DNA of 64,000 nucleotides, taken from contig NZ_QTNQ01000014.1 of the NCBI RefSeq assembly GCF_018424695.1, positions 1-64,000 of the forward strand, written 5' to 3'. Numbering within the stretch: the first letter of the stretch is position 1; the number at the start of each line of letters is the position of its first letter. The DNA comes from Vannielia litorea. GTDB taxonomy: Bacteria; Pseudomonadota; Alphaproteobacteria; Rhodobacterales; Rhodobacteraceae. Position numbers and translations under genes: made by a program. Below, piece after piece: positions 1 to 64,000 of this stretch. Under the pieces are notes generated by a model. That model ran no database searches and had not been told where the DNA came from. It was given only the letters and a program-made list of their open reading frames with translations.

Positions 1-480
1 AAGCCAGGACCATCGAGGAGCGGCGCTTGCTGCACTGCCAGACAACGGCATAGACTGAAACCACAACGAGCCAGACCCTCCGTTCGAGATCAGGCGCTCG
101 TGTTCCAAATCACCTGACGACGGACAGAGTCACCGCTGAACGCCTTGCCACGCACGCGGGGCAGGGTAAGGTAGGGCAGGGGAGCCCACGACGAAGCTGC
201 CTACCTCGCATCGTTGGTAGCGATCAGATTTCGCGTCACGGCCAAGCTCGACGCCGTCGGCAACTGGTGCTCGGGCTTCAGGTCCAATCATCTGTGCTGC
301 CGTTGGACAGTAATCCTGATACCTTCAACCTGCTTTCGTATCCTGAAGTTGTGCATGTGAGCAGAAGGCGGCGCCTGGCACCCTGAACCTGCCGCCGATC
401 AGAACCAGCACCGGATGCTCCGGGAATCGCTGATGGCAAACCAACCGGACCGGCTCGCGTCGGCCTAACGGAGAACATGC
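1..480. other. Left edge without a supported gene
   Basis: I see no convincing coding region here on either strand. The only open frames are short, arginine-rich shadows or run antisense to the gene starting at 481. There is no clear promoter, repeat or transposase remnant. A GGAG ribosome-binding sequence for the next gene lies near 469-472. Confidence 0.5.
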
Positions 481-822
481 ATGTCCGAGATCGTCATTCG
501 TGAAAGCGGCCCCTTCGCAAACCGGAAGCTCGCCATTGAGGTCAATGGTGCCTTGCACGGGGAGTACGCCCTCGACCAGCCAGCGGATCTGGTGAACGTC
601 GCAAAGCTGTTTTTCGAACGAGACAAGCCCAAGATGATACGTCTGAATGTCGATGGCGACATCAAGCCTCATCTGGCGATGGCTTTGATCGATGCCGGCG
701 TTGTGGTCCCGGATCCCTGGTATGAAGATGAACGTTACGACCCCAAAGCCGAAGAAGCGGCCATGCTCGCGGCGGCAATCGAATCTCATCAGCTGGACGA
801 GTTGCCCGATGATGGATGCTAG
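481..822 (+). CDS. Hypothetical protein, 113 aa
   Basis: I do not recognise this family. The product is acidic and soluble, with no signal peptide, transmembrane segment or cysteine cluster (one Cys, at the very C-terminus). It reads as an alpha/beta protein with an acidic tail from about residue 80, rich in E, A and D. The ATG at 481 is preceded by GGAG at suitable spacing. The composition fits the surrounding coding style, and the reverse frame is arginine-rich noise, so this strand is preferred. It stands alone, about 190 bp upstream of a copper-type MerR promoter. Confidence 0.6.
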   Translation: MSEIVIRESGPFANRKLAIEVNGALHGEYALDQPADLVNVAKLFFERDKPKMIRLNVDGDIKPHLAMALIDAGVVVPDPWYEDERYDPKAEEAAMLAAAIESHQLDELPDDGC

Positions 823-935
823 CGCATCCAGGCGCCATTTCAGTGACTTGCTCCGCGTCATGTGCAGCATGTGTCCAATTGTCGATCTCGCGATCGAGTA
901 CTGTTTGGAACGATTTTAGGGCTCAAAAACTTCCC

Positions 936-966
936 TTGACCCTCCAGCCGCTAGAGGTTGCATACA
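936..966 (+). promoter_or_regulatory. CueR/HmrR-type (copper MerR) promoter-operator
   Basis: A TTGACC -35 element at 936-941 is separated from CATACA (961-966) by exactly 19 bp, the long spacer typical of MerR-activated promoters. Inside the spacer lies a dyad, CCTCCAG-ccg-CTAGAGG. It resembles the site upstream of copA at 39802. It would drive the L,D-transpeptidase at 1015. The -10 is weak, as expected for an activator-dependent promoter. The likely activator is the CueR-like protein at 42381 (inference). Confidence 0.7.
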
Positions 967-1014
967 CACCGCTGCAAAAAGAAAAAACCTAGTGCAGAGA
1001 GATACATTCCATCG

Positions 1015-1677
1015 ATGCTGACAAGACGACACTTCATTCAAACAACATCGGCGTTGATGTCGATGTCGCTTCCAAGCGTGTCTTTTGCAGACACATTCCC
1101 GACGGCGACCCAAAAGGCCGCGTGGGATGCAGAGGTCACACCGGTCGGGTACGACCCGGCGACAACGAACCCGTGGGATCTGCATCCGCGCTTTCTTCCG
1201 CAACGCGTTGCCGCAAACGCGGGACTAATCCCGGGAGACATCCATGTCGATGCGGTTGCGCGGTACCTGTACCACATCGAGGAAGGCGGTACGGCGATGC
1301 GCTACGGCGTGGCAATCGCGCGAGGTGATCTCTATGAGCCGGGGACCTACACGATCCGGCGCAAGGTTGAGTGGCCGCACTGGACGCCGACTAAGAACAT
1401 GATCGAGCGGAACCCGGAATATGCCGAGTTCGCCGACGGGATGGAGCCCGGTCCGACCAATGCGCTCGGATCGCGGGCGCTCTATCTCTTCGTTGGCGAA
1501 CGGGACACATATCTACGCATCCACGGAACGCCATATCCGAGGAGCATCGGTGGCCGGGCGAGTTCAGGGTGCGTCAGGATGGTCATGGCTCATATCAACG
1601 ACCTTTACCCGAGGGTGAGAATCGGAGCGACGGCGTACCTGTATTCGGCTGAGGAGAGCGTAGTCGCGCAAGGGTGA
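1015..1677 (+). CDS. L,D-transpeptidase family protein (YkuD domain), Tat-type leader
   Basis: A periplasmic peptidoglycan cross-linking or lipoprotein-anchoring enzyme of the L,D-transpeptidase (YkuD) family, 220 aa. The N-terminus has a twin-arginine motif (TRRHFIQ) and a hydrophobic stretch ending in SFA, so Tat export is likely. The catalytic signature is present: His170 in IHGTPYP and Cys186 in SSGCVRM, with the IGGRASSG glycine/serine loop between them. I chose ATG 1015 rather than an upstream ATG at 958 because 958 lies inside the MerR-type promoter and would place charged residues before the leader. The promoter implies copper-inducible wall remodelling (inference). Paralogues in this window lie at 4585 and 34002. 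Confidence 0.85.
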   Translation: MLTRRHFIQTTSALMSMSLPSVSFADTFPTATQKAAWDAEVTPVGYDPATTNPWDLHPRFLPQRVAANAGLIPGDIHVDAVARYLYHIEEGGTAMRYGVAIARGDLYEPGTYTIRRKVEWPHWTPTKNMIERNPEYAEFADGMEPGPTNALGSRALYLFVGERDTYLRIHGTPYPRSIGGRASSGCVRMVMAHINDLYPRVRIGATAYLYSAEESVVAQG

Positions 1678-1725
1678 CTTGGGCGACCTTCGACAGACAC
1701 GAACGTCTCACGCCCTATGCGGCTT

Positions 1726-1992
1726 TCAAGACTGCCGCGCGGTGCAGATGGGCCTTCCTCCGACGTCGCGAAGCGGAACCAACGTCGTCTCGACCGGTCC
1801 GCTATGCGTGTACCAATAGCATCCATCATCAGGCACCAGACGGGCCGAAGACAGGTCCTGGCCCGGCGCTGCCATCGCTACCACCTGATCGGGCACATTC
1901 CCGACCTCGTACCTGTCGCGATCGGCAACTGGCATCGCGCATCCGGCAAGGGCAATTGTTGTTAACAAAGTAAAAACTGTTGTCTTTCGCAT
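1726..1992 (-). CDS. Small putative lipoprotein, 88 aa
   Basis: The N-terminus is a lipoprotein signal peptide: MRKTTVF, a hydrophobic stretch, then the lipobox LAGC with the acylated Cys near residue 17. The mature part (about 70 aa) contains CYWYTHSGPVE and a second Cys near the end (RPICTARQS), so one disulfide is possible. I do not recognise a named family. The start at 1992 is the one that gives the signal peptide directly; longer frames add nonsense. It is transcribed away from the ATPase gene at 2173 and converges on the L,D-transpeptidase. Substrate and role are unknown. Confidence 0.7.
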   Translation of the reverse strand: MRKTTVFTLLTTIALAGCAMPVADRDRYEVGNVPDQVVAMAAPGQDLSSARLVPDDGCYWYTHSGPVETTLVPLRDVGGRPICTARQS

Positions 1993-2109
1993 ATCTACCT
2001 CATTTGCCATTCGCGATCGGACTGCCTGTTGTCTCGAAGGGACCACGAAGGATTCCGTTCCAGCCCGGATCGCGTATCCGGCCATCCCATGTCAAGGACA
2101 TCTGACCCC

Positions 2110-2140
2110 TTGAAGCTCTAGTCGCTGTAGGAGCTATGTC
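2110..2140 (+). promoter_or_regulatory. Zn/Cd/Pb-type MerR promoter-operator
   Basis: TTGAAG (2110-2115) and TATGTC (2135-2140) are separated by 19 bp containing CTCTAGTCGCTGTAGGAGC, a dyad of the CadR/PbrR/ZntR style. It is close in sequence to the site at 21779-21809 and to the minus-strand site at 20881-20911. It sits 33 bp before the ATPase start at 2173. The regulator is presumably the MerR protein encoded at 21017. Confidence 0.8.
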
Positions 2141-2172
2141 AATACCGTCAGCCCGAATCACAAGGTGCGTCA

Positions 2173-4518
2173 ATGTCTTCTTCCGCCCATGCCAACGATC
2201 ACCATCACGATGAAGGTCGAAACGATAGCTGCTGCGGAGGCGGTGGAAACTGCGGCGACATCGCTCCGGCGACGCCTGCGCCATCGGTCGGGCGAAGCTA
2301 TCAGGTTTCCGGTCTCGACTGCGCCGAAGAAGTAGCGATCCTGAATAAAGTCGTCGGCCCGAAGGTCGGCGGAGCAGAGCATCTGGCTTTCGACGTCATC
2401 AACGGGCGGATGACCATTCTGGACAGCGCGGACCGTGTAACTGACGACGAGGTGGCGCAACTGGTTGCAACCACCGGCATGAGTGCGAAACCGTGGGATG
2501 CAGGAACCGCCTCCGAAGATCAGGCGGCCCATCTCGCCCGACAGCGGCTCTTCACGGCGCTGAGCGGCGGCTTCTGGGCGGCGGGCTTTCTCTGGCACAT
2601 CTTTGAGACCGGCATGGGCGGGGCCCTATTCCTGTTCGCGGGTCACGGAGAGTCCACCATGCCGCTGGCCGAGGCGGTGCTCTTCGCCGTCGCGATCCTG
2701 TTCGGTGTCTGGCTTGTGGCCCCAAAGGCCTGGTCCTCCGCGCGGCGTCTTTCGCCCGACATGAACCTCCTCATGGTGGTCGCGGTGGCGGGAGCCATCG
2801 GCCTCGGCGAGTTCTTCGAGGCGGCGACGGTGGCCTTCTTCTTCTCGCTGTCGCTCTACCTCGAAAGCTGGAGCGTCGGGCGCGCGCGGAACGCGGTTTC
2901 AGCGTTGCTTGACCTGGCGCCGCAGACGGCAAGGGTTCTTTATGATGATGGTTCTGAAGCAGACGTGCCGGCTTCCGCTGTTGCCATCAATGCACGGTTC
3001 GTGGTGCGCGGCGGCGACCGCATCCCACTGGATGGTGAAGTTGTAGATGGGGCAGGGGCCGTCGATCAGGCGCCGATCACCGGCGAAAGTGCGCTGGTGC
3101 CGAAGGAGCCGGGTGACGAAGTCTACGCTGGAACGATCAACGGCGAAGGGACGCTGACGGTGCGCGCGACCAGGGCGGCCTCCGACACGGTGCTCGCCAA
3201 AATCATCCGCATGGTGGGGGACGCTCACGCCCGCCGGGCGCCCGTGGAGCAGTGGGTCGCGAAGTTCGCGCGTATCTACACTCCCATCGTCATGGCTTTG
3301 GCCGTCGCCATTGCGCTGGTACCGCCGCTCGTCTTCGGTGGAGCTTGGGACTACTGGTTTTACAACGCGCTCGTTCTTCTCGTGATCGCCTGTCCCTGTG
3401 CGCTGGTCATCTCGACGCCGGTTTCCATTGTTGCAGCGCTGACGGCCTCGGCGCGGGCGGGGGTTCTCATCAAGGGCGGAGCCTATGTCGAGGCTCCGGG
3501 CCGGACGACGGCTCTGGCGATGGACAAGACCGGAACCATCACGATGGGTGAACCGGAGGTGGCCGCCGTGCATCCACTTGGCGGGGCCTCGGCGCGCGAT
3601 CTTATGACGCTGGCGGCCGCACTCGAAGCGAGGTCATCGCATCCGCTGGCCCGTGCCATTCTTGCGCGGGCCGAGGCAGACGGCATCGCGGTATCAGCGG
3701 CCGAGGATACGCGCACCGTGCCGGGACGGGGGCTGGAAGGACGGGCAGGGGGACGAGAGGTCTGGCTTGGCTCCGACCGGTTCGCCGAGGAGAAAGGGTT
3801 CGGCAGCGCCATTCCGGCGGACCTCCGTGACCGGATCGAAGGGGCCGGCAGCACACTTGTGGCCGTCGGTGACAGGACCGGCGTGACCGGCATTCTCGAA
3901 CTGCGCGACCGCATCCGCCCCGACGCCAAGGGGATTGTCGCACGTCTGCACGCGCAGGGCGTGAAAACCATCGTCATGCTGACCGGCGACAACGAATGCA
4001 CCGCACGCGCCGTCGCGGCCGATGTCGGCATCGACGAGGTGCGTGCCGAACTCTTGCCCGAGGACAAGGTAACGGCCATCGAGGAATTGGTCGAAAGCCA
4101 CGACATGGTGGCGATGATCGGCGACGGGGTGAATGACGCACCGGCCATGGCGCGCGCCCACTACGCCATCGCCATGGGCGCCGTCGGGTCCGACGCGGCC
4201 ATCGAGACAGCGGACATCGCCCTGATGACGGACGATATCGGCAAGGTACCGTGGCTCATCGGCCATTCACGCCGCGCCATGTCGATCATCCGCCAGAACA
4301 TCGGCGTTTCACTGGCGACGAAGGCCGTTTTCGTCGTCGCGACGGCATTCGGGATGGCGTCGATGTGGGGCGCCATCGCGGCGGATGTCGGCGTCTCGCT
4401 TCTCGTGGTGGCCAATGCATTGCGCCTGCTCAACGGCCACAAGGCAGGTGCGCCGCCATCCGGCGGTGAACAGATTGGTGAACAGATGGCAAGCGGCGCT
4501 CTTGCACACGGGCATTGA
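2173..4518 (+). CDS. zntA: Heavy-metal P1B-type ATPase, Zn2+/Cd2+/Pb2+ exporting type
   Basis: A membrane pump that exports divalent soft metals from the cytoplasm at the cost of ATP; 781 aa, a usual length. The first 35 residues are rich in His and Cys (DHHHDE, DSCCGGGGNC). A heavy-metal-associated fold follows with DCAEE near residue 49-53, where the usual second Cys is Glu, a variant seen in Zn/Pb pumps. Membrane CPC is at residues 407-409 and the phosphorylation motif DKTGT at Asp451; TGDN and GDGVNDAPA form the ATP-binding part. The last helices contain DVGVS, the Asp-Gly pattern of P1B-2 (Zn/Cd/Pb) pumps, instead of the YN/MxxSS pattern of copper pumps. It is preceded by a Zn/Cd/Pb-type MerR promoter. 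Call as family is firm; metal preference is from motifs. Confidence 0.93.
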   Translation: MSSSAHANDHHHDEGRNDSCCGGGGNCGDIAPATPAPSVGRSYQVSGLDCAEEVAILNKVVGPKVGGAEHLAFDVINGRMTILDSADRVTDDEVAQLVATTGMSAKPWDAGTASEDQAAHLARQRLFTALSGGFWAAGFLWHIFETGMGGALFLFAGHGESTMPLAEAVLFAVAILFGVWLVAPKAWSSARRLSPDMNLLMVVAVAGAIGLGEFFEAATVAFFFSLSLYLESWSVGRARNAVSALLDLAPQTARVLYDDGSEADVPASAVAINARFVVRGGDRIPLDGEVVDGAGAVDQAPITGESALVPKEPGDEVYAGTINGEGTLTVRATRAASDTVLAKIIRMVGDAHARRAPVEQWVAKFARIYTPIVMALAVAIALVPPLVFGGAWDYWFYNALVLLVIACPCALVISTPVSIVAALTASARAGVLIKGGAYVEAPGRTTALAMDKTGTITMGEPEVAAVHPLGGASARDLMTLAAALEARSSHPLARAILARAEADGIAVSAAEDTRTVPGRGLEGRAGGREVWLGSDRFAEEKGFGSAIPADLRDRIEGAGSTLVAVGDRTGVTGILELRDRIRPDAKGIVARLHAQGVKTIVMLTGDNECTARAVAADVGIDEVRAELLPEDKVTAIEELVESHDMVAMIGDGVNDAPAMARAHYAIAMGAVGSDAAIETADIALMTDDIGKVPWLIGHSRRAMSIIRQNIGVSLATKAVFVVATAFGMASMWGAIAADVGVSLLVVANALRLLNGHKAGAPPSGGEQIGEQMASGALAHGH

Positions 4519-4584
4519 ACCGCCACCACCCGCAGGGTAGCTTTTGACCCATACGAGACCTCTCACACGAGGCATAGAGCAGTG

Positions 4585-5094
4585 ATGAAGATCCATATTC
4601 CGCGCCGCGTCGTCTTATTCGGAGGGCTTGTCGCTTTTCTATCCGGCTGCGCCAGCAAGTTCCGAACCTACACCGGACCCGAGGTCACCCGGCTGCGCCT
4701 TTACAAGGCGCAGCGCCTGCTGGTTCTCGACGGCGCCGATCGCGTCTTACGGACATATCCGATCGGGCTGGGCTTCGCGCCTGTCGGTCACAAGCAGTTC
4801 GAGGGCGACGGCCGCACACCGGAAGGCTCCTACGTGATCGACCGGCGGAACCCCGACAGCCTCTTCCATCTGTCCGTCGGCATCTCCTACCCGAACGAGG
4901 CAGACATCGCATTTGCCGAAGCGCAAGGCCGATCCCCTGGCGGCGATATCTTCATCCACGGCGGGCCGCGGCGGGGGATCGACCCCACGAATGTCCGCGA
5001 CTGGACGGCAGGCTGCATCTCGGTCTCGGATCCCGAGATCGAGGAAATCTACGCCATGGTTCGGGACGGGACACCGATCGACATCTACGCCTGA
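4585..5094 (+). CDS. L,D-transpeptidase family lipoprotein (ErfK/YbiS-like)
   Basis: Periplasmic L,D-transpeptidase, 169 aa, predicted to be membrane-anchored through a lipobox (LSGC, Cys near residue 20). The YkuD signature is complete: HGG with His125 and TAGCIS with Cys144. It is a short, single-domain type with no LysM or peptidoglycan-binding domain. The ATG at 4585 is used here; a GTG directly before it at 4582 is possible. It follows the ATPase by 66 bp and may share its metal-responsive promoter, which would link envelope repair to Zn/Cd/Pb stress (inference). Confidence 0.85.
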   Translation: MKIHIPRRVVLFGGLVAFLSGCASKFRTYTGPEVTRLRLYKAQRLLVLDGADRVLRTYPIGLGFAPVGHKQFEGDGRTPEGSYVIDRRNPDSLFHLSVGISYPNEADIAFAEAQGRSPGGDIFIHGGPRRGIDPTNVRDWTAGCISVSDPEIEEIYAMVRDGTPIDIYA

Positions 5095-5129
5095 TGGGCC
5101 GAGACGCGTCGGCGCGTCCGTCGATCGCT

Positions 5130-5888
5130 TCAGGCAAACCGGCGGCGAAGAGCCACGTTGATGCCCTCGATAGCGATCACCATGGCGATCACGGCCAATG
5201 TGACGCTTGCTGCCTTTTCGTACTGGAACGAGCGCACATAGGTCTGGATGTAGAACCCGATCCCGCCCGCGCCGACGATGCCCAGGATCAGCGACTCGCG
5301 CAGGTTCAATTCGAACCGAAAGATGGTGTCACGTGCGACGACCGGCGCCATCTGCGGCCAGATCGCATACCTCAGCTGCGCCAAGGGCGCGGCGCCGGCG
5401 CTCTCCAGCGCGGCAATCGGCGCGCGGGAGACGCCGTCGATCGCTTCGGCGTAGAATTTCGCGAGCATGCCGGTGGCATGGAAGGCGATCGCGATGATGC
5501 CGGGCAGGGGACCCAGGCCCACCGCGCCCACCATGAGCATCGCCACCAGAATCAGCGGGATGGCGCGGATGAAGGCGAGCAGCGTGCGGACAGGGCGGTA
5601 GAGCGCCGGCGACACCATCGTCTCGGATGCAAGTATCCCGAGGGGTACCGACAGGAGGACCGCGCCCAGAGACCCCAGGATCGCGATGCGCAGCGTTTCC
5701 GCGCTGCCCTTCACGATCTCGTTCATCACGGTCGGATCGGGCGGGACCATCCGGCCGAGGAAATCCGCGATCCGGGGGCCGGCGGACAGGAGGCGCGACA
5801 GGTCGACATCGGTCGTGGCGAACGACCAGAGAACTGCACCCGCGACCAAAGCCCCGGCCGCGAAACCGCCAAACCCGCGCGACCGCAT
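5130..5888 (-). CDS. PhnE/PtxC-like ABC transporter permease
   Basis: Inner-membrane permease of the phosphonate/phosphite importer family (binding-protein-dependent transport), 252 aa. It has an N-terminal helix, a TLRIAILGSLGAVLLSVP segment typical of PhnE permeases, and a cytoplasmic EAA-type loop near residues 160-190 (ALESAGAAPLAQLRYAIWPQ). The ATG overlaps the stop of the upstream ATPase gene by one base, so translation is probably coupled. Family resemblance is to PhnE, but the genetic setting (MntR, di-haem protein) makes phosphonate an uncertain substrate. Confidence 0.85.
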   Translation of the reverse strand: MRSRGFGGFAAGALVAGAVLWSFATTDVDLSRLLSAGPRIADFLGRMVPPDPTVMNEIVKGSAETLRIAILGSLGAVLLSVPLGILASETMVSPALYRPVRTLLAFIRAIPLILVAMLMVGAVGLGPLPGIIAIAFHATGMLAKFYAEAIDGVSRAPIAALESAGAAPLAQLRYAIWPQMAPVVARDTIFRFELNLRESLILGIVGAGGIGFYIQTYVRSFQYEKAASVTLAVIAMVIAIEGINVALRRRFA

Positions 5889-6670
5889 CAGGTCACCGCC
5901 CGCAAACCGATGGCCGGCAGGGCCGTCGTTTCGCGATAGAGGTCCGCGGTCGCGACATCGCTCAAGTCTCCGACAGCCACGTCGAAGGCGATCCGGCCAT
6001 CGCGCATGCCCACGATACGATCGGCGAAACGCCGCGCGAGGTCGGGCTGGTGCGAGGAGAACAGCACGGTCGCGCCACGCGCGCGCGCAGCACCGGTCAG
6101 CAGCGTCAGGATTTCCGCGGCGCGGGCGGGATCGAGATTGCTGACGGGCTCGTCGGCAAGGATCAGGCGCGGCTCCTGGGCGAGGCATCGGGCGATGGCC
6201 ACACGCTGCCGCTGCCCACCGCTGAGGCTGTCGACCCTACGCTCGGCCAGATCGGCGATGCCGCAATCAGCGAGTGCGGCGCGCGCCACCTCCAGGTCGC
6301 GTGGCAAGGGAGAACCGAGGGCCGCGCGCAAGGGCGACATGCGGCCAAGGCGCCCGTTCAGAACGTTTCGCAGCACTGAAGAGCGTTCGACCAGCGCGAA
6401 TTCCTGAAAGACAAAGCCGATATCTGGCCGGCTGGCGCGCGAAGGCGGATGGTCTGGATCGAGCGGCGCGCCGAGGACCGAGACCCGACCGCGCCAGCCG
6501 CGAAGACGCCCGTCGAGCAAGGCCAGTAGTGTCGTTTTCCCGGCCCCCGAGGGTCCGAGCAGCGCGGTGCTTTCGCCTGCAGGCACCATGAGCGACACAT
6601 GGTCCAATGCCGGTAGCCCGGCGCCCTGATGGACGAAGCTCAGATCGCCTATTTGCGCCGCGGCGCTCAC
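5888..6670 (-). CDS. PhnC/PtxA-like ABC transporter ATP-binding protein
   Basis: Cytoplasmic ATPase subunit of the importer, 260 aa. Walker A is GPSGAGKTT at about residues 39-47, the signature is LSGGQRQRVAIAR and Walker B is LILADEP, followed by the switch histidine (SSHQPDLA). The start is GTG, overlapping the stop of the binding-protein gene in a GTGA. The C-terminal stop overlaps the permease start. All three transporter genes are therefore translationally coupled. Confidence 0.9.
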   Translation of the reverse strand: MSAAAQIGDLSFVHQGAGLPALDHVSLMVPAGESTALLGPSGAGKTTLLALLDGRLRGWRGRVSVLGAPLDPDHPPSRASRPDIGFVFQEFALVERSSVLRNVLNGRLGRMSPLRAALGSPLPRDLEVARAALADCGIADLAERRVDSLSGGQRQRVAIARCLAQEPRLILADEPVSNLDPARAAEILTLLTGAARARGATVLFSSHQPDLARRFADRIVGMRDGRIAFDVAVGDLSDVATADLYRETTALPAIGLRAVT

Positions 6671-7542
6671 CCGAGGAGTCCGTAGCGGCGGGCCATGTCG
6701 CGCACCCCGTCATAGGCAGCGGGGTCCGCTCGGACATAGCCGTCGGGTCCGTAGAGGTAGCGCAGCAGGTCGCGGTTGCCGGCTTCGTTGAGGCGCATCA
6801 TCGCATCGACGAACCGCGACCGAAGATCTGCGTCCAGTCCCGGTCGCGCGATCACCACGTGGCTGGGGATTGGTTCGCTCTCGGCGATCCAGATGACCTC
6901 GGCCTGCTGTTGCGGGGTGAGAAGGAGGTCGGCGTACTGGCTCGCGCCGGCGGCCTCGACAAGGCCCTCGGCCATCGCCTGCATCGCCTGCTGATATCCG
7001 CCCGCGAAGAAGATGCGACCGAAAAAGGCGTCCGCGTCACCGGGCCCGGCAACCAATCCGGCCTCGACGAACTCGGCCAGAGGATAGAGATAGCCCGATT
7101 CCGAGATCGGGTCCGCAAAAGCGATATCCTTGCCACCGAGATCAGCAAGCGTTTCGATCCCGCTGTCGCGGCGCACGAAGATCCGGCCGGTGTAACTCGG
7201 CGCGCCGCGATAGACTTCGGACAGCAGAGGCACTGCGCCGATCTCGGCCTCGGCCAGCACGAAGGGGAGCGCGCCCATGAAAGAAATGTCGGCGTCACCG
7301 TTCCGCAGCGCCTCGACGGCCGCGGCGTGGTCGATGGTGACGAAACCCTCGACCGGTACGCCGATCTGATCCGCCAGCCAACCGGTGATGGCCGCGATGT
7401 CGCCGAGCAATTTTTCGGGGTTTTCCTGGGGAATGAAGGCGAGGCGCAAGCCTTCTTGCTGTGCTGCAAGCCGTGTTCCCAAGGACACGGCGCCCGCGGC
7501 GGACAGGATCAGCGTTTTTCTGCGGCTCAGACGGATCGACAT
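6667..7542 (-). CDS. PhnD/PtxB-like periplasmic substrate-binding protein
   Basis: Periplasmic binding protein of the phosphate/phosphite/phosphonate family, 291 aa. A signal peptide (RRKTLILSAAGAVSLG...LAA) is followed by the family pattern LRLAFIPQENPEKL, then DADISFMGALPFVLA, YTGRIFVRRDSGIETLADLGGK and FADPISESGYLYPL. That pattern places it firmly in the PhnD-like group, whose members bind a range of small oxyanions and other ligands. Its start overlaps the stop of the di-haem gene by one base. The ligand cannot be read from sequence; an MntR-controlled context suggests a metal-related ligand (inference). Confidence 0.85.
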   Translation of the reverse strand: MSIRLSRRKTLILSAAGAVSLGTRLAAQQEGLRLAFIPQENPEKLLGDIAAITGWLADQIGVPVEGFVTIDHAAAVEALRNGDADISFMGALPFVLAEAEIGAVPLLSEVYRGAPSYTGRIFVRRDSGIETLADLGGKDIAFADPISESGYLYPLAEFVEAGLVAGPGDADAFFGRIFFAGGYQQAMQAMAEGLVEAAGASQYADLLLTPQQQAEVIWIAESEPIPSHVVIARPGLDADLRSRFVDAMMRLNEAGNRDLLRYLYGPDGYVRADPAAYDGVRDMARRYGLLG

Positions 7543-9425
7543 CAGAACGCCCTTTCTTCGATTGTGTCGGCCGCATCCCTGAACGCGGTCCAGTGTGCCT
7601 CGGCCGTCTCCCAGTCTCCGGCGCGCACGGCGGCACCGACCTGGGCCAATCGCTCGGCAAGTGCATAGACCTCTGGCCGACCGGCAAGGTTGGACATCGT
7701 GCTGGCATCGGCCGAGAGGTCCGCCGCGACCGTATCCGTCAGGAGCAGGATGTGCTCTGCGTCCCGCCGGGGCAGCAGCGTATCGATTGTCGAAGCGAAG
7801 GTCGTCAATTCAGAGAAGGCGAGGCGGAAGGACGTGTTCTCGGCATCGAAAGTCTCATAAGGCTCATCAGCTGAGCCCACCGCTTCGAGGTATGCGGTGA
7901 GGTCAGAGCGCTGGGCATCAGTGAGATCGAGCGATTTCGTCTCGTCGAACCAGTCCACGACAGCAGCGAGGGTCGGCAGCGATCCGTCGTGGAAGTATGG
8001 CGCAGTGTAGACCGTCCCGAGCAAGGTCGGCGTGTCGAATGCGCTCGCCCGCGCACCCTCGTAGGGCGGACTGGCGGACCCGATGTCATGCGCCTGACGG
8101 TCGAGGAAGTTGCCGTCCGGCACATGACAGCTGGCGCAGGAGCGGTCGCCGAGTCCCGCCAATGGCCGATTGAAGATCTCTTCGCCGCGCCGCGCGGCCT
8201 CCGGTGCTGCGTCTGTCAACCTGCCATCCGCAGCCAGCATCGAATTCTGCAGGAAGTCGAACTCCAGCATATAGGCCAAGAGCGCGTCGAGCATGAAGGG
8301 CGTCGGTTCGGCACCGCCGAATTCGTTGACGATCACGTTGCGGGTGAAGTCGCGCAGTGAAGCAAACCGACCGTCGCGGCCATAGGGCCCTGTGAAGCGC
8401 AGGCCGCGCAGGCTTGGGATATCGAGCGGGTCGTCTCGTCGGTCGTTGAAGATCGGATTGAAGAAGGCGCCGTCCACGTCGATTGCCCCGGGCTGATGGC
8501 TGGCGCCGGGAATGAACAGACGCTGGTTCACGTCCGAGCGATTGTGACAGGTTGAACAGGCGATCCCGAGGTCGCGCGCTGGGCTGCCGAAGATTTGCGC
8601 GCTGTCGAACAGCATGTCGCCGTAAGCGACAATCGGCAGATCGGTTTCATCGATGCCCTGCGCCTCGAAATTGAGGACGAGCCGGGGCAGGGGATCCTGG
8701 TCGAAGATGTCGGACCCCGGCGGCAGGCTCGGTGGCACCTCGATGTCGCGTCCGCTGATCACAGCCGTCTCAGGCAGCGGGCTGAGCTGCTGCCTCGGAG
8801 CGAAGTCGTCCACAAGATAGTTCTCCGCGAGATAGTCAGAGATCACCGCTCGTGCCGTGACCATCGTTTCGCGGTCTGGTGGCGTGGTGCCTGCTCCGAG
8901 AACACCGGCGGACCCTGTGCTACTGTTAAGTTCCAGCCAAGCAAGACCGATCCGGCGTGATGCCTTAGGATCGGCGGCGGCAACGCCGTCAGCGAAGGCG
9001 CGGTAGAGTTCGCGAGCGGTCCCGACCGCTTGCTGCGCGCGTGCCGGGTCGTCAACGTCCAGTGCGCGGCCCAGCTCTTCCTCGATCCTGAGCGCGATCA
9101 ACCTCGTCGCGGCGGCGAAGAGGGACTGTCGATCCCGTCGCGCCATTGCGTCCAGTAAAGGCCCGGTTTCGATGTCGCTTTTCTCACCCAACCAGGTCAG
9201 CGCGTCCGCGGAAAACTCCGAGTTTCGGTAAGGTTCGGACCAGGCGGCCTCGACGTCGTCCCAAGGTAGCGGCTCCAGATTTCCGAGAAACAACGTCAGA
9301 CGGTAGGCTGCCGCGTCCGGAAGCCATGGGGCTTCTTTCGCAGGTGTCGCGATGGCCGGCCCGAACGAGATCATCGCGCCGGCCAGAGAGAAAATCACGA
9401 ACCCAAGTAGCTTCCGGAACACCAT
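7542..9425 (-). CDS. Di-haem MauG/cytochrome c peroxidase-like protein with N-terminal extension
   Basis: Periplasmic di-haem c-type protein, 627 aa. The signal peptide runs to about residue 27 (ATPAKEA). The first 250 residues form a helical region unlike classical CcpA, with many A, E, D and R residues. The C-terminal half is MauG/CcpA-like: haem motifs CSTCH (C290-H294) and CASCH (C430-H434), with FNPIFNDRRDDPLDIPSLRG and TPTLLGTVYTAPYFHDGSLPTL, a typical pattern near the second haem. Typical CcpA proteins have about 330 residues, so this is nearly double. ATG 9425 is chosen because it yields the leader; longer frames add none. It heads the coupled operon with the PhnD/C/E genes. It may oxidise or release a ligand or metal for uptake, or detoxify peroxide (inference). 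Confidence 0.8.
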   Translation of the reverse strand: MVFRKLLGFVIFSLAGAMISFGPAIATPAKEAPWLPDAAAYRLTLFLGNLEPLPWDDVEAAWSEPYRNSEFSADALTWLGEKSDIETGPLLDAMARRDRQSLFAAATRLIALRIEEELGRALDVDDPARAQQAVGTARELYRAFADGVAAADPKASRRIGLAWLELNSSTGSAGVLGAGTTPPDRETMVTARAVISDYLAENYLVDDFAPRQQLSPLPETAVISGRDIEVPPSLPPGSDIFDQDPLPRLVLNFEAQGIDETDLPIVAYGDMLFDSAQIFGSPARDLGIACSTCHNRSDVNQRLFIPGASHQPGAIDVDGAFFNPIFNDRRDDPLDIPSLRGLRFTGPYGRDGRFASLRDFTRNVIVNEFGGAEPTPFMLDALLAYMLEFDFLQNSMLAADGRLTDAAPEAARRGEEIFNRPLAGLGDRSCASCHVPDGNFLDRQAHDIGSASPPYEGARASAFDTPTLLGTVYTAPYFHDGSLPTLAAVVDWFDETKSLDLTDAQRSDLTAYLEAVGSADEPYETFDAENTSFRLAFSELTTFASTIDTLLPRRDAEHILLLTDTVAADLSADASTMSNLAGRPEVYALAERLAQVGAAVRAGDWETAEAHWTAFRDAADTIEERAF

Positions 9426-9441
9426 GACCTCCAACAAAAAG

Positions 9442-9455
9442 TTAGCCGTGGCTAA
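9442..9455. promoter_or_regulatory. DtxR/MntR-type palindrome
   Basis: TTAGCC-GT-GGCTAA is a perfect inverted repeat of the DtxR/MntR class (half-site TTAGCC). It lies 17 bp upstream of the di-haem gene and about 58 bp upstream of mntR, in the only gap between the two divergent units. The MntR protein encoded next to it is the obvious candidate ligand. Confidence 0.75.
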
Positions 9456-9513
9456 TTTATCTACCCGAAGCAAACAAGTTGTCAATCCTTGTGTCTCAGG
9501 GCAGACTTGCGAA

Positions 9514-9984
9514 ATGACCAAGCCGCAATCCCATGAACGCGAGACCTTTGAACCTGTGGAACGCGCGCCGGAGGCGCAGGCGGAAGGCTTTGCGATCGTG
9601 CGGCAAGCGCATGAAAGCGAGATGGCAGAGGACTATGTGGAATTGATCGCGGAGCTGATCGAGACCCGCGGGGAGGCCCGACCGGTCGATATCGCCGAGC
9701 GACTCGGAGTGAAACCACCCACTGTCACGAAGAACATTTCACGACTCAGGAGCGCGGGCCTCGTTCGCCGAGAACGCTATCGAGCGGTGTTCCTAACCGA
9801 TGAAGGGCAGGCATTGGCCGAGAAGTGTCGGCGCCGGCACCGGATTGTAGTCGCGTTCCTTCTAAGCCTTGGGATCGATGAGGAGACCGCGGAACGCGAT
9901 GCGGAAGGAATTGAGCACCATGTGAGCGAAAACACCTTGAACGCATTTGAGCGTGCGTTGCGGAACGCCCAAAGCGGCGGTTAG
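9514..9984 (+). CDS. mntR: MntR-like manganese-responsive transcriptional regulator (DtxR family)
   Basis: DtxR-family repressor, 156 aa, close to the length of enterobacterial MntR. An unstructured N-terminal 30 residues precede a winged helix (RPVDIAERLGVKPPTVTKNISRLRSAGLV at about 57-85) and then the metal-binding dimerisation domain with RHRIVVAFLLSLGI, ERDAEGIEHHVSENTL. The E..H and E..EH residues are the usual metal ligands. There is no SH3-like third domain, as in MntR. The ATG at 9514 is preferred since upstream sequence overlaps the operator. It is divergent from the di-haem/ABC operon and probably represses it and itself when Mn is sufficient. Confidence 0.88.
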   Translation: MTKPQSHERETFEPVERAPEAQAEGFAIVRQAHESEMAEDYVELIAELIETRGEARPVDIAERLGVKPPTVTKNISRLRSAGLVRRERYRAVFLTDEGQALAEKCRRRHRIVVAFLLSLGIDEETAERDAEGIEHHVSENTLNAFERALRNAQSGG

Positions 9985-10235
9985 CCCCCATTCAAGCGTA
10001 AAGCACTACCTGCGTCGCGACGTGTCCGGGGCCGCGCATTCAATTTGCAACATTGGAGCAACTTGCCATCGCCCGAATGCAACACGTCGGAAGTGCCTCC
10101 GCTGGAAGATCCTGGCCCCAAGGCCCTCAAAGAAGAGACTGTCGCACTAACTTAGCGAAATGCGCGCTATTTCCCTTCAGCCAGTCCATCGCTTCATCGA
10201 ATGCCAGTGTCCAATTTCGGTGCCCGATCCAATGT

Positions 10236-11234
10236 TCAGAGCGCATAGACGATGGTCACGACGGTAATCATGACAATCATGAACATGGCGAATGCGCCGA
10301 GGGCGAGGGTACGGCCCATGTCCCGGTTCGGCTTCTCCACTTTCAGACGCAGTTCCTCCGCGGTTTCCGGAAACTCGAGCGCCGCCGCATTCGATTTGCG
10401 CATGAGTTCGTAGCGGGAAGTCCAACGCCGTTCCTCCGCCGCGTTCCAGCCGTTCAGCACCAGGATGATTGCCACGATGAGAACCATCGACGACGGGACC
10501 CAGATTACGTAGCCGCCGATTGTTTCGTCAGCCAGGGCGCGAAGTCGACCACCGTTGGCTGCGATGATTTCTGATCCATAGAGAGGCACCTCTTTGAGCG
10601 TTGTCAGGGAGCCCAGAAAGATGTTGGAAACGATCACCACGAACCCTGACATCAGTCGAGCACCGCGCCGCGCTCCTTCAGGCGGATCACGCGGATCGAA
10701 CAGCATAGCAAAGTACCAAAGCCCCGCTAGCGCCATTGACAGATGTGCCAGCGCCTCAACCGCCGCAATACGTTGTGCAAGGGCGTAGATCACCGGGATT
10801 TGCCAGACGAAAAGCGCGCCAATCAACAGGGAGGTGGCAGATGCAGGAAGCGCCAAGAATCGCGGGATGCGCGCGCGTCCAATCAGGGCAAGGCGTCGGC
10901 GCCATTCCCTTTTCAACCCGGCTTGAAGGACAAGCCAGGGCTGAGAAACCGCGATGAGAAGGGGTCCTGCCAGTCGCAGAAGAAGATGCTCGGCCTGGTG
11001 TACCGAAAACAGACTGTGCCCCAATGGCGGGAGCGGCCCATTCGTCGCGACGAGGACGGCCGCGAGGCCGACAAAGAAGACGGTTCGACGCCAGCCAGAA
11101 ACCCTTCCGAGACAGCGAGCGTGTATTTTGAGCCCACGCAAAAACAGCCATGCTGTAATGCCGACAACAATGAGCGACACCGGTGACAGCGCATCGCCGA
11201 AAGGGTCGTAAAGAAGGAAGAGGTTCGTGATCAT
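10236..11234 (-). CDS. ctaG: Cytochrome c oxidase assembly protein, caa3-type CtaG
   Basis: Polytopic inner-membrane protein of the CtaG_caa3 family, 332 aa, with about seven to eight hydrophobic segments. The family is tied to copper insertion and assembly of haem-copper oxidases. Diagnostic pieces include HSLFSVHQAEHLLLRLAGP and LAHLSMALAGLWYFAML. A longer hydrophilic loop (residues about 260-300) precedes a final helix. The ATG overlaps the stop of the penicillin-acylase-like gene (ATGA). It closes the long minus-strand gene run that also encodes two SCO proteins and PCuAC, which supports a role in copper delivery. Confidence 0.85.
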   Translation of the reverse strand: MITNLFLLYDPFGDALSPVSLIVVGITAWLFLRGLKIHARCLGRVSGWRRTVFFVGLAAVLVATNGPLPPLGHSLFSVHQAEHLLLRLAGPLLIAVSQPWLVLQAGLKREWRRRLALIGRARIPRFLALPASATSLLIGALFVWQIPVIYALAQRIAAVEALAHLSMALAGLWYFAMLFDPRDPPEGARRGARLMSGFVVIVSNIFLGSLTTLKEVPLYGSEIIAANGGRLRALADETIGGYVIWVPSSMVLIVAIILVLNGWNAAEERRWTSRYELMRKSNAAALEFPETAEELRLKVEKPNRDMGRTLALGAFAMFMIVMITVVTIVYAL

Positions 11235-13168
11235 TCGCTCTGGCCCTCGCTCATCCGAGGACTGACCGAGGTAGCCGGTGTGAGTCGCGAGAACCCGGAA
11301 GCGCCGCCACGGGCCAATGACAGATCGGTCGACATGGCCAAGTATTCGCCTTGTATCCACGAAAGAAAGAGATTGTCGTAGAACCGAGATAGCGGATGTC
11401 CCGACTGTCCGGCGGGCGCGATGTAGTATGATCCCGCTTCTTCCGATATCGACATGACCGCCTGAAAATTGCTTCCGGCATTCACAAGAAATGGACCGTC
11501 TTCTTCGAAACCAAATGACGTCGAGAATTGCGTAAAGGGATCGCCTGAAATCGGCGCTTGAAGGGACAGCAGGTCGGTCAGTAACCCACGCGAACTGATC
11601 GGCAACCACTGCATGTCCAAATTATGCTCTTCGCCCCAGCTCCAGGTCGAGGGATCGCGCCCGTATCGATCAACCAGCCAGCCAAGGGCATCATCCAGGG
11701 CCACGCGAACCTGCTCCTCGCAAGTCTCGCGAGGTGATGATGGCCGGATGTCGCACCAGATCGCGCTGCCGCGACGATCGCTGAGTACGGCATAAAGAAA
11801 GTCCGGGTTCGGACGGGACCAGAGTTGCTGCGCTGCCGGAAATTCGTCTTTCAAAATGCGCTGCTGCAAAGCCCGGACCCAAGTCCAGAACACCAGAGGT
11901 TCCGGCGAATAACGATCCATTTCGCCATTCCACGACGCAAGCATGTCCAGTAGCTCACGACGAATGTCGTCCGCATCGGTGCCTTCGATGCTGTCTCTGG
12001 ACGGCACGAACCAAAGCTCTTTCGCCATAAGGGGCAGGAGGGTTCGCGCCACGGAGCTTACGGTGTCCCTTTGAACACTGATGGCGCCTTCTGTCGAGAA
12101 GATCGATTGCCGTGCTTCAAGCTCCGCCAGTCGAATGTCGCGAAATGACGACGCCCGTACGGCTTCTTCTTTTGGCCATCTGGCAACGGTCACTCGATCA
12201 ATTGCCAATGCCTCCATGCGCTTCGGCAACATGTCTGCGGCCACTCCAATGACATTGGTCGCATCGGCAGAACGCGCGAACAGCTCCAGCATCGTCAGGA
12301 AATCTGCCGCCTGCACGGGTGATGCCCCCCCTGGCGCCTCCTCGTCTGGCACGGGAAGTGACCGGAAGGCCCAAGCGACGCGCGCGTTGCGACCAACTAT
12401 AACGAAAGGTACGCCCGGCATTGTGGCACCTATGACCGGGCCTGTCGAAAATTGAAGATCGGCGAGATACCATTCCGAGGGCAGCGACAGGGAACCGCTG
12501 ATATCGGCGGCGAGAATTGGCGTCCCGGTAGCGGTTCGCTCACCGTCTATCGCCCATGCATCGAGGCGTTGCTGCGGATCAGTGGCAAGCAATTCGGGCA
12601 ATCTCGGGCGATCCGTCGGTGCCAGAGCTCTCGACGTGCCTGGGACGCCGACCCATGCACTCCCCGGTCGCAGGCCATGCAGGAAAGACCGGGCAATCCT
12701 CAGGCTATCGCCGGGCGTCCAGGCGTCGATCAACCGTTCGTCTGCGATCAGCAGCTCCGGCGAGCCTCTGCCACGCCCGCCTTCCGACACAAGCTCGAGC
12801 CACGCATTGATGCCAGCGGCATAGGACGCGAGCGCATCTGAGACCGCTGGCGCAAAGGACAATGTCTCATCCGATGGCCAAGAAGCTTCGGCCATTCGCC
12901 TTGTCCTTAACAGCTGACCGAGCCTGTCTTGGGCATGAACGAAGCCGATCGCGAAGTAGACATCCGCGGCGGAACTCGCGGTAATGTGCGGGATTGCCGA
13001 GGAATCTCGCAGAATATCGACCGGTCCGTCCAGCCCTGCGACCGAGAAGTCCTCGTCGTAGTCGGGAACGGATGCGCTCAGCAGAAAATAGACCAACCCG
13101 GAACCAACCGATGCCGTGATGCAGATCGCCAGGAACCCGTACAGCAATATGTTGAAAAGACGTCTCAC
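11231..13168 (-). CDS. Penicillin acylase family protein, apparent pseudoenzyme
   Basis: Membrane-anchored (one N-terminal helix, residues about 7-32) member of the penicillin/AHL acylase Ntn-hydrolase family, 645 aa, shorter than the usual 750-850. Family landmarks are visible: VDILRDSSAIPHITA, IGFVHAQDRLGQLLRTRR, WAIDGERTATGTPILAADI, FVIVGRNARVAWAF. In active members the beta chain starts with a nucleophilic Ser in an SNxW motif. The aligned position here is L202-D203-A204-W205, and the usual DPH is replaced by DIS. Autocleavage and acylase activity are therefore doubtful. The frame is long and intact, so it is not a broken gene. Its position between a 55-aa membrane protein and ctaG suggests a structural or binding role (inference). 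Confidence 0.8.
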   Translation of the reverse strand: MRRLFNILLYGFLAICITASVGSGLVYFLLSASVPDYDEDFSVAGLDGPVDILRDSSAIPHITASSAADVYFAIGFVHAQDRLGQLLRTRRMAEASWPSDETLSFAPAVSDALASYAAGINAWLELVSEGGRGRGSPELLIADERLIDAWTPGDSLRIARSFLHGLRPGSAWVGVPGTSRALAPTDRPRLPELLATDPQQRLDAWAIDGERTATGTPILAADISGSLSLPSEWYLADLQFSTGPVIGATMPGVPFVIVGRNARVAWAFRSLPVPDEEAPGGASPVQAADFLTMLELFARSADATNVIGVAADMLPKRMEALAIDRVTVARWPKEEAVRASSFRDIRLAELEARQSIFSTEGAISVQRDTVSSVARTLLPLMAKELWFVPSRDSIEGTDADDIRRELLDMLASWNGEMDRYSPEPLVFWTWVRALQQRILKDEFPAAQQLWSRPNPDFLYAVLSDRRGSAIWCDIRPSSPRETCEEQVRVALDDALGWLVDRYGRDPSTWSWGEEHNLDMQWLPISSRGLLTDLLSLQAPISGDPFTQFSTSFGFEEDGPFLVNAGSNFQAVMSISEEAGSYYIAPAGQSGHPLSRFYDNLFLSWIQGEYLAMSTDLSLARGGASGFSRLTPATSVSPRMSEGQSE

Positions 13169-13192
13169 GTCGGTGCCATTTCGAAGCCCTTC

Positions 13193-13360
13193 TCATGCAA
13201 AGATGCGCAAGAGGACCACCGAGACGAAGTAGGTGAGAAGACCGAAGGCGATAGCCGAACTCGCCGCGTACTGGAGGATATCCAGCCGGTTTCCTTTTCG
13301 GCGTCGCGCCAGATATCCACCCCAGATCGCACCCGCGACAATGCCCGCGATTACCAGCAT
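13193..13360 (-). CDS. 55-aa membrane protein
   Basis: Small gene found by reading the gap between lnt and the acylase-like gene. It translates to 55 residues: a first hydrophobic helix (LVIAGIVAGAIWGGYLA), a basic loop (RRRKGNRLD), and a second helix (SSAIAFGLLTYFVSVVLLRI), ending in FA. The ATG overlaps the last 10 bases of lnt, and the stop lies 24 bp before the acylase-like start, the same tight arrangement as its neighbours. I do not recognise a family. Two helices joined by a positive loop suggest a small membrane subunit. Confidence 0.75.
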   Translation of the reverse strand: MLVIAGIVAGAIWGGYLARRRKGNRLDILQYAASSAIAFGLLTYFVSVVLLRIFA

Positions 13361-14934
13361 GACTTCGCCTCCGCTCTTGTTTTCTTGTTGTGCCGGTGTT
13401 TGCCGCCAAGACCCGCAGCCAGTCCTACGGCCCAGGTTACGAAGATGAGAGCCAGCAGCGTCCAGTCGCCGAAGCGCGCATAGAGCGTTGGCTGATGAGC
13501 GAAGGGCAGAGCCGCATCGATGACGCCGGTTTCTCCGGTGCCGAGCCGCGCGACGAGGTCACCGTTTGCGTCGATGACCGCTGAGATTCCTGTGTTTGCG
13601 GCCCGGACGATGGGAAGCCCTTCCTCGACGGCGCGCATGCGTGCAGAGGCGAGGTGCTGCTCAGGTCCGATGCTGGTTCCGAACCAGGCATCGTTGGTCG
13701 CATTGAAAATCCAGTCCGGCCGGAACAGGCCGTCAACGACATGGCCCGGAAAGATGATCTCGTAGCAGATGGCCACGGCAACCAGCGGCACCCCCGGCAG
13801 TGCCAGCGTGCGCGGCCCCGGTCCGGCCGTGAAGTCCCCCAGACCCTCCGTCAGACGTTCGATCGGCAGCCAGCCTTTGAACGGTACATACTCGCCGAAG
13901 GGAACGAGACGGTGCTTCGCGTACCCGGTCAGGATCACGCCGGTCTGGTCAAAGGTTTGGACGGTATTAAAGTAGCGCGTGCCTTCTTCTGTCGAGACGC
14001 GATCGGGTACGCCTGTCAGGAGCAGGCTTCCATCCGGCAGGGCAGCGGCGATGCGCGAACGCGCCTCGACGTCCTCATCGAGAAAGCCCGGGAAGGCGGT
14101 TTCGGGCCAGAGCAGGATGTCGACGGGGCCGGGAAGAGTCGAGAGGTCCAGATAGCGCGTGAGCGTCGCCTCCCGGTTTTCGGGCGCCCACTTTTCCTGC
14201 TGGGGAACGTTGCCCTGAACGATCCTCAAATCGAGCCCCGGCGGGCTTGACGGCTCGAGCTGGAGCCGCGCCACGCCGGCGGACCAGGTCGCCACAACGA
14301 TCCCAACGCCGAGCAGGCTGATGCTCCAGCGCGGGCGCACCTCCGCCAAAAGGGCCGGCGCCGGAAGAGTGCCGACGAGAATTACGAGAAAGCTCAACCC
14401 AAAGCTTCCGACCCACGCGGCCGGTTGCCGCAAGGCCGCGTAGTCGACGAGCGCATAGCCGGCGAGGTTCCAGGGGAAGCCCGTGAGCACATGCCCTCGT
14501 AGCCACTCTGCCGCCGTCCAGCAGGTCGCGAACACGAGACAGGCCGTTACGCCTCCGATCGCACGGCGTCGTGCGACGCCGGCGAAGAGCGCTGCCGCTA
14601 CGGCCGGAAACATGGCCAGTCCGGCGGACAGTCCCGCGACGGCGGGTATCGCCATTGCACCGAACCGCTCGGCATCCACGTAGAAACTCTCCACGATCCA
14701 TGAGAGTCCGAAACCGAACTGCCCGAGACCGAACGCCCAGCCGACAAGTGCTGCCTTGGCGACCGGGAGATGCCGGAGGAGGACAAGGAGGGTGGCGTAG
14801 GCAACGGGGACAAGCAGGAGGATCGAGAACGGAGGGAGGGTCAGAACTGCAACGCCACCGGCTACAATGGCCGCCATCATGCGCGATGGCAGGAAAATCA
14901 CCGGTTCCCGGGACAGCGTCCAAAACAGCGTCAT
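13351..14934 (-). CDS. lnt: Apolipoprotein N-acyltransferase
   Basis: Inner-membrane enzyme adding the third acyl chain to lipoproteins, 527 aa, with about six to eight N-terminal helices followed by a periplasmic nitrilase domain. The catalytic triad is readable: Glu278 (WPETAFPG), Lys340 (YAKHRLVPFGEYVPF) and Cys390 (ICYEIIFPG). The pattern NATNDAWFGTSIGPEQHL is diagnostic. I chose ATG 14934 because it overlaps the lspA stop in ATGA; a GTG at 14943 is also possible. It follows lspA directly in a metal-type promoter unit, so it is likely an accessory copy (inference; the chromosomal copy is not in this window). Confidence 0.93.
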   Translation of the reverse strand: MTLFWTLSREPVIFLPSRMMAAIVAGGVAVLTLPPFSILLLVPVAYATLLVLLRHLPVAKAALVGWAFGLGQFGFGLSWIVESFYVDAERFGAMAIPAVAGLSAGLAMFPAVAAALFAGVARRRAIGGVTACLVFATCWTAAEWLRGHVLTGFPWNLAGYALVDYAALRQPAAWVGSFGLSFLVILVGTLPAPALLAEVRPRWSISLLGVGIVVATWSAGVARLQLEPSSPPGLDLRIVQGNVPQQEKWAPENREATLTRYLDLSTLPGPVDILLWPETAFPGFLDEDVEARSRIAAALPDGSLLLTGVPDRVSTEEGTRYFNTVQTFDQTGVILTGYAKHRLVPFGEYVPFKGWLPIERLTEGLGDFTAGPGPRTLALPGVPLVAVAICYEIIFPGHVVDGLFRPDWIFNATNDAWFGTSIGPEQHLASARMRAVEEGLPIVRAANTGISAVIDANGDLVARLGTGETGVIDAALPFAHQPTLYARFGDWTLLALIFVTWAVGLAAGLGGKHRHNKKTRAEAKSCW

Positions 14935-15413
14935 GGACCGCACCTGGGCCGTCGCGTGATCATCGGCGCGACAAGAAGCAATCCGACGCCGCCGACCACG
15001 AAGACGTCAGCCATGTTGAAGGCTGGCCAGTGCGCGGCGCCGGCGTAGAAATCGAGGAAATCGGTCACGGCCCGGAACCTGAGGCGGTCCAAGACGTTGC
15101 CGAAGGCGCCGCCGATGATCGCCCCGTAGGCAAGCGCCTCGATCCCGTCCCGGGTGCGCAGCATCATGATCACAAGCCATGCGCACACGGCAAGAGCGAG
15201 CACCACGAGGCTCCACCACGGCGCGCCGCCCAAAAGTCCGAAGGTCACGCCATCGTTCCGATGGAACGTGAGGTTGAATCCGGGAAACACGGGAACACCA
15301 GCGCTCAGGACGCTCGCATTCGTGACGACGATGGCCTTTGTAACCTGATCGATCGCGAAAGCCGCGACGGCAGCCAACATGCCGATCACCGGCGGTCTTT
15401 CGGCTGACAACAT
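14931..15413 (-). CDS. lspA: Lipoprotein signal peptidase (signal peptidase II), PbrC-like context
   Basis: Four-helix aspartic peptidase that removes the signal peptide of diacylated prolipoproteins, 160 aa. Conserved parts: FAIDQVTKAIV, the FHRNDGVTFGLL loop, GAFGNVLDRLRFRAVTDF with catalytic Asp118, and FNMADVF with Asp136. ATG 15413 lies just after the ZIP gene stop; a longer start at 15434 overlaps that gene and is possible. In Cupriavidus the lead operon includes an LspA homologue (PbrC), and here too lspA sits in a unit with a Zn/Cd/Pb-type promoter. Confidence 0.92.
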   Translation of the reverse strand: MLSAERPPVIGMLAAVAAFAIDQVTKAIVVTNASVLSAGVPVFPGFNLTFHRNDGVTFGLLGGAPWWSLVVLALAVCAWLVIMMLRTRDGIEALAYGAIIGGAFGNVLDRLRFRAVTDFLDFYAGAAHWPAFNMADVFVVGGVGLLLVAPMITRRPRCGP

Positions 15414-15417
15414 TGCC

Positions 15418-16200
15418 TCACCCCAGCCAGACATCGAGAAACAGCATCAGGACAAGACCGATCGACAGTCCGAGCGTTGCCTTGTTCTGATGTCCGCTGC
15501 GATGGGTCTCGGGGATGATTTCGTGGCTGATGACATAGAGCATCGCGCCGGCGGCGAATGCCAGCCCCCAGGGCAGCAGCGGCTCCGACAGCGTGATGAT
15601 ACCCGCCCCGAGCAACCCGCCGATCGGTTCGACCATGCCGGTGAGGGCCGCAATGCCCCAGGCGCGCAGCTTCGCGTATCCTTCACCCATGAGCGACACC
15701 GCCACCGCCAGACCCTCGGGCGCGTTCTGCAAGCCGATACCGATGGCGAGTGGGAGGCCACCTTCCATGCCACCGGAACCGAACCCGACCCCGACCGCAA
15801 GACCCTCGGGAAAGTTGTGGATCGTGATTGCGATGATGAAGAGCCAGACCCGCCGGAGCGACGCGGCGTCCGGGCCTTCGCGGCCCGTTCTGAAATGCTC
15901 GTGCGGCAGCTTCTCGTTCATCAGGGCAACGGCAGCCATGCCCAGAAGGATTGCGATGCAGACGATGGCCGCGGGCGCTGCCCCGTTGTCGAACCGTGGC
16001 TCGGCCGCGTCCAGCGCGGGAATGATCAGCGAGAAGAACGAAGCTGCGAGCATCACGCCAGCCGCAAAGCCGAGCGACAGGTCGCGGGTGGCGCGTGAAG
16101 GGATCCGCCCGACCAGCACGGGGACTGCCCCGACGGCTGTCAACGTGCCGGCGGCCAGGCTTCCGAGAAAGCCGAGCATGATCGGGGACAATTGATCCAT
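15418..16200 (-). CDS. ZIP family metal transporter (GufA-like)
   Basis: Inner-membrane divalent metal transporter, 260 aa, about eight helices. The ZIP metal path is visible in helix 4 and 5: HNFPEGLAVG and QNAPEGLAVAVSLM, plus SHEIIPETHR near the C-terminus, a GufA-type signature. A short His-containing loop (KLPHEHFR) lies between helices 3 and 4. ZIP proteins usually bring Zn or Fe into the cytoplasm; in a resistance operon it may move metal between compartments or feed the regulator. It is 12 bp downstream of the DUF411 gene and 4 bp upstream of lspA. Confidence 0.88.
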   Translation of the reverse strand: MDQLSPIMLGFLGSLAAGTLTAVGAVPVLVGRIPSRATRDLSLGFAAGVMLAASFFSLIIPALDAAEPRFDNGAAPAAIVCIAILLGMAAVALMNEKLPHEHFRTGREGPDAASLRRVWLFIIAITIHNFPEGLAVGVGFGSGGMEGGLPLAIGIGLQNAPEGLAVAVSLMGEGYAKLRAWGIAALTGMVEPIGGLLGAGIITLSEPLLPWGLAFAAGAMLYVISHEIIPETHRSGHQNKATLGLSIGLVLMLFLDVWLG

Positions 16201-16212
16201 TCGTCAGGTGTC

Positions 16213-16668
16213 TTACCCTTTCGGGTAGCTCGAATAGACTTCGGTCGAGCCGTCCTTCAGAACCAGAAAGACGTCGTAGGCTTCGCGGTCCTCCTCGGGC
16301 CCCATGCCGGGCGAACCGTAGGGCATGCCCGGAACCGCGAGACCGACCGCGTCGGGCCGCTCGTCTAGAAGCCGGCGGATGTCAGCGGCCGGAACGTGGC
16401 CCTCGATCACGTAGCCGTCAACGAGCGCCGTGTGGCAGGAGACCATTCGCTGCGGCACCCCTTTGTCGAGCTTGAAGCGCGCGAGAAGGCCGCCGAACAT
16501 GTCCTGACCCGTCGGTGCGAAACCGTTCTCCTGGAGATGGTTCATCCAGGACAGGCAGCAGCCGCATCCATTGGTCTTTCGGACATCGATGGCAGTTGCC
16601 TCCGCGAGGGCCTGCGCCGCCGGAAAGAGTGCGATGGCGAAGGTCAGGGCTTGTGTCAGACGTTTCAT
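16213..16668 (-). CDS. DUF411 domain protein, periplasmic metal-binding
   Basis: Exported small protein, 151 aa, with a signal peptide ending in ALA. It carries the DUF411 core: NGCGCCLSWMNHL near residues 33-46, VSCHTALVDGYVIEGHVPA and GLAVPGMPYGSPGM. The Cys-rich motif and Met-rich GMPYGSPGM point to Cu(I) or other soft-metal binding, as proposed for this family near copper genes. It lies 3 bp downstream of the M23 peptidase gene. A paralogue is at 24000. Confidence 0.85.
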   Translation of the reverse strand: MKRLTQALTFAIALFPAAQALAEATAIDVRKTNGCGCCLSWMNHLQENGFAPTGQDMFGGLLARFKLDKGVPQRMVSCHTALVDGYVIEGHVPAADIRRLLDERPDAVGLAVPGMPYGSPGMGPEEDREAYDVFLVLKDGSTEVYSSYPKG

Positions 16669-16671
16669 GGG

Positions 16672-18045
16672 TCAGAGCCTTTCAGTTGCAGTCAGGGCTA
16701 TCTCGCGGTCGAGACTTTCAGCGAGAAGCGCGCGGGCTTCGGCGAGCATCGACCGCGCGGCAGAGTCATCCGCTTCGCGCTCGGCAGCTTCGGCGAGCCG
16801 CTCTTCGGAGAGAGGATCGGTCGGCCGACCGTCCACCAGAACCTCGTAGTGCAGATTCGGACCGGTCGCGGTGCCGGTGGCGCCCACACTGCCGATCAGG
16901 TCTCCGGCAGCCACGCGCTGGCCTTGCACAAGGCCGTCCGGCACGGCGCTGAGATGTGCATAGCGCGTCGTGGTGTCGGAGCCATGCGAGATTTCAACCA
17001 CGCGGCCGTACCCGTTCCGCCAACCGATGAAGCTGACGCGCCCGGGTGCCGTGGCCTGAACCGGGGTCCCACGCGCCGCAGCGAAATCGACGCCGGTGTG
17101 CATTCGCACGTTCCCATAGACCGGATGCGTGCGGCGGCCGAAAACGGAGCTCAGGCGTGCACCTTCGACGGGCTGCGCGAAGACGCGGAGGACTTCGCCA
17201 TCAACGTAGATCGTCGCCTGTCCGCTGCCGCTGGCTGGCCAAACGACCTCGTAGAGTGCGCCGCCAACCTCGAGCGCGGCGAAGGCAAGGTCAGGCTGGC
17301 CGACCCTGTCGTTTTCCACGCGGGCCTCGCGCCAGAGAACCCGGAGCGTTTCGCCGCCTGCCATCTCACGGCGAAAATCCACCGTTCCGCCGAGCATCTG
17401 CGCCAGGTCCACCGCGAACCGGGCCGGGATATCGGCTTCGTCGAGCGCAGCGAAAAGCGAGCTGTCGATCACCGCTTCCCCGGAAAGCGTTACCGTCTCG
17501 GACTCCGGGGTGACGACCTGCGTGGCAAGCTCATCGCCGAAGATCGCCTCGATGCGCACACCGTTTTCGATGGCGAGCACGACGCTGCGCGGGCTGCTGT
17601 CCATCGTCGAGACGACGGTGACCGAATGTCCCGGCCGCAGCCGCCTCAAATCATATTCCGCGCCAAGAGCGAGGGCGACTTCCGCACGGTCGGTCGCCGA
17701 GAGACCGGCCTCCGCGAGAACTGTGTCGAGCGTCTCACCGCTTTCTATGTCGCGCGACCAAGTGGAAAGGGGAGGTTCGATCGTCGGCAAGGAAGTATCA
17801 GCGACCGAGATCTGCAAAAGAGGCATGGGGCTAGGCAACGTCGTGGGCTCGGCTCCTGCCTGCGCAATTCGCGGCCGTTCCGACACCAAAAACGGGGGAG
17901 GCTGGAGACCGTCCGGCGTCCATATGCTTGCTGCCGCGAGGCCCGGAGGTACGGGGTCCTTCGACCAGCTCCCCGAAAGAAAAACGACACCACCCGATAG
18001 CGCGGCGACAATTCCGATACCTGCCGCGATAGCTCTGATGTTCAT
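16672..18045 (-). CDS. M23 family murein metalloendopeptidase
   Basis: Periplasmic peptidoglycan peptidase, 457 aa, with an N-terminal membrane segment (about residues 6-24). A proline-rich linker and an OapA/LysM-like region (SRDIESGETLDTVLAEAGLS, RRLRPGHSVTVV) precede the LytM/M23 domain. Zinc ligands are in place: His316 and Asp320 in MHTGVDFAA, and His399 in LHYEV, with the GRVSFIGWRNGYGRVVEISHG strand between. It overlaps the SCO gene upstream by 4 bp (GTGA/ATGA type coupling). With three L,D-transpeptidases in the window it points to wall remodelling under metal stress. Confidence 0.9.
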   Translation of the reverse strand: MNIRAIAAGIGIVAALSGGVVFLSGSWSKDPVPPGLAAASIWTPDGLQPPPFLVSERPRIAQAGAEPTTLPSPMPLLQISVADTSLPTIEPPLSTWSRDIESGETLDTVLAEAGLSATDRAEVALALGAEYDLRRLRPGHSVTVVSTMDSSPRSVVLAIENGVRIEAIFGDELATQVVTPESETVTLSGEAVIDSSLFAALDEADIPARFAVDLAQMLGGTVDFRREMAGGETLRVLWREARVENDRVGQPDLAFAALEVGGALYEVVWPASGSGQATIYVDGEVLRVFAQPVEGARLSSVFGRRTHPVYGNVRMHTGVDFAAARGTPVQATAPGRVSFIGWRNGYGRVVEISHGSDTTTRYAHLSAVPDGLVQGQRVAAGDLIGSVGATGTATGPNLHYEVLVDGRPTDPLSEERLAEAAEREADDSAARSMLAEARALLAESLDREIALTATERL

Positions 18046-18668
18046 GTTGCCCCCTCAGTTTCTTGTTCGAGTGCGCGGCGAATCTTCGGCACCGCGAATT
18101 CCCTCGGCTCGTGATAGTCGATCATGGTGACGAACCGCCCTGCAGCGTCGAAAAGGAAAACGCTGGCGGTGTGGTTCATCGTGTAGCCGCCACCCTCGGT
18201 CGGCACCCGCTCGTAGCTCGCGCGGAAGCCGCGGACCGCTTTCGCGATTTCCTCATCTTCGCCGGTCCAGCCGCGGATCGCCGGATGGAAATAGCCGACA
18301 TACTCCGACATCGCATCGACGGTGTCGCGCTCGGGATCGACAGTGATGAAAACAACGGACATCTCGTTTGCCTCGTCCCCCAAATCGTCGAGCCATCCCG
18401 AAATGTCCGAGAGCGTGGTCGGGCAGACGTCCGGACAGTAGGTAAAGCCGAAGAATACCATCGCAGGGCGCCCGATCAGCGTTTCCGGCCCGACTTCGTT
18501 TCCCTCGTGATCCGTCAGGCTGAAGTCCATGGCGGACAGAGCCAGTGGCCGCTGGCCCTCCAGTTCGGGCGCACCAGGCCCGTCCACTTGCCACCAACCG
18601 ACAAAGAGCGCGAAGAGTAGCGCCCCGGCACCCACTGCGCCGTAGCCAAGGATCGTCCGTCGCCGCAT
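18042..18668 (-). CDS. SCO1/SenC family copper chaperone/thioredoxin-like protein
   Basis: Membrane-anchored periplasmic SCO protein, 208 aa, with one N-terminal helix (residues 6-26). The Cu-binding and redox motif is FGFTYCPDVCPTTL with Cys78 and Cys82, and the third ligand His sits in MNHTASVFLFD. SCO proteins help build the CuA site of cytochrome oxidase and act in copper or thiol homeostasis. Its ATG overlaps the PCuAC stop by one base. SCO plus PCuAC is a known functional pair. Confidence 0.92.
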   Translation of the reverse strand: MRRRTILGYGAVGAGALLFALFVGWWQVDGPGAPELEGQRPLALSAMDFSLTDHEGNEVGPETLIGRPAMVFFGFTYCPDVCPTTLSDISGWLDDLGDEANEMSVVFITVDPERDTVDAMSEYVGYFHPAIRGWTGEDEEIAKAVRGFRASYERVPTEGGGYTMNHTASVFLFDAAGRFVTMIDYHEPREFAVPKIRRALEQETEGAT

Positions 18669-19135
18669 CAGTCGTTCGGACCACGCGCGGCGATGCCAAG
18701 GATCGGCACCTCGACCGTCACTTCACCCCCGTCATCAAAGAGCAGCGTCAGCGGATATGATTCTCCTTCCGTCATCGGTGTCTGCAACTGCATCAGCATC
18801 GCGTGCAGACCGCCCGGCTCGAGCGACATGCTTTCGCCTGGCGCGATGGTGATCTCGTCGGCCGGAGCCATGGAACTCACGCCATCGGCATCGGTCTTCG
18901 ACTCGTGGATTTCGGGCATCATGGCGAGCGGCGTCACGAGACCGATCAGTATCACCGGTGTATCGCCGGTATTTCGGATCGTCATGTAGGCGGCGCCTGG
19001 GCGGTTCATGCCGATGGACGCGCGGGACCAAGCGCCTTCGACGACCACGTCCTCAGATCCTGCCAGCGCCGGCGTCAAAGCCCCCGCCGACGACAAAAGC
19101 GCTGTCATCGCGCCGGTAATAATGAAGGTCCTCAT
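18668..19135 (-). CDS. Periplasmic copper chaperone PCu(A)C
   Basis: Cu(I) chaperone, 155 aa, with a signal peptide ending near ALAGS. The PCuAC copper-site pattern is present: IHES followed by the Met in SMAPADEITIAPGESMSLEPGG, then LHAMLM (HxM). It delivers copper to SCO and the CuA centre in the periplasm. ATG 19135 gives the leader directly. It lies downstream of the DsbA-like gene and is coupled to the SCO gene. Confidence 0.9.
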   Translation of the reverse strand: MRTFIITGAMTALLSSAGALTPALAGSEDVVVEGAWSRASIGMNRPGAAYMTIRNTGDTPVILIGLVTPLAMMPEIHESKTDADGVSSMAPADEITIAPGESMSLEPGGLHAMLMQLQTPMTEGESYPLTLLFDDGGEVTVEVPILGIAARGPND

Positions 19136-19157
19136 CCTGCTCGTCCCATCTGTTGGT

Positions 19158-19817
19158 TTAGCTTCGCGCCGCTGCAACTTCAGCCGCCACCAGGCTTCGC
19201 AGTTCGGCTTCGCCGAACGGGTCGAGCGGCTTGCCGTTCACGAAGAACGTAGGTGTCTGGCGGACGCCCACAGTCTCGACGTCGGCGCGGTCCTGGTTCA
19301 GGATCGCCACTACGTCCGGCGCAAGCATCTGCGTACGAGCGGCTTCCGCATCGAGGCCCGCCGTTGCGGCGATCTCCAGGATGAGTCCCGGCTCAGGCGC
19401 TCCATGCGACGCCCATCTCGGCTGTTCCCGTAGTACCGCTTCGAGAACCGGTTCAAAGACGCCCTGCATGCGCGCGGCCTCGAGCACGCGGATCGCTTCC
19501 TCGGACGCCGCGCCGTGGAACGGCGTATAGCGGATCACCACGCGCACGGCATCGCCATGCTCGGCCATTATGGCTTCGACCACAGGATAGAAGGCGCGGC
19601 AGGCCTCACAGGCCGGGTCGAAGAACTCGACGATGGTGACGGGCGCGCTTTCGGGACCGAGAACAGGCGAATAGGACCGGATCAAAGCCTCCGCCAGTTC
19701 CGGAGCCACAGGCTCGGCCTCCGCCACGGGACCGGGGCGTGTTGCGTACCACGTTGCGCCGCCGAAACCGGCGACGCCGAGGGCGAGAACGGAGAGGATC
19801 AGGCCGCGTCTGTTCAT
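19158..19817 (-). CDS. DsbA-like thioredoxin-fold protein (CEAC active site)
   Basis: Periplasmic thiol oxidoreductase of the DsbA/DSBA-like thioredoxin family, 219 aa, with an N-terminal membrane segment (residues 4-22). The active site is CEAC in VEFFDPACEACRAFYP, and the cis-Pro loop is RQTPTFFVNGKPL. The CEAC dipeptide is unlike the CPHC of E. coli DsbA and suggests a different redox potential. The ATG overlaps the DsbB stop in ATGA, so this is its probable partner. Confidence 0.88.
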   Translation of the reverse strand: MNRRGLILSVLALGVAGFGGATWYATRPGPVAEAEPVAPELAEALIRSYSPVLGPESAPVTIVEFFDPACEACRAFYPVVEAIMAEHGDAVRVVIRYTPFHGAASEEAIRVLEAARMQGVFEPVLEAVLREQPRWASHGAPEPGLILEIAATAGLDAEAARTQMLAPDVVAILNQDRADVETVGVRQTPTFFVNGKPLDPFGEAELRSLVAAEVAAARS

Positions 19818-20236
19818 GTTCGTGTTTCCTTCAGAGAGAGTGCCGACAGCGCGCCGATCAGGGCGAAAGCGGCAAGCGCCATCAACGGGATAGGAATGCC
19901 GAAGACCAACTGGTTGTCGTCAGTGCAGGAGGGACCAGCGGCCGTGCAGGGCTGGATGCGCTCGGGGATCAGGCCAACGTAAAGACCCATGTGCCAGAGC
20001 GCGACAGCGCCGCCACCGAGCGCAAGCGCGATCCCGTAACGGCCCGCGAGCGGGTCGCGCCACCAAAGGCCGAGCCCGAGAATGATGGCCAGCGGGAACA
20101 TGAAGGCCCGCTGGAACCAGCAGAGCAGGCAGGGCGTCTGCCCCAGCACCTCGCCGATGAAGAGCACGGCTAGCGATGCCGTGAGAGCAATCACCCATGC
20201 CAGTCCCAGTGCCGTTTCTCCGGATATTCGGGTCAT
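19814..20236 (-). CDS. DsbB-like disulfide bond formation protein
   Basis: Four-helix inner-membrane quinone reductase that reoxidises DsbA, 140 aa. The first redox pair is CLLC in GQTPCLLCWFQRAFMFP and the second periplasmic pair is in PCTAAGPSCTDDNQ. The order of helices and loops is as in DsbB. It lies 5 bp after the SCO gene and is translationally coupled to the DsbA-like gene. Confidence 0.9.
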   Translation of the reverse strand: MTRISGETALGLAWVIALTASLAVLFIGEVLGQTPCLLCWFQRAFMFPLAIILGLGLWWRDPLAGRYGIALALGGGAVALWHMGLYVGLIPERIQPCTAAGPSCTDDNQLVFGIPIPLMALAAFALIGALSALSLKETRT

Positions 20237-20241
20237 GTCGG

Positions 20242-20844
20242 TCAGATCCTCTCTCTCAGATCAGCGAGGATCTCTTCGGCGGGCGTGCCGTAGGGCCAGG
20301 ACTCGGCGAAGCCTGTGTCTGGATCGAAAAGGAACAGATGCGACGTGTGCCCCATCGTGTAACCGTCGGGCGCAGAGGCTTCTTCGATGCGTTCGAAGAA
20401 GATCGGAAAAGTTTCGGAAGTCTGGGCAATCTGCTCCGGTGTGCCGGTCAGTCCGATGATGCCGGCATCGAACAGGGGAACGTAGTCCGCAAGCGCCGTG
20501 GGCGTGTCGCGTTCGGGATCGATCGTGATGAATATCGGCTGCACCTTTGCAGCGTCATCGCCCAGTCCCTCCATCACGGCCGCGACCTCTGACAGGGTGG
20601 TGGGGCAGACGTCGGGACAGTTGGTGAAGCCGAAGAAGATCAGCATCCAGCGCCCCGCGAAATCGTCTTCGGTTCGTACCATGCCCTGATGATCGGTCAG
20701 TTCGAACTCCGCGACGAAAGCCGGATCTGCCTCTGATCGCGCGCTGTCGGCGCGATAGTCGGACCCGAGCAGAAGCCACCCGAGCGCGAGGGCTGCAATG
20801 CCCACCAATACCCAGAGAACTTTTCTTACCGATGCGAGGGACAA
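20242..20844 (-). CDS. SCO1/SenC family protein, first gene of the long minus-strand unit
   Basis: Second SCO family protein, 200 aa, anchored by one N-terminal helix. The copper/redox motif is FGFTNCPDVCPTTL with Cys76 and Cys80, and the His ligand is in YTMGHTSHLFLFD. It is the promoter-proximal gene of the unit running to ctaG, 37 bp downstream of the putative -10 of a MerR-type promoter. It resembles the SCO protein at 18042 but is clearly a separate copy. Confidence 0.92.
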   Translation of the reverse strand: MSLASVRKVLWVLVGIAALALGWLLLGSDYRADSARSEADPAFVAEFELTDHQGMVRTEDDFAGRWMLIFFGFTNCPDVCPTTLSEVAAVMEGLGDDAAKVQPIFITIDPERDTPTALADYVPLFDAGIIGLTGTPEQIAQTSETFPIFFERIEEASAPDGYTMGHTSHLFLFDPDTGFAESWPYGTPAEEILADLRERI

Positions 20845-20880
20845 TCCGGCCTGCCTGCGATTGATTCTTGATTATTTCGG

Positions 20881-20911
20881 CGTTTACATCCTCTAGCTAC
20901 TGTAGATTCAA
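20881..20911 (-). promoter_or_regulatory. Zn/Cd/Pb-type MerR promoter-operator for the SCO-to-CtaG unit
   Basis: On the minus strand: TTGAAT (20911-20906), a 19-bp spacer CTACAGTAGCTAGAGGATG, then TAAACG. The dyad CTACAG-tag-CTAGAG matches the sites at 2110 and 21779. It is the only promoter-like element I see ahead of the 10.6-kb minus-strand gene run starting at 20844. Confidence 0.75.
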
Positions 20912-20961
20912 GCCCGATTGTCCGGCTGCGGCTGGAGGTCACGCGTCCGTGAGTCTTGGAC

Positions 20962-21001
20962 TTGCGCTATCAAACTACCAAACCTACAAAGTCTGTAGGT
21001 T
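20962..21001 (+). promoter_or_regulatory. Probable autoregulated promoter of the MerR gene
   Basis: TTGCGC (20962-20967) and TACAAA (20985-20990) form a 17-bp-spaced promoter. The inverted repeat AACCTACA (20981-20988) / TGTAGGTT (20994-21001) overlaps the -10 and the likely start, a position fit for self-repression. The arms share CTACA/TGTAG with the activated sites. Confidence 0.55.
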
Positions 21002-21016
21002 CTCTGAGGGAAACAT

Positions 21017-21445
21017 ATGCTGACAATCGGCAATCTGGCGAAGAAGACCGGCACCAAGGTGCAGACCATCCGGTACTACGAACAGATCGGGCTAATGCCT
21101 GAACCGGGCCGGACGGAGGGCGGGCAACGCCGCTACGGGGATGCCGAACTCGATCGGCTATCGTTCATCCGTCATTCGCGGCAACTCGGTTTCTCGCTTG
21201 ACGCGATCCGGGAGCTCCTCGACCTCAGCGACCATCCGGAAAAGTCGTGCGACGAGGCAGATGCGATCGCCCGCCGGCAACTCCGCCAGGTCGAGCAACG
21301 CATGGCACGCCTGAAAGCGCTTCGCACCGAGCTGAAGCGCATGGTCCACGAGTGCAGCGGCGGACGGACCGCGGATTGCCGGGTGCTCGAGGTCCTGCGG
21401 GACCATTCGGAATGCCTGACTGACCACGACGACATCGGGGCATGA
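21017..21445 (+). CDS. MerR family regulator, ZntR/CadR/PbrR type
   Basis: Metal-responsive activator, 142 aa. The N-terminal helix-turn-helix is standard ([23 protein letters not shown]), followed by a long dimer helix. Cysteines lie at 78, 113, 121 and 133, with His111; the pattern CDEADAIA at 78 and [11 protein letters not shown] at 111-121 matches the Zn/Cd/Pb subgroup, not CueR, where position 78 is Ser. It probably acts on the three related sites at 2110, 20881-20911 and 21779. Its stop overlaps the ynfA start. Confidence 0.9.
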
Positions 21446-21768
21446 GTGCCGCGATTGCCTTTCCGCTCGCAGCCTTGGCCGAGATCGCTGGTTGCTTCGC
21501 ATTTTGGACGTGGTGGCGTCTTGGCGCATCGCCACTCTGGCTGGTGCCCGGACTTTTCTCGCTTGCCGTGTTCGGCTGGTTGCTTTCGCAGGTTGAGGCC
21601 CCCGCTGCCGGAAGAGTCTTTGCAGCATATGGCGGCATTTACATCGTGGCGTCGATTGGGTGGATGTGGTGGGCGGAGGGTGAAAGACCAGATAGATGGG
21701 ATCTTACTGGAGCGGTCATCTGTCTGGCTGGGGCGACGGTCATTCTCGCCGCCCCCCGCAGTTCTTGA
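21442..21768 (+). CDS. ynfA: YnfA family (UPF0060) small membrane protein
   Basis: Four-helix inner-membrane protein, 108 aa, of the UPF0060/YnfA family. The features [30 protein letters not shown] and [16 protein letters not shown] are characteristic. YnfA proteins resemble small multidrug-resistance exporters; a metal role is not proved. ATG overlaps the merR stop (ATGA), so the two are co-translated. Confidence 0.92.
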
Positions 21769-21778
21769 CAGACAGGGC

Positions 21779-21809
21779 TTGAAGCTACAGTCGCTGTAGC
21801 CTCTATGTA
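21779..21809 (+). promoter_or_regulatory. Zn/Cd/Pb-type MerR promoter-operator
   Basis: TTGAAG, a 19-bp spacer containing the perfect dyad GCTACAG-tcg-CTGTAGC, and TATGTA. It lies 29 bp ahead of the TTG start at 21839 and should drive the transglutaminase-like and CDF genes. It is the most symmetric of the three related sites. Confidence 0.8.
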
Positions 21810-21838
21810 GACCCTCGATAGATTCGAGGAGATGCATC

Positions 21839-22609
21839 TTGCCCGCCGTTGACCCCTTGCTGACAGCCACGCTGCTGCTGGATTTCGAAGCCGCCCCTAT
21901 TGCGGACCTGGTCGCGGACCGCGGCTGGAACGCTCTTGGCGAGCATGACCGGATCGGTGCCGCCTATGACTTCGTCCGAAACGAGATCGCTTTCGGTTAC
22001 AATCGCTCTGACGACATACCTGCGTCCGAAGTGCTGGCTGACGGATACGGCCAGTGCAACACAAAGGGCACGCTTCTCATGGCGTTGCTCCGCGCGCTCG
22101 GGGTCCGCTGCCGGCTGCATGGTTTCACCATCCACAAGGCGCTCCAGCGCGGGGTCGTGCCGGCGCTCGTCTATCCCGTCGCCCCGAAAGAAATTCTTCA
22201 TTCCTGGGTCGAGGTCGAAACCGAGAGCGGATGGGTCAACTTGGAAGGCTTCATACTGGACGCGCCATTCCTGGCATCGTTACAACGCGAGTTCAACGAG
22301 TCCGAGAGCCTTTGCGGATACGGAGCGGGCACCAGCTGCCTGGGCGCGCCGCCGGTCGAATGGACCGGGCGCGATACCTACATTCAGAAAACCGGCATCG
22401 CCAGCGACTTCGGAACCTTCGATACGCCCGACGACTTCTACTTGAAGCATCGTCAGAACTTTGGAATTCTGCGCGACTGGCTCTATCGCCACATTATCCG
22501 CCACTGGATGAACAGGCGGGTGCGAGTAATCCGGCGAGGACACCTGCCTCGGCTTCCCGGTTTCGCCCAGCCGAACCATCGCCACGAGGAGACGAACCGT
22601 GCCGCATGA
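21839..22609 (+). CDS. Transglutaminase-like domain protein
   Basis: Cytoplasmic-looking protein, 256 aa, with a transglutaminase/papain-like core: Cys73 in GYGQCNTKGTLL, His121 in ILHSWVEVE, and a third position occupied by GWVNLEG rather than the usual Asp. Members of this group occur beside metal exporters but substrates are unknown. The start is TTG at 21839, supported by GAGGAG at 21826-21831; the ATG at 21832 reads into a stop after six codons. It overlaps the CDF gene by 11 bp. Confidence 0.8.
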   Translation: MPAVDPLLTATLLLDFEAAPIADLVADRGWNALGEHDRIGAAYDFVRNEIAFGYNRSDDIPASEVLADGYGQCNTKGTLLMALLRALGVRCRLHGFTIHKALQRGVVPALVYPVAPKEILHSWVEVETESGWVNLEGFILDAPFLASLQREFNESESLCGYGAGTSCLGAPPVEWTGRDTYIQKTGIASDFGTFDTPDDFYLKHRQNFGILRDWLYRHIIRHWMNRRVRVIRRGHLPRLPGFAQPNHRHEETNRAA

Positions 22610-23564
22610 TCACGGCCACGCCCATATCGACCCCGACTCCGGCGATCGACGAGTATCAATTGCGATCTGGGCGAACGGGCTTCTGACCGTCGCGCAGATC
22701 GTTGGCGGCATACTTTCAGGCAGCCTCGCGCTCATCGCGGACGCGCTTCACAATTTCTCGGACATGGCGTCGCTGGTCATCGCCTTCGCCGCGCGCAAGA
22801 TCGCGCGGCGACCGGCCGACGAGCGCATGACATTCGGTTATGGCCGGGTCGAAATCGTGGCAGCTCTGATCAACTACACGACGCTGATCTTGATCGGGTT
22901 CTACCTGATCTACGAGGGCGGCATGCGCATGATCGATCCGCCCGAAGTGCAGGGCTGGACGGTCGTGATCTTGGGCGGGGTCGCACTGGTCGTCGACACC
23001 CTGACAGCGCTGCTGACCTACTCGATGCAGAAAGGCAGCGTAAATATCCGCGCGCTCTTCCTGCACAACCTCTCCGACGCACTTGCTTCCGTTGCGGTCA
23101 TCGTCGGTGGGTCGCTGATCATTCTCTACGACATGCGGTGGGTCGATCCGGCCATCACAATCGGCATTGCTCTCTATATCCTCTACCTGGCTTTCACGGA
23201 GATCGGTGGTCCGATCCGAACGCTGATGCTCGGCAGCCCGCCGGACATCGACAACGAGGCCGTCGTCGAAGCGATGCGGAACACCGAAGGCGTCGCCGAG
23301 GTCCACCACGTCCATCTCTGGCAAATGCAGGAGCATGAAGCCGCGCTCGACTGCCACATCGTCGTGAAGGCCGAAGCGTGGCCGCGAATTGAAGAGATCA
23401 AGAGTGCGATCAAGAAGCGGCTGAAAGAAGAATTCGACATCAACCATTCCAGCCTCGAATTCGAGCATGAAGAGCGCGCACACGATAACGCTGATCTCTA
23501 CGGCCATGGCAGTTCAGGTGAAAAGGAGGAAACGCATGATCAAGAAAACATTAACCAAACATGA
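22599..23564 (+). CDS. Cation diffusion facilitator (CzcD/ZitB-like)
   Basis: Metal/proton antiporter, 321 aa, six helices plus a cytoplasmic domain. A His/Asp-rich N-terminus (HDHGHAHIDPD) precedes helix 1. Metal site A is visible as HNFSD (helix 2) and HNLSDALASV (helix 5). The C-terminal domain ends with HHVHLWQMQEHE and ALDCHIVV, typical for CDFs. It exports Zn, Cd or Co. Start is GTG at 22599. It is under the MerR-type promoter at 21779. Confidence 0.92.
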   Translation: MPHDHGHAHIDPDSGDRRVSIAIWANGLLTVAQIVGGILSGSLALIADALHNFSDMASLVIAFAARKIARRPADERMTFGYGRVEIVAALINYTTLILIGFYLIYEGGMRMIDPPEVQGWTVVILGGVALVVDTLTALLTYSMQKGSVNIRALFLHNLSDALASVAVIVGGSLIILYDMRWVDPAITIGIALYILYLAFTEIGGPIRTLMLGSPPDIDNEAVVEAMRNTEGVAEVHHVHLWQMQEHEAALDCHIVVKAEAWPRIEEIKSAIKKRLKEEFDINHSSLEFEHEERAHDNADLYGHGSSGEKEETHDQENINQT

Positions 23565-23790
23565 CGATGTCATCGGGTTCATCTGCGTAGGCGAATTGAT
23601 GGAAGATGACCTCGAAAGGATGCACCGGCTGATTCATGGTCGCCTGGCCGTCAACAGTAATCCGGGGTTCCTTCTCGACCTGACCTAGTTCGCCGGTTAT
23701 GAAACGCCTTCGGCAATGCTTGAGGATTTCACGACCGACAAAGCTCATGCAAACGACGTCAGGCGTGTCGCGGCAATCGGAGAGCGCCGC
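23536..23790 (+). pseudogene. STAS/SEC14-like (SpoIIAA-like) gene interrupted by TAG, then degraded
   Basis: A good ribosome-binding site (AAGGAGGA) precedes ATG 23536, which overlaps the CDF gene. The frame reads MIKKTLTKHDDVIGFICVGE... up to FLLDLT, then TAG at 23686-23688, and continues in the same frame with FAGYETPSAMLEDFTTDKAH and DVRRVAAIGERRW. That order matches the SpoIIAA-like STAS/SEC14 family, in which the stop position is normally an ordinary residue, often Lys or a similar polar residue. One base change (for example AAG to TAG) explains it. After about 23790 the similarity is lost, suggesting a further frameshift or deletion. No other gene occupies the stretch up to 24000. Confidence 0.7.
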
Positions 23791-23999
23791 TGGTCAGCTT
23801 CTCGAAATTGTTGGCAATCGGAGTGCAAAGGACAGCGTGGCGGCCAAACTGTTGCCGGATTGCTTGATGTCACGGTCGTGGAGTTCGCTGCACTAATTCA
23901 CCTGAGCCACCAAGCGACGTTCTGCGCTCTACGTACCCTCATTCACGCGAAAACTATCACTATGCTGTCCCCTAGTATGTATCACTCGGCGGGTACTGG

Positions 24000-24449
24000 T
24001 TAGCTGTGGCTGGCAAAGACGGACGTTGAGCCGTCGGATGCGACAAGCAAGGTGTCAAAACTATCACCGGCCCCGGGTCCGCCCATGCCTGGCGAACTCA
24101 TCGGCATGCCCGGAACGGTCAGACCTCGTGCCAACGGCTGCTCTTCCAGTAACCGCCCGATATCCGAGGCGGGCGCATGGCCTTCAATGAAATAGTCGCC
24201 CACAAGCGCGGTATGGCACCCGGCAAGTTCCGGCGCGATTTGCAGCCTGTCTTTCAATGCGTATAGCGCGTCCTGATCGACGTTCTGCGCCTCTACTGCG
24301 AAACCGCTTTGCCGGACATGCTCGACCCAGGCCGTACAGCAGCCGCATGTCGGGGACTTGAAGACCTTGATCACTGGGGTGGCGTCGGCCAAAGCGGGCC
24401 GTGTCAGCACCAGCGCAGCGCCGGAAAGCAGAAACGTGCGTCTTTTCAT
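24000..24449 (-). CDS. DUF411 domain protein, second copy
   Basis: Exported DUF411 protein, 149 aa, with signal peptide ending in ALADA. Core motifs: FKSPTCGCCTAWVEHVRQ with the CGCC cluster, GCHTALVGDYFIEGHAPASDI and GLTVPGMPMSSPGMGG. It is a soft-metal binding candidate like the copy at 16213 but clearly diverged from it. It follows the sterol-desaturase-like gene by 3 bp and is probably co-transcribed with it and the CDF and VTT genes upstream. Confidence 0.85.
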   Translation of the reverse strand: MKRRTFLLSGAALVLTRPALADATPVIKVFKSPTCGCCTAWVEHVRQSGFAVEAQNVDQDALYALKDRLQIAPELAGCHTALVGDYFIEGHAPASDIGRLLEEQPLARGLTVPGMPMSSPGMGGPGAGDSFDTLLVASDGSTSVFASHS

Positions 24450-24452
24450 GCG

Positions 24453-25364
24453 TCAATCCTTACCTTGTTCTTTGGAAAGTCTAGCCTCGTCAGGTGGGGA
24501 GTCGAGTTCATGCCCGGGTCTGGAAAAACCCTGCCCGGAATAGTCGAGTGCATACCCGCTCGCCGGTCCACGGATCGGCTGGATCAGCATGCGGTCGATC
24601 CAAAGGTCCCGTCGCGTCCGGAACTGCTCGATGCCGATATCCATACCCGTATGGCCTTTCGCCGGCTGCGCGACATAGGTGCCGAGCAACCGATCCCACC
24701 AGGGCAGATTGAAGCCGTAGTTCGAATTGGTTTCTCTCGGATCAACCGAATGATGCACGCGGTGCATATCCGGAGTGACGACGATCCACCTCAGCCAACG
24801 ATCGACGGAGGTTGGAAGGTTGATGTTTGCGTGATTGAACAGCGCCGTTGCGTTCAGGATCACCTCGAACAACAGAACCGCGATTGCGGGCGGGCCGAGG
24901 GCCGCGACAATGGTGAGCTTGATTGCCATCGAGATCAGGATCTCGACCGGGTGAAAACGCAGCCCTGTCGTTGCGTCGAAATCGAGGTCGGCATGGTGCA
25001 TCCGGTGCAACCGCCAGAGGGCCGGGACGGCGTGGAACATCACGTGCTGAAGGTAGATCGCAAGATCAAGCAGCACCATCGAGACGAGCACCGCGAGCCA
25101 GACCGAAATGTCGAGGTTGTTGAACAAGCCCCACCCGCGCTCTTCGGCCAAAACGGCCAGTCCAACGGCGAGTATGGGGAAAGTCAGACGCAGAATGGCC
25201 GTATCGATAACGACCAGCGCGAGGTTGTTGGTCCACCGGATCACGCGCGGAATGTCGCGACGTCGGCGCGGGGCCGCGATTTCCCAGATCGCCATGGCCG
25301 CAAGGACGCCCAAGAAGGCGACAAGGCGGATCGTGGGCTCTGCTACAAGGACAGTTTGTGACAT
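24453..25364 (-). CDS. Sterol desaturase/fatty acid hydroxylase family membrane protein
   Basis: Di-iron membrane hydroxylase family, 303 aa, with about four helices. The histidine clusters are complete: HVMFHAV (first, HxxxH), HRMHHAD (HxxHH) and HRVHHS (HxxHH), with RFHPVEIL and NYGFNLPWWDRLLGTY typical of the family. The substrate is unknown; a lipid modification is likely. It lies 29 bp downstream of the CDF gene on the same strand. Its place in a metal region may reflect membrane lipid adjustment (inference). Confidence 0.85.
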   Translation of the reverse strand: MSQTVLVAEPTIRLVAFLGVLAAMAIWEIAAPRRRRDIPRVIRWTNNLALVVIDTAILRLTFPILAVGLAVLAEERGWGLFNNLDISVWLAVLVSMVLLDLAIYLQHVMFHAVPALWRLHRMHHADLDFDATTGLRFHPVEILISMAIKLTIVAALGPPAIAVLLFEVILNATALFNHANINLPTSVDRWLRWIVVTPDMHRVHHSVDPRETNSNYGFNLPWWDRLLGTYVAQPAKGHTGMDIGIEQFRTRRDLWIDRMLIQPIRGPASGYALDYSGQGFSRPGHELDSPPDEARLSKEQGKD

Positions 25365-25393
25365 TGGTCAAAAATGTGGATGGTTGCGGTGCG

Positions 25394-26344
25394 TCACAAG
25401 AGGTGTCGGGTGTGTCCCAGGAGTGCCTCGTTGCTCTCGTTTCTCGTTGGGTCCATGTCGGCGGCCAGGCTTTCATCAAGGCAACTCGTTTCGAGCTGCA
25501 GAGTGATCATTTGGAACCCATGCACGTCCGTCAGCCGTCGATGCGCTGTTTCCAAGAGCGATGCCGCTGGCGTCTGTTCATCATGCCGCAGATGCGCGGA
25601 AAACGCGTTCTTGCCGCTTGTCAGGCCCCAGGCATGGGCATGGTGGACGTCTTGAACGCCTTCAAGCGTCCGCAAGTCCGCGATGACGTTCTTCAGATCG
25701 ATGTCTGACGGTGTTCCTTCCATCAGGAGGTGGGTGGCCTCGCGGATCACGCCGAGGGAGGCCCAGAGAAGGACAAGACCGAAGGCCAAACCGAGGATCG
25801 GATCAATGGCCAAGAAACCCGTGAACTCGATGACGAGCGCGCTGACGATTATCAGAAGGCTGCCGACGAATGTCTGGATGACGTGCCAGAGCGCGCCGCG
25901 CGTGTTGAGGTCTTCCTTGCTCGATCGCCACATCAGTCCGAGCGAAATGACCTCGGTGACAAGACCGCCGACGGCGACCCAGATCATCGGGCCCGTGGGC
26001 AGGTGAATCGGATTGCCAAGCCGCATGGCGGCCATCCAGATGACGAGCAGCGCCATGCCGATGAGAAACCCACCGTTCGCGAGGGCGCCGATAATTTCCG
26101 CGCGATACCATCCGAAACTGCGCTGATAGTCTGCCGGCCTCCGCGCGATGCGCTGTGCGACGATGGCCACAAGGACGCCGCCGACCGCCGACAAGGTGTG
26201 AAAAGCGTCTGAAATGACGGCAATCGAACCCGTCCAGAGGCCGACTGCCAGCTCGATCACAAAATAAACGCCGGTCAGCCAGGCGGAGATTGCGAGCGCG
26301 CGGCCGGAACTCGGGAGGTGACCTTGATGGCTTGAACTGCTCAT
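25394..26344 (-). CDS. Cation diffusion facilitator, second copy
   Basis: CDF family metal exporter, 316 aa. Site A residues: SDAFHTLSAVGG in helix 2 and a helix 5 segment WHVIQTFVGSLLIIVSALV in which the usual HxxxD is altered to HVIQT, so metal choice may differ from the copy at 22599. The C-terminal domain contains VHHAHAWGLTSGKNAFSAHL. The ATG at 26344 overlaps the VTT gene stop. A second, longer upstream frame is noise over the VTT gene. Confidence 0.85.
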   Translation of the reverse strand: MSSSSHQGHLPSSGRALAISAWLTGVYFVIELAVGLWTGSIAVISDAFHTLSAVGGVLVAIVAQRIARRPADYQRSFGWYRAEIIGALANGGFLIGMALLVIWMAAMRLGNPIHLPTGPMIWVAVGGLVTEVISLGLMWRSSKEDLNTRGALWHVIQTFVGSLLIIVSALVIEFTGFLAIDPILGLAFGLVLLWASLGVIREATHLLMEGTPSDIDLKNVIADLRTLEGVQDVHHAHAWGLTSGKNAFSAHLRHDEQTPAASLLETAHRRLTDVHGFQMITLQLETSCLDESLAADMDPTRNESNEALLGHTRHLL

Positions 26345-27036
26345 GAGGCATTCCCCTTTCCGTGGGAGGGTCGATTGCGGATCGCGGAGGCTGCGCCGAC
26401 CGACACAAGGGTGAAAAGACCCAGCAGCGCGGCGGTCCACCCGGCGGTTGCGGCATCGCCGTTCATTGCTTCGCTGCCGAGATGGGCGAGCAGAAAGCTG
26501 GCTGGCACGATGCCCGCCAGCGTTGCGAGCGCAAAGCGCCAGAAGTGTATCGCACTCAGCCCGGCGGTGTAGCTGACCATGTCGAACGAGACGAACGGCA
26601 GGAGTCTGCTGCCGAAGACGACGAGCGTGAGCGTGTTTTGCGATCCGAGCAGTCCCGCGTCGATCTTTTGTCCGAGCCATTTCTGCAGAGCCGAGCGGCC
26701 AAGGCCCCGCGCAATCAGAAAAGCCATAAGCGCACCGACTTCCGCCCCGGCAACCACGAGAGCCGTCCCGGCCGTGTGCCCGTAGGCCGCGCCGGCAGCC
26801 AGTGCGACAGGTGCCGATGGGATTGGAGTCGCCACGATCGCGACTGTCATCAGGAGAACGATAAGGGCTGGACCCCAAGGACCTGCGGCATCGATCCAGA
26901 CCCGGATCTGCTCGCGATTGACCCCAAGGAGGACGTCGAGTGCGCCAGAAGCCCATACGGCAACAATGCCAACGAGAAGGCCGGCTGCGGACCACCGCAA
27001 AATGCGTTTGGCAGTGACTTGTTTTATGACTGGCAT
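26341..27036 (-). CDS. VTT (TVP38/TMEM64, SNARE-associated) family membrane protein
   Basis: Polytopic membrane protein of the VTT family, 231 aa. The VTT core is visible: PVALAAGAAYGHTAGTALVVAGAEVGALMAFLIARGLGR followed by FGSRLLPFVSFDMVSYTAGLSAI, in pieces at residues about 75-160. VTT proteins are linked to lipid scrambling and, in some bacteria, to metal or selenite tolerance. ATG 27036 is preferred; upstream in-frame sequence is basic and lacks family features. Confidence 0.85.
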   Translation of the reverse strand: MPVIKQVTAKRILRWSAAGLLVGIVAVWASGALDVLLGVNREQIRVWIDAAGPWGPALIVLLMTVAIVATPIPSAPVALAAGAAYGHTAGTALVVAGAEVGALMAFLIARGLGRSALQKWLGQKIDAGLLGSQNTLTLVVFGSRLLPFVSFDMVSYTAGLSAIHFWRFALATLAGIVPASFLLAHLGSEAMNGDAATAGWTAALLGLFTLVSVGAASAIRNRPSHGKGNAS

Positions 27037-27232
27037 GGCGTCGAGATTCGGTCGTAGCTTCCGGTAATGCCTTTGGGTAAGGCTTCCAGCGACAGGAAGG
27101 TCAAGCGCAAATTCCCGCGCACGCATGAAATGGCTCCTGTAATCTCCGAAGCCCGCTCCGAGTGCACGTTGATACATTTGGTGACAAAACGGCCTCGGGC
27201 CATTCGCGGTGAATTCGACTAACGTCGCCTTG

Positions 27233-27955
27233 ATGAGCACAATCCCCAATATCCTCGTCGTGGATGACCACCGTGAAATTCGAGCGTCCGTTACGCGCTT
27301 TCTTGAACGCAACGGCATGCGGGCGAGGGCGGCGAAGGACGCAAGCGAAATGGACGCGGCGCTGGCGGAAGACAGCTACGACCTCATTGTCCTCGACGTC
27401 ATGATGCCAGGAGAGGACGGGCTTTCGGTTTGCCGTCGGCTACGGGTCGCCGGTTCGATACCGATATTGATGCTGACAGCGCTTGGCGATGACGACGATC
27501 GGATTCGCGGGCTTGATCTGGGTGCTGACGACTATCTTCCGAAACCCTTCAATCCGCGCGAGTTGGTTTCCCGGGTGAGAGCGATCCTGCGGCGAACGTC
27601 TCACCGCGAGAATGGCATCGGGCACTTGGCAGGGCGGCGCGTGAAATTCTCGCATCTCGAACTGGACTATGACCAGGCGGTTCTCGCATCGAATGACGGG
27701 ACAGCCGTGCCGCTGACCTCCGGGGAATTGAAGCTCCTGTCGATATTTCTCGAACGGCCCCGAGCGACGCTGCGGCGAGACGAACTCGCGTTGCTGACCG
27801 CGGGCCGGGAATTGGGACCGCTCGATCGGACGATCGACAACCAGGTCAGCAGGCTGAGACGGAAGATCGAACCGGATATTTTGCGGCCGCGCATCATTCG
27901 GACAATCAGGAACGAGGGCTACTGTCTGTCCTGCGATGTGGAGGTCATCGAATGA
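27233..27955 (+). CDS. OmpR/PhoB-family response regulator (first two-component system)
   Basis: DNA-binding response regulator, 240 aa. Receiver domain: VVDDHRE acidic pocket, phospho-acceptor Asp55 in VLDVMMPGEDGL, Thr in LMLTALG and Lys in YLPKPFNPRE. A winged-helix effector domain follows (LTSGELKLLSIFLERP, DNQVSRLRRKIEPD). The start at ATG 27233 gives the usual N-terminus; ATG 27209 is upstream and less likely. Strongly similar to the regulator at 55353. The stop overlaps the kinase start. Confidence 0.93.
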   Translation: MSTIPNILVVDDHREIRASVTRFLERNGMRARAAKDASEMDAALAEDSYDLIVLDVMMPGEDGLSVCRRLRVAGSIPILMLTALGDDDDRIRGLDLGADDYLPKPFNPRELVSRVRAILRRTSHRENGIGHLAGRRVKFSHLELDYDQAVLASNDGTAVPLTSGELKLLSIFLERPRATLRRDELALLTAGRELGPLDRTIDNQVSRLRRKIEPDILRPRIIRTIRNEGYCLSCDVEVIE

Positions 27956-29415
27956 AGGCATTGGGGCTGAGGCTGCAAACGCAGATTGCTCTGCTTGTGA
28001 TCGCGGTGCTTGCGCTTGCGCAGATCGTGAGTTTGAGGCTTTTCGTGGATGAACGCGCGATGGCTGTCGAGGCGGCGATCGCCAACGAAGCAGCTGGCAG
28101 GGCGGCGAACGTTGCGAAGCTACTGGATTCGGCACCCTCGCACCTGCAGGACGACATCGTCAGTGCGGCGAATTCGCCGCTTGTTCAATTCGAACTTGGC
28201 GATGAACCCAGAGTTACACACGGCAATCATGATGTTATCGGCGGCGTCGAGTCCCGCATTCGTGCCTTGCTGAACGACGGCTATAGCCGGGACGTTCGGG
28301 TCGAGGTGCATGAAGCCGAGCAAGGGGTGCTTCCGCTGCCAAATCTTTCGCCGGAATTGGCCGAGATGCACGCGCAGATGATGCGCGGCACTCTTACCAC
28401 CGTTGAAATGGAACTCTCCATCGCGATATCCGGCGGCCAGTGGCTGAACGTCGGAACGCGGTTCGAGCGCCCGCCTGTCCAGTGGTCGACGCCGGCGATG
28501 GCGGGCTTCGGACTATCTGCCGCGCTCCTGCTGATCGCGGGGTTTTGGTTCCTGCTGTCTCGCGTAACCAGCCCACTGAACGCACTCGCCGTCGCAGCCG
28601 AACGTCTCGGGCGCGGAGACGCGGAGGGTGAGCTTCCAACGACCGGACCGAAGGAGGTTCGCGATCTGACGGCCGCGTTCGGAATGATGCAGACACGTCT
28701 GTCGCGATTCATTCGTGATCGGACCCACATGTTGGCGGCGCTCGCACATGATCTCCGTTCGCCGCTGACCGCAGCGCGCGTTCAGGCCGAAATGGTCGAC
28801 GATGACGAGACGCGCGCCAGTCTGGTCGCGTCGCTGACGGAAATGGAGGACATGGTCGAGGCCACGCTCGCCTACGCGAAGGGTGTAGGCCGGGATGAAG
28901 AGGTCCTAGAGACAGATTTGGCGGAGTATCTCGAGGATCTAAACCAGAATATGCAAGGCTCATTCGACCTCGCTGACGGGCCGTCTCTCGTTTTTTCCAT
29001 GAAGCAAGGTGCCATGCGGCGCGCTCTGAGGAATCTGATCGAGAACGCGGTTGCTTACGGACGAAATCCCCGGGTCAGTTGGCGCCCATCGGGGGAGTAT
29101 GTTGTCATCGAAATCGAGGATGACGGCCCGGGAATTCCCGATGGCGAACTTGAGAATGTCTTTGCCCCATATCACAGGCTGGAAGCGTCGCGGTCGCTCG
29201 AGACTGGCGGGCACGGCCTGGGCCTGTCGATCGCGAGAAGCATAATTCTCGAGCATGGCGGCACAATCTCTCTTGCCAACAGGCCGGAGGGGGGGCTGCG
29301 CGCGACGGTGTCGCTGCCCTGGCAAAGCCAAAACTCCGGTGAGTCCGGAATGCCCGAGACCGGGGCCGCTCGACAGTCGTTTACGAAGAAACACCGAAAG
29401 GAGTGCATCGCATGA
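27952..29415 (+). CDS. Sensor histidine kinase (first two-component system)
   Basis: Inner-membrane kinase, 487 aa: a first helix (residues 10-30), a periplasmic sensor of about 150 residues, a second helix near 180-205, HAMP, then HisKA with His266 in LAHDLRSPLTAAR and an ATPase domain with NLIENAVAYG, DDGPGIPD and GGHGLGLSIA. The sensor contains SSPL/NSPLVQFEL and MHAQMMRGTL segments also found in the paralogue at 56072. Its last bases overlap ccmF (ATGA), an unusual kinase-to-cytochrome-assembly coupling. Confidence 0.92.
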   Translation: MKALGLRLQTQIALLVIAVLALAQIVSLRLFVDERAMAVEAAIANEAAGRAANVAKLLDSAPSHLQDDIVSAANSPLVQFELGDEPRVTHGNHDVIGGVESRIRALLNDGYSRDVRVEVHEAEQGVLPLPNLSPELAEMHAQMMRGTLTTVEMELSIAISGGQWLNVGTRFERPPVQWSTPAMAGFGLSAALLLIAGFWFLLSRVTSPLNALAVAAERLGRGDAEGELPTTGPKEVRDLTAAFGMMQTRLSRFIRDRTHMLAALAHDLRSPLTAARVQAEMVDDDETRASLVASLTEMEDMVEATLAYAKGVGRDEEVLETDLAEYLEDLNQNMQGSFDLADGPSLVFSMKQGAMRRALRNLIENAVAYGRNPRVSWRPSGEYVVIEIEDDGPGIPDGELENVFAPYHRLEASRSLETGGHGLGLSIARSIILEHGGTISLANRPEGGLRATVSLPWQSQNSGESGMPETGAARQSFTKKHRKECIA

Positions 29416-31412
29416 TCCCCGAGATCGGACATTTTGCTCTTGTCCTGGCATTGAGCCTGGCATGCGTTCAGGGCGTGTTGCCGATACTGGGAGCGGCGAC
29501 GGGGAACAGGGTGTTCATGGCATCCGGCCTGTCGACATCGATTGGGCAGGTCGTGCTCATCGGGATCGCCTTCGCGGCACTCATGCGCTCCTTCATCGTG
29601 AGCGATTTCACCGTTCTCAACGTCGTCGAGAACTCCCATTCGCTGAAACCGATGATCTTCAAGGTCGCCGGCACATGGGGCAGCCACGAGGGTTCGCTCC
29701 TTCTATGGGTGCTCATCCTCGCCGTCTTCGGGGCCGGCGTAGCCCTCTTCGCGCGGAACGTCCCGGCCGGGCTGCTGGCCCGGACGTTGTCGGTTCAGGC
29801 CTGGATCAGCATCGGTTTCCTGTCCTTTCTGCTCCTGACATCGAATCCCTTCGATCGCGTGTTTCCGCCGCCGCTCGACGGAAACGACCTCAATCCCCTG
29901 CTGCAGGACATTGGCCTGGCGATGCACCCGCCGCTTCTCTACCTGGGGTATGTCGGGTTCTCGATCGTCTTTTCCTTCGCGGTCGCAGCCCTGCTTGAAG
30001 GCCGGATAGATCCCGCTTGGGCTCGCTGGGTCAGGCCATGGACGCTTGCGGCGTGGATGTTCCTGACGGCCGGAATCGCGCTCGGCAGCTGGTGGGCCTA
30101 CTACGAGCTCGGCTGGGGCGGCTGGTGGTTCTGGGACCCTGTGGAGAACGTCAGCTTCATGCCATGGCTGCTGGGAACGGCATTGCTGCATTCCGCGATC
30201 GTCACGGAAAAGCGTGACGCCTTCAAATCCTGGACGATCCTCCTCGCGATCCTCACCTTTTCGCTGTCTCTGCTCGGCACTTTCATCGTGCGCTCGGGGC
30301 TGCTCACCTCGGTTCATGCCTTCGCCGTGGACCCGGAGCGCGGTCTCTACATTCTCGGTTTGCTCGGGTTTTCCATCGGCGGCTCCCTGGCCCTGTTTGC
30401 CTGGCGCGCTCCGGCGATGGAGCCCGGCGGGCTGTTCCGTCCGATCAGTCGGGAGGCCGGGCTTCTTCTGAACAATGTTCTGCTGGCGACGGCGACGGGG
30501 AGCGTGCTCGTCGGCACCCTCTATCCACTCTTCACCGAGGCCTTCTCCGGTGACAAGGTGTCCGTCGGCCCGCCCTATTTCAACGCGGTCTTCATTCCTC
30601 TGATGTTGCCGCTGGTGGTCGCAATGGGGATCGGGCCGTTCCTGAGTTGGAAGCGCGCGGACCTGAAAGGGGTCGGCCAGCGCCTCTATGCCGTGGCGAT
30701 GGTATCTGCCGTGGTCGGTCTGGCGGTATGGTATGTCGCGCGCGGAGGCCCGGTGCTCGCTTACGCGTCCATCGCCATAGCGGCCTGGCTCCTCGTTGCG
30801 ACATGCCGCGAGTGGGCATCGCGGGTGAAGCTGTTCGAGGCGCCGCTTTCGACAAGCTGGGCGCGGGCCAAGGGACTTCCGCGCTCGGCCCACGGGATGA
30901 GCCTTGCGCATGCCGGTCTTGCGATCGCCATGTTCGGCTTCATCGGTTCGACCGCGTGGAAGAGCGAAGAGATCGTCTTCGTCGAACCGGGTGAAACGAT
31001 CGCGATCGCCGGGTTCGAAGTCCGTTTCGACGGCGTCGAGCGGGTGCAGGGGCCGAACTACATTGCCGACCGAGGCACGCTCGCGGTGTTCCGGGGCGGC
31101 GATCCCGTCACAACGCTTTTTCCCGAGAAGCGGTTCTATCCTGCCGCAGAGAGCCAGACGACCGAAAGCGCTATCCGTTCGACGCCGGCCGGCGACCTTT
31201 ACGCGTCGCTGGCGACCCCGGCGTCGGACGAGGCGGCTGCCAGCGGTGCGTGGACCTTGCGGATCCTGTACGAACCATTGGTCAATCTCATCTGGATCGG
31301 GTCGGTGCTGCTCGTCTTCGGCGGGGCCGTCTCCCTGTCTGACCGGCGATTGAGGATCGGCGCGCCGCGCCCGTCCCGTCAGCACGGTGCCGATCCTGTT
31401 CCGGCCGAGTAA
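29412..31412 (+). CDS. ccmF: Cytochrome c haem lyase subunit CcmF
   Basis: Large inner-membrane subunit of the System I haem lyase, 666 aa, with about 14 helices. The WWD region is clear: GTWGSHEGSLLLWV, AMHPPLLYLGYVG and the tryptophan-rich block ELGWGGWWFWDPVENVSFMPWL. It attaches haem to apocytochromes in the periplasm together with CcmH/I. ATG 29412 gives the ATGA overlap with the kinase. ccmABCDE are not present in this window. Confidence 0.95.
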   Translation: MIPEIGHFALVLALSLACVQGVLPILGAATGNRVFMASGLSTSIGQVVLIGIAFAALMRSFIVSDFTVLNVVENSHSLKPMIFKVAGTWGSHEGSLLLWVLILAVFGAGVALFARNVPAGLLARTLSVQAWISIGFLSFLLLTSNPFDRVFPPPLDGNDLNPLLQDIGLAMHPPLLYLGYVGFSIVFSFAVAALLEGRIDPAWARWVRPWTLAAWMFLTAGIALGSWWAYYELGWGGWWFWDPVENVSFMPWLLGTALLHSAIVTEKRDAFKSWTILLAILTFSLSLLGTFIVRSGLLTSVHAFAVDPERGLYILGLLGFSIGGSLALFAWRAPAMEPGGLFRPISREAGLLLNNVLLATATGSVLVGTLYPLFTEAFSGDKVSVGPPYFNAVFIPLMLPLVVAMGIGPFLSWKRADLKGVGQRLYAVAMVSAVVGLAVWYVARGGPVLAYASIAIAAWLLVATCREWASRVKLFEAPLSTSWARAKGLPRSAHGMSLAHAGLAIAMFGFIGSTAWKSEEIVFVEPGETIAIAGFEVRFDGVERVQGPNYIADRGTLAVFRGGDPVTTLFPEKRFYPAAESQTTESAIRSTPAGDLYASLATPASDEAAASGAWTLRILYEPLVNLIWIGSVLLVFGGAVSLSDRRLRIGAPRPSRQHGADPVPAE

Positions 31413-31415
31413 CCG

Positions 31416-31979
31416 ATGACCAGACTGTTTGCCGCAATCCCGTTTGCTATCGTCGTCGTCCTGGGCGGGGTGTTCCTGTGGGGCCTCAATCCGGACCGGG
31501 ACCCAAACGAGATCCCCTCGGTGCTGATCTCGCAACCCGTGCCGGCGTTCGAACTGCCGCCGGTCCCCGGGCTTGAAACGCCTGGCCTGGCTCAGGACGA
31601 CCTGAACGGGGCGCCGAAGCTGGCCGTCGTCAACGTGTTCGCATCCTGGTGCGTCCCCTGCCGCGCGGAGCACGGGGTTCTCACCGGGTTGCGGAAGAAC
31701 GAGGACATCCTGCTCTTCGGTATCAACTACAAGGACAAACCGGAGGACGCGACCCGCTGGCTGGCGGATCTCGGAAATCCATACGACCGCATCGGGTCCG
31801 ACCTGAACGGGCGGGCCGGGATCGAGTGGGGCATTTCAGGGGTTCCCGAAACCTTCATCGTGTCGCAGGACGGGGTCGTCTTGCACAGAACCGTCGGCCC
31901 CATCGTTGGGGACGAGGCGGTGGCAAAGTTCAAGGCCGCGCTTGCGGCAGCCCGGACTGCAACGGAGGGCAAATCATGA
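31416..31979 (+). CDS. ccmG: CcmG/DsbE thiol:disulfide protein for cytochrome c maturation
   Basis: Membrane-anchored periplasmic thioredoxin, 187 aa, that reduces apocytochrome CXXCH cysteines. The N-terminal helix covers about residues 5-24. Active site FASWCVPCRAEH (Cys79, Cys82); the cis-Pro loop is GVPETFIV. GINYKDKPEDATRWL is typical of the CcmG family. It starts 3 bp after ccmF and overlaps ccmH by 4 bp. Confidence 0.94.
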   Translation: MTRLFAAIPFAIVVVLGGVFLWGLNPDRDPNEIPSVLISQPVPAFELPPVPGLETPGLAQDDLNGAPKLAVVNVFASWCVPCRAEHGVLTGLRKNEDILLFGINYKDKPEDATRWLADLGNPYDRIGSDLNGRAGIEWGISGVPETFIVSQDGVVLHRTVGPIVGDEAVAKFKAALAAARTATEGKS

Positions 31980-32443
31980 GACTCATCCTTATTGCCGCCC
32001 TGTTGTGGATGTCCGTCGGCCCCGCGCTTGCCGTGGAACCGGACGAAGTTCTCTCGGATCCGGTGCTCGAAGCCCGCGCCCGCGCTCTTTCCAAGGAACT
32101 TCGCTGCGTGGTCTGTCAGAATCAGGATATCGACAGTTCGAATGCGGGCGTGGCCCGCGATCTGCGGCTGATCGTGCGGGAGAGGCTGGTCGCGGGCGAT
32201 ACCGACGAGGAGGTCCTCGACTACGTGGTTGCGCGGTATGGCGACTACGTGCTGTTCCGGCCACCCTTCAAGCCGCTGAATTATGTTCTGTGGTTTGCGC
32301 CTTTCGTCCTGGTGCTGTTCGGAGGCGGTGTCGCGGTTGCCGTGCTCCGCGGTCGCCGGTCGGTGGAGCCAACGGCCGCGCTGACCGAAGACGAGGACAA
32401 ACTGCTGAACGAGTATCTCGCGGAGGATAGGAAGACTCAGTGA
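31976..32443 (+). CDS. ccmH: Cytochrome c-type biogenesis protein CcmH
   Basis: Periplasmic thiol protein with one C-terminal membrane helix, 155 aa. Signal peptide ends near ALA; the diagnostic motif LRCVVCQNQDIDSS has Cys44 and Cys47. FKPLNYVLWFAPF leads into the anchor helix. It takes part in the apocytochrome reduction and haem ligation complex. ATGA overlap with ccmG and GTGA overlap with ccmI. Confidence 0.94.
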   Translation: MRLILIAALLWMSVGPALAVEPDEVLSDPVLEARARALSKELRCVVCQNQDIDSSNAGVARDLRLIVRERLVAGDTDEEVLDYVVARYGDYVLFRPPFKPLNYVLWFAPFVLVLFGGGVAVAVLRGRRSVEPTAALTEDEDKLLNEYLAEDRKTQ

Positions 32444-33570
32444 CCTTGGTCGCATTTGCCATTTTGTTCCTGATCGCAATGGCCTCCATCGGCTTGGCAC
32501 TGCGCGGCGGCCTGCGGGCCGGCAGAGCGGAAGCGGAGCGCGCCATCTTCGCCGACCAGATTTCGGAGATAGACCGCGATGAAGCGCGCGGACTGATCGG
32601 AGCCGAAGAGGCCAAGGCCGCGCGCACGGAAATCCAGCGCCGGCTCGTTGCGTCGCTGAAACGCCAGGACCGGGGCGCGCGCGCGTCCGGACTCAGCAAG
32701 GCGGTGGTGATCGTTCTCGCCCTGACGGTTCCGGTTTCCGGGGTTGCCTTCTACATGCTTCGCGGGGCTCCCATGGTTCCCAGCGTCACACTTGCCGATC
32801 GGGCGGAGGAGAGGCAACGCGCTCAGGAAATCGCCGGCCTAGCCGCACAGTTGAAGGCCCGGCTGGAGAGCGAAGCCGATGGTGGCCGTACCGACGGCTG
32901 GGTGTTGCTCGGACAGACCTATCTGCGCATGGAACGGTTTCAGGATGCCGCCGGGGCGTTCGCCGTGGTCATCGAGCGCCCGGATGCGACATCCGCTGTC
33001 TGGTCGCTCTACGCGGAAGCCCTGATCCTGGCCGAGGATGGCCGGGTTACCCCGAAGGCGCGGAATGCTGCGGAACGGGCCTACACGCTCGATCCGATGA
33101 ATCCGGCGGCGAGCTATTATTCCGCGCTTGCCCTGGAGCAGGCGGGGCAGCCGGAAGAGGCGCATGATCTTCTGCTGAAGCGGCTGAGCCAGACGCCCGA
33201 GATGGCGCCCTGGAAGGAGGTGTTCGCGGCGCAAGCCAATCGTATTGCGGAGAGCTTGGGCCGCGACCCTGTGATCGTTTCGTCCGCGCCAGCCGCGCCG
33301 GGGCCTTCCGCCGCCGACGTCGAGGCGGCCGCCGACATGACAACGGGAGACCGCGCGGCTTTCATTCGGTCGATGGTCGCACGGCTTGCCGCAAGGATGG
33401 AGGAGACTCCCGAGGACATCGATGGCTGGATGCGGCTCGGAAATGCCTATCGCGTTATAGGCGAGATCGACGAGTCGCGGGCCGCCTACCTTTCGGCACA
33501 GGCGTTGCTTGCCGGGCGACCGGATGATCCGCGGAGGATTGAAGTCGAGCGGGTGCTCTCGGAGTTTTGA
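32440..33570 (+). CDS. ccmI: CcmI-like cytochrome c biogenesis chaperone (TPR)
   Basis: Apocytochrome chaperone, 376 aa, with two N-terminal helices flanking a cytoplasmic loop (RAEAERAIFADQISEIDRDEARGLI, a leucine-zipper-like segment) and a periplasmic TPR-rich domain. TPR-like repeats are seen as GWVLLGQTYLRMERFQDA and GWMRLGNAYRVIGEIDES. Start is GTG at 32440, overlapping ccmH. The gene ends the coupled two-component/ccm unit. Confidence 0.9.
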   Translation: MTLVAFAILFLIAMASIGLALRGGLRAGRAEAERAIFADQISEIDRDEARGLIGAEEAKAARTEIQRRLVASLKRQDRGARASGLSKAVVIVLALTVPVSGVAFYMLRGAPMVPSVTLADRAEERQRAQEIAGLAAQLKARLESEADGGRTDGWVLLGQTYLRMERFQDAAGAFAVVIERPDATSAVWSLYAEALILAEDGRVTPKARNAAERAYTLDPMNPAASYYSALALEQAGQPEEAHDLLLKRLSQTPEMAPWKEVFAAQANRIAESLGRDPVIVSSAPAAPGPSAADVEAAADMTTGDRAAFIRSMVARLAARMEETPEDIDGWMRLGNAYRVIGEIDESRAAYLSAQALLAGRPDDPRRIEVERVLSEF

Positions 33571-33650
33571 GCCTGCGTGCGGGATCATCGCGTGCCTGCC
33601 GGCGCTTTGCCGCGGATGGCGTATTGTAATCCGCACCGCTTCACCCGCGA

Positions 33651-33866
33651 TCACTCGAAAATTGCGTATCCGGTGCGTCCGTCGCGGCACTCGAGTTTGG
33701 TGACACCGGATACCGGGTCGGACGCGGCACGGCAACCGGGGGGAACTGCGGGCGATGTCGCCTTCGATACGGTAACCTCCGTACCCTTGTACGGGCATAC
33801 GCCAGGGGTGCCCGCACATCCGCCCAGAAGAAGCAGAAGGAATCCGGAGGCAAATCTGTTCTTCAT
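33651..33866 (-). CDS. Small putative lipoprotein, 71 aa
   Basis: Signal peptide KNRFASGFLLLLLGGC with a lipobox LGGC (Cys near residue 17), followed by a 54-residue domain containing CPYKGTEV, PPGC and LECRDGRTGYAI, i.e. three further cysteines. Its ATG at 33866 gives the leader; longer frames run antisense to the L,D-transpeptidase. I do not recognise a family. It is divergent from the cytochrome operon, with the direct-repeat site at 33896-33919 in between. Confidence 0.65.
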   Translation of the reverse strand: MKNRFASGFLLLLLGGCAGTPGVCPYKGTEVTVSKATSPAVPPGCRAASDPVSGVTKLECRDGRTGYAIFE

Positions 33867-33895
33867 TGCGGCAAGTAGCCCGTCTCCTAAGCAGA

Positions 33896-33919
33896 ACGTC
33901 AATGTTACAATTGCGTACA
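33896..33919 (+). promoter_or_regulatory. Direct-repeat site TTACA-N5-GTACA preceded by AACGTCAA
   Basis: AACGTCAATG is followed by TTACA (33905-33909) and GTACA (33915-33919), a 10-bp repeat period. The whole block is nearly identical to that at 51960-51984. Ten-bp half-site spacing is what OmpR-family regulators bind. It lies between the lipoprotein (-) and the L,D-transpeptidase (+) genes. Confidence 0.6.
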
Positions 33920-34001
33920 AAAAACCCCGGTCGAAGCTATTCCGAAAAAATGGCGATCCGCGTATGAGTTTAGCGTTCGTTATTGGAAACGAGGCAGGCA
34001 C

Positions 34002-34571
34002 ATGCGGACGAAGAACACGCCGGGCGTTGCGCGGCGCGAGTTGATCTTGGGCGCGGGAGCTGCGGCGCTGGTTGCGCCGTCGATCCTCCGCGCGCAAGAC
34101 GCTGGATCGGTCAGGCGCAATACGTCGGGCTTCCGGATGCACAATTGGCAGGACCATTTCGATCGGCTCGGCAATGGAATTATCATTTCTGACACAAGAT
34201 CCCGTGCCCTCCAGCAATGGACAACGGATGGCAGGATGTTCATCTACCCAACCTCAGTTCCAATGACAGATGAGCTTACGAGACGCGGCTACACGAAGAT
34301 CGTTTTCAAGGATCCTGCACCGGATTGGACCCCTACACCATCCATGCGGGAACGTGACCCATCACTTCCGGCCTACATGCCAGCTGGGCCCGACAATCCG
34401 CTCGGGGTACGGGCGTTGCATCTGTCCTGGCAGTACTACAGAATTCATGGGACCCACGATACGCGAAAGATTGGTCGCCGATCTTCGAGCGGTTGCATCG
34501 GTCTTTACAACGAGCACATCCTTGAGGTGTATGACCGGACGCCTGTGGGCACACAGGTCAAGTTGATCTAA
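34002..34571 (+). CDS. L,D-transpeptidase family protein, third copy
   Basis: Exported YkuD-family enzyme, 189 aa. The leader has ARRELILGAGAAAL, close to a twin-arginine motif. Catalytic residues: His149 in RIHGTHDTRKIG and Cys165 in SSSGCIGLYN. It resembles the copy at 1015 (WTPTPSMRERDP is like WTPTKNMIERNP there), so the two are paralogues. It is the first gene of the run leading to the cytochrome/multicopper oxidase genes, 13 bp ahead of the cytochrome gene. Confidence 0.88.
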   Translation: MRTKNTPGVARRELILGAGAAALVAPSILRAQDAGSVRRNTSGFRMHNWQDHFDRLGNGIIISDTRSRALQQWTTDGRMFIYPTSVPMTDELTRRGYTKIVFKDPAPDWTPTPSMRERDPSLPAYMPAGPDNPLGVRALHLSWQYYRIHGTHDTRKIGRRSSSGCIGLYNEHILEVYDRTPVGTQVKLI

Positions 34572-34584
34572 CGCCGCGCCGAAG

Positions 34585-35040
34585 ATGTCGAAATCAATGA
34601 TCTTCTTAGCGGGCTTCTTTGTGCTGGGCCTTGGCTTATTCATCTGGAATGGAACGCGTCCGCTTGAGCAGCCGGGACATACGATGACCACCCCTGATCT
34701 GAGCCGGGTCGATGCCGGAGCGCCCATCGTGGAGGTCACGCTACCGGCGGAGCTCTCGGCGAACGCCGAGATCGGCAAGCGTGCGTTCGAAGCGAAATGT
34801 GCCGCATGCCATGGCGTAAACGCGGCCGGCCAGAACGGTATCGCGCCTCCGCTCGTGCACAAGATCTACGAACCCAATCACCATGGTGACGGCGCCTTCA
34901 TGATGGCTGCGCAGAATGGCGTTCAATCCCATCATTGGGAGTTCGGCAACATGCCGCCGATCGAGGGTTTGACGCAGGGTGACGTCAAGATGATCGCCGC
35001 CTACGTCCGAGAGTTGCAACGGGCGAACGGGATCAATTGA
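34585..35040 (+). CDS. Membrane-anchored mono-haem cytochrome c
   Basis: Class I-type c cytochrome, 151 aa. An uncleaved N-terminal helix (residues 5-22) anchors it in the periplasm. Haem motif KCAACHG with Cys72, Cys75 and His76; candidate axial Met in FGNMPPIEGLT. The last helix MIAAYVRELQRA is typical of class I. It overlaps the next gene by one base. It could carry electrons from the multicopper oxidase toward an oxidase (inference). Confidence 0.9.
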   Translation: MSKSMIFLAGFFVLGLGLFIWNGTRPLEQPGHTMTTPDLSRVDAGAPIVEVTLPAELSANAEIGKRAFEAKCAACHGVNAAGQNGIAPPLVHKIYEPNHHGDGAFMMAAQNGVQSHHWEFGNMPPIEGLTQGDVKMIAAYVRELQRANGIN

Positions 35041-35375
35041 TGGCTTCACTTTTGTGCATGGCAAGACTCCCGGTCTTTGCCACACTTGTAACGGTGGTGC
35101 TGCTCTTGCTGGGGGGGGCCGAAGCCCACGCCCATGTCCGGGATACCGGCGACCAAGGCGCAAAGGCGGCGATAGTGCATTCCGACGCAGTCGAGCAATC
35201 GCTTGCCGGTGACTGCCATGGCGAGGTGTCCTGCGCGGGCGGCCTCCATCTCGTTGCCGTTCTTGGCCCGCTGGGGGGCGACACGCCGACCCTGCCAGGT
35301 CCGAAGCGCGCAAAGTCGTCCTTCAGGGAGGTGGCCCCGTCGCGCGACCCCCCGATTCCGATATCTCTTTTCTGA
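35040..35375 (+). CDS. Small exported/hypothetical protein, 111 aa
   Basis: N-terminal hydrophobic segment (about residues 8-27) ending AEAHAHV, then a short region with paired Cys, DCHGEVSCAGG, and a Pro/Arg-rich tail. The Cys-x-x-x-x-x-Cys arrangement with nearby His is reminiscent of small periplasmic metal-region proteins such as DUF2946, but I cannot assign it firmly. ATG 35040 shares a base with the preceding stop; a TTG at 35037 is an alternative. Confidence 0.55.
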   Translation: MASLLCMARLPVFATLVTVVLLLLGGAEAHAHVRDTGDQGAKAAIVHSDAVEQSLAGDCHGEVSCAGGLHLVAVLGPLGGDTPTLPGPKRAKSSFREVAPSRDPPIPISLF

Positions 35376-35422
35376 TCAAGTCGATGCGGCATGGCCGACC
35401 CAGAAATCAGTGGAGATAGAAC

Positions 35423-36019
35423 ATGAAGATCACAGTATTTGCAGCAGTCGTCGCGACAGTATCCATCGCAGGGGCCGTTTGGGCGCATTCCGGCGCCACC
35501 GGCGTTGTCAAGCAACGCATGGATGCGATGATGGCGATGGGCAAAGGCGTCAAGGGGATCACCCCGATGATGCGTGGCAAGACCGCGTACGATCCCGAGC
35601 GGGTCCGGGCGTTCGCCGAAATGGTGCGCCAACACTCGGGAGAGGCGATGACCAAGCTCTTCCCGGAAGGAACCGATGGCGCGCCGTCGGTAGCGAAACC
35701 CAACATCTGGACGGACAGGGACGAATTCAATGCCCTGGCGGCGCAGCTGGAATCGCTGTCGGAAGGGTTGGCGATTGCGGCCGAGAACGGCCTGAAGCAG
35801 GGCGGCGGCGGTCAGGGTGCAACCATGATGGGCACCCAGCCGGCAATGGGTGGCGGCTCGATGATGGGTGGCGGCTCGATGATGGGTGGTTCCGCCATGT
35901 CCGGATCTGCAACCCCGGCGCCCGAGGCGTTCTCGGAAATGCCGGCCGATGTCGCCTTCATGATGGTCAGTCAGACCTGCTCGGCCTGTCACACCAAGTT
36001 CCGCGTGGAAGCGAAGTAA
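35423..36019 (+). CDS. Class II cytochrome c (cytochrome c'-like) with Met-Gly repeat insert
   Basis: Periplasmic four-helix cytochrome, 198 aa, with a signal peptide ending VWAHS. The haem motif CSACH (Cys186-His190) is close to the C-terminus as in cytochrome c'/c556. Conserved start RMDAMMAMGKGVKGI fits that family. Between residues about 130 and 165 there is a Met/Gly/Ser-rich insert (MMGTQPAMGGGSMMGGGSMMGGSAM) absent from normal members, encoded by an 18-bp tandem repeat. Methionine-rich tracts bind Cu(I), so a copper-sensing or buffering addition is plausible (inference). Confidence 0.85.
   Translation: MKITVFAAVVATVSIAGAVWAHSGATGVVKQRMDAMMAMGKGVKGITPMMRGKTAYDPERVRAFAEMVRQHSGEAMTKLFPEGTDGAPSVAKPNIWTDRDEFNALAAQLESLSEGLAIAAENGLKQGGGGQGATMMGTQPAMGGGSMMGGGSMMGGSAMSGSATPAPEAFSEMPADVAFMMVSQTCSACHTKFRVEAK
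35846..35899 (+). repeat. 18-bp in-frame tandem repeat (Met-Gly coding)
   Basis: Two identical 18-bp units at 35846-35863 and 35864-35881 (ATGGGTGGCGGCTCGATG) and a diverged third at 35882-35899. Each encodes MGGGSM. They build the Met-rich insert of the cytochrome and offer a slippage route to length change. Confidence 0.8.
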
Positions 36020-36020
36020 G

Positions 36021-36914
36021 GTGCGGAAAATTTGGCTTGGGCTGGTTGCGGTCGCAGCGCTTGGAGCGGCCGGGCTGGCAGTCCTGAAGGCGATTCCCAT
36101 CGCCTCGCAGCCCATGGATACAACCCTGAAGGGAGACGCCGATCGTGGCGCCTACCTGGCGCGGTCATCGGGATGCATCGCCTGTCACACCAACTTCGAA
36201 AGCGGCGGCGCGCCGCTTGCCGGCGGTGTCAAACTGGAAACTCCGTTCGGCACGCTCTATTCTGCGAACCTGACCACGGATCCGGTTCATGGCATCGGGG
36301 CATGGACGGTGGAGGAGTTCGCGCGAGCGGTAAGGCAGGGGGTTTCCCCCGACGGAGACCCGTACTACCCGGCCTTCACCTATCCGTTCTACCAGGATTT
36401 CACGGATCAGGACATCGCCGACCTCTGGGCGGCGTTCAAGACTGTTCCGCCCGTCGCGGAGCCTGCGCCGGAGAACGAAATGGTGTTTCCCTTCAGTCAA
36501 CGCAGCCTGCTGAAGGTCTGGCGAGCCCTCTATCTCGACCCTCCGCGGACGGAGCCGGTGCCCGGCGCGAGCCAGGTCTGGAACCGCGGCAAGGAACTGG
36601 TCGAAGGTGCCGCCCATTGCGGCGCCTGTCATACCGGACGAACGCTGCTTGGTGGGCGTGATCATGAGAACCAGCATTTCAAAGGCAGTGGCATGCTGCC
36701 CGGGGGAGGCAAGGCGCCGGCGATCGACACCAAGACGCTGCTCGCACGCGGATGGGATATCGACAGTCTGGCCTATGCCCTCCGCTCCGGGATTACGCCG
36801 TCGGGAGACGCATTCGGCGGAGCGATGGGCGAGGTGGTGCTTTACGGCACGCAATTCCTGAGCGACGGAGATCTAGAAGCGATGGCGACCTATCTTCTCG
36901 ACGATCACGGGTAG
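36021..36914 (+). CDS. Di-haem cytochrome c (alcohol-dehydrogenase subunit-like)
   Basis: Periplasmic/membrane-anchored cytochrome, 297 aa, with an N-terminal helix. Two haem motifs: CIACH (Cys52-His56) and CGACH (Cys200-His204). Each domain has the pattern GGVKLETPFGTLYSANLTTD and DQDIADLWAAFKTVP, as in the multi-haem subunits of quinoprotein and other dehydrogenases. Start is GTG at 36021, one base after the preceding stop. It sits next to the multicopper oxidase as a possible redox partner. Confidence 0.9.
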   Translation: MRKIWLGLVAVAALGAAGLAVLKAIPIASQPMDTTLKGDADRGAYLARSSGCIACHTNFESGGAPLAGGVKLETPFGTLYSANLTTDPVHGIGAWTVEEFARAVRQGVSPDGDPYYPAFTYPFYQDFTDQDIADLWAAFKTVPPVAEPAPENEMVFPFSQRSLLKVWRALYLDPPRTEPVPGASQVWNRGKELVEGAAHCGACHTGRTLLGGRDHENQHFKGSGMLPGGGKAPAIDTKTLLARGWDIDSLAYALRSGITPSGDAFGGAMGEVVLYGTQFLSDGDLEAMATYLLDDHG

Positions 36915-36941
36915 GCGGGCGGCAAACGGAAAGGAGCCGAT

Positions 36942-38324
36942 TTGAACATTACGAGACGAAACGTCCTCTTGGGCGGGGCGGCGACAGCCGCCCTCCCGAT
37001 CGTTGCGGCCGCCGAAACGCCGGCGGACGTCCTGCCTGCCGTTGCGACCGACGTGCAAATGCTCCCCGAGGGCTATGGCAAGACCCGGGTCTGGTCCTAC
37101 GGCGGCGTTCTGCCGGGCGAGGAAATCCGCGTGCCGCAGGGCGGCCGTGTGCGGCGGCGGCTCGTGAACGACCTCGATCAGGCGACATCCACGCATTGGC
37201 ACGGAATCCGCATCGACAACGCGATGGACGGCGTGTCCGGCTTGACCCAGGAGGCCGTGGTGCCGGGCGCGTCCTTTGACTACGACTTCGTGGTGCCTGA
37301 TGCGGGCACCTACTGGTATCACGCCCACAACCGTTCCTTCGAGCAGGTGGCCCGCGGTCTCTACGGCGCATTGATCGTCGAGGAACGCGAAGCGCCCGAT
37401 GTCGACCGTGAAGAGGTGCTGATCCTCGACGACTGGCTGATCGATCCCGAAACGGCGCAGCTCGCCGGCGATTTCGGCGCACCCCATGACCTGAGCCACG
37501 CCGGCCGTCTTGGGAACTTCATCACCACGAATGGACAGCCGAACCTCACCCTTCAGGCCAAGCGCCACGAACGGTTGCGCCTGCGGCTGCTCAACGCATC
37601 GAATGCCCGGATATTTCAGCTGCAGCTGTCCGGTATGGAAGGGTGGCTCGTGGCCCTGGACGGTATGCCGCTGCGCGAGCCGCAAACGGTTCGCGAGCCT
37701 ATCGTCCTGGGGCCCGCACAACGGGCCGATGTCGTCGTCGATATCACGGCGGACAGCGGCGAGGTGGCACATGTCGTCTGGATCGACGGATCGAACAGCT
37801 ATTCTCAGGTTGCCTTCGAAGTCCGTGACGGTGGCACCCGGTCCAGGCGCGATGCCATTCTTCCCCTGCCGCCCAATTCACACGGGATGCCGCTTCTGTC
37901 GGCCTCTAGGCCGTTGACGCTCCGCATGGAGGGGGGCGCGATGGGCGGGCTGCGCGAGGCCAGGATGAATGGCGAGATGCAATCCATGGGCGATCTTGCG
38001 GCGGCCGGACAGTTCTGGGCGTTCAACGGGGCCGTGGGCGGCATGGAGGGCCCGCCGCTGGCCGAGGTCGCGATCGGAGAGACCCTGCGCCTGACCATCG
38101 TGAACGACACCGTCTTTCCGCATGCGATGCACCTTCACGGGATGCACTTTCATGAAATACTGCCCGACGGCAGTCTAGGAGCCCACCGGGACACGACGAT
38201 GCTCGTGCGCGGAGAAACGCGCGACATCGCTTTTCTGGCTGACAATCCGGGCGATTGGTTGCTCCACTGCCACATGCTGTCGCACGCCGCGTCTGGCATG
38301 ATGACATGGATTCGGGTCACATGA
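36942..38324 (+). CDS. Multicopper oxidase (three-domain, CueO/CotA-like)
   Basis: Periplasmic multicopper oxidase, 460 aa, with a short leader (RRNVLLGGAATAALPIVAAAE). All copper sites are readable: HWHGIR, YWYHAHNR, HAMHLHGMHFHE and HCHMLSHAASGMM, with the type 1 Cys443. It can oxidise Cu(I) or organic donors with reduction of O2. There is only a modest Met cluster (GGAMGGLREARMNGEMQSMG). The start is TTG at 36942 with AAGGAG just upstream. It overlaps the next cytochrome gene (ATGA). Confidence 0.92.
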   Translation: MNITRRNVLLGGAATAALPIVAAAETPADVLPAVATDVQMLPEGYGKTRVWSYGGVLPGEEIRVPQGGRVRRRLVNDLDQATSTHWHGIRIDNAMDGVSGLTQEAVVPGASFDYDFVVPDAGTYWYHAHNRSFEQVARGLYGALIVEEREAPDVDREEVLILDDWLIDPETAQLAGDFGAPHDLSHAGRLGNFITTNGQPNLTLQAKRHERLRLRLLNASNARIFQLQLSGMEGWLVALDGMPLREPQTVREPIVLGPAQRADVVVDITADSGEVAHVVWIDGSNSYSQVAFEVRDGGTRSRRDAILPLPPNSHGMPLLSASRPLTLRMEGGAMGGLREARMNGEMQSMGDLAAAGQFWAFNGAVGGMEGPPLAEVAIGETLRLTIVNDTVFPHAMHLHGMHFHEILPDGSLGAHRDTTMLVRGETRDIAFLADNPGDWLLHCHMLSHAASGMMTWIRVT

Positions 38325-38803
38325 GGCGCAGTCTCGCTGTGGCCGCAACGGTCGCTGCCGTGGTGGTCGCGGGCGCGCTGTGGCTGGGAAGGTCCGATGC
38401 TCCAACCGCGGCGATGCCGTCAGACATCGATATCGCGCAGGGGCAGACTCTTTATGCCGCGAACTGCGCCGCCTGCCATGGCGCAGATCTGGAAGGGCAG
38501 GAGGACTGGCAAACGCCCGGTCCTGACGGCCGATTGCCGGCACCGCCGCACGATCAGACCGGTCACACCTGGCATCACCCGGATCAGGTCCTGTTCTCAT
38601 ACACCAAGCTCGGAGGACGGGCCCTGATGGCGGAGCAAGGAATGGAGTTCGATAGTGGAATGCCCGGCTTCGGTGAGCAACTGACCGATCAGGAGATCTG
38701 GAACATTCTCGGATACATCAAGTCGACCTGGCCCGAGCGGATCCGTGAAACTCAAGCGGTTCGTACGGAAGGCGAAGCGCGTAGCAGGGAGAACAAACAG
38801 TGA
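38321..38803 (+). CDS. Membrane-anchored mono-haem cytochrome c
   Basis: Class I c cytochrome, 160 aa, with an N-terminal helix (residues 5-23). Haem motif NCAACHG (Cys49, Cys52, His53) and a candidate axial Met in SGMPGFGEQLTDQEI. HTWHHPDQVLF and WNILGYIKSTWP are seen in cytochromes found beside copper oxidases. It is coupled to the multicopper oxidase gene by ATGA and to the DsbA-like gene by GTGA. Confidence 0.9.
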   Translation: MRRSLAVAATVAAVVVAGALWLGRSDAPTAAMPSDIDIAQGQTLYAANCAACHGADLEGQEDWQTPGPDGRLPAPPHDQTGHTWHHPDQVLFSYTKLGGRALMAEQGMEFDSGMPGFGEQLTDQEIWNILGYIKSTWPERIRETQAVRTEGEARSRENKQ

Positions 38804-39522
38804 GATACCTTTTCATCCTTGTGGCACTCTTGGTGCCAGTTGTGGCTCAAGCGGATGATCTCAGCGAGGATCGCGTGAAGGAACTTGTGCTTGAGGCGAT
38901 CCGGGAGAACCCCGGGATCGTGATGGAGGCGGTCGAGATCCTGCGCCAGAGGGAGCAAGCAGCCCAGGCCGAAGCGATCACGTCGGTTCTGGAGCGAAAC
39001 CGCGACACCCTCGACAATGATCCGAACGCGCCGGTGTTGGGCAATCCCGAAGGCGATGTCACGGTGGTCGAGTTCTTCGACTACAACTGTCCTTATTGCC
39101 GGAAGGTGAAGCCCGAGATCGAGGCGTTGCTTGAGGCTGATCCGAACGTCAGGCTGGTCTACCGGGAATGGCCGATCCTCGGCGAAGGCTCGGTCTTCGC
39201 GGCACGGGCTGCCCTCGCGTCCCGCAACCAGGACAAATATGAAGAGTTTCACTGGGCTCTCATGGGCATGCAGGGGAGGGCGGAAGAGGCGTCGGTTCTC
39301 CGCATTGCCGAGCAGGTCGGGCTCGACACGGCACAACTGCTTGGGGACATGGACTCGGAGGAGATCGACGAGCATATCGCCACTTCAATGCGCCTGACAA
39401 AGGAACTCGGGTTCAGCGGTACGCCATCCTTCGTCATCGGCGATGCGCTGGTTCCCGGTGTCATCGAGGCCAATCAGATGATCAGCCTCGTTGACACTGT
39501 ACGGAACGAGAAACAGGAATAG
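38800..39522 (+). CDS. DsbA/ScsC-like thiol oxidoreductase (CPYC)
   Basis: Periplasmic DsbA-family protein, 240 aa, with a cleaved leader (VPVVAQADD). A helical N-terminal segment (residues 20-75) comes before the thioredoxin fold, a layout known from DsbA/BdbD-type and ScsC proteins; ScsC is tied to copper tolerance. Active site FFDYNCPYCRKVKP (Cys97, Cys100) and cis-Pro loop GTPSFVIGD. Start is GTG at 38800. It ends the cytochrome-oxidase unit, 4 bp from the convergent copZ stop. Confidence 0.9.
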   Translation: MRYLFILVALLVPVVAQADDLSEDRVKELVLEAIRENPGIVMEAVEILRQREQAAQAEAITSVLERNRDTLDNDPNAPVLGNPEGDVTVVEFFDYNCPYCRKVKPEIEALLEADPNVRLVYREWPILGEGSVFAARAALASRNQDKYEEFHWALMGMQGRAEEASVLRIAEQVGLDTAQLLGDMDSEEIDEHIATSMRLTKELGFSGTPSFVIGDALVPGVIEANQMISLVDTVRNEKQE

Positions 39523-39525
39523 ACG

Positions 39526-39720
39526 CTAGGCCGGAGATGCCTCGTATCCTGCGGATTTGATGGATTGCAGGATGGCATGCGGTTGCGCCGTCGTTTCGAC
39601 CGAAACAGTCCTCGTCTCGAGATCCGTATCGACCTGCGCCGTGGGATCCGTCGTCTTTATGCTCTTGCTGATGGCCGCCGTGCAGTGGCCGCAGCTCATG
39701 TTGGGAACGTGGAATTTCAT
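39526..39720 (-). CDS. copZ: CopZ-like copper chaperone (HMA domain)
   Basis: Cytoplasmic Cu(I) carrier, 64 aa, a single heavy-metal-associated domain with MSCGHC (NMSCGHCTAAIS) near residues 8-13. It hands Cu(I) to the N-terminal domains of CopA. The ATG at 39720 gives the compact domain. It is divergent from copA with one CueR-type site in the gap. Confidence 0.93.
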   Translation of the reverse strand: MKFHVPNMSCGHCTAAISKSIKTTDPTAQVDTDLETRTVSVETTAQPHAILQSIKSAGYEASPA

Positions 39721-39801
39721 CGGTGCGTCCTCATTCTGGAAAAACGAAGATGGAGGTTCCAGCGGGGGAAAGGTCAATAGCAAAAAATCTGCAGTACCGG
39801 C

Positions 39802-39832
39802 TTGACCTTCCAGTCACTGGAGGCCCTATCTC
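39802..39832 (+). promoter_or_regulatory. CueR/HmrR-type promoter-operator of copA
   Basis: TTGACC (39802-39807), a 19-bp spacer holding CTTCCAG-tca-CTGGAGG, then TATCTC (39827-39832). This is the classic CueR/HmrR layout and sits 31 bp before copA. The CueR-like protein at 42381 is the likely activator. It may also serve divergent copZ. Confidence 0.88.
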
Positions 39833-39862
39833 AACCGTGAAGATTGATTCACGAGGTGTGCG

Positions 39863-42370
39863 ATGACGGCGTCCAGAGTAAGTTTCAACGTTGAAGGCAT
39901 GACGTGCGCGTCCTGCGTCGGTCGCGTCGAAAAGGGGCTGTCCGGGCTCGAAGGTGTCAGTGAGGTTTCTGTCAACCTGGCGACCGAGACCGCGACTGCG
40001 ACGATCGATGATCCGCCGACGCTGAAAGATATCGCGGCCGAACTCGACAGGCTCGGCTACCCGGGCCGCAGGTCCAAGGTCACACTGAGTGTAGCCTCGA
40101 TGTCCTGCGCGTCCTGCGTCGGAAGGGTGGACAAGGCGCTGGAAGCGGTTCCGGGTGTTCTGTCGGTTTCTGTCAATCTTGCCGCGGAGACCGCGACGGT
40201 TGAGTACCTGGACGGCGTCACCAACCCCGCGGCGCTGATGGCGGCGTCCGCCGAGATCGGTTATCCGGCCGAGATCGCGGAGGCGCATGTCAGCCAGACC
40301 CGCGGCGAGCGGAAGGCGGAAGAGGCGCAAGCTCTTGCGCGCCGGGTGGTTTTCGCCGCAATCCTGACTTTGCCGGTCTTCGTGCTCGAAATGGGGGCGC
40401 ATCTGATCCCGGCCTTTCACATGGCGATCGAGCGGAGCATCGGAACGCAGACGTCCTGGCTGATCCAGTTCGTACTCGCGACGATTGTTCTCTTCGGACC
40501 GGGACTCGCATTCTTCACGAAAGGCGTGCCAGCGCTCCTGAGGGGCGCGCCGGATATGAATAGTCTCGTGGCCGTCGGCACCGGGGCTGCGTGGGTTTAC
40601 TCGGTTGTGGCAACATTCCTGCCTGCTCTGCTCCCCGAGGGCGTCCGCGCCGTCTATTTCGAAGCCGCCGCAGTAATTGTCGTCCTGATCCTCGTCGGAC
40701 GCTGGCTCGAGGCCCGGGCGAAGGGCCGTACCGGCGCGGCGATTCAGGCGCTGCTGGGCTTGCAGGTTCGAACGGCGCGTGTCCTGCGCAACGGCGCAAG
40801 TGTCGAGGTGGACGTCGACGACCTGGCGGTGGGCGATGTGGTTGTCGTCCGGCCCGGCGAGCGGATCCCGGTCGATGCGGAGGTGACCGACGGTTCCAGC
40901 AACGTAGACGAAAGCATGATCACGGGAGAGCCGGTCCCCGTCCGGAAGGAAAACGGCGATACGGTGACGGGTGGCACGGTCAACGGCACCGGTAGCCTGA
41001 CCCTGCGCGCTCGCCGCGTGGGTGCCGACACGACGCTGGCCCAGATCGTCCGCATGGTGGAAGAGGCGCAAGGCGCCAAGCTCCCGATCCAGGGACTGGT
41101 CGATAGGATCACGCTCTGGTTCGTGCCTGCGGTGATGGGGCTCGCCGCGCTGACGGTGGCCGTTTGGCTGGCCGTTGGACCCGACCCGGCGCTGACCTTC
41201 GCGCTGGTTGCTGGCGTCTCGGTCCTGATCATCGCCTGCCCCTGCGCCATGGGGCTGGCGACACCGACCTCGATCATGGTTGGCACCGGGCGTGCCGCTG
41301 AGATGGGCGTCCTGTTTCGCAAGGGCGATGCGCTACAGGAACTCTCCGAGGTCGGCGTGATCGCGCTCGACAAAACCGGAACCGTCACTGAGGGCAAGCC
41401 AGCTCTCACCGAAGTCGTGACGGTCGAGGGCATGTCGCGGGACGAAGTGTTGCCGCTCGTTGCCGCGGTCGAAGCCTTGTCCGAACATCCCATCGCCGAG
41501 GCAATCGTGATGGGCGCACGGAGCGAGGGGCTGGCCGTTCCCGAGGCATGCGAGTTCCGGTCCGAAACCGGCTATGGCGTCGCCGCCAGCGTCGGCGGGC
41601 GCGAGGTGCTGGTCGGCGCGGACCGCTTCATGGCTCGCGAGAAGATCGACATCGGCGCCCTGGCCGACACCGAACGGACACTGGCCGAACGCGGCCGGAC
41701 CGCGCTCTACGCCGCCGTCGATGGCCGGATCGCCGCGGTGATCGCCGTCGCCGACCCGGTGAAAGCGGCCAGCCGGGCTGCCATCGAGGCCCTGCATGCG
41801 CGCGGTTTCAAGGTGGCGATGATCACCGGCGACAAGAAGGAGACCGCCGAGGCCATTGCCCGCGAAACCGGCATCGATCGTGTGATCGCCGGGGTTCTGC
41901 CCGACGGGAAGGTTGCGGCGCTCGACGAGCTGAGGGCAGGAGGCCGCAAGATCGCTTTCGTCGGAGACGGCATTAACGATGCACCCGCGCTCGCCCATGC
42001 CGATGTGGGCATCGCGATCGGCACCGGAACCGATGTCGCCATCGAGTCCGCCGACGTGGTGCTGATGTCCGGCGACCTGAGGGGCGTGGTCAACGCCGTC
42101 GAGGTTTCAAAACGGACGATGACCAATATCCGACAAAACCTCGCCTGGGCCTTCGGCTACAACACCGCGTTGATCCCTGTGGCCGCAGGTGTGCTGTTCC
42201 CGGCGTTCGGCCTGCTTCTGTCGCCGGTCTTCGCGGCAGGTGCCATGGCCTTGTCCTCGGTGTCGGTTCTGACGAACGCCCTGCGCCTTCGCCGGATACG
42301 TCCGGTGATGGACGAACGGCGCCCCGCAGCGCGCGGCGCCGTCGAAGCAATCCCGCAACCCGCAGAATAA
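39863..42370 (+). CDS. copA: Cu(I)-exporting P1B-1 type ATPase
   Basis: Cytoplasm-to-periplasm Cu(I) pump, 835 aa. Two N-terminal HMA domains: GMTCASC (Cys15/18) and SMSCASC (Cys82/85). Membrane CPC at residues 459-461, DKTGT at Asp503, [12 protein letters not shown] and [10 protein letters not shown]. The last helices carry [12 protein letters not shown] and MALSSVSV, the YN and MxxSS residues that define Cu(I) pumps. It is followed by its presumed regulator 10 bp downstream. Confidence 0.96.
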
Positions 42371-42380
42371 GGAGCACGAC

Positions 42381-42782
42381 ATGAACATAGGAGAAGTCGC
42401 TGACCGGTCAGGTTTGCCGCCAAAGACGATCCGCTATTACGAGGATATTGGCCTCGTGCGTCCCTTGCGGCACGACAATGGGTACCGGGCGTTCCGCGAG
42501 CATGATCTTCACAAGCTGGCCTTTCTGGGCCGCGCGCGGACGCTCGGCTTTTCCATCGAGGATTGCCGGACGCTGCTCGGTCTGTACGAGGACGAAACCC
42601 GGGAAAGCGCGCAGGTCAAAGCCGTCGCCGAAGAGCATCTCGAAACCATTGACGAGAAAATTCGTCAGCTGCAATCCATGCGCGCGACGCTGTCACATCT
42701 TGTCGAGGCATGCCACGGGGATCACAGGCCTGATTGTCCGATCCTGAGCGATCTTGCGGGATCGCAACCGAAATCTAACTGA
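42381..42782 (+). CDS. cueR: CueR/HmrR-type MerR regulator
   Basis: Cu(I)-responsive transcription activator, 133 aa. HTH: IGEVADRSGLPPKTIRYYEDIGL. The metal loop near the C-terminus has Cys111 and Cys119 in ACHGDHRPDCPIL, with Ser at the position of the conserved Ser of monovalent-metal sensors (ARESAQVK region), which separates it from the Zn/Cd/Pb type at 21017. It should act at 39802 and 936. Confidence 0.92.
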   Translation: MNIGEVADRSGLPPKTIRYYEDIGLVRPLRHDNGYRAFREHDLHKLAFLGRARTLGFSIEDCRTLLGLYEDETRESAQVKAVAEEHLETIDEKIRQLQSMRATLSHLVEACHGDHRPDCPILSDLAGSQPKSN

Positions 42783-42860
42783 CGCCGCAGGGAGGGTGTT
42801 CTTGGTCTCCCGAAGAGTTTCCCGCAACGGCCAGATGGCCATTGTCGAAAGTCTCCAACC

Positions 42861-44378
42861 ATGAAGGTCATATCCAGACGATCCTTCCTCGCCGCCTCGA
42901 CAGGGGTAGCGGCAACGCTCCTGTCCTCGTCCCTGGGAGGGCGACCAACGTGGGCCGCGCAGGCACCCATGTCGTTGCGGGCCACGACACGGATCATCGA
43001 GGTCAATGGACGCGCTGCCACGGTCAAGGGGCTGCTCAACAGCACCGGACGCCCGGGCCTCGTTCTGGACCCTGGCACGAGGTTTCACGTCGACCTGACG
43101 AATGATCTCGCCGAGGAGACGATCGTGCACTGGCATGGCCAGATTCCGCCGAATACGCAGGATGGTGTGTCGAACACCAACCTGATGATCGCGCCCGGCG
43201 AGTCGCGGACTTTCGACTTCGCGCCGAGGCCGGGGACCTACTGGATGCATGCGCATGTCCCGGCGCAGGAGATCGATCTGCTTGCCGCGCCTCTGATTGT
43301 AAGAAGCGAAGAGGATGTGCGGGCCGACCGACAGGAAGTGGTGATGTTTCTGCATGATTTCTCGTTCAGGTCGGGAGAGGAGATACTGGACGATTTCACC
43401 GGCGGGATGGCAATGGAACACGGCGACGTGCAACAGGGCGGTCGGATGGAAGCCACGCCCCGCCGGATCGTCGGCATGCACAGCGGCGATCCGATGGCGG
43501 CAACCGGCATGGACAATGGCGGGATGTCAATGGCGGGCATGGACCATGGTGGCATGACCATGGACCTCAACGATTTCGATTTCGACGCCTATCTTGCGAA
43601 CGACCGGACGCTGGACGATCCCGAGACGGTCCCGGTCGAAATGGGTGGTCGGGTGCTGCTGCGTGTCATCAACGGCGCTTCGATGACCGCGTTCTGGATC
43701 GACCTCGGAAGCGCTCAGGGCCGACTTGTCGGTGTGGACGGGGATCCGGTCGAACCCTTGGCAGGATCGCGCTTCGGGCTGGCCATGGGACAGCGCCTCG
43801 ATATCGAGATTGACATGCCTTCCGATGGTGCGGCGTTGCCAGTCTTAGCGCTTCGTGAAGGCGCGCGAGAGAGAACAGGTGTCATTCTTGCGCCCAAAGG
43901 AGCGAGCGTATCGAAAATTGGCGGGCATTCTGACGCAGACCATCCTGCGTTTTCCGGCGACATGAGTCAGGAACTCGCACTCCGGTCGCTGCACCCGCTC
44001 GCCGAGCGACCTGCCGACCGGACCCACATGGTGATGCTCGGCGGGGCAATGTCGCCCTATTCCTGGACGATCAATGGTCAGCTTTGGGGAAAACACACGC
44101 CGATCGCAGTGCTTCAGGGCGAACGTGTCGAGATGATGTTTCACAACATGTCGATGATGGCGCATCCGATGCATCTACACGGCCATGTCTTCCAGGTCGT
44201 TGACATCAACGGAACCCGCATCGCAGGCGCTGTCCGCGATACGGTTCATGTGCCCGCGATGGGGATGGTGACCATAGCCTTCGATGCGGGCGAAGTGGCG
44301 CCATGGATGCTGCATTGTCACCATATGGCGCATATGGCGACGGGCATGATGACGGAACTGGATGTCAGAGCCACTTGA
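42861..44378 (+). CDS. Tat-exported multicopper oxidase (copper resistance CueO/CopA-type)
   Basis: Periplasmic multicopper oxidase, 505 aa, with a Tat leader (ISRRSFLAAST). Copper sites: HWHGQIPP, YWMHAHVP, HPMHLHGHVFQV and HCHHMAHMATGMM, type 1 Cys486. A Met/His-rich segment at about residues 205-235 (GMDNGGMSMAGMDHGGMTM) resembles the Met-rich substrate region of CueO and CopA and fits Cu(I) oxidation. It lies 78 bp after the CueR-like gene. A perfect palindrome follows the stop. Confidence 0.94.
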   Translation: MKVISRRSFLAASTGVAATLLSSSLGGRPTWAAQAPMSLRATTRIIEVNGRAATVKGLLNSTGRPGLVLDPGTRFHVDLTNDLAEETIVHWHGQIPPNTQDGVSNTNLMIAPGESRTFDFAPRPGTYWMHAHVPAQEIDLLAAPLIVRSEEDVRADRQEVVMFLHDFSFRSGEEILDDFTGGMAMEHGDVQQGGRMEATPRRIVGMHSGDPMAATGMDNGGMSMAGMDHGGMTMDLNDFDFDAYLANDRTLDDPETVPVEMGGRVLLRVINGASMTAFWIDLGSAQGRLVGVDGDPVEPLAGSRFGLAMGQRLDIEIDMPSDGAALPVLALREGARERTGVILAPKGASVSKIGGHSDADHPAFSGDMSQELALRSLHPLAERPADRTHMVMLGGAMSPYSWTINGQLWGKHTPIAVLQGERVEMMFHNMSMMAHPMHLHGHVFQVVDINGTRIAGAVRDTVHVPAMGMVTIAFDAGEVAPWMLHCHHMAHMATGMMTELDVRAT

Positions 44379-44405
44379 AAAGAATAGATAATCCGGATTG
44401 TTCGG

Positions 44406-44427
44406 AACCCTCCAGCGCTGGAGGGTT
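44406..44427. promoter_or_regulatory. Perfect 22-bp palindrome: copper operator or terminator
   Basis: Arms AACCCTCCAGC and GCTGGAGGGTT meet without a spacer. The core CCTCCAG/CTGGAGG equals the CueR-type half-sites at 936 and 39802, but the centre is one base shorter and no good -35/-10 surrounds it. As RNA it would form a strong hairpin followed by TGTTTCT, so it may equally terminate the copper operon. It lies 32 bp before the DUF305 gene. Confidence 0.6.
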
Positions 44428-44458
44428 GTTTCTGTAGAAACTATTCCAGAGTATCATC

Positions 44459-45421
44459 ATGTCTGACGCAACGCATCAGAATACTCAAGCAGCGAGTGCC
44501 TCACACGGTGCGCGGCAGACCGCGCGTGACAGAGCATCGGGGCATTCGACGTCATCCTATGGCAAATTCTTTGCCATGATCGGCACATCGACGGCGATCA
44601 TGCTCACCCTGATGTACTTCAATACCTATCGGTGGACCCATCTGTTCTGGTCCGAAACACGCTTCTACATGGCCTTCGTGATGGGTGCGGCCATGGCACT
44701 TGTGATGCTGACGTTCATGCTCGGTATGTACAAAAGCAAAGCGATGAACATTGCGATCTACATCGGCTCAGTCCTCGTCTTCGCATTGGCTCTCTGGCTT
44801 GTCCGCAGTCAGGTTACGGTTGGCGACACCAGCTTCATGCGCGCTATGATCCCGCACCATTCCATTGCGATCATGACGTCGTCGCGGTCGAACCTGTCAG
44901 ACCCTCGCGTTCAGAAGCTCGCTGACGAAATCGTATATGCGCAAGACAAGGAAATCGCTGAAATGCGGTACCTGATCGAGGATATCGAGGCCAATGGCGA
45001 CGGCACCGAGGAGGAGGCACCTGAAGCACAGATCGTCCCGCTTTCGGAGGCGCTGTCGACCGCCAAGGTTGCCGCCATTGATCCGGAATTCCTGACCGAG
45101 GCCGATATCGCCAAGCTGTTTCCCGATGGCGCGGCCTGCACTTTCAACTTCACCACCACGGCCAAACCTACTGTTGCCATGGGCGACGTCGACGGCGAAG
45201 CCGTGGCTCTGATGAAGCTGAGCGGCGACCTGATCCGCCTCTCGGCCTCGGAGACTGCGAGCGATGGTGCTGTCTCGCTTTCGACTGATGGGATGGCGGT
45301 TTCTATAACGCCGACCGAGGACGGGTCTTCGGACGACGCACATGCCGAGTCGACGCTGATTTACACGCTCGATGCCGGATCCCGAGCCGGGTTCATCGGC
45401 TGGACACGCTGCAACGCGTGA
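44459..45421 (+). CDS. DUF305 domain membrane protein with C-terminal extension
   Basis: Membrane protein, 320 aa, with three helices (about residues 38-55, 68-88, 95-115) followed by a short DUF305 core: SFMRAMIPHHSIAIMTSSRS and VQKLADEIVYAQDKEIAEMRYLIEDIEANG, the ferritin-like four-helix half with PHH. Residues about 195-320 form an added acidic, beta-rich domain with two Cys (ACTFNF, RCNA) that normal DUF305 proteins lack. Family members cluster with copper genes. The GTGA overlap with the next frame is incidental if ATG 45445 is used there. Confidence 0.82.
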   Translation: MSDATHQNTQAASASHGARQTARDRASGHSTSSYGKFFAMIGTSTAIMLTLMYFNTYRWTHLFWSETRFYMAFVMGAAMALVMLTFMLGMYKSKAMNIAIYIGSVLVFALALWLVRSQVTVGDTSFMRAMIPHHSIAIMTSSRSNLSDPRVQKLADEIVYAQDKEIAEMRYLIEDIEANGDGTEEEAPEAQIVPLSEALSTAKVAAIDPEFLTEADIAKLFPDGAACTFNFTTTAKPTVAMGDVDGEAVALMKLSGDLIRLSASETASDGAVSLSTDGMAVSITPTEDGSSDDAHAESTLIYTLDAGSRAGFIGWTRCNA

Positions 45422-45444
45422 CGTCAATCCGACAGGAGCTGACC

Positions 45445-46212
45445 ATGCCGAAAGATACCGTATCCGACGCAAAAAATGCCGTTCTCTACCGAATGGTGAT
45501 GGAGGATCATCTCTGCCCATACGGGCTCAAGGCGAAGCATTTACTTGAGCGGGAGGGCTACGAGGTAGAGGACCACCACCTCACGTCTCGCGCGGAGACC
45601 GACGCATTCAAGAAGGAGCACGGCATCGAGACGACGCCTCAAACCTTCATCAGCGGTGAGCGTATTGGTGGGTACGACGCGCTCCGGAAGCATTTTGGCC
45701 AGAAGGTGCGAGGAGAGGACGAAACCACCTATCAACCGGTCATCGCGATCTTCTCGGTTGCTTTCCTAATGGCGCTCGGACTGAGCTGGGCCTCCTTCGG
45801 GTCCATCTTCACCTTACGCGCCTTCGAGTGGTTCATCGCGATCTCAATGTGTTTTCTCGCGGTTCAAAAGCTCAAGGACGTCGAAGGTTTCTCCACGATG
45901 TTCTTGAATTACGATCTATTGGCGCAACGGTGGGCCCGCTACGGATATGTCTACCCATTTGGCGAGGCGTTGGCTGGCATTCTCATGGTCGCCGGAGCCC
46001 TAGTTTGGATAAGCGCGCCCGTCGCATTGTTTATCGGGACCATAGGCGCTGTTTCGGTCTTTAAAGCGGTCTATATCGACAAGCGGGAGTTGAAGTGCGC
46101 CTGTGTCGGCGGAGGCTCGAATGTACCATTGGGATTTGTGTCGCTGACCGAGAATTTGATGATGATTTTCATGGGGCTGTGGATGCCTGCACGCGCATTC
46201 GGATGGATGTGA
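45445..46212 (+). CDS. Glutaredoxin-like/MauE-like fusion membrane protein
   Basis: Fusion protein, 255 aa. Residues 1-90 are glutaredoxin-like (EDHLCPYGLKAKHLLEREGYEVEDHHL, TTPQTFISGERIGGYDAL); the second active-site Cys is Gly, giving a monothiol type. Residues about 100-255 have four helices of the MauE/DoxX-like redox family with ELKCACVGGGSNVPLGFVSLTENLMM, a paired-Cys loop. The fusion suggests thiol transfer across the membrane. ATG 45445 with CAGGAG upstream is preferred to GTG 45418. Confidence 0.85.
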   Translation: MPKDTVSDAKNAVLYRMVMEDHLCPYGLKAKHLLEREGYEVEDHHLTSRAETDAFKKEHGIETTPQTFISGERIGGYDALRKHFGQKVRGEDETTYQPVIAIFSVAFLMALGLSWASFGSIFTLRAFEWFIAISMCFLAVQKLKDVEGFSTMFLNYDLLAQRWARYGYVYPFGEALAGILMVAGALVWISAPVALFIGTIGAVSVFKAVYIDKRELKCACVGGGSNVPLGFVSLTENLMMIFMGLWMPARAFGWM

Positions 46213-46219
46213 CTTGGAT

Positions 46220-46870
46220 ATGCTCGGAATGAGGAACTTGGCGTGTACGGCACTGATGGCTGTCTTGCCCGTATGCGCGGCCGCTTCAGAGACCGTAGCA
46301 TTCGACGGGAGCTGGAAAGAGCAGGGGTTCTTACGGCTATTTTCCAACGACTACGTCCAGCGAGGACGACAACTGGACGTGGTTTCCGATGGGACAGTTT
46401 CACTCTTGTGGCGGCCGGTCGATCGATCTCAACGCTCGGCGGAGGCCGCCAGTTGGGCGTGGCGCGTGGAGGAAGGTGTGTCCGCGACGGATCTCACGGC
46501 GAAAGGCGGCGATGACCGAAACTTATCTGTCTATTTTGTCTTCGTGGATCCAGATCGCGCCGATGCATTGGCCGGGCGAAGCGCACGGCGGATCTTGAGG
46601 GAAGAGAGCGCGCGTGCGTTGATTTACGTATGGGGTGGCGCCCACGAGGTCGGTTCTTTTCTGCCGAGCCCGTATTCCCCCAGACTGCGGACCAAGGTCC
46701 TTCGCGCCGCTGACGTCGGCGAGTTCAAGGAGAACGTAAATTTGCTTCAAGATTTTCGAAAGGCCTTTGGTGCAGAACCTGGTGCGTTGATTGGTATCGC
46801 CGTGTCTGCTGACAGTGACGATACAAACAGTCGGATCGTCGCGGCCATCGCTGACCTGCACCTTGATTAG
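46220..46870 (+). CDS. DUF3047 domain exported protein
   Basis: Exported protein, 216 aa, with leader ending AAASETV. It matches the DUF3047 layout: DVVSDGTVSLLWRPV, SWAWRVEEG, YVWGGAHEVGSFLPSPYSPRLR and IGIAVSADSDDTNSRIVAAIADLHL at the end. Function unknown. ATG 46220 is used; TTG 46214 is an alternative. It may close the copper unit begun at 39863. Confidence 0.82.
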   Translation: MLGMRNLACTALMAVLPVCAAASETVAFDGSWKEQGFLRLFSNDYVQRGRQLDVVSDGTVSLLWRPVDRSQRSAEAASWAWRVEEGVSATDLTAKGGDDRNLSVYFVFVDPDRADALAGRSARRILREESARALIYVWGGAHEVGSFLPSPYSPRLRTKVLRAADVGEFKENVNLLQDFRKAFGAEPGALIGIAVSADSDDTNSRIVAAIADLHLD

Positions 46871-47000
46871 CGGGCAGTTCGCCGGGACACGTCGGGCTTG
46901 GGTTCGGTTAGCTCCTTGCCGCAAAGAGCAAGCATGGGCGGCTATCACTTACCGCGTTGGCCGTGCGGCGGAATCGCCTCTGGATGTAACGTGGATCGAC

Positions 47001-47924
47001 TCACGCGTCACGCAGGTCCGACCCCGTGACTGACGGCGGCCCAGCTGCTACAGCGCGCCAGAATAAAATGATCCCGACGACGATCATGGGTAGTGACAGG
47101 ATTTGTCCCATCGTTAGACCCCAGTTGCCGAAATGGAGCGCGTGACCGATCGGATTGTCCACCGTGACGAATTGCGTATCGGGTTGCCGGAAGAGCTCTA
47201 CGAAGGCCCTTGAGCCTCCATATCCAGCAAGGAAGACACCGGTCACAAGTCCGGGTCGTTTCAATGCTCCGCGTCGCCAGGCGAGGAAAAGTAACAGGCT
47301 GCCGAGCAGCAGGCCTTCAAGCAGTGCCTCATAGATCTGGGATGGATGGCGTGCGCACAATCCGGTGATCCCATCACAGGATTGCGCCGCGTTACCCGGG
47401 AATACCACGCCCCACGGCAGATCTGTGGGGCGTCCCCAGAGCTCGCTATTGATGAAGTTGGCAAGCCGCCCGAGAAGCAAACCGGGCGGCGTTGCCAACG
47501 CCAGAAGATCGGCCATGGCAAGGAGCGGGATCCGGTGACGCTGGCAGAAGACCAAACCAGCCACAACGACACCCATAAACCCACCATGAAAGGACATTCC
47601 GCCTTGCCAGACCATCGGGATTTCCAGCGGGTTCGCGAGATAATGGGCGGGCTTGTAGAAGAGAACGAAGCCCAGACGACCGCCGACGATAACGCCAAAG
47701 ACAATCCACGTCAGAAATTCGTCGATCTGTTCCTTTGTCAGCGGTGCCGTTTCCGACGCCCAAAGAGACGGGCGTTGGACCGCGGCGACGCAAAGACGCC
47801 AACCGATTACGATCCCCACAAGATAGGCAAGCGCGTACCAGCGTAGCGCGAAAGTGAAGCCGCCGATCTCAATCGAGAAGAGATCGGGTCCGATTTTCGG
47901 AAAGGGGAGGGCGGCAGGCATCAT
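47001..47924 (-). CDS. lgt: Prolipoprotein diacylglyceryl transferase
   Basis: Inner-membrane enzyme transferring diacylglycerol to the lipobox Cys, 307 aa, seven helices. Conserved parts: [43 protein letters not shown] and the Lgt signature [20 protein letters not shown]. It is the first enzyme of the pathway whose later steps (lspA, lnt) are encoded at 13351-15413. It lies 92 bp downstream of the DUF2933-like gene on the same strand. Confidence 0.93.
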
Positions 47925-48016
47925 CCGGACTCATCCTTGGTATAAAGATGAACATGGCCCGGCGCTGTACGCCCCTTGGGAAAAAATGCCGAGGCCAATT
48001 GCGCCTAGGGAACGCC

Positions 48017-48391
48017 TCAAGATCTCAACACGGAGAGAGCCGATGCGCCTGTTACAGGGATATCGGTCGGTCGTTCGACGACGGTCTCCGGCACAGCTTC
48101 CTGTTCGGTCTTCTTCTCCGCGTCGTGGCAAGACTTACCCATCAGCTTGAACATCAGCAAATGCATGCCGGCGCAGAGCAGTAGGGGCGCGAATGCGGCA
48201 ATGTTTCCTGTCACGCCGGCCAATGCTCCACCGGCAGCGAAATACGCCACGATTGGTACAACCATCACGATACAGCAGGCGAACATGCCAAGTTTCATCG
48301 CTTTGCTATGCACATCTTTTCCTTTCGGTTTGTTTCCTTGTTTGATCGGTTTGGTGAGTCTTCTTGGCTGCCAATCGGTCTTGATCTTCAT
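48017..48391 (-). CDS. DUF2933-like two-helix membrane protein
   Basis: Membrane protein, 124 aa. A basic N-terminus (KIKTDWQPRRLTKPIKQGNK) precedes helix 1 (GMFACCIVMVVPIVAYFAAGG) and helix 2 (IAAFAPLLLCAGMHLLMFKLM), then KSCHDAEK and an acidic tail. The PLLLCAGMHLLMF block parallels PLLICVGMHVFMH in the DUF2933 protein at 60479. ATG 48391 overlaps the DsbD stop (ATGA). Cys and Met/His residues near the membrane surface suggest metal handling. Confidence 0.72.
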   Translation of the reverse strand: MKIKTDWQPRRLTKPIKQGNKPKGKDVHSKAMKLGMFACCIVMVVPIVAYFAAGGALAGVTGNIAAFAPLLLCAGMHLLMFKLMGKSCHDAEKKTEQEAVPETVVERPTDIPVTGASALSVLRS

Positions 48392-50508
48392 TTTCCTGAC
48401 GATGCGACACTTCTGCCTCCCGCCTTGGTAACTGCATCTTCGATCGCCGAAGCGGTCAGGATTTCCGAGAGTACGATCCCCTCTGGTGCTCCCGGTCCGT
48501 AGACAGCATTGAAAGGGATTCCAAACCTTCCATGTGTCTCGAGGTACCGAGAGATTTCCGGGTTGGGTCGTGTCCAGTCTGCCCGCATGGCTGTCAAACC
48601 TTCGCTTTGAAGCAGTGACGCAACGGGCTCTCGATCCAGAACAAGCGCCTTGTTCGCCTTGCATGTCAGGCACCAGTCGGCCGTGACGTCGACGAACACG
48701 ATTCCACCTTGGGAAACCAGTCGAGGAATCTCGCGCCTATCGAAGACAACCCAGTTGGCCGTCTGAACCGGTGAGACAGGTTCAGGTTCAAGAGCCGAGA
48801 CCAGAACCAATGGGGAGGCGAAAAGCAGGACCACGAATCCTGCACGAACCATCGTATGTCCACCCCGGACACTCAGGAGCGCGACCAATGCAAGGCTCAG
48901 CAGGGCCACCAGACCGGCCGTCCGGAATCCAGAAACGCCACCCAGAACCCAGAGGATCCAGGCGGCCGTAAGGGCGAGAAGAAATCCCAGACCGACCTTG
49001 AGAGCCGTCATCCAGGTGCCTGGCCTCGGCAATCTTTGCACAAGGCCGGGACGTGCCGCGAAGGCGAGATAGGGGAGGGCAAGGCCGAGCCCAAGCGCAC
49101 TGAAGATTGCGAGAATATCGATCGGACGACCGGTGAGTGCAAAAGCGACCGCTGTGCCGAGAAATGGCGCCGAACATGGCGTCGCCAGGATTGCGGCGAA
49201 TGCGCCCGTTGCGAAGTCCCCGGCATATCCCTGCCGCGCTCCGGCAGACGCGAGGCGTGTCTGCAAACTTGACGGCAGGGAGATCTCGAAGATTCCAAAG
49301 AGATTTGCCGCGAAGACCGCGAGGATTAGAAACAGGAGCGTCAGAAAGACCGGATTCTGGAACTGTAGCCCCCATCCGACATTGAACCCGAACCATTGCA
49401 GCGCCAAAACGCTCGCACTCAGGACCCACATGAAGACCATGACACCGAGCGCCGAGACCACGAAGCGCCCACGTATTGTCTTCTCGGAGTGATCTCTGGC
49501 CTTGATGACCGAAGCTAGCTTGATCGACAGCACGGGCAGGACGCATGGCATCGCATTCAGGATGAGCCCGCCCACGAAGGCCAGCAGCACATATGTCAGG
49601 AGCTGCCAGGCGCTGGTCGATTGCGGGACCAGCCGGAACGGGGGAGGTGGGGTTTCCGCGAGCACCCGAGGCGCGCCGGTCACGGCACGGCCGGTATCCG
49701 TGATTGTCACGCTGATCGTGTCGATCTCATCGCCGGCGGCAAGCACCGGAAGCCGCGCCCAAAGCGACCGCCTGTCTCCACTCAGGCGAATATCCGGTTT
49801 GCCGAAGGTAAAAAGTTCGCCGAACTCCGGGAAGACGTCCGGAGTTTGAAACGGTGCAGCGCTCGTTGCGGTGACAATCAGATACTCTCGATCCGGGCCG
49901 AATGCCGCAGTGAGGGTGTCGATAATCGAGGGGTCAGGATCCGAGGGAACCCGCCCGGCAAAGGTCGTGATGAGGTCGGCGGCGCTCCGGTCGATCCCGT
50001 TTCCGACCGGAATATCCAGGGTCAGCTCGAAATCCTGGGGGACACAGATGTCCGAGCAGGTGAGCAGGGAGACCTGCGCCCGCAGGCGAACGGGCGCGCC
50101 CGCGGTGGCTAGCGTTGCCCGTATCGGCAGCAGCACCCTGTCGTGATAGCCGAAGTTCTCGATCCCGAAGGCCGTGAACCTTTCAGGGGCCGGCCAAAGA
50201 ATTTCAGCCGACGCGAGATTGTCCGATCCTGACCAATCGATCGACGGCGGAAGACCGACTTCACCGGGGCTGCGCCAATAGGCCTTCCAGCCATCTCCAA
50301 GGTCCAGGTCCAAACCCAACGACAGGCTTTTGGAGTCAGCGGCGACACCTTGCTCCGCGGAGACCAGGCGAGCGGTCACGGCAGGGTTGGAGAAGGTCTC
50401 CGACTCGGCGGCGTGCGCCATGTCCGGCCGAACGCCCAGTGCCGGAAGGAGGGAGAGCGCTATTGCACACGAAAGATGGATGCGGGCAAGACGAGAACTC
50501 CACGTCAT
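48388..50508 (-). CDS. DsbD/ScsB-like transmembrane thiol reductase
   Basis: Three-part electron relay, 706 aa. The periplasmic N-terminal domain has LTCSDICVPQDFELTLD (paired Cys). The membrane core of eight helices has NAMPCVLPVLSIK and FATGAFAAILATPCSAPFLG, the DsbD/CcdA cysteine pair. The C-terminal thioredoxin domain has DWCLTCKANKALV. The long N-terminal region fits the ScsB form that is associated with copper tolerance. ATG 50508 gives the signal peptide (HLSCAIALSLLPALG). It may reduce the DsbA-like protein at 51120 or periplasmic copper-damaged thiols. Confidence 0.9.
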   Translation of the reverse strand: MTWSSRLARIHLSCAIALSLLPALGVRPDMAHAAESETFSNPAVTARLVSAEQGVAADSKSLSLGLDLDLGDGWKAYWRSPGEVGLPPSIDWSGSDNLASAEILWPAPERFTAFGIENFGYHDRVLLPIRATLATAGAPVRLRAQVSLLTCSDICVPQDFELTLDIPVGNGIDRSAADLITTFAGRVPSDPDPSIIDTLTAAFGPDREYLIVTATSAAPFQTPDVFPEFGELFTFGKPDIRLSGDRRSLWARLPVLAAGDEIDTISVTITDTGRAVTGAPRVLAETPPPPFRLVPQSTSAWQLLTYVLLAFVGGLILNAMPCVLPVLSIKLASVIKARDHSEKTIRGRFVVSALGVMVFMWVLSASVLALQWFGFNVGWGLQFQNPVFLTLLFLILAVFAANLFGIFEISLPSSLQTRLASAGARQGYAGDFATGAFAAILATPCSAPFLGTAVAFALTGRPIDILAIFSALGLGLALPYLAFAARPGLVQRLPRPGTWMTALKVGLGFLLALTAAWILWVLGGVSGFRTAGLVALLSLALVALLSVRGGHTMVRAGFVVLLFASPLVLVSALEPEPVSPVQTANWVVFDRREIPRLVSQGGIVFVDVTADWCLTCKANKALVLDREPVASLLQSEGLTAMRADWTRPNPEISRYLETHGRFGIPFNAVYGPGAPEGIVLSEILTASAIEDAVTKAGGRSVASSGK

Positions 50509-50533
50509 GAAGGTCGGCCTCCTAGTCCTTCGC

Positions 50534-51007
50534 CTAAACGCGCAGCCGAGGAGGGAGAGAGGCGAGCGCCTCGTCGACTGGTACGACCGGCAATCCGCGC
50601 GCGATCCAGCCCGGTCCGGCGCGCGATCCGAGCATACCTTCCGAGATGTCCACATAGCCTGAATACCCAGCATTCCGCAGTGTTCGCAGCAGATAGCCGC
50701 TCCGTCCCCCCGTCGCGCAAATCAGGGCAACGGGATTGTCTCCGGCAAGATTTCGGGCCGCGAACAGGCGCTCGGGAAACCCATCCTCGTGCATGCTGAC
50801 CGGCCAGGCTCGCTCTGCGATGCCTGTCTCCCGCCACTCTTCCCGTGTCCGGATATCCAGCATTCCGAGCCGCCCCGAGGCGAGTGCGACCCCAGCCTGG
50901 TCGGCGGGCCAAACGTCCCTCTGTTGCGCCTGGAGGACCGCAGGCGCTGCAATTGCGCACGCGCCTGCGATAATGAGACGCCTTCTCGAAACTGATTTCT
51001 TCACCAT
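50534..51007 (-). CDS. Exported single-domain rhodanese
   Basis: Periplasmic rhodanese-like sulfurtransferase, 157 aa, with an RRRLIIAGACAIAAPAVLQA leader that resembles a Tat signal. Catalytic Cys97 in ALICATGGRSGY forms the persulfide; DIRTREEW is the N-terminal rhodanese motif. The C-terminus has SEGMLGSRAGPGWIARGLPV. It is 25 bp upstream of the DsbD-like gene and likely part of the same unit. Confidence 0.88.
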   Translation of the reverse strand: MVKKSVSRRRLIIAGACAIAAPAVLQAQQRDVWPADQAGVALASGRLGMLDIRTREEWRETGIAERAWPVSMHEDGFPERLFAARNLAGDNPVALICATGGRSGYLLRTLRNAGYSGYVDISEGMLGSRAGPGWIARGLPVVPVDEALASLPPRLRV

Positions 51008-51022
51008 CGCATCCTCCGGTTC

Positions 51023-51090
51023 GTGCAATTTGCACCAAACCTCTGTGTAATGCCGCTACACATTCGCGGGAGAATTGTAACGGAATGTCT
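51023..51090 (-). promoter_or_regulatory. Candidate regulatory region of the rhodanese-DsbD unit
   Basis: Two elements lie between the DsbA-like and rhodanese genes. GTGCAA-T-TTGCAC (51023-51035) is a perfect 13-bp inverted repeat just upstream of the rhodanese start. On the minus strand AGACA-TTCCG-TTACA (51090-51076) has the 10-bp repeat period and the CCGTTACA of the site at 51970-51984. Confidence 0.5.
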
Positions 51091-51119
51091 CGATCACTTG
51101 GCACGACGTTAGTGCAGGC

Positions 51120-51935
51120 TTAGGCAGCGGGGCATATGTCGGACCAACCTTCCTCGCGCTCGAGTTCGACGATGCGTCGGATCATCTGGTCGCTGACCTG
51201 CCCCTGGACAACGGTTCTGCCGATCACGAGCGCCGGCGTGCCAATAAACGCGAAAAGTCTCGCAAGGGCGGCACTATCTTCCAGTTCCCGCGACGTTTCC
51301 GGGCTATTCATGTCCTCCACGAGTTGAGCGCCGTCTACATCGGTGTCTCTTGCCAGGGTCTCGAGATATTCGAGTGTCGCACGAAACGGTGATCTCATGA
51401 GGCGCGCATGGAATTCCGGGTATGCTCCCTGCCGTTTTGCGGCAAGTGCCGCCTTTGCTGCCAGATTTGAGCTTTCGCCGAGAAGCGGCAGTTCATGCCA
51501 TGCGACAGACACGCCGATATCTCCACTGCGAACCATGTCGGCGAGACGCTTCGTCTGAACCCGGCAGTAGGGACAATAATAGTCCGAAAAGGACGCCATC
51601 GGCACATCGGAACCGGTCAGATCGAGCCCGCCGTAGAGAGTGGCACAAATGTTCTCGCGCACGCGAAGATCAGCCGCCGCACGCATCGCGGCAGCTTCAG
51701 CAGGTTCCTGCATGTTCAAACCGACAAATGGATCGAAACCGCCCGACGTTTCGCCGGCCACGTACCTTCGAAATCCCGGTGGATTCGCCATGGGTTCTAA
51801 CTCGAGCGTCTCGGGAAACAGTCCCGGCAGGCCGCGCAGACCAGCATAGCCGAGCCCAATCGCGCCGACCACGAGGAGCGTGTTGCGTCTGTTTTTGTCC
51901 AAGATCTGATCACCAGCGAAAGCATCTAGTTTCAT
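51120..51935 (-). CDS. DsbA/ScsC-like thiol oxidoreductase (CPYC)
   Basis: Periplasmic DsbA-family protein, 271 aa, with an N-terminal signal/anchor (LLVVGAIGLGYAGL). A region of about 85 residues precedes the fold. Active site SDYYCPYCRVQTK (Cys121, Cys124), cis-Pro loop GTPALVIGR. Like the protein at 38800 it has a long N-terminal part, but sequence identity is low. It lies upstream of the rhodanese/DsbD genes on the same strand with a 112-bp gap; partner of the DsbD/ScsB-like protein is a fair guess. Confidence 0.88.
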   Translation of the reverse strand: MKLDAFAGDQILDKNRRNTLLVVGAIGLGYAGLRGLPGLFPETLELEPMANPPGFRRYVAGETSGGFDPFVGLNMQEPAEAAAMRAAADLRVRENICATLYGGLDLTGSDVPMASFSDYYCPYCRVQTKRLADMVRSGDIGVSVAWHELPLLGESSNLAAKAALAAKRQGAYPEFHARLMRSPFRATLEYLETLARDTDVDGAQLVEDMNSPETSRELEDSAALARLFAFIGTPALVIGRTVVQGQVSDQMIRRIVELEREEGWSDICPAA

Positions 51936-51959
51936 GAGCGCTACAGAGAGATGTTGGGA

Positions 51960-51984
51960 AACGTCAACATTACAATCCGTTACA
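51960..51984 (+). promoter_or_regulatory. Direct-repeat site TTACA-N5-TTACA preceded by AACGTCAA
   Basis: AACGTCAACA leads into TTACA (51970-51974), ATCCG, TTACA (51980-51984). The block is nearly the same as at 33896-33919. It lies between the DsbA-like gene (-) and the sialidase-fold gene (+). Confidence 0.65.
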
Positions 51985-52078
51985 TTCTTTGAGGATGGTA
52001 CTGATCTCCACGTTGGCTTTGCGTTTCCAGGCGGTGCACCTATGCTTCGAGCGTCCCAACTTCATTACGGAGGGCGTC

Positions 52079-53365
52079 TTGAGTCGCGCGATGTGGCGAA
52101 TTCGGGAACTGGATTGCCCGCGCAACGCAACCGCTGCCGCGATCGGCTGTTTCGCGATCTTTGTGTCGTGCGGACCGATCGCGGCTGAAGAGGGCGTTTT
52201 TGCTGTGGTGGAGGATATCCGGACGCCCGCGGGTCCCGGCGCGCGGGAGCCATCGCTCTACAGTTTGAACGACGGCCGGGTCGCCATGATCTGGACGGAG
52301 CCGTCGCCCGACGGCCATTCGGTCGAACTGGCCATCGGCGACGAGGGCGCTTGGGAAACGCGCGGTCGTGTCGTCGAGTCTGGCGATCTCTTCGTGAACT
52401 GGGCTGATTTTCCGTCCATCGCAGTTTTGGGCGATGGAACTGTCGTCGCGCATTGGCTGCGAGAGAGTACGGCGGTGTCTTACGCTTATGATGTCAACCT
52501 CGCCCTGTCGCGTGATGGTGGCAGGACCTGGAGCGCGCCGATTACGCCGCATGGAGACGGGACGGCCAGTCAGCACGGGTTCGTGTCGCTGCTCCCTGTG
52601 GACAAGGAAAAACTCGCTGTGATCTGGCTCGACGGACGGGCCTACGGCTCCGCGCGGCCGCTGCCAACGGCGCAGGAAGTTCCAGACGCCATGCAATTGC
52701 GCGCGGCGTTCCTGGACTCCGATGGCGAACTTACCGCGGAGACCGTTTTGGACCTTCAAACCTGCACCTGCTGCCAGACTTCGGCAACTGTGGCCGAACA
52801 CGATACGGTGCTCGTTGCGTATCGCGACAGGACCGCCGACGAAATCAGGGATATTTCCATCGTCAGATTCCGAGAAGGCCGGTGGTCTGACCCGCTGACG
52901 GTTCATGCCGACGGATGGGAGATCTCGGGCTGTCCGGTCAACGGTCCTGCCATCGACGCGGTCGGGACATCGGTTGCCGTTGCATGGTTTACCGCCGCCC
53001 GCGATATCCCGATCGTCAACGTTGCATTCTCGACGGATGGTGGACTTTCATTCGACGCGCCCTTCAGAGTTGATGGAGGCAAGGTCGCAGGCCGGGTCGA
53101 TGTCTTGATGCTAGAGGACGGTTCGGCTCTTGTTTCGTGGGTTGAATGGACGGAAGAGGGCGAGAAGCTGCAACTGTGTCAAGCGACGCCAGAGGATGGT
53201 TGTGGCCCTCCCGAAACGATCACAGTCAACTCGGCGCCTGGATCGATGAACTTCCCGAGGATGGTATTGAGCGGAGATGCCGTCTTCATCGCCTGGAGCC
53301 AACCTGGCGCAGCGGGAGCGCCAGACAGCATCCGTCTTGTGAAGGCGTATCTATCAGCGCCTTGA
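52079..53365 (+). CDS. Sialidase-fold (BNR/beta-propeller) exported protein with CTCC motif
   Basis: Exported six-bladed propeller-type protein, 428 aa, with a leader ending SCGPIAAEE. Asp-box-like repeats are seen: SRDGGRTWSAP and STDGGLSFDAP. Other sialidase residues (RIP Arg, catalytic Tyr/Glu pair) are not evident. Instead a cysteine cluster TCTCC occurs at residues 229-232 (Cys229, Cys231, Cys232), plus CGPPETI and GCPVNGP cysteines. The cluster and copper setting suggest metal or redox chemistry, not sugar cleavage (inference). TTG 52079 has GGAGGG at 52069-52074; ATG 52091 is the alternative. Confidence 0.75.
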   Translation: MSRAMWRIRELDCPRNATAAAIGCFAIFVSCGPIAAEEGVFAVVEDIRTPAGPGAREPSLYSLNDGRVAMIWTEPSPDGHSVELAIGDEGAWETRGRVVESGDLFVNWADFPSIAVLGDGTVVAHWLRESTAVSYAYDVNLALSRDGGRTWSAPITPHGDGTASQHGFVSLLPVDKEKLAVIWLDGRAYGSARPLPTAQEVPDAMQLRAAFLDSDGELTAETVLDLQTCTCCQTSATVAEHDTVLVAYRDRTADEIRDISIVRFREGRWSDPLTVHADGWEISGCPVNGPAIDAVGTSVAVAWFTAARDIPIVNVAFSTDGGLSFDAPFRVDGGKVAGRVDVLMLEDGSALVSWVEWTEEGEKLQLCQATPEDGCGPPETITVNSAPGSMNFPRMVLSGDAVFIAWSQPGAAGAPDSIRLVKAYLSAP

Positions 53366-53458
53366 GCAGCCCACCAACGCGCTCACTCCGGCGTCTGCGA
53401 GACCCGCGATGAACGGACCTTCCCGGATCGGATACGGCAACCAAGTAGGACGGGAGTT

Positions 53459-53743
53459 CTAGTTGGGATCTTGGTCGCTGGGAGCGTCTTCGCCACCGTG
53501 ATTTGGCGTGTGATGCCCCGGGTGTTCGCCGCCGTTGCCGCCACCGTTATCGACGCGGCCATTTTCGCCGCTCACGACCAGGCCTTTCGGAACAGAGATC
53601 GTGACGTCATTGTGATGGTCGACCGAAGTCCACCCTTTCTTGTTGCCTTTGTTGGCACCGTTCCCGTTGCCAACTCCTGCGGTTACTGCGCTCGGCACTC
53701 CAAGAAGTGCCGCAATCGCAAATGCATAGAGAACAGTCTTCAT
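53459..53743 (-). CDS. Small exported Gly/Asn/His-rich protein
   Basis: Exported protein, 94 aa, with signal peptide KTVLYAFAIAALLGVPSAVTA. The mature part is low-complexity: GNGNGANKGNKKG, a middle DHHNDVTISVPKGLVV and a C-terminal GGGNGGEHPGHHTPNHGGED tract rich in His and Asp. That tail could bind metal ions. No named family recognised. It converges on the sialidase-fold gene with about 90 bp between stops. Confidence 0.65.
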   Translation of the reverse strand: MKTVLYAFAIAALLGVPSAVTAGVGNGNGANKGNKKGWTSVDHHNDVTISVPKGLVVSGENGRVDNGGGNGGEHPGHHTPNHGGEDAPSDQDPN

Positions 53744-53944
53744 TCTTGCCTCCACTTTGCCGAATCGTCAGGTCTTCGACTTTCGCCAGCGTTGGAAACG
53801 GACCAAACACGGCGCGCCCAGATTAGCTGATACGAAAGAGATACGATTTGACCTGACGCAAAACTCGATAAGAGCAGCGAGGCTCCATTTCGCCTGGTAT
53901 GTTCGGTTCTCACTGACAGCACCCTACCGCACCTCGTCTGTGGA

Positions 53945-54340
53945 TTAGGCCGCGTCGATTCCCTCGACCGCGCGCGCGAGCATGTCGCGGACCTGTCCGG
54001 CAACACGTTTGAGCTCGTCATTGTCAATCGCGGACATGGACGCCTGAGGATCGATCGCGGAGACTTCCACGCCCTCGTCGGTTTCCCGCAGGATAACATT
54101 GCAGGGCAGCATCGCGCCAACCTTCGGCTCGATCCCGAGCGCCTGGTGCGCCATCTTGGGGTTGCAGGCGCCGAGAATGCGGTAGCCGCGCATGTCTTCG
54201 TCCAGCTTCTCTTTCATCGTCGCCTGCACGTCGATTTCCGTGAGCACACCAAACCCCGCCTCAGACAGTGCCGCGCGGGTCAGCCGGTCGATTTCGTCCA
54301 GCCGCGCTCCCGGGAAGCTTCGATCCATTGTGTAGGCCAT
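53945..54340 (-). CDS. DUF302 domain protein
   Basis: Cytoplasmic DUF302 protein, 131 aa. The family core is plain: FGVLTEIDVQATMKEKL, RGYRILGACNPKMAHQAL and VGAMLPCNVILRETDEGVEVSAIDP. Function unknown; the family co-occurs with metal and sulfur genes. It follows the 34-residue membrane protein gene by 12 bp. Confidence 0.92.
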   Translation of the reverse strand: MAYTMDRSFPGARLDEIDRLTRAALSEAGFGVLTEIDVQATMKEKLDEDMRGYRILGACNPKMAHQALGIEPKVGAMLPCNVILRETDEGVEVSAIDPQASMSAIDNDELKRVAGQVRDMLARAVEGIDAA

Positions 54341-54352
54341 CTCTGGTCCTCC

Positions 54353-54457
54353 TTACTCCTTCAGATACTTGATGAGGGCCGCGATCGCGAGACCGACGAG
54401 GACCAGCAGCAGGATTCCCCACAGCCATCCGAAACCCATTCCAAATCCACCCATCAT
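54353..54457 (-). CDS. 34-aa single-helix membrane protein
   Basis: Too short for routine gene calling but well formed: ATG ATG at 54457, an AGGAG ribosome-binding sequence upstream, and TAA at 54353-54355 just before the GGAGG of the DUF302 gene. The product starts MMGGFGMGFGWLWG, has one helix (ILLLVLVGLAIAALI) and ends KYLKE. Short Met/Gly-headed helices like this are common next to copper and DUF302 genes. Likely co-translated with DUF302. Confidence 0.75.
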   Translation of the reverse strand: MMGGFGMGFGWLWGILLLVLVGLAIAALIKYLKE

Positions 54458-54525
54458 TGCTTTTTCTCCTCTCAAAAGGACGCGGGGGCAGAGCACCACC
54501 CCCGCGTGACCACCTGCGGCAGCGC

Positions 54526-55158
54526 TCAGTTGCCGTCCATCATATTGCTGTCGCCGCCCATCATGCGACGCGAACCGCGTTCCCCTGCCATCGGCATCGT
54601 TCCGTCATCCGCATCCGTCCACATGCGCATCATGCGTTCCATGCGGTCGGCCGGCGCGCCGATTTCATCAGCCGTCACCTGGCCGTCACCATCGGCGTCG
54701 AACACCTGGAAACGGTCCACGGTCGCCTCCCGAACGTGGGCGGCGTGCATGGTCTCGAATTCAGCCAGCGACAGGCTGCCGTTTCCGTCTGCGTCGTACT
54801 TGGCATGTTCGGCCTGCATTCCGGTGCGGAACTCGTCCGGCGAGACAATGCCGTCGCCATCGGAGTCAAGCAGGCGCAGGACGTGATCGGCCCCGCCCAT
54901 CATGCCGCCGTCGCCCATCATGCCCCCCTGCTGCCCGTGCATCATCTGCATCATGCGCATCATGTTGCCCATGCCACCGTCCATCATACCGGTGCCCATC
55001 ATGCCCTGTCCCATCATTCCGGGGTATCCGGGTTCAGCAACACCTGCACGCGGTCCTCCCCGCTCGTTGCCGTGACCGTGATTGGCGTCGGCAAAAACCG
55101 GGAGAGCGACTGCGCCCAGAGCCGCGATGGCGATTGCCGCAACTGTTGTCCGTTTCAT
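54526..55158 (-). CDS. Exported EF-hand protein with Met-Gly-rich segment
   Basis: Periplasmic protein, 210 aa, with signal peptide ending LPVFADA. Residues about 45-95 are Met/Gly-rich (PGMMGQGMMGTGMMDGGMGNMMRMMQMMHG and GGMMGDGGMMGG in parts). Three EF-hand loops follow: LDSDGDGIVSPDEF, YDADGNGSLSLAEF and FDADGDGQVTADEI. The combination suggests binding of both Cu(I) through Met and Ca2+ through EF loops. The ATG at 55158 gives the leader. It is divergent from the second two-component system, which probably controls it. Confidence 0.82.
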   Translation of the reverse strand: MKRTTVAAIAIAALGAVALPVFADANHGHGNERGGPRAGVAEPGYPGMMGQGMMGTGMMDGGMGNMMRMMQMMHGQQGGMMGDGGMMGGADHVLRLLDSDGDGIVSPDEFRTGMQAEHAKYDADGNGSLSLAEFETMHAAHVREATVDRFQVFDADGDGQVTADEIGAPADRMERMMRMWTDADDGTMPMAGERGSRRMMGGDSNMMDGN

Positions 55159-55206
55159 GAGAATGTCCTCCATGGATTGTTCCGATGGAACGGAAATGAG
55201 GGTGAC

Positions 55207-55259
55207 TTGTCGCAGAAGTTTGTCACCCGGAGAAGGAAAGTGTCGCAAATTGTGTCAGA
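55207..55259. promoter_or_regulatory. Four TGTC repeats upstream of the second two-component system
   Basis: TTGTCGCA (55207-55214), TTGTCACC (55220-55227), GTGTCGCA (55240-55247) and GTGTCAGA (55252-55259) are direct repeats in two pairs, with 12-13 bp inside a pair. They sit between the EF-hand gene and the response-regulator gene and are candidates for response-regulator binding. Confidence 0.5.
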
Positions 55260-55352
55260 GGGCGGAATCCCCGATAATCTTGCCTTTATGGTGTTGGTCC
55301 GATGTTAGAGTTTTACCAGAAAGGGCAACACGACTAAGCCAACGTCAACCTT

Positions 55353-56075
55353 ATGCAGGACAGTCCCCATATTCTCGTCGTCGACGATCATCGCGACATT
55401 CGCGACGCTCTGGCGCGCTACCTCGAGAAAAACGGGATGCGCGTCACGACGGCGGCCGATGCGCGGGCGATGGATGCCGCGATGAAGGCCGGTAATTTCG
55501 ACCTCGTGGTACTGGACTTGATGATGCCGGGGGAGGACGGGCTTTCGGTGTGCAGGCGTCTGCGCGCCGACGGCGACCTCCCGATCCTCATGCTGACGGC
55601 GCTCGGCGAAGAGATGGACCGTGTTGTCGGCCTGGAGATGGGGGCCGACGACTATCTCGCCAAGCCCTTCAGCCCGCGCGAATTGCTGGCCCGCGTCAAG
55701 GCGGTCTTGCGGCGGAGTCAGCCGACGCGGATCGAGGGCGGGGCGCTTGCGGGGCACCGCCTTGCCTTCGACCGATGGGTGCTAGATACCGACCGTCGTG
55801 TGCTTTCCGACGAGAAGGGGACTGAGACGCCTCTCACCACCGCCGAGTTCAGGCTCCTGACAGCGTTCCTGGAGCGCCCCCGTTTTGTCCTCAGCCGCGC
55901 GCAACTGCTCGACCTGACCGGCGGACGGCAGGCGCAGGTGTTCGATCGGGCGATCGACAACCAGATCAGCCGGTTAAGGCGGAAACTGGAAAAGGACGCA
56001 TCAAACCCGGCGCTGATAACCACCGTTTGGGGCGGCGGGTACTCCCTTTCCGCGGATGTCCGGGAGCTTCCATGA
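55353..56075 (+). CDS. OmpR/PhoB-family response regulator (second two-component system)
   Basis: DNA-binding response regulator, 240 aa. Receiver: VVDDHRD, phospho-acceptor Asp55 in VLDLMMPGEDGL, LMLTALGEE, YLAKPFSPREL. Winged helix: LTTAEFRLLTAFLERP and DNQISRLRRKLEKD. Very similar in length and sequence to the regulator at 27233 (same spacing of all landmarks), so they are paralogues. The stop overlaps the kinase ATG. Confidence 0.93.
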   Translation: MQDSPHILVVDDHRDIRDALARYLEKNGMRVTTAADARAMDAAMKAGNFDLVVLDLMMPGEDGLSVCRRLRADGDLPILMLTALGEEMDRVVGLEMGADDYLAKPFSPRELLARVKAVLRRSQPTRIEGGALAGHRLAFDRWVLDTDRRVLSDEKGTETPLTTAEFRLLTAFLERPRFVLSRAQLLDLTGGRQAQVFDRAIDNQISRLRRKLEKDASNPALITTVWGGGYSLSADVRELP

Positions 56076-57451
56076 TGCGGCATATATTGCCCCGCTCCAT
56101 GGGGGGACAGCTCCTCGTCATGCTGCTTGTAGCACTCGCGATCAGCCAGGGATTGAGCTTGTTCGTCTTCAGCGACGAAAGGGACCGTGCGGTCCGCGCG
56201 GCGCTCGGCTACGAGGCGGCCGGGCGCGCGGCCAATGTGGCGCGCCTGCTGGACGAGGCGCCTGCCACGCTGCGACCCAACATCGTGGAAGCGGCGAGTT
56301 CGCCCCTGGTCCGGTTCTGGGTCGACGCTGTACCCGAGGTCGATCACGCGTCGCACAGCGACCCGGCCGTGACCGGCAGGCTTCGCGACGTGCTCGGCGA
56401 TCCGGATCGTGAAATCCTGCTCGAGGTCCACGACCGGAGTTCCGATCTCCCCGGTGTCGATGAGGTTCCGCCAGGAATGCGCCGGATGCATGCCGCGATG
56501 CTGGCCGAGCGCACGGGACCGTTAGAGCTCGCCATGTCGATCCGGCTGACCTCGGGCGAATGGCTCAATGTCCGGTCGATGTTTCACCGCCCTGTGGGCC
56601 AATGGCTGCCCGCGGACATCGCGGCGCTTGCCATCGCCGCGATCCTGGTCAGCCTGGTGGCGGCCCTCACCGCGGTCCGCGTCGTTCGGCCGATGCGGGC
56701 TCTTGCGGTTGCCGCGGAACGGGCGGGGCGGGGGGAAGATCAGCCCCAGCTGCCCGAAAGCGGGCCGAGCGAGGTTCAGGAGACGATCCGTGCCTTCAAC
56801 CTCATGCAAGCCAGGCTTCGCCGCTTCGTGGGCGATCGGACCCGAATGCTCGCGGCACTCGGACATGATCTTCGATCACCTCTCACGGCAATGCGCCTCA
56901 GGCTGGAACTGATCGACGAGGGCGAGGACAGGGATCGTCTGATGGCCATGGTCGACGAGATGCAGATGATGGCTGAGGCGACCCTTGCCTTCGCACGGGG
57001 AGACGCCGAAAGCGAAGCGACCGTCGAGGTGGATCTGCCTAAAATGCTGCGAGATCTTGCCACGTCGTCGGATCATGCATCCCTGATCGAGCTTGATGAA
57101 ACGCTTCCGTCCGTGGTGGTGCGGGTCCGGCCGGTGGCCCTCAGACGTGCCTTGCGGAACCTGATAGACAATGCGCTTCGATATGGCGGACGGGCCGAGG
57201 TATCGCTTGAACGCCACGAGGGCGACGCCATCGTTGCGATCTCGGATCGGGGACCGGGTTTGCCTCAGGATCGCCTCGAGGCGGTGTTCGAGCCGTTCCA
57301 CCGGTTGGAAGCGTCCAGAAGCCGGGAAACCGGTGGCAGCGGTCTGGGGCTCTCGATCGCGCGCACGATCCTACGCGCTCACGGCGGCGACGTCACGTTG
57401 GAGAACCGGGACGGCGGAGGCCTGACAGCGACCGCCCGCTTGCCTGCGTAA
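56072..57451 (+). CDS. Sensor histidine kinase (second two-component system)
   Basis: Inner-membrane kinase, 459 aa: helix 1 (about 10-30), periplasmic sensor, helix 2 (about 180-200), HAMP, HisKA with His265 in LGHDLRSPLTAMR, ATPase domain with NLIDNALRYG, DRGPGLPQ and GGSGLGLSIA. The sensor shares EAAGRAANVARLLDEAPATL and MHAAMLAERTGPLELAMSIRL with its paralogue at 27952. Both sensors hold several Met and His residues; the signal may be a metal (inference). Confidence 0.92.
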   Translation: MMRHILPRSMGGQLLVMLLVALAISQGLSLFVFSDERDRAVRAALGYEAAGRAANVARLLDEAPATLRPNIVEAASSPLVRFWVDAVPEVDHASHSDPAVTGRLRDVLGDPDREILLEVHDRSSDLPGVDEVPPGMRRMHAAMLAERTGPLELAMSIRLTSGEWLNVRSMFHRPVGQWLPADIAALAIAAILVSLVAALTAVRVVRPMRALAVAAERAGRGEDQPQLPESGPSEVQETIRAFNLMQARLRRFVGDRTRMLAALGHDLRSPLTAMRLRLELIDEGEDRDRLMAMVDEMQMMAEATLAFARGDAESEATVEVDLPKMLRDLATSSDHASLIELDETLPSVVVRVRPVALRRALRNLIDNALRYGGRAEVSLERHEGDAIVAISDRGPGLPQDRLEAVFEPFHRLEASRSRETGGSGLGLSIARTILRAHGGDVTLENRDGGGLTATARLPA

Positions 57452-57609
57452 CAGGAGATAACGGCACAGATTTCAAGCCCACAATGCATGCGGGATGGAG
57501 CACGGGAGACGGATCCATCGACATCGGTATTAACGGCTGGAATGAACTGCTGAGGCATGGCAGCCTGCAGCCTTCCCACCCCTTGAAAGACGAACGCTGG
57601 TCCGACCGT

Positions 57610-57888
57610 TCATGGCTTAGGAGGCGTGTCCTTCTTCGTCGCTCGTTCGACTATTCTGGAGCCGTTCGCAATCCGTTCGTCGGGATAAAGTATTACCAGT
57701 TCTCCCGCTGTATGTCCGTCAATCACCACGATGAAGGCCTCATCGCGCTGTCCGATGTTGAAGTCGCTCACATGTGCTTGGCCATAATCCACCGGGAAGG
57801 TTTCGCCGCATTGAACGGAGAGGGCGAAGGGGCTTTCTTCTGCTTTCCTGACGGAGAGCAGCCACGACGAGATTTCGGCCGTGTAACC
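57610..57888 (-). pseudogene. Possible DUF4384-like remnant
   Basis: A 92-residue open frame after an in-frame TAG (57889-57891) reads GYTAEISSWLLSVRKAEESP, then ETFPVDYGQAHVSDFNIGQRD, EAFIVVIDGHTAGELVILYP and ends KKDTPPKP. The middle resembles the DUF4384 pattern, a strand pair followed by a LYP block. There is no good start codon (only GTG near 57804) or ribosome-binding site. It may be the 3' end of a gene cut by rearrangement. Confidence is low; a short true gene is not excluded. Nothing else is seen in 57452-57921. Confidence 0.35.
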
Positions 57889-57921
57889 CTATCTGGGCTG
57901 ACAATTGGAGCCAATTGGACC

Positions 57922-58419
57922 CTAGCCATGATCGTCCTCTTCGCCTTCCATATGATGATCGTCTTCACTTTCGTGGTGCATCATTTCCTCGATCGCTTCC
58001 GGTACGTCACTCATTGAGAACTTCATCTGTTCTTCTGCGTCGTGGACGAACGCAATGATGTCGGCGAGTTCCTCGCCCGTGAGATCGATCTGGCCACCAA
58101 GCTCGTCCTCCTGCAGAGCCACCATGGCGGCCGCACCGCGCCACATGCGGGCAGCGAATTCGAACGGGTTCATCACCTCGTCCATGAACTCCGCGTCGAG
58201 CATGGGCGCGTCTTCACCGCCGACGCCGTTGATCGAATGGCAGACGACGCAGCCCTTTGACGCAAAGAGCTCGCGCCCGCGTTCGGCATTCATCGTCGGC
58301 ATCATCAGGCCGGGCGCCATCATCTCGCCCGACATCATGTGCTGGTTGCCGTCATCTGCAGATGCAGGCGTGGTTACAAGCACGCCAAGAGTCGAAAATG
58401 TCAGGATGAGCTTTTTCAT
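57922..58419 (-). CDS. Exported mono-haem cytochrome c, acidic C-terminus
   Basis: Periplasmic class I cytochrome, 165 aa, leader ending TPASA. Met/His-rich start (NQHMMSGEMMAPGLMMPTMN) precedes the haem motif KGCVVCH (Cys57, Cys60, His61) and a candidate axial Met in DAPMLDAEFMDEVMNP. The C-terminal tail is acidic and His-rich (HHESEDDHHMEGEEDDHG), a likely metal-binding end. ATG 58419 gives the leader. It follows the APC permease gene by 58 bp on the same strand. Confidence 0.88.
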   Translation of the reverse strand: MKKLILTFSTLGVLVTTPASADDGNQHMMSGEMMAPGLMMPTMNAERGRELFASKGCVVCHSINGVGGEDAPMLDAEFMDEVMNPFEFAARMWRGAAAMVALQEDELGGQIDLTGEELADIIAFVHDAEEQMKFSMSDVPEAIEEMMHHESEDDHHMEGEEDDHG

Positions 58420-58477
58420 ATCGTGTACTCCTTTTGTTTTAGACTGACGGGAGTGTTCCCGCGCTATGGCGAAGAAT

Positions 58478-59794
58478 TCAGGCCTCCGTTTCTCGCTGCT
58501 TGAACCAGGCTCCGAGGTAGAACCTCTCGTAAATGAAGACCGCAACGATGCCGGTGATGGCGTAGACCACGATCATCGGGTCGGATTGCCACTTCAGAAT
58601 CGTGAAGGCAGCGACCACGACAGCGTCGAGCGCCAGTGCCGTCAGGATAACCCATCCCCGCGCATTGATTTCGTTTCGCAGGCGGCTCCAGACGCCCCAA
58701 TGTACCGCCATGTCCATGACGAGATAGAAGAACGCTCCGAGCGACGCGATGCGTGACAGGTCGAAGAGCACAGCGAGCGTTCCGGCAATGAAGACCGTGT
58801 AGACCAACATGTGTGACTGGATCGAACCGGACATGCCGAAATGGCTGTGCGGGATCATTTTCATGTCGGTCAGCATGGTCAGCATCCGGGATACCGCGAA
58901 GACACTCGCGACGAGTCCCGAAGCGGTCGCCACCATGGCCAGGGCAACGGTAAGGTAGAAGGCGGTCTGGCCGAGGACCGGCTTGGCGGCCTCGGCCAAG
59001 GCGTAATCGCGGGCATCCTGGATCCCGGCAGGTGTCAGGCTGGAGCCGACGGCGAGGGCAACCAGGAGATAGGTCACCGCACAGATCACGATGGAGATCA
59101 CGATGGTGCGGCCGACGTTGCGGTGCGGGTCGGAGATCTCGCCGCCGGAATTCGTGATCGTCGTGAAGCCCTTGAAAGCAAGGATCGACAATGCGACCGA
59201 ACCGACGAACCCGATGGGGGCAAAGTCGTTGGAGCCCCCTGCATTGCCGCTGCCGGAACCGCTCGCCCAGAGGGCGGCCACACCGAAGAGCGCAATACCG
59301 CCGATCTTCAGGGCAGACATCAGAACCGAAAGAAGTCCGACCGATCGGTTTCCCGACGCGTTTACGGCATATGCGAAAACGATGAGGCCCACGGCGATGA
59401 GTGGCACCAAGAGCCCGCCATCGATGTCGAACGGTCGGAGCGCATAGGCCGCGAACGTCCGCGCCACGAGGCTTTCGTTTATGACCATGCTCAGCGCCAT
59501 CAGGAGCGAAGCAGCCGCGGCAACCGCTCCCGGGCCGTAGGCTTTTGTCAGGATCATCGCGATACCGCCGGAAGACGGCCACTGGTTCGACATGGCAATG
59601 TAGGAATAGGCGCTGAACGCGGTCACCACAGCTCCCGCGATGAAGGAGAGGGGAAACAATGGCCCGGCGAGTCCGGCGATCTGACCGGTCAGTGCGAAGA
59701 TACCCGCGCCGATCATGACGCCCGTTCCCATGGCGACGGCGCTCGTCAGGCTGATCGACGCTTCGCTCCCTGCGGATTGGTGACTATGATCCAC
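58478..59794 (-). CDS. APC family amino acid permease-like transporter
   Basis: Twelve-helix APC-superfamily transporter, 438 aa. Helix 1 carries TSAVAMGTGVMIGAGIFALTG, the classic unwound substrate site, followed by LAGPLFPLSFIAGAVVTAFSAYSYIAM. FKGFTTITNSGGEI and VASVFAVSRMLTML are also typical. Substrate unknown. It overlaps the methyltransferase-like gene by 11 bp, so they are translationally linked within the copper ATPase unit. Confidence 0.87.
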   Translation of the reverse strand: MDHSHQSAGSEASISLTSAVAMGTGVMIGAGIFALTGQIAGLAGPLFPLSFIAGAVVTAFSAYSYIAMSNQWPSSGGIAMILTKAYGPGAVAAAASLLMALSMVINESLVARTFAAYALRPFDIDGGLLVPLIAVGLIVFAYAVNASGNRSVGLLSVLMSALKIGGIALFGVAALWASGSGSGNAGGSNDFAPIGFVGSVALSILAFKGFTTITNSGGEISDPHRNVGRTIVISIVICAVTYLLVALAVGSSLTPAGIQDARDYALAEAAKPVLGQTAFYLTVALAMVATASGLVASVFAVSRMLTMLTDMKMIPHSHFGMSGSIQSHMLVYTVFIAGTLAVLFDLSRIASLGAFFYLVMDMAVHWGVWSRLRNEINARGWVILTALALDAVVVAAFTILKWQSDPMIVVYAITGIVAVFIYERFYLGAWFKQRETEA

Positions 59795-60467
59795 CAGCGC
59801 CTCCGTGACTTCCGTTGCCAGGAATGGTGTCGGCCGGCTTCAGGCGCGGAATGAACGCAGGAACTCGGGCGGAATAGCTCTCCCAGGTCTTTCCGAACCT
59901 AGTGCGGCTATCGGCCTCCTCGCTCCGAGCGAGGCGCGCATACATCCAGACAAGCACGGGGAACATGGCGAGCGTGAGCAAAGTCGGCCATTGTAAGAGA
60001 AAACCAGCCATGATGAGTACGAATCCAGCATATTGCGGATGCCGGATACGGGTGTAGGGGCCAGTGAGCGCCAGACGACCTTGCCGCTGCGCTGTCCAGA
60101 GATGATGCCAGGCCACCGAAATCAGCCAGAAGCCCCCTCCGATCAGGGCGAAGCTGAAAAGATGGAACACGCCGAAATGCGGATTGGACCGCCAGCCGAG
60201 GATCATTTCCGGCAGGTGTCCGCTGTCATGTGCAAACCAGTCGACTCCCGGCCAGTTCGACTGCAGCCACCCAGACAGGAAAAAGATCGTCAGCGGAAAG
60301 CCGTACATCTCGGCGAAGAGAGCCACAATGAAGGCGCTGAACGCCCCGAAACTGCGCCAGTCGCGCGACGTCTGCGGTTTGAAAAAGCTGAACGCGAACA
60401 AGATGAAGACCGCCGAATTGATGAAAGCGAAGAGCCAAAGTCCGTATGAGGGGCCGAAGTCGATCAT
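59784..60467 (-). CDS. Isoprenylcysteine/phospholipid methyltransferase-like membrane protein
   Basis: Membrane protein of the ICMT/PEMT-type methyltransferase group, 227 aa, about five helices. The cofactor-binding signature near the C-terminus is present: LTGPYTRIRHPQYAGFVLIMAGFLLQWP and a later E-rich helix (SEEADSRTRFGKTWESY). Substrate unknown; homologues often sit in copper and mercury clusters. ATG 60467 yields a membrane start (LWLFAFINSAVFILFAF). It is 11 bp downstream of the DUF2933 gene. Confidence 0.85.
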   Translation of the reverse strand: MIDFGPSYGLWLFAFINSAVFILFAFSFFKPQTSRDWRSFGAFSAFIVALFAEMYGFPLTIFFLSGWLQSNWPGVDWFAHDSGHLPEMILGWRSNPHFGVFHLFSFALIGGGFWLISVAWHHLWTAQRQGRLALTGPYTRIRHPQYAGFVLIMAGFLLQWPTLLTLAMFPVLVWMYARLARSEEADSRTRFGKTWESYSARVPAFIPRLKPADTIPGNGSHGGAGGS

Positions 60468-60478
60468 TGTCTGTCGCC

Positions 60479-60724
60479 TCACGACCCGTGGCCACCATGT
60501 CCACCGTGACCGCCATGCATGAAGACATGCATGCCCACGCAGATCAGGAGAGGCAGCCAAAGCACCCAGTCGCTGGCGAAGATATGGACCCGGTGCTCGT
60601 AGCCGAGCAGCAGTCCACCCATAGACAATGCGACGATGAGATAGATGCCAGTGCGTGACCTCCAAAAAGACGGGATCCGGGGAGGATCCTGATCCGGGTC
60701 GCGACGTTCCGGGTGGCTCGTCAT
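60479..60724 (-). CDS. DUF2933 domain protein, His/Gly-rich tail
   Basis: Small membrane protein, 81 aa, with two helices (GIYLIVALSMGGLLLGYE; WVLWLPLLICVGMHVFMHG). The last residues HGGHGGHGGHGS form a His/Gly tail suited to bind metal. DUF2933 is common in copper-resistance loci. Overlaps the upstream gene stop by ATGA. Confidence 0.9.
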   Translation of the reverse strand: MTSHPERRDPDQDPPRIPSFWRSRTGIYLIVALSMGGLLLGYEHRVHIFASDWVLWLPLLICVGMHVFMHGGHGGHGGHGS

Positions 60725-61068
60725 CGAATTCCTCCTTGTGATGTTGCGTTACCCTCCGGCTCAGGTTTGGCCGATACTTCCGCGGCGCGTAGCATCGCCT
60801 TGTCAAACCAGATCGTGAACGGCTTCGCCGGAAGACTGCCAAGTAGGCCGCCGCCTATCGATTTGCTGACCATACATCCTTCGAGAACGACATAGGGCCC
60901 CTTGGCTCGTCCCTCGAGCCGGTCGAGCCGATAGCCTGCACGACCGCACATGTTCATGTGGCCACCAACGCTCAGCGGATCGTAAAGCCGGGCGAAGACG
61001 GTCTCGGGCAGCGCGGACCAGCGAGCTTCGAGCTCCATTTGGAGGGGATGTCGGGTCTGGATTACCAA
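60721..61068 (-). CDS. Hypothetical protein, 115 aa
   Basis: No family recognised. The protein is soluble and has two notable Cys (NMCGRAGY and LEGCMVSKSIGGGLLG). It has no clear signal peptide. Start is TTG at 61068, supported by the strong GAGGAGGG ribosome-binding sequence inside the end of the previous gene; an internal ATG eleven codons later is an alternative. It sits between a periplasmic-binding-like protein and DUF2933 in the copper ATPase unit. Confidence 0.6.
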   Translation of the reverse strand: MVIQTRHPLQMELEARWSALPETVFARLYDPLSVGGHMNMCGRAGYRLDRLEGRAKGPYVVLEGCMVSKSIGGGLLGSLPAKPFTIWFDKAMLRAAEVSAKPEPEGNATSQGGIR

Positions 61069-61652
61069 TCAAATCCCTCCTCGGTCTCTGCGAGGGCCGA
61101 GGCAACGGCTGCGCGTGGTTCCAACCCGTCCAACGGCCGGACCGCGGCATCGAGCCGGCGTGCGGCGTTGTAGCCGAGTGCGGCCGCCTCGGTCGGCGCT
61201 TTCCCGTAGGTGGCGACGTATCGCGAGACGAAGCTCGTTGCACCGGCCACGTCCTGCCAATCCCGAGGAAGCTTGCCGGCGGTCATCACGATGCTGTCCG
61301 GACCAAGCGGCGCCAGCCCGTCGACCGCCTCCGGCGCGGGACCGACGACCACGACAACGTTCGCCAGTGCCGCGGGTCTGCCGCGCAAGCCTTTGACTTG
61401 ACCCGTCATCTCCGGGGGCAGCGGCAGGACCTGGACGTCGACCCCACCGAGATGGCCGTCAGAGGTCTCGTCGGCATGGCCGTCGCGCTCGTCTGCCGCC
61501 AGCAGGAATCCGTCGACGGCTTCAGCGAGACGCTCCGCACTTTCTTCGCCCGTGACAAGGATCGCGGCAGTGAACTCGTGTGCTACGGCGACCCCCGTCG
61601 AAAGGGCAAATACGAGCGCAGCGAGCCTGATCGAAACAGTCGGCGACCTCAT
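61062..61652 (-). CDS. Hypothetical exported protein, possible periplasmic-binding (type 1) fold
   Basis: Exported protein, 196 aa, leader ending VAVAHEF. The pattern [32 protein letters not shown] followed by [10 protein letters not shown] and [19 protein letters not shown] resembles the N-terminal lobe of branched-chain amino-acid-binding-type proteins; a second part [30 protein letters not shown] fits that fold too. It is shorter than full members (about 350 aa). ATG overlaps the ATPase stop. Ligand unknown. Confidence 0.55.
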
Positions 61653-64000
61653 ATCCGGGCACTCCGCAATCTTAGCGAATTTAGCACCACCGAGATCGAC
61701 GACGCGCTCATCGCGAAAGCGGCAAACATCGGGCTGATCAGGATGCCGAAGAAAGGGAAAAGAATGCCAGCCGCGACGGGGACACCCGAGGCATTGTAGA
61801 TCAGGGCGAAGAAGAGATTCTGGCGAATGTTGCGCATCGTGGCGCGGGCCAATCGCCGCGCACGGACAATGCCGTCAAGGTCGCCCTTGACCAGCGTGAT
61901 CCCCGCGCTCTCGATCGCCACGTCGGCGCCGGTGCCCATGGCGATACCGACGTCGGCCTGGGCGAGGGCAGGGGCGTCGTTCACACCGTCCCCGGCCATG
62001 GCGACCTTTGCGCCGTTCGCCTGCAGTTCCTTGATGATCGAAGCCTTGTCTTCCGGCAGGACGTCGGCACGGATCTCGTCAATGCCAAGCCGCTGGGCCA
62101 CGGCCCGGGCGGTGCGCTCAGTATCGCCTGTCGCCATGATGATGCGGAAACCCAGTTCGTGGAGCGCCTTCAGCGCGTCCGGAGTCGTCTCCTTCACCGG
62201 ATCGGCCACGCTAACCAAACCCGCGACCTCGCCCTCGACCACCACGAACATGACGGTTTCGCCCTCGTCGCGCCTATAGTTCGCTTTTTCGGTCAGGTCG
62301 CCCGCCTCGAGGCCGAGATCCTGAATCAGTTTGAGATTTCCGAGCGCGACAGACTTCCCGTCCACCTTGCCCATAACGCCTTTACCAGTAACAGCCTCGA
62401 AGTCGTCGGCATTGTCGAGTTTCACGCCCCGCTCTTCCGCACCCTCCACGATCGCTTCGGCCAATGGATGTTCCGATCCCTTCTCCAGGGTCGCAGCCAG
62501 CCGGAGAACCTCGGCTTCCTCATGGCCGTCCTCGGGGAACACGCCGACAAGGCGCGGTTTGCCCATCGTCAGGGTTCCTGTCTTGTCAACGATCAAGGTA
62601 TCGACCTTCTCGAAGCGTTCGAGCGCCTCGGCGTTCTTGATCAGCACACCCGCTTGGGCACCACGGCCAGTGGCCGTCATGATGGACATCGGGGTTGCGA
62701 GGCCAAGCGCACAGGGACACGCGATGATCAGGACAGCGACCGCGGCTATCAGCGCATAGGAGAGAGCAGGGGCCGGCCCCCACAGGGCCCACGCGATGAA
62801 CGCCAGAATGGCAATGCCGATGACGGCCGGCACGAAGTATCCCGAGACTTTGTCGGCGTATTTCTGGATCGGCGCCCGCGACCGCTGCGCATTGGCAACC
62901 ATCTCGACGATCTGGCTCAGCATTGTGTCCGCACCGACCCTGCGTGCCTCGATAACCAGAGAGCCTGTTCCGTTAATGGTGGCACCGGTCACGGGCTCGC
63001 CCTCGACCTTCTCGACTGGAACCGGCTCGCCCGTAATCATGCTTTCGTCCACCGACGAGCGGCCCTCGATGACAACGCCGTCCACGGGAACCTTGTCGCC
63101 CGGGCGTACCCTGAGCCGGTCACCGACCTGGACGTCCTCGAGCGGGATTTCCTCTTCGCTGCCATCGTCGCGAATGATCCGCGCCGTCTTTGCGGCCAGA
63201 TCGAGAAGCGCGCGGATCGCCTTGCCGGTCCCTTCGCGCGCGCGCAGTTCCATTACCTGTCCCAGAAGCACGAGCGTGACGATCACCGCCGCGGCCTCGA
63301 AGTAGACGCCGACATGGCCGTTCTCCATCCGGAACCCGTCCGGAAAGATCTGCGGCGCCAGGACGGCCACGATACTGAACAGCCATGCCGCCATGACGCC
63401 CATGGCGATGAGCGAAAACATATTAAGATTCATCGTTCGGAAGGAATTCCAGCCGCGTACGAGGAACGGCCACCCGCACCACAAGACAACGGGCGTTCCG
63501 AGCACCAGCTCTATCCAGAGCGTGGTCCGCTCGCCGAATATTTCGCGAACAGGCAGGCCAAGAAAAGGACCCATGGTCAAGACAAGGAGCGGGACGGTGA
63601 GAACCGCACCTATCCAGAACCGGCGCGTGAAGTCGACCAACTCGGGGTTCGGTCCTTCTTCCGCCATTGTGGCGGACTCGAGCTCCAGACCCATGCCGCA
63701 AATCGGACAGGAGCCTGGATGCGTCTGCCGCACCTCGGCATGCATTGGGCAAGTGTAAACCGGACCATCATATCCGCCCGGCACGGTATCGTAGCGTCCG
63801 CTTGACTCGGCCGCGTGACCTTCATGTGCATGAGCGTGGTGATCGTGGCCCTTGTGCCGATCGAGTTCGCCTTCCGGCACGAGGTGCATCCCGCACTTAG
63901 GGCAATCGCCCGGCTGGTCCAGCCGGATCTCGGGATGCATAGGGCACGTGTAAATGGTTTCAGAGGCTTTGTGGTCAGTGTGGGAGTGCAGAGAGTCGTT
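61649..64000 (-). CDS. Cu(I)-type P1B ATPase with two CPMHPE-type domains, 5' end beyond window
   Basis: Copper ATPase open through the right edge; visible part 783 codons. Two heavy-metal-binding YHS-like modules are near the N-terminus: YTCPMHPEI...CPKCGMHL (its first residues lie before the ATG at 63940, so the true start is upstream) and YTCPMHAEV...CPICGMGL, linked by a His-rich stretch ([16 protein letters not shown]). The membrane CPC is in [31 protein letters not shown] and [10 protein letters not shown] follow. The final helices have [12 protein letters not shown] and MSASSISV, the Cu(I) signature. It heads the minus-strand unit running to the APC permease. Confidence 0.94.

Follow-up and report, generated by a model that had tools for sequence, protein, structure and literature searches.

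The DNA analysed here is a 64,000-nucleotide stretch of Vannielia litorea (contig NZ_QTNQ01000014.1, positions 1 to 64,000), referred to as the window. Within positions 5130–9984 of the window, an operon of di-haem, PhnD-, PhnC- and PhnE-like genes diverges from mntR, with an intervening gap of 88 bp. The following features were assigned:

5130–5888, minus strand: PhnE-like permease, passing the phosphonate-permease equivalog TIGR01097 (241 bits, cut-off 217)
5888–6670, minus strand: PhnC-like ATPase with a GTG start, matching ABC_tran and missing the PhnC equivalog TIGR02315 (209 bits, cut-off 266)
6667–7542, minus strand: PhnD-like binding protein (PF12974) with an altered pocket (H72, E148, Y183, H228, Q39) and a twin arginine near the N-terminus (counted as RR up to residue 30 of the extracted frames)
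7542–9425, minus strand: di-haem protein of 627 aa (CCP_MauG domain, alignment, model m42b6711985eb)
9442–9455, no strand assigned: palindrome TTAGCCGTGGCTAA, a probable MntR operator (sequence and conservation)
9458–9485, minus strand: promoter-like element reading into the di-haem gene (sequence and conservation)
9514–9984, plus strand: mntR, 156 aa (NF008273, PDB match 2h09, Mn ligands kept)

Gene organization and distribution of the cassette

A preliminary description of this DNA had linked a 627-residue MauG-like di-haem protein to the PhnD/PhnC/PhnE-like genes, in agreement with the gene calls, the CCP_MauG domain and the two CXXCH motifs. The stops and starts of successive operon genes overlap (TGATG, GTGA and TGATG), which bears out the claimed translational coupling; the accompanying phrase "fused by translation" holds for this coupling and fails for a fusion protein, the four genes being separate. 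The reported lack of phn/ptx catabolic genes stands for the 25 window proteins compared with Pfam and for five annotated plasmid neighbourhoods, among which none was found.

The five-gene cassette, composed of mntR and the four-gene operon, is shared among marine bacteria and often plasmid-borne; plasmids of Phaeobacter inhibens and Marinovum algicola are among its carriers. The mntR gene lies divergently within 1 kb of the operon in 75 of 75 homologous loci and the complete gene order is present in 67 of them, confirming the conservation of the four-gene block. In seven of the eight incomplete loci the contig runs out within the operon; the eighth (L084) resembles an internal deletion. The stop of the di-haem gene overlaps the start of the PhnD-like gene in all 62 loci with both ends aligned. 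The loci are related and some share a strain, hence the 79 cassette proteins counted below are not 79 independent cases.

The five cassette genes alone are common to nearly all loci. Frequent annotated neighbours are metal-ATPase, ZIP, lipoprotein-processing and L,D-transpeptidase genes, and the cassette is frequently located in metal-resistance islands. In the plasmid records examined, its genes are labelled as cytochrome c peroxidase and phosphonate or phosphite transporter, and the plasmid papers checked never mention mntR, manganese, phosphonate or peroxidase. Among the papers listed by full-text search, no title or abstract describes the cassette; subscription journals lay mostly outside this search and may hold such a description.

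MntR and the intergenic palindrome

The divergent gene had been named mntR, and its product passes the DtxR-family equivalog NF008273 (202.6 bits, cut-off 153), with 2h09, itself named MntR, as best PDB match. All six residues which we take to form the Mn site of MntR (D8, E11, H77, E99, E102 and H103) have the same letters in the alignment with PDB chain 1on1, and the identification is thereby supported. D8 and E11 are present in all 76 loci; the other four residues are kept in all 75 loci that extend far enough, the remaining one breaking off ahead of them.

The perfect palindrome reported for the mntR gap, TTAGCCGTGGCTAA, was recovered at 9442–9455. In the 4.74-Mb genome, TTAGCCNNGGCTAA has a single perfect match, and the single site with one mismatch lies inside a 494-residue ORF, where it is probably due to chance. 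With a tolerance of two mismatches there were 38 hits per strand versus 178 for the reversed-pattern control, and a wider palindrome regulon in the genome was rejected. The motif TTAGN6CTAA occurs 75 times over the 75 homologous loci (1,181,783 bases) and is held by the mntR/di-haem gap in 74 of these loci, with L101 one base off, a placement that exceeds chance. Among 28 rows less than 80% alike (L081 being out of register and L100 having an N in a flank), the mean modal frequency was 0.92 in the palindrome arms versus 0.67 and 0.50 in the two flanks. The adjoining promoter-like element consists of TTGACA (9480–9485) and TAGATA (9458–9463) on the minus strand, spaced by 16 bp; in 28 non-redundant rows the former is strongly conserved, the latter less so. 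Sequence and conservation point to the palindrome as the probable operator of MntR. One observation counts against reading the cassette as a manganese system: an alphaproteobacterial genome (G184, 93% complete) carries the four-gene operon at 54–74% identity with mntR and the palindrome absent at the operon, and MntR was not found in that genome.

Importer pocket and di-haem protein

The binding protein affiliates with the PhnD family (PF12974, 183.7 bits over 27; TIGR01098, 142 over 112) and misses the PhnD equivalog TIGR03431 (150 bits, cut-off 261). Measured against the ligand list of Te_PtxB (structures 5jvb and 5lv1 for PtxB), three of the six phosphite-oxygen ligands are replaced (Tyr55 by His72, Thr131 by Glu148 and His160 by Tyr183), as are the cap residues Tyr208 (by His228) and Asp22 (by Gln39). 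E148, Y183 and H228 occur in 79 of 79 cassette proteins and H72 and Q39 in all 77 readable ones, four of 83 loci without a long PhnD being excluded from the count. The controls comprised all 25 non-cassette rows of the profile searches, hence the relatives closest to the cassette profile. Glu148, Tyr183, His228 or His72 was found in none of these ordinary relatives, which have Tyr55 in 22, Thr131 in 22 and His160 in 23 cases. The cap residues vary among them too (Tyr in three, Asp in three), so that their loss in the cassette says little. The control L133 has SSSG. Elsewhere, the host genome encodes an ordinary PhnD, which has STSG and His; the host's weak PF12974 matches L003, L004 and L005 gave no meaningful motif alignment and were not counted, and L006 and L007 fell outside the pocket alignment.

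The pocket supplies the strongest new evidence. Because its replacements are invariant in the cassette and absent from the 25 relatives, a phosphorus oxyanion is unlikely to be the ligand. The cargo is probably a metal, most likely manganese. An ordinary phosphite or phosphonate importer acquired by a metal island would fit the family assignments (PF12974, TIGR01098), the three retained ligands and the passed PhnE equivalog, the last of which also counts against a metal importer; yet every one of the 79 proteins has other residues in place of the Thr and His ligands, the PhnD and PhnC equivalog cut-offs are missed, and we consider it very unlikely. The retained oxyanion ligands are Tyr100, Ser130 and Ser132 of Te_PtxB (77/77, 79/79 and 79/79 readable). 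Since Y117, S147 and S149 are kept, binding of an anion is still conceivable, with or without a metal; Y117 is also present in 24 of the 25 controls and thus is not cassette-specific. For the binding protein, AlphaFold gave a model (mean pLDDT 67.7) that is weak precisely at the pocket, whose geometry therefore rests on homology. With Pfam hits accepted up to E 0.1, the binding protein showed no match to PF01297 (SitA/PsaA/ZnuA). The host has an EfaA/SitA-like gene of its own, below all curated cut-offs, whose presence counts against a manganese importer.

With its His, Glu and Tyr, the pocket resembles those of ferric-binding protein and transferrin, and the importer might instead take up iron, for example in ferric form. 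The haem protein needs iron, and MntR would tie an iron importer to manganese because the needs for the two metals are exchanged. However, the adjoining regulator is an MntR with an intact Mn site, and iron as cargo appears quite unlikely. A small amine-containing or other organic ligand, with MntR control reflecting its Mn-dependent step, is likewise improbable. According to an excerpt of PMC5700983, PhnD of E. coli binds the amino group of 2-aminoethylphosphonate with two carboxylates, so that the pocket Glu need not imply a metal; against an organic ligand stand the near-universality of the five cassette genes alone and the nature of their frequent neighbours.

The di-haem protein consists of a signal-like N-terminus, an N-terminal helical region, a CCP/MauG-type core and a C-terminal helical bundle. 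Its CCP_MauG domain scores 40.1 bits over 25.6, and the residues of both CXXCH motifs (C290, C293, H294 and C430, C433, H434) are invariant in 28 sequences. The MbnH and MauG equivalogs are missed by far (46.6 bits against a cut-off of 363 and 41.7 against 444), a RoxA-like stretch barely exceeds its cut-off (27.0 versus 26.7) and the best PDB sequence match is hydrazine synthase gamma (E 2e-10). In alignments to 3o5c and 6e1c, Phe occupies what we take to be the second-haem ligand position, Met in peroxidases and Tyr in MauG-like enzymes; this holds for all 81 readable loci out of 82. A His at +16 past the first haem His, as in 3o5c and presumably equivalent to the H71 ligand of peroxidases, is present in 78 of 82 loci, the remainder having Ser (two), Asn (one) or no match (one); L109 and L111 are absent from the haem-ligand comparison. 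The core is modelled poorly (mean pLDDT 63.6), and the structural VIA rows hence mainly reflect the C-terminal bundle, a common arrangement. Comparison of the helical regions with M75/imelysin (EfeO-type) gave hhalign probabilities of 0.1–0.2 and weak Foldseek rows to EfeM/EfeO (E about 2). The lone di-haem-core homologues L108, L109, L110 and L111 were rejected as a functional guide, no cassette gene being found beside them. The idea that a MauG-like enzyme targets Trp218 of the binding protein specifically in the cassette was dropped, since the residue is Trp in 18 of 25 controls and Val in three of 79 cassette proteins.

The CCP_MauG domain and the +16 His would suit a Mn-independent peroxide defence, co-regulated with the importer and nothing more, and active when Mn enzymes fail. 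The Phe at the Met/Tyr ligand place and the strict coupling of the di-haem gene to the binding-protein gene argue against this role, which we regard as possible but rather unlikely; it is compatible with manganese import by the other proteins.

Proposed function and related systems

The best reading of the cassette, to which we give about an even chance, is a mobile accessory manganese-acquisition system built around a Mn-repressed metal importer. Where the di-haem promoter begins, Mn-loaded MntR would occupy the palindrome and switch off the operon, which would open when manganese is scarce. The former oxyanion site of the PhnD-like protein, now with two His and one Glu beside two Tyr, may capture periplasmic manganese as ion or complex, to be brought inside by PhnE/PhnC, and the periplasmic di-haem protein could assist by an oxidation or electron-transfer step. 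What the sequences show is gene order, coupling and the conservation of palindrome and residues; manganese as effector and cargo, repression, metal binding and any part played by the haem protein we infer. The Mn-controlled metal importer of the preliminary description gains from the identity of MntR, the operator-like palindrome, the conserved block and the pocket; its metal-complex or metallophore cargo found no support, neither evidence of a metallophore nor metallophore, siderophore or TonB-receptor genes being seen among the annotated proteins, which cover part of the window; nor did an action of the haem protein on the cargo. Cadmium lowers cellular manganese in Streptococcus pneumoniae, according to an excerpt of PMC4366526, and a spare manganese importer would on that ground be useful in metal-resistance islands.

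A more specific and doubtful version is oxidation-coupled uptake, in which the di-haem protein would use peroxide to oxidise Mn(II) to Mn(III), and a transferrin-like pocket formed by His72, His228, Glu148, Tyr117 and Tyr183, to which Ser147/Ser149 might add a bound anion, would take Mn(III) for import by PhnC/PhnE. As Zn and Cd are not oxidisable this way, such a route would keep its selectivity under heavy-metal stress, and its travel in metal-resistance islands would be explained. As a variant, by analogy to what was proposed for CorB/CorA, the haem protein might oxidise a residue of the binding protein and so complete the metal site.

If manganese import holds, a few pocket changes turned a phosphorus importer into a metal transporter, the annotation of phosphonate use in marine genomes with the cassette is wrong, and a Mn-supply module accompanies efflux pumps in plasmid metal islands. 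The pocket replacements make the claim of metal transport directly testable.

Among known systems, the PhnCDE/PtxABC importers share the binding-protein, ATPase and permease families and two Ser and one Tyr of the oxyanion site. The cassette differs from them in the three ligand and two cap replacements described above and in its link to mntR and a di-haem gene. Systems of MntR-controlled manganese uptake such as the mntH and mntABCD/sitABCD types likewise combine an MntR having all Mn ligands with a palindrome at the promoter of the importer operon, whereas the cassette has a non-Nramp importer whose binding protein lacks a match to the ZnuA/SitA family. With MauG, MbnH and bacterial cytochrome c peroxidase the di-haem protein shares two CXXCH motifs and the CCP_MauG domain, but has Phe at the Met/Tyr place and extra N- and C-terminal helical regions. 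In CorA/CorB and MopE/SACCP, as described in an excerpt of PMC3912023, a copper-repressible copper-binding protein is co-transcribed with a di-haem protein, and a knock-out suggests that such a copper site may form without the latter. In contrast to the cassette, which uses MntR and an ABC binding protein, CorA is according to this excerpt a surface Cu(I) protein with kynurenine. Lastly, the MntR-regulated TBDR-pTFP module of Stenotrophomonas, presented in an excerpt of PMC13217887 as a new candidate metal-acquisition module, comprises an outer-membrane receptor and a thioredoxin-fold protein and, as far as described there, has only the link to MntR in common with the cassette.

Gene block, spread and neighbourhood

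The gene set, strands and overlapping stops and starts of the cassette, which consists of mntR and a divergent four-gene operon, were as the preliminary description had them, and the stop/next-start overlaps in the minus-strand operon read TGATG, GTGA and TGATG.

5130-9984, first four genes on the minus strand, mntR on the plus strand: PhnE, PhnC, PhnD, 627-residue di-haem protein and mntR
9442-9455: TTAGCCGTGGCTAA palindrome in the 88-bp gap between mntR and the di-haem gene

A scan of genome contigs with the di-haem protein as query yielded 75 loci, a few species being represented twice. By record title, most are marine Rhodobacterales; the remainder includes Oricola, Hoeflea, Ahrensia and some mixed MAGs. 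Conservation of the block was confirmed: mntR lies divergently within 1 kb in 75/75 loci and the whole gene order is kept in 67/75. In seven of the eight incomplete loci (L035, L036, L037, L040, L054, L083 and L106) the contig ends inside the operon. In L084 the di-haem gene is joined to the end of phnE (L084:9722-9931), through what looks like an internal operon deletion or a misassembly. An exception is locus L144 of genome G184, where the four-gene operon (54-74% identity) follows a different upstream region and gene, has neither mntR nor the palindrome beside it, and MntR was not found anywhere in the genome (93% completeness).

Among 101 genomes (V. litorea and 100 relatives), a near full-length di-haem copy occurs only in V. 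litorea and G054, and in none of six congeners; G041 carries two truncated copies. At L112 and L113 of G041, mntR (86% over residues 1-149, one TGA being counted within this stretch) and the palindrome accompany a di-haem protein reduced to its first 86 residues. The di-haem protein also matches 140 PLSDB plasmids, 43 of them across at least 80% of its length, and all five plasmid neighbourhoods examined, of 40 listed, contain mntR, a 'cytochrome c peroxidase', a PhnD-type protein, an ATP-binding protein and phnE. Because of this patchy distribution, the cassette is accessory and probably mobile.

The window is a metal-handling island. The cassette is flanked on one side by an L,D-transpeptidase and a cadmium-family P-type ATPase (2173-4518) and on the other by CtaG, penicillin-acylase, Lnt, LspA and ZIP genes. 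When 64 loci of at least 12 kb were scored for six gene clusters of the window, L,D-transpeptidase was present in 48, the P-type metal ATPase in 46, Lnt in 39, ZIP in 36, LspA in 32 and penicillin acylase in 28; eight had none. As to the window itself: It further encodes two multicopper oxidases and another two P-type metal ATPases (36942-38324, 39863-42370, 42861-44378 and 61649-63940), and a CcmF/NrfE-type haem lyase (29403-31412, 664 bits) means that the island also holds part of c-type cytochrome maturation. The genome also encodes EfaA/SitA-like and ZnuA-like binding proteins, both under the curated NCBIfam cut-offs, and three FUR-family genes, with no Nramp above cut-off. According to PMC4366526, S. 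pneumoniae exposed to cadmium has less cellular Mn, and a spare Mn importer would accordingly make sense in such islands.

MntR and its palindrome

The regulator is MntR by equivalog model, keeps all six Mn ligands and is the sole DtxR-type gene above cut-off in the genome. Its best PDB match, 2h09, is named MntR and comes from E. coli. The pattern TTAGN6CTAA lies within the gap in 74/75 loci (L101 is one change off) and occurs only 75 times across the 1,181,783 bases of these loci; a genome-wide pattern scan of V. litorea found no second perfect copy of TTAGCCNNGGCTAA. Among 28 gap sequences less than 80% alike, the palindrome arms and an upstream TTGACA hexamer are the most constant parts, with a TAGATA-like element between palindrome and hexamer, a layout that would fit repression. 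Control of the operon by MntR is thus well supported at the sequence level. G054 encodes a second MntR (L198:5018-5572, 199.5 bits) with a perfect TTAGCCATGGCTAA upstream; this second site lacks a di-haem gene, and about 30 kb away on its contig lies a full cassette.

Ligand pocket of the binding protein

The binding protein is a PF12974 member well below the PhnD equivalog cut-off. According to the structure paper PMC5700983, the phosphite-binding protein Te_PtxB holds its ligand through Y55, Y100, S130, T131, S132 and H160, capped by Y208 and D22. In a HMMER alignment these correspond to cassette residues H72, Y117, S147, E148, S149 and Y183, and the cap to H228 and Q39. We compared 79 cassette proteins with 25 controls. 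The former represent 83 loci, less L035, L083, L084 and L106, in which there is no long PhnD; the latter are all non-cassette rows from searches of 385 genomes at E ≤1e-20 and 398 genomes at E ≤1e-30, the genomes being partly shared.

E148, Y183 and H228 are present in 79/79 cassette proteins, and H72 and Q39 in all 77 readable ones. None of H72, E148, Y183 and H228 occurs at the corresponding place in any control; instead, controls carry T (22), A (2) or S (1) at 148, H at 183 (23/25), Y at 72 (22/25), and Y and D at the two cap places in 3/25 each. From these counts, the cap is variable across the family, while the oxyanion ligands Tyr55, Thr131 and His160 hardly vary in it; the cassette has replaced all three. 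The pocket therefore likely no longer reads phosphite or phosphonate, and the new residues suggest that it may bind a metal. An RR near the N-terminus is shared by 79/79 cassette binding proteins (6667-7542 in the window) and is possibly a Tat signal.

Since oxyanion ligands among those tested are lost, we do not class the system as a phosphonate importer, and since the binding protein has no PF01297 match, we do not place it in a known metal-importer family. The proposed uptake of metal or metallophore stands in part: MntR control and a non-phosphorus ligand are both well supported by sequence, and Mn is our best guess for the cargo. We regard the cassette as working like a binding-protein-dependent metal importer.

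The di-haem protein and its precedent

The di-haem core has two CXXCH sites (C290-H294 and C430-H434). A His at +16 past the first is found in 78/82 loci, as in peroxidase 3o5c. At the position of the second-haem ligand, Met in 3o5c and Tyr in 6e1c, all 81 readable loci have Phe; the lone homologues L108 and L110 have Phe and Tyr, respectively, and both lack the +16 His. By sequence, hydrazine synthase gamma is the best match in the PDB, and MbnH heads the NCBIfam matches with 46.6 bits, far under its cut-off. For the C-terminal region the model shows a helical bundle of a widespread type, and structure and profile comparisons gave no placement for the N-terminal region. A precedent is CorB/CorA, in which, as described in PMC3912023, a di-haem protein is co-transcribed with a metal-repressible metal-binding protein and the enzyme's role was still open; the cassette likewise has its di-haem gene in one operon with a gene for a putative metal-binding protein.
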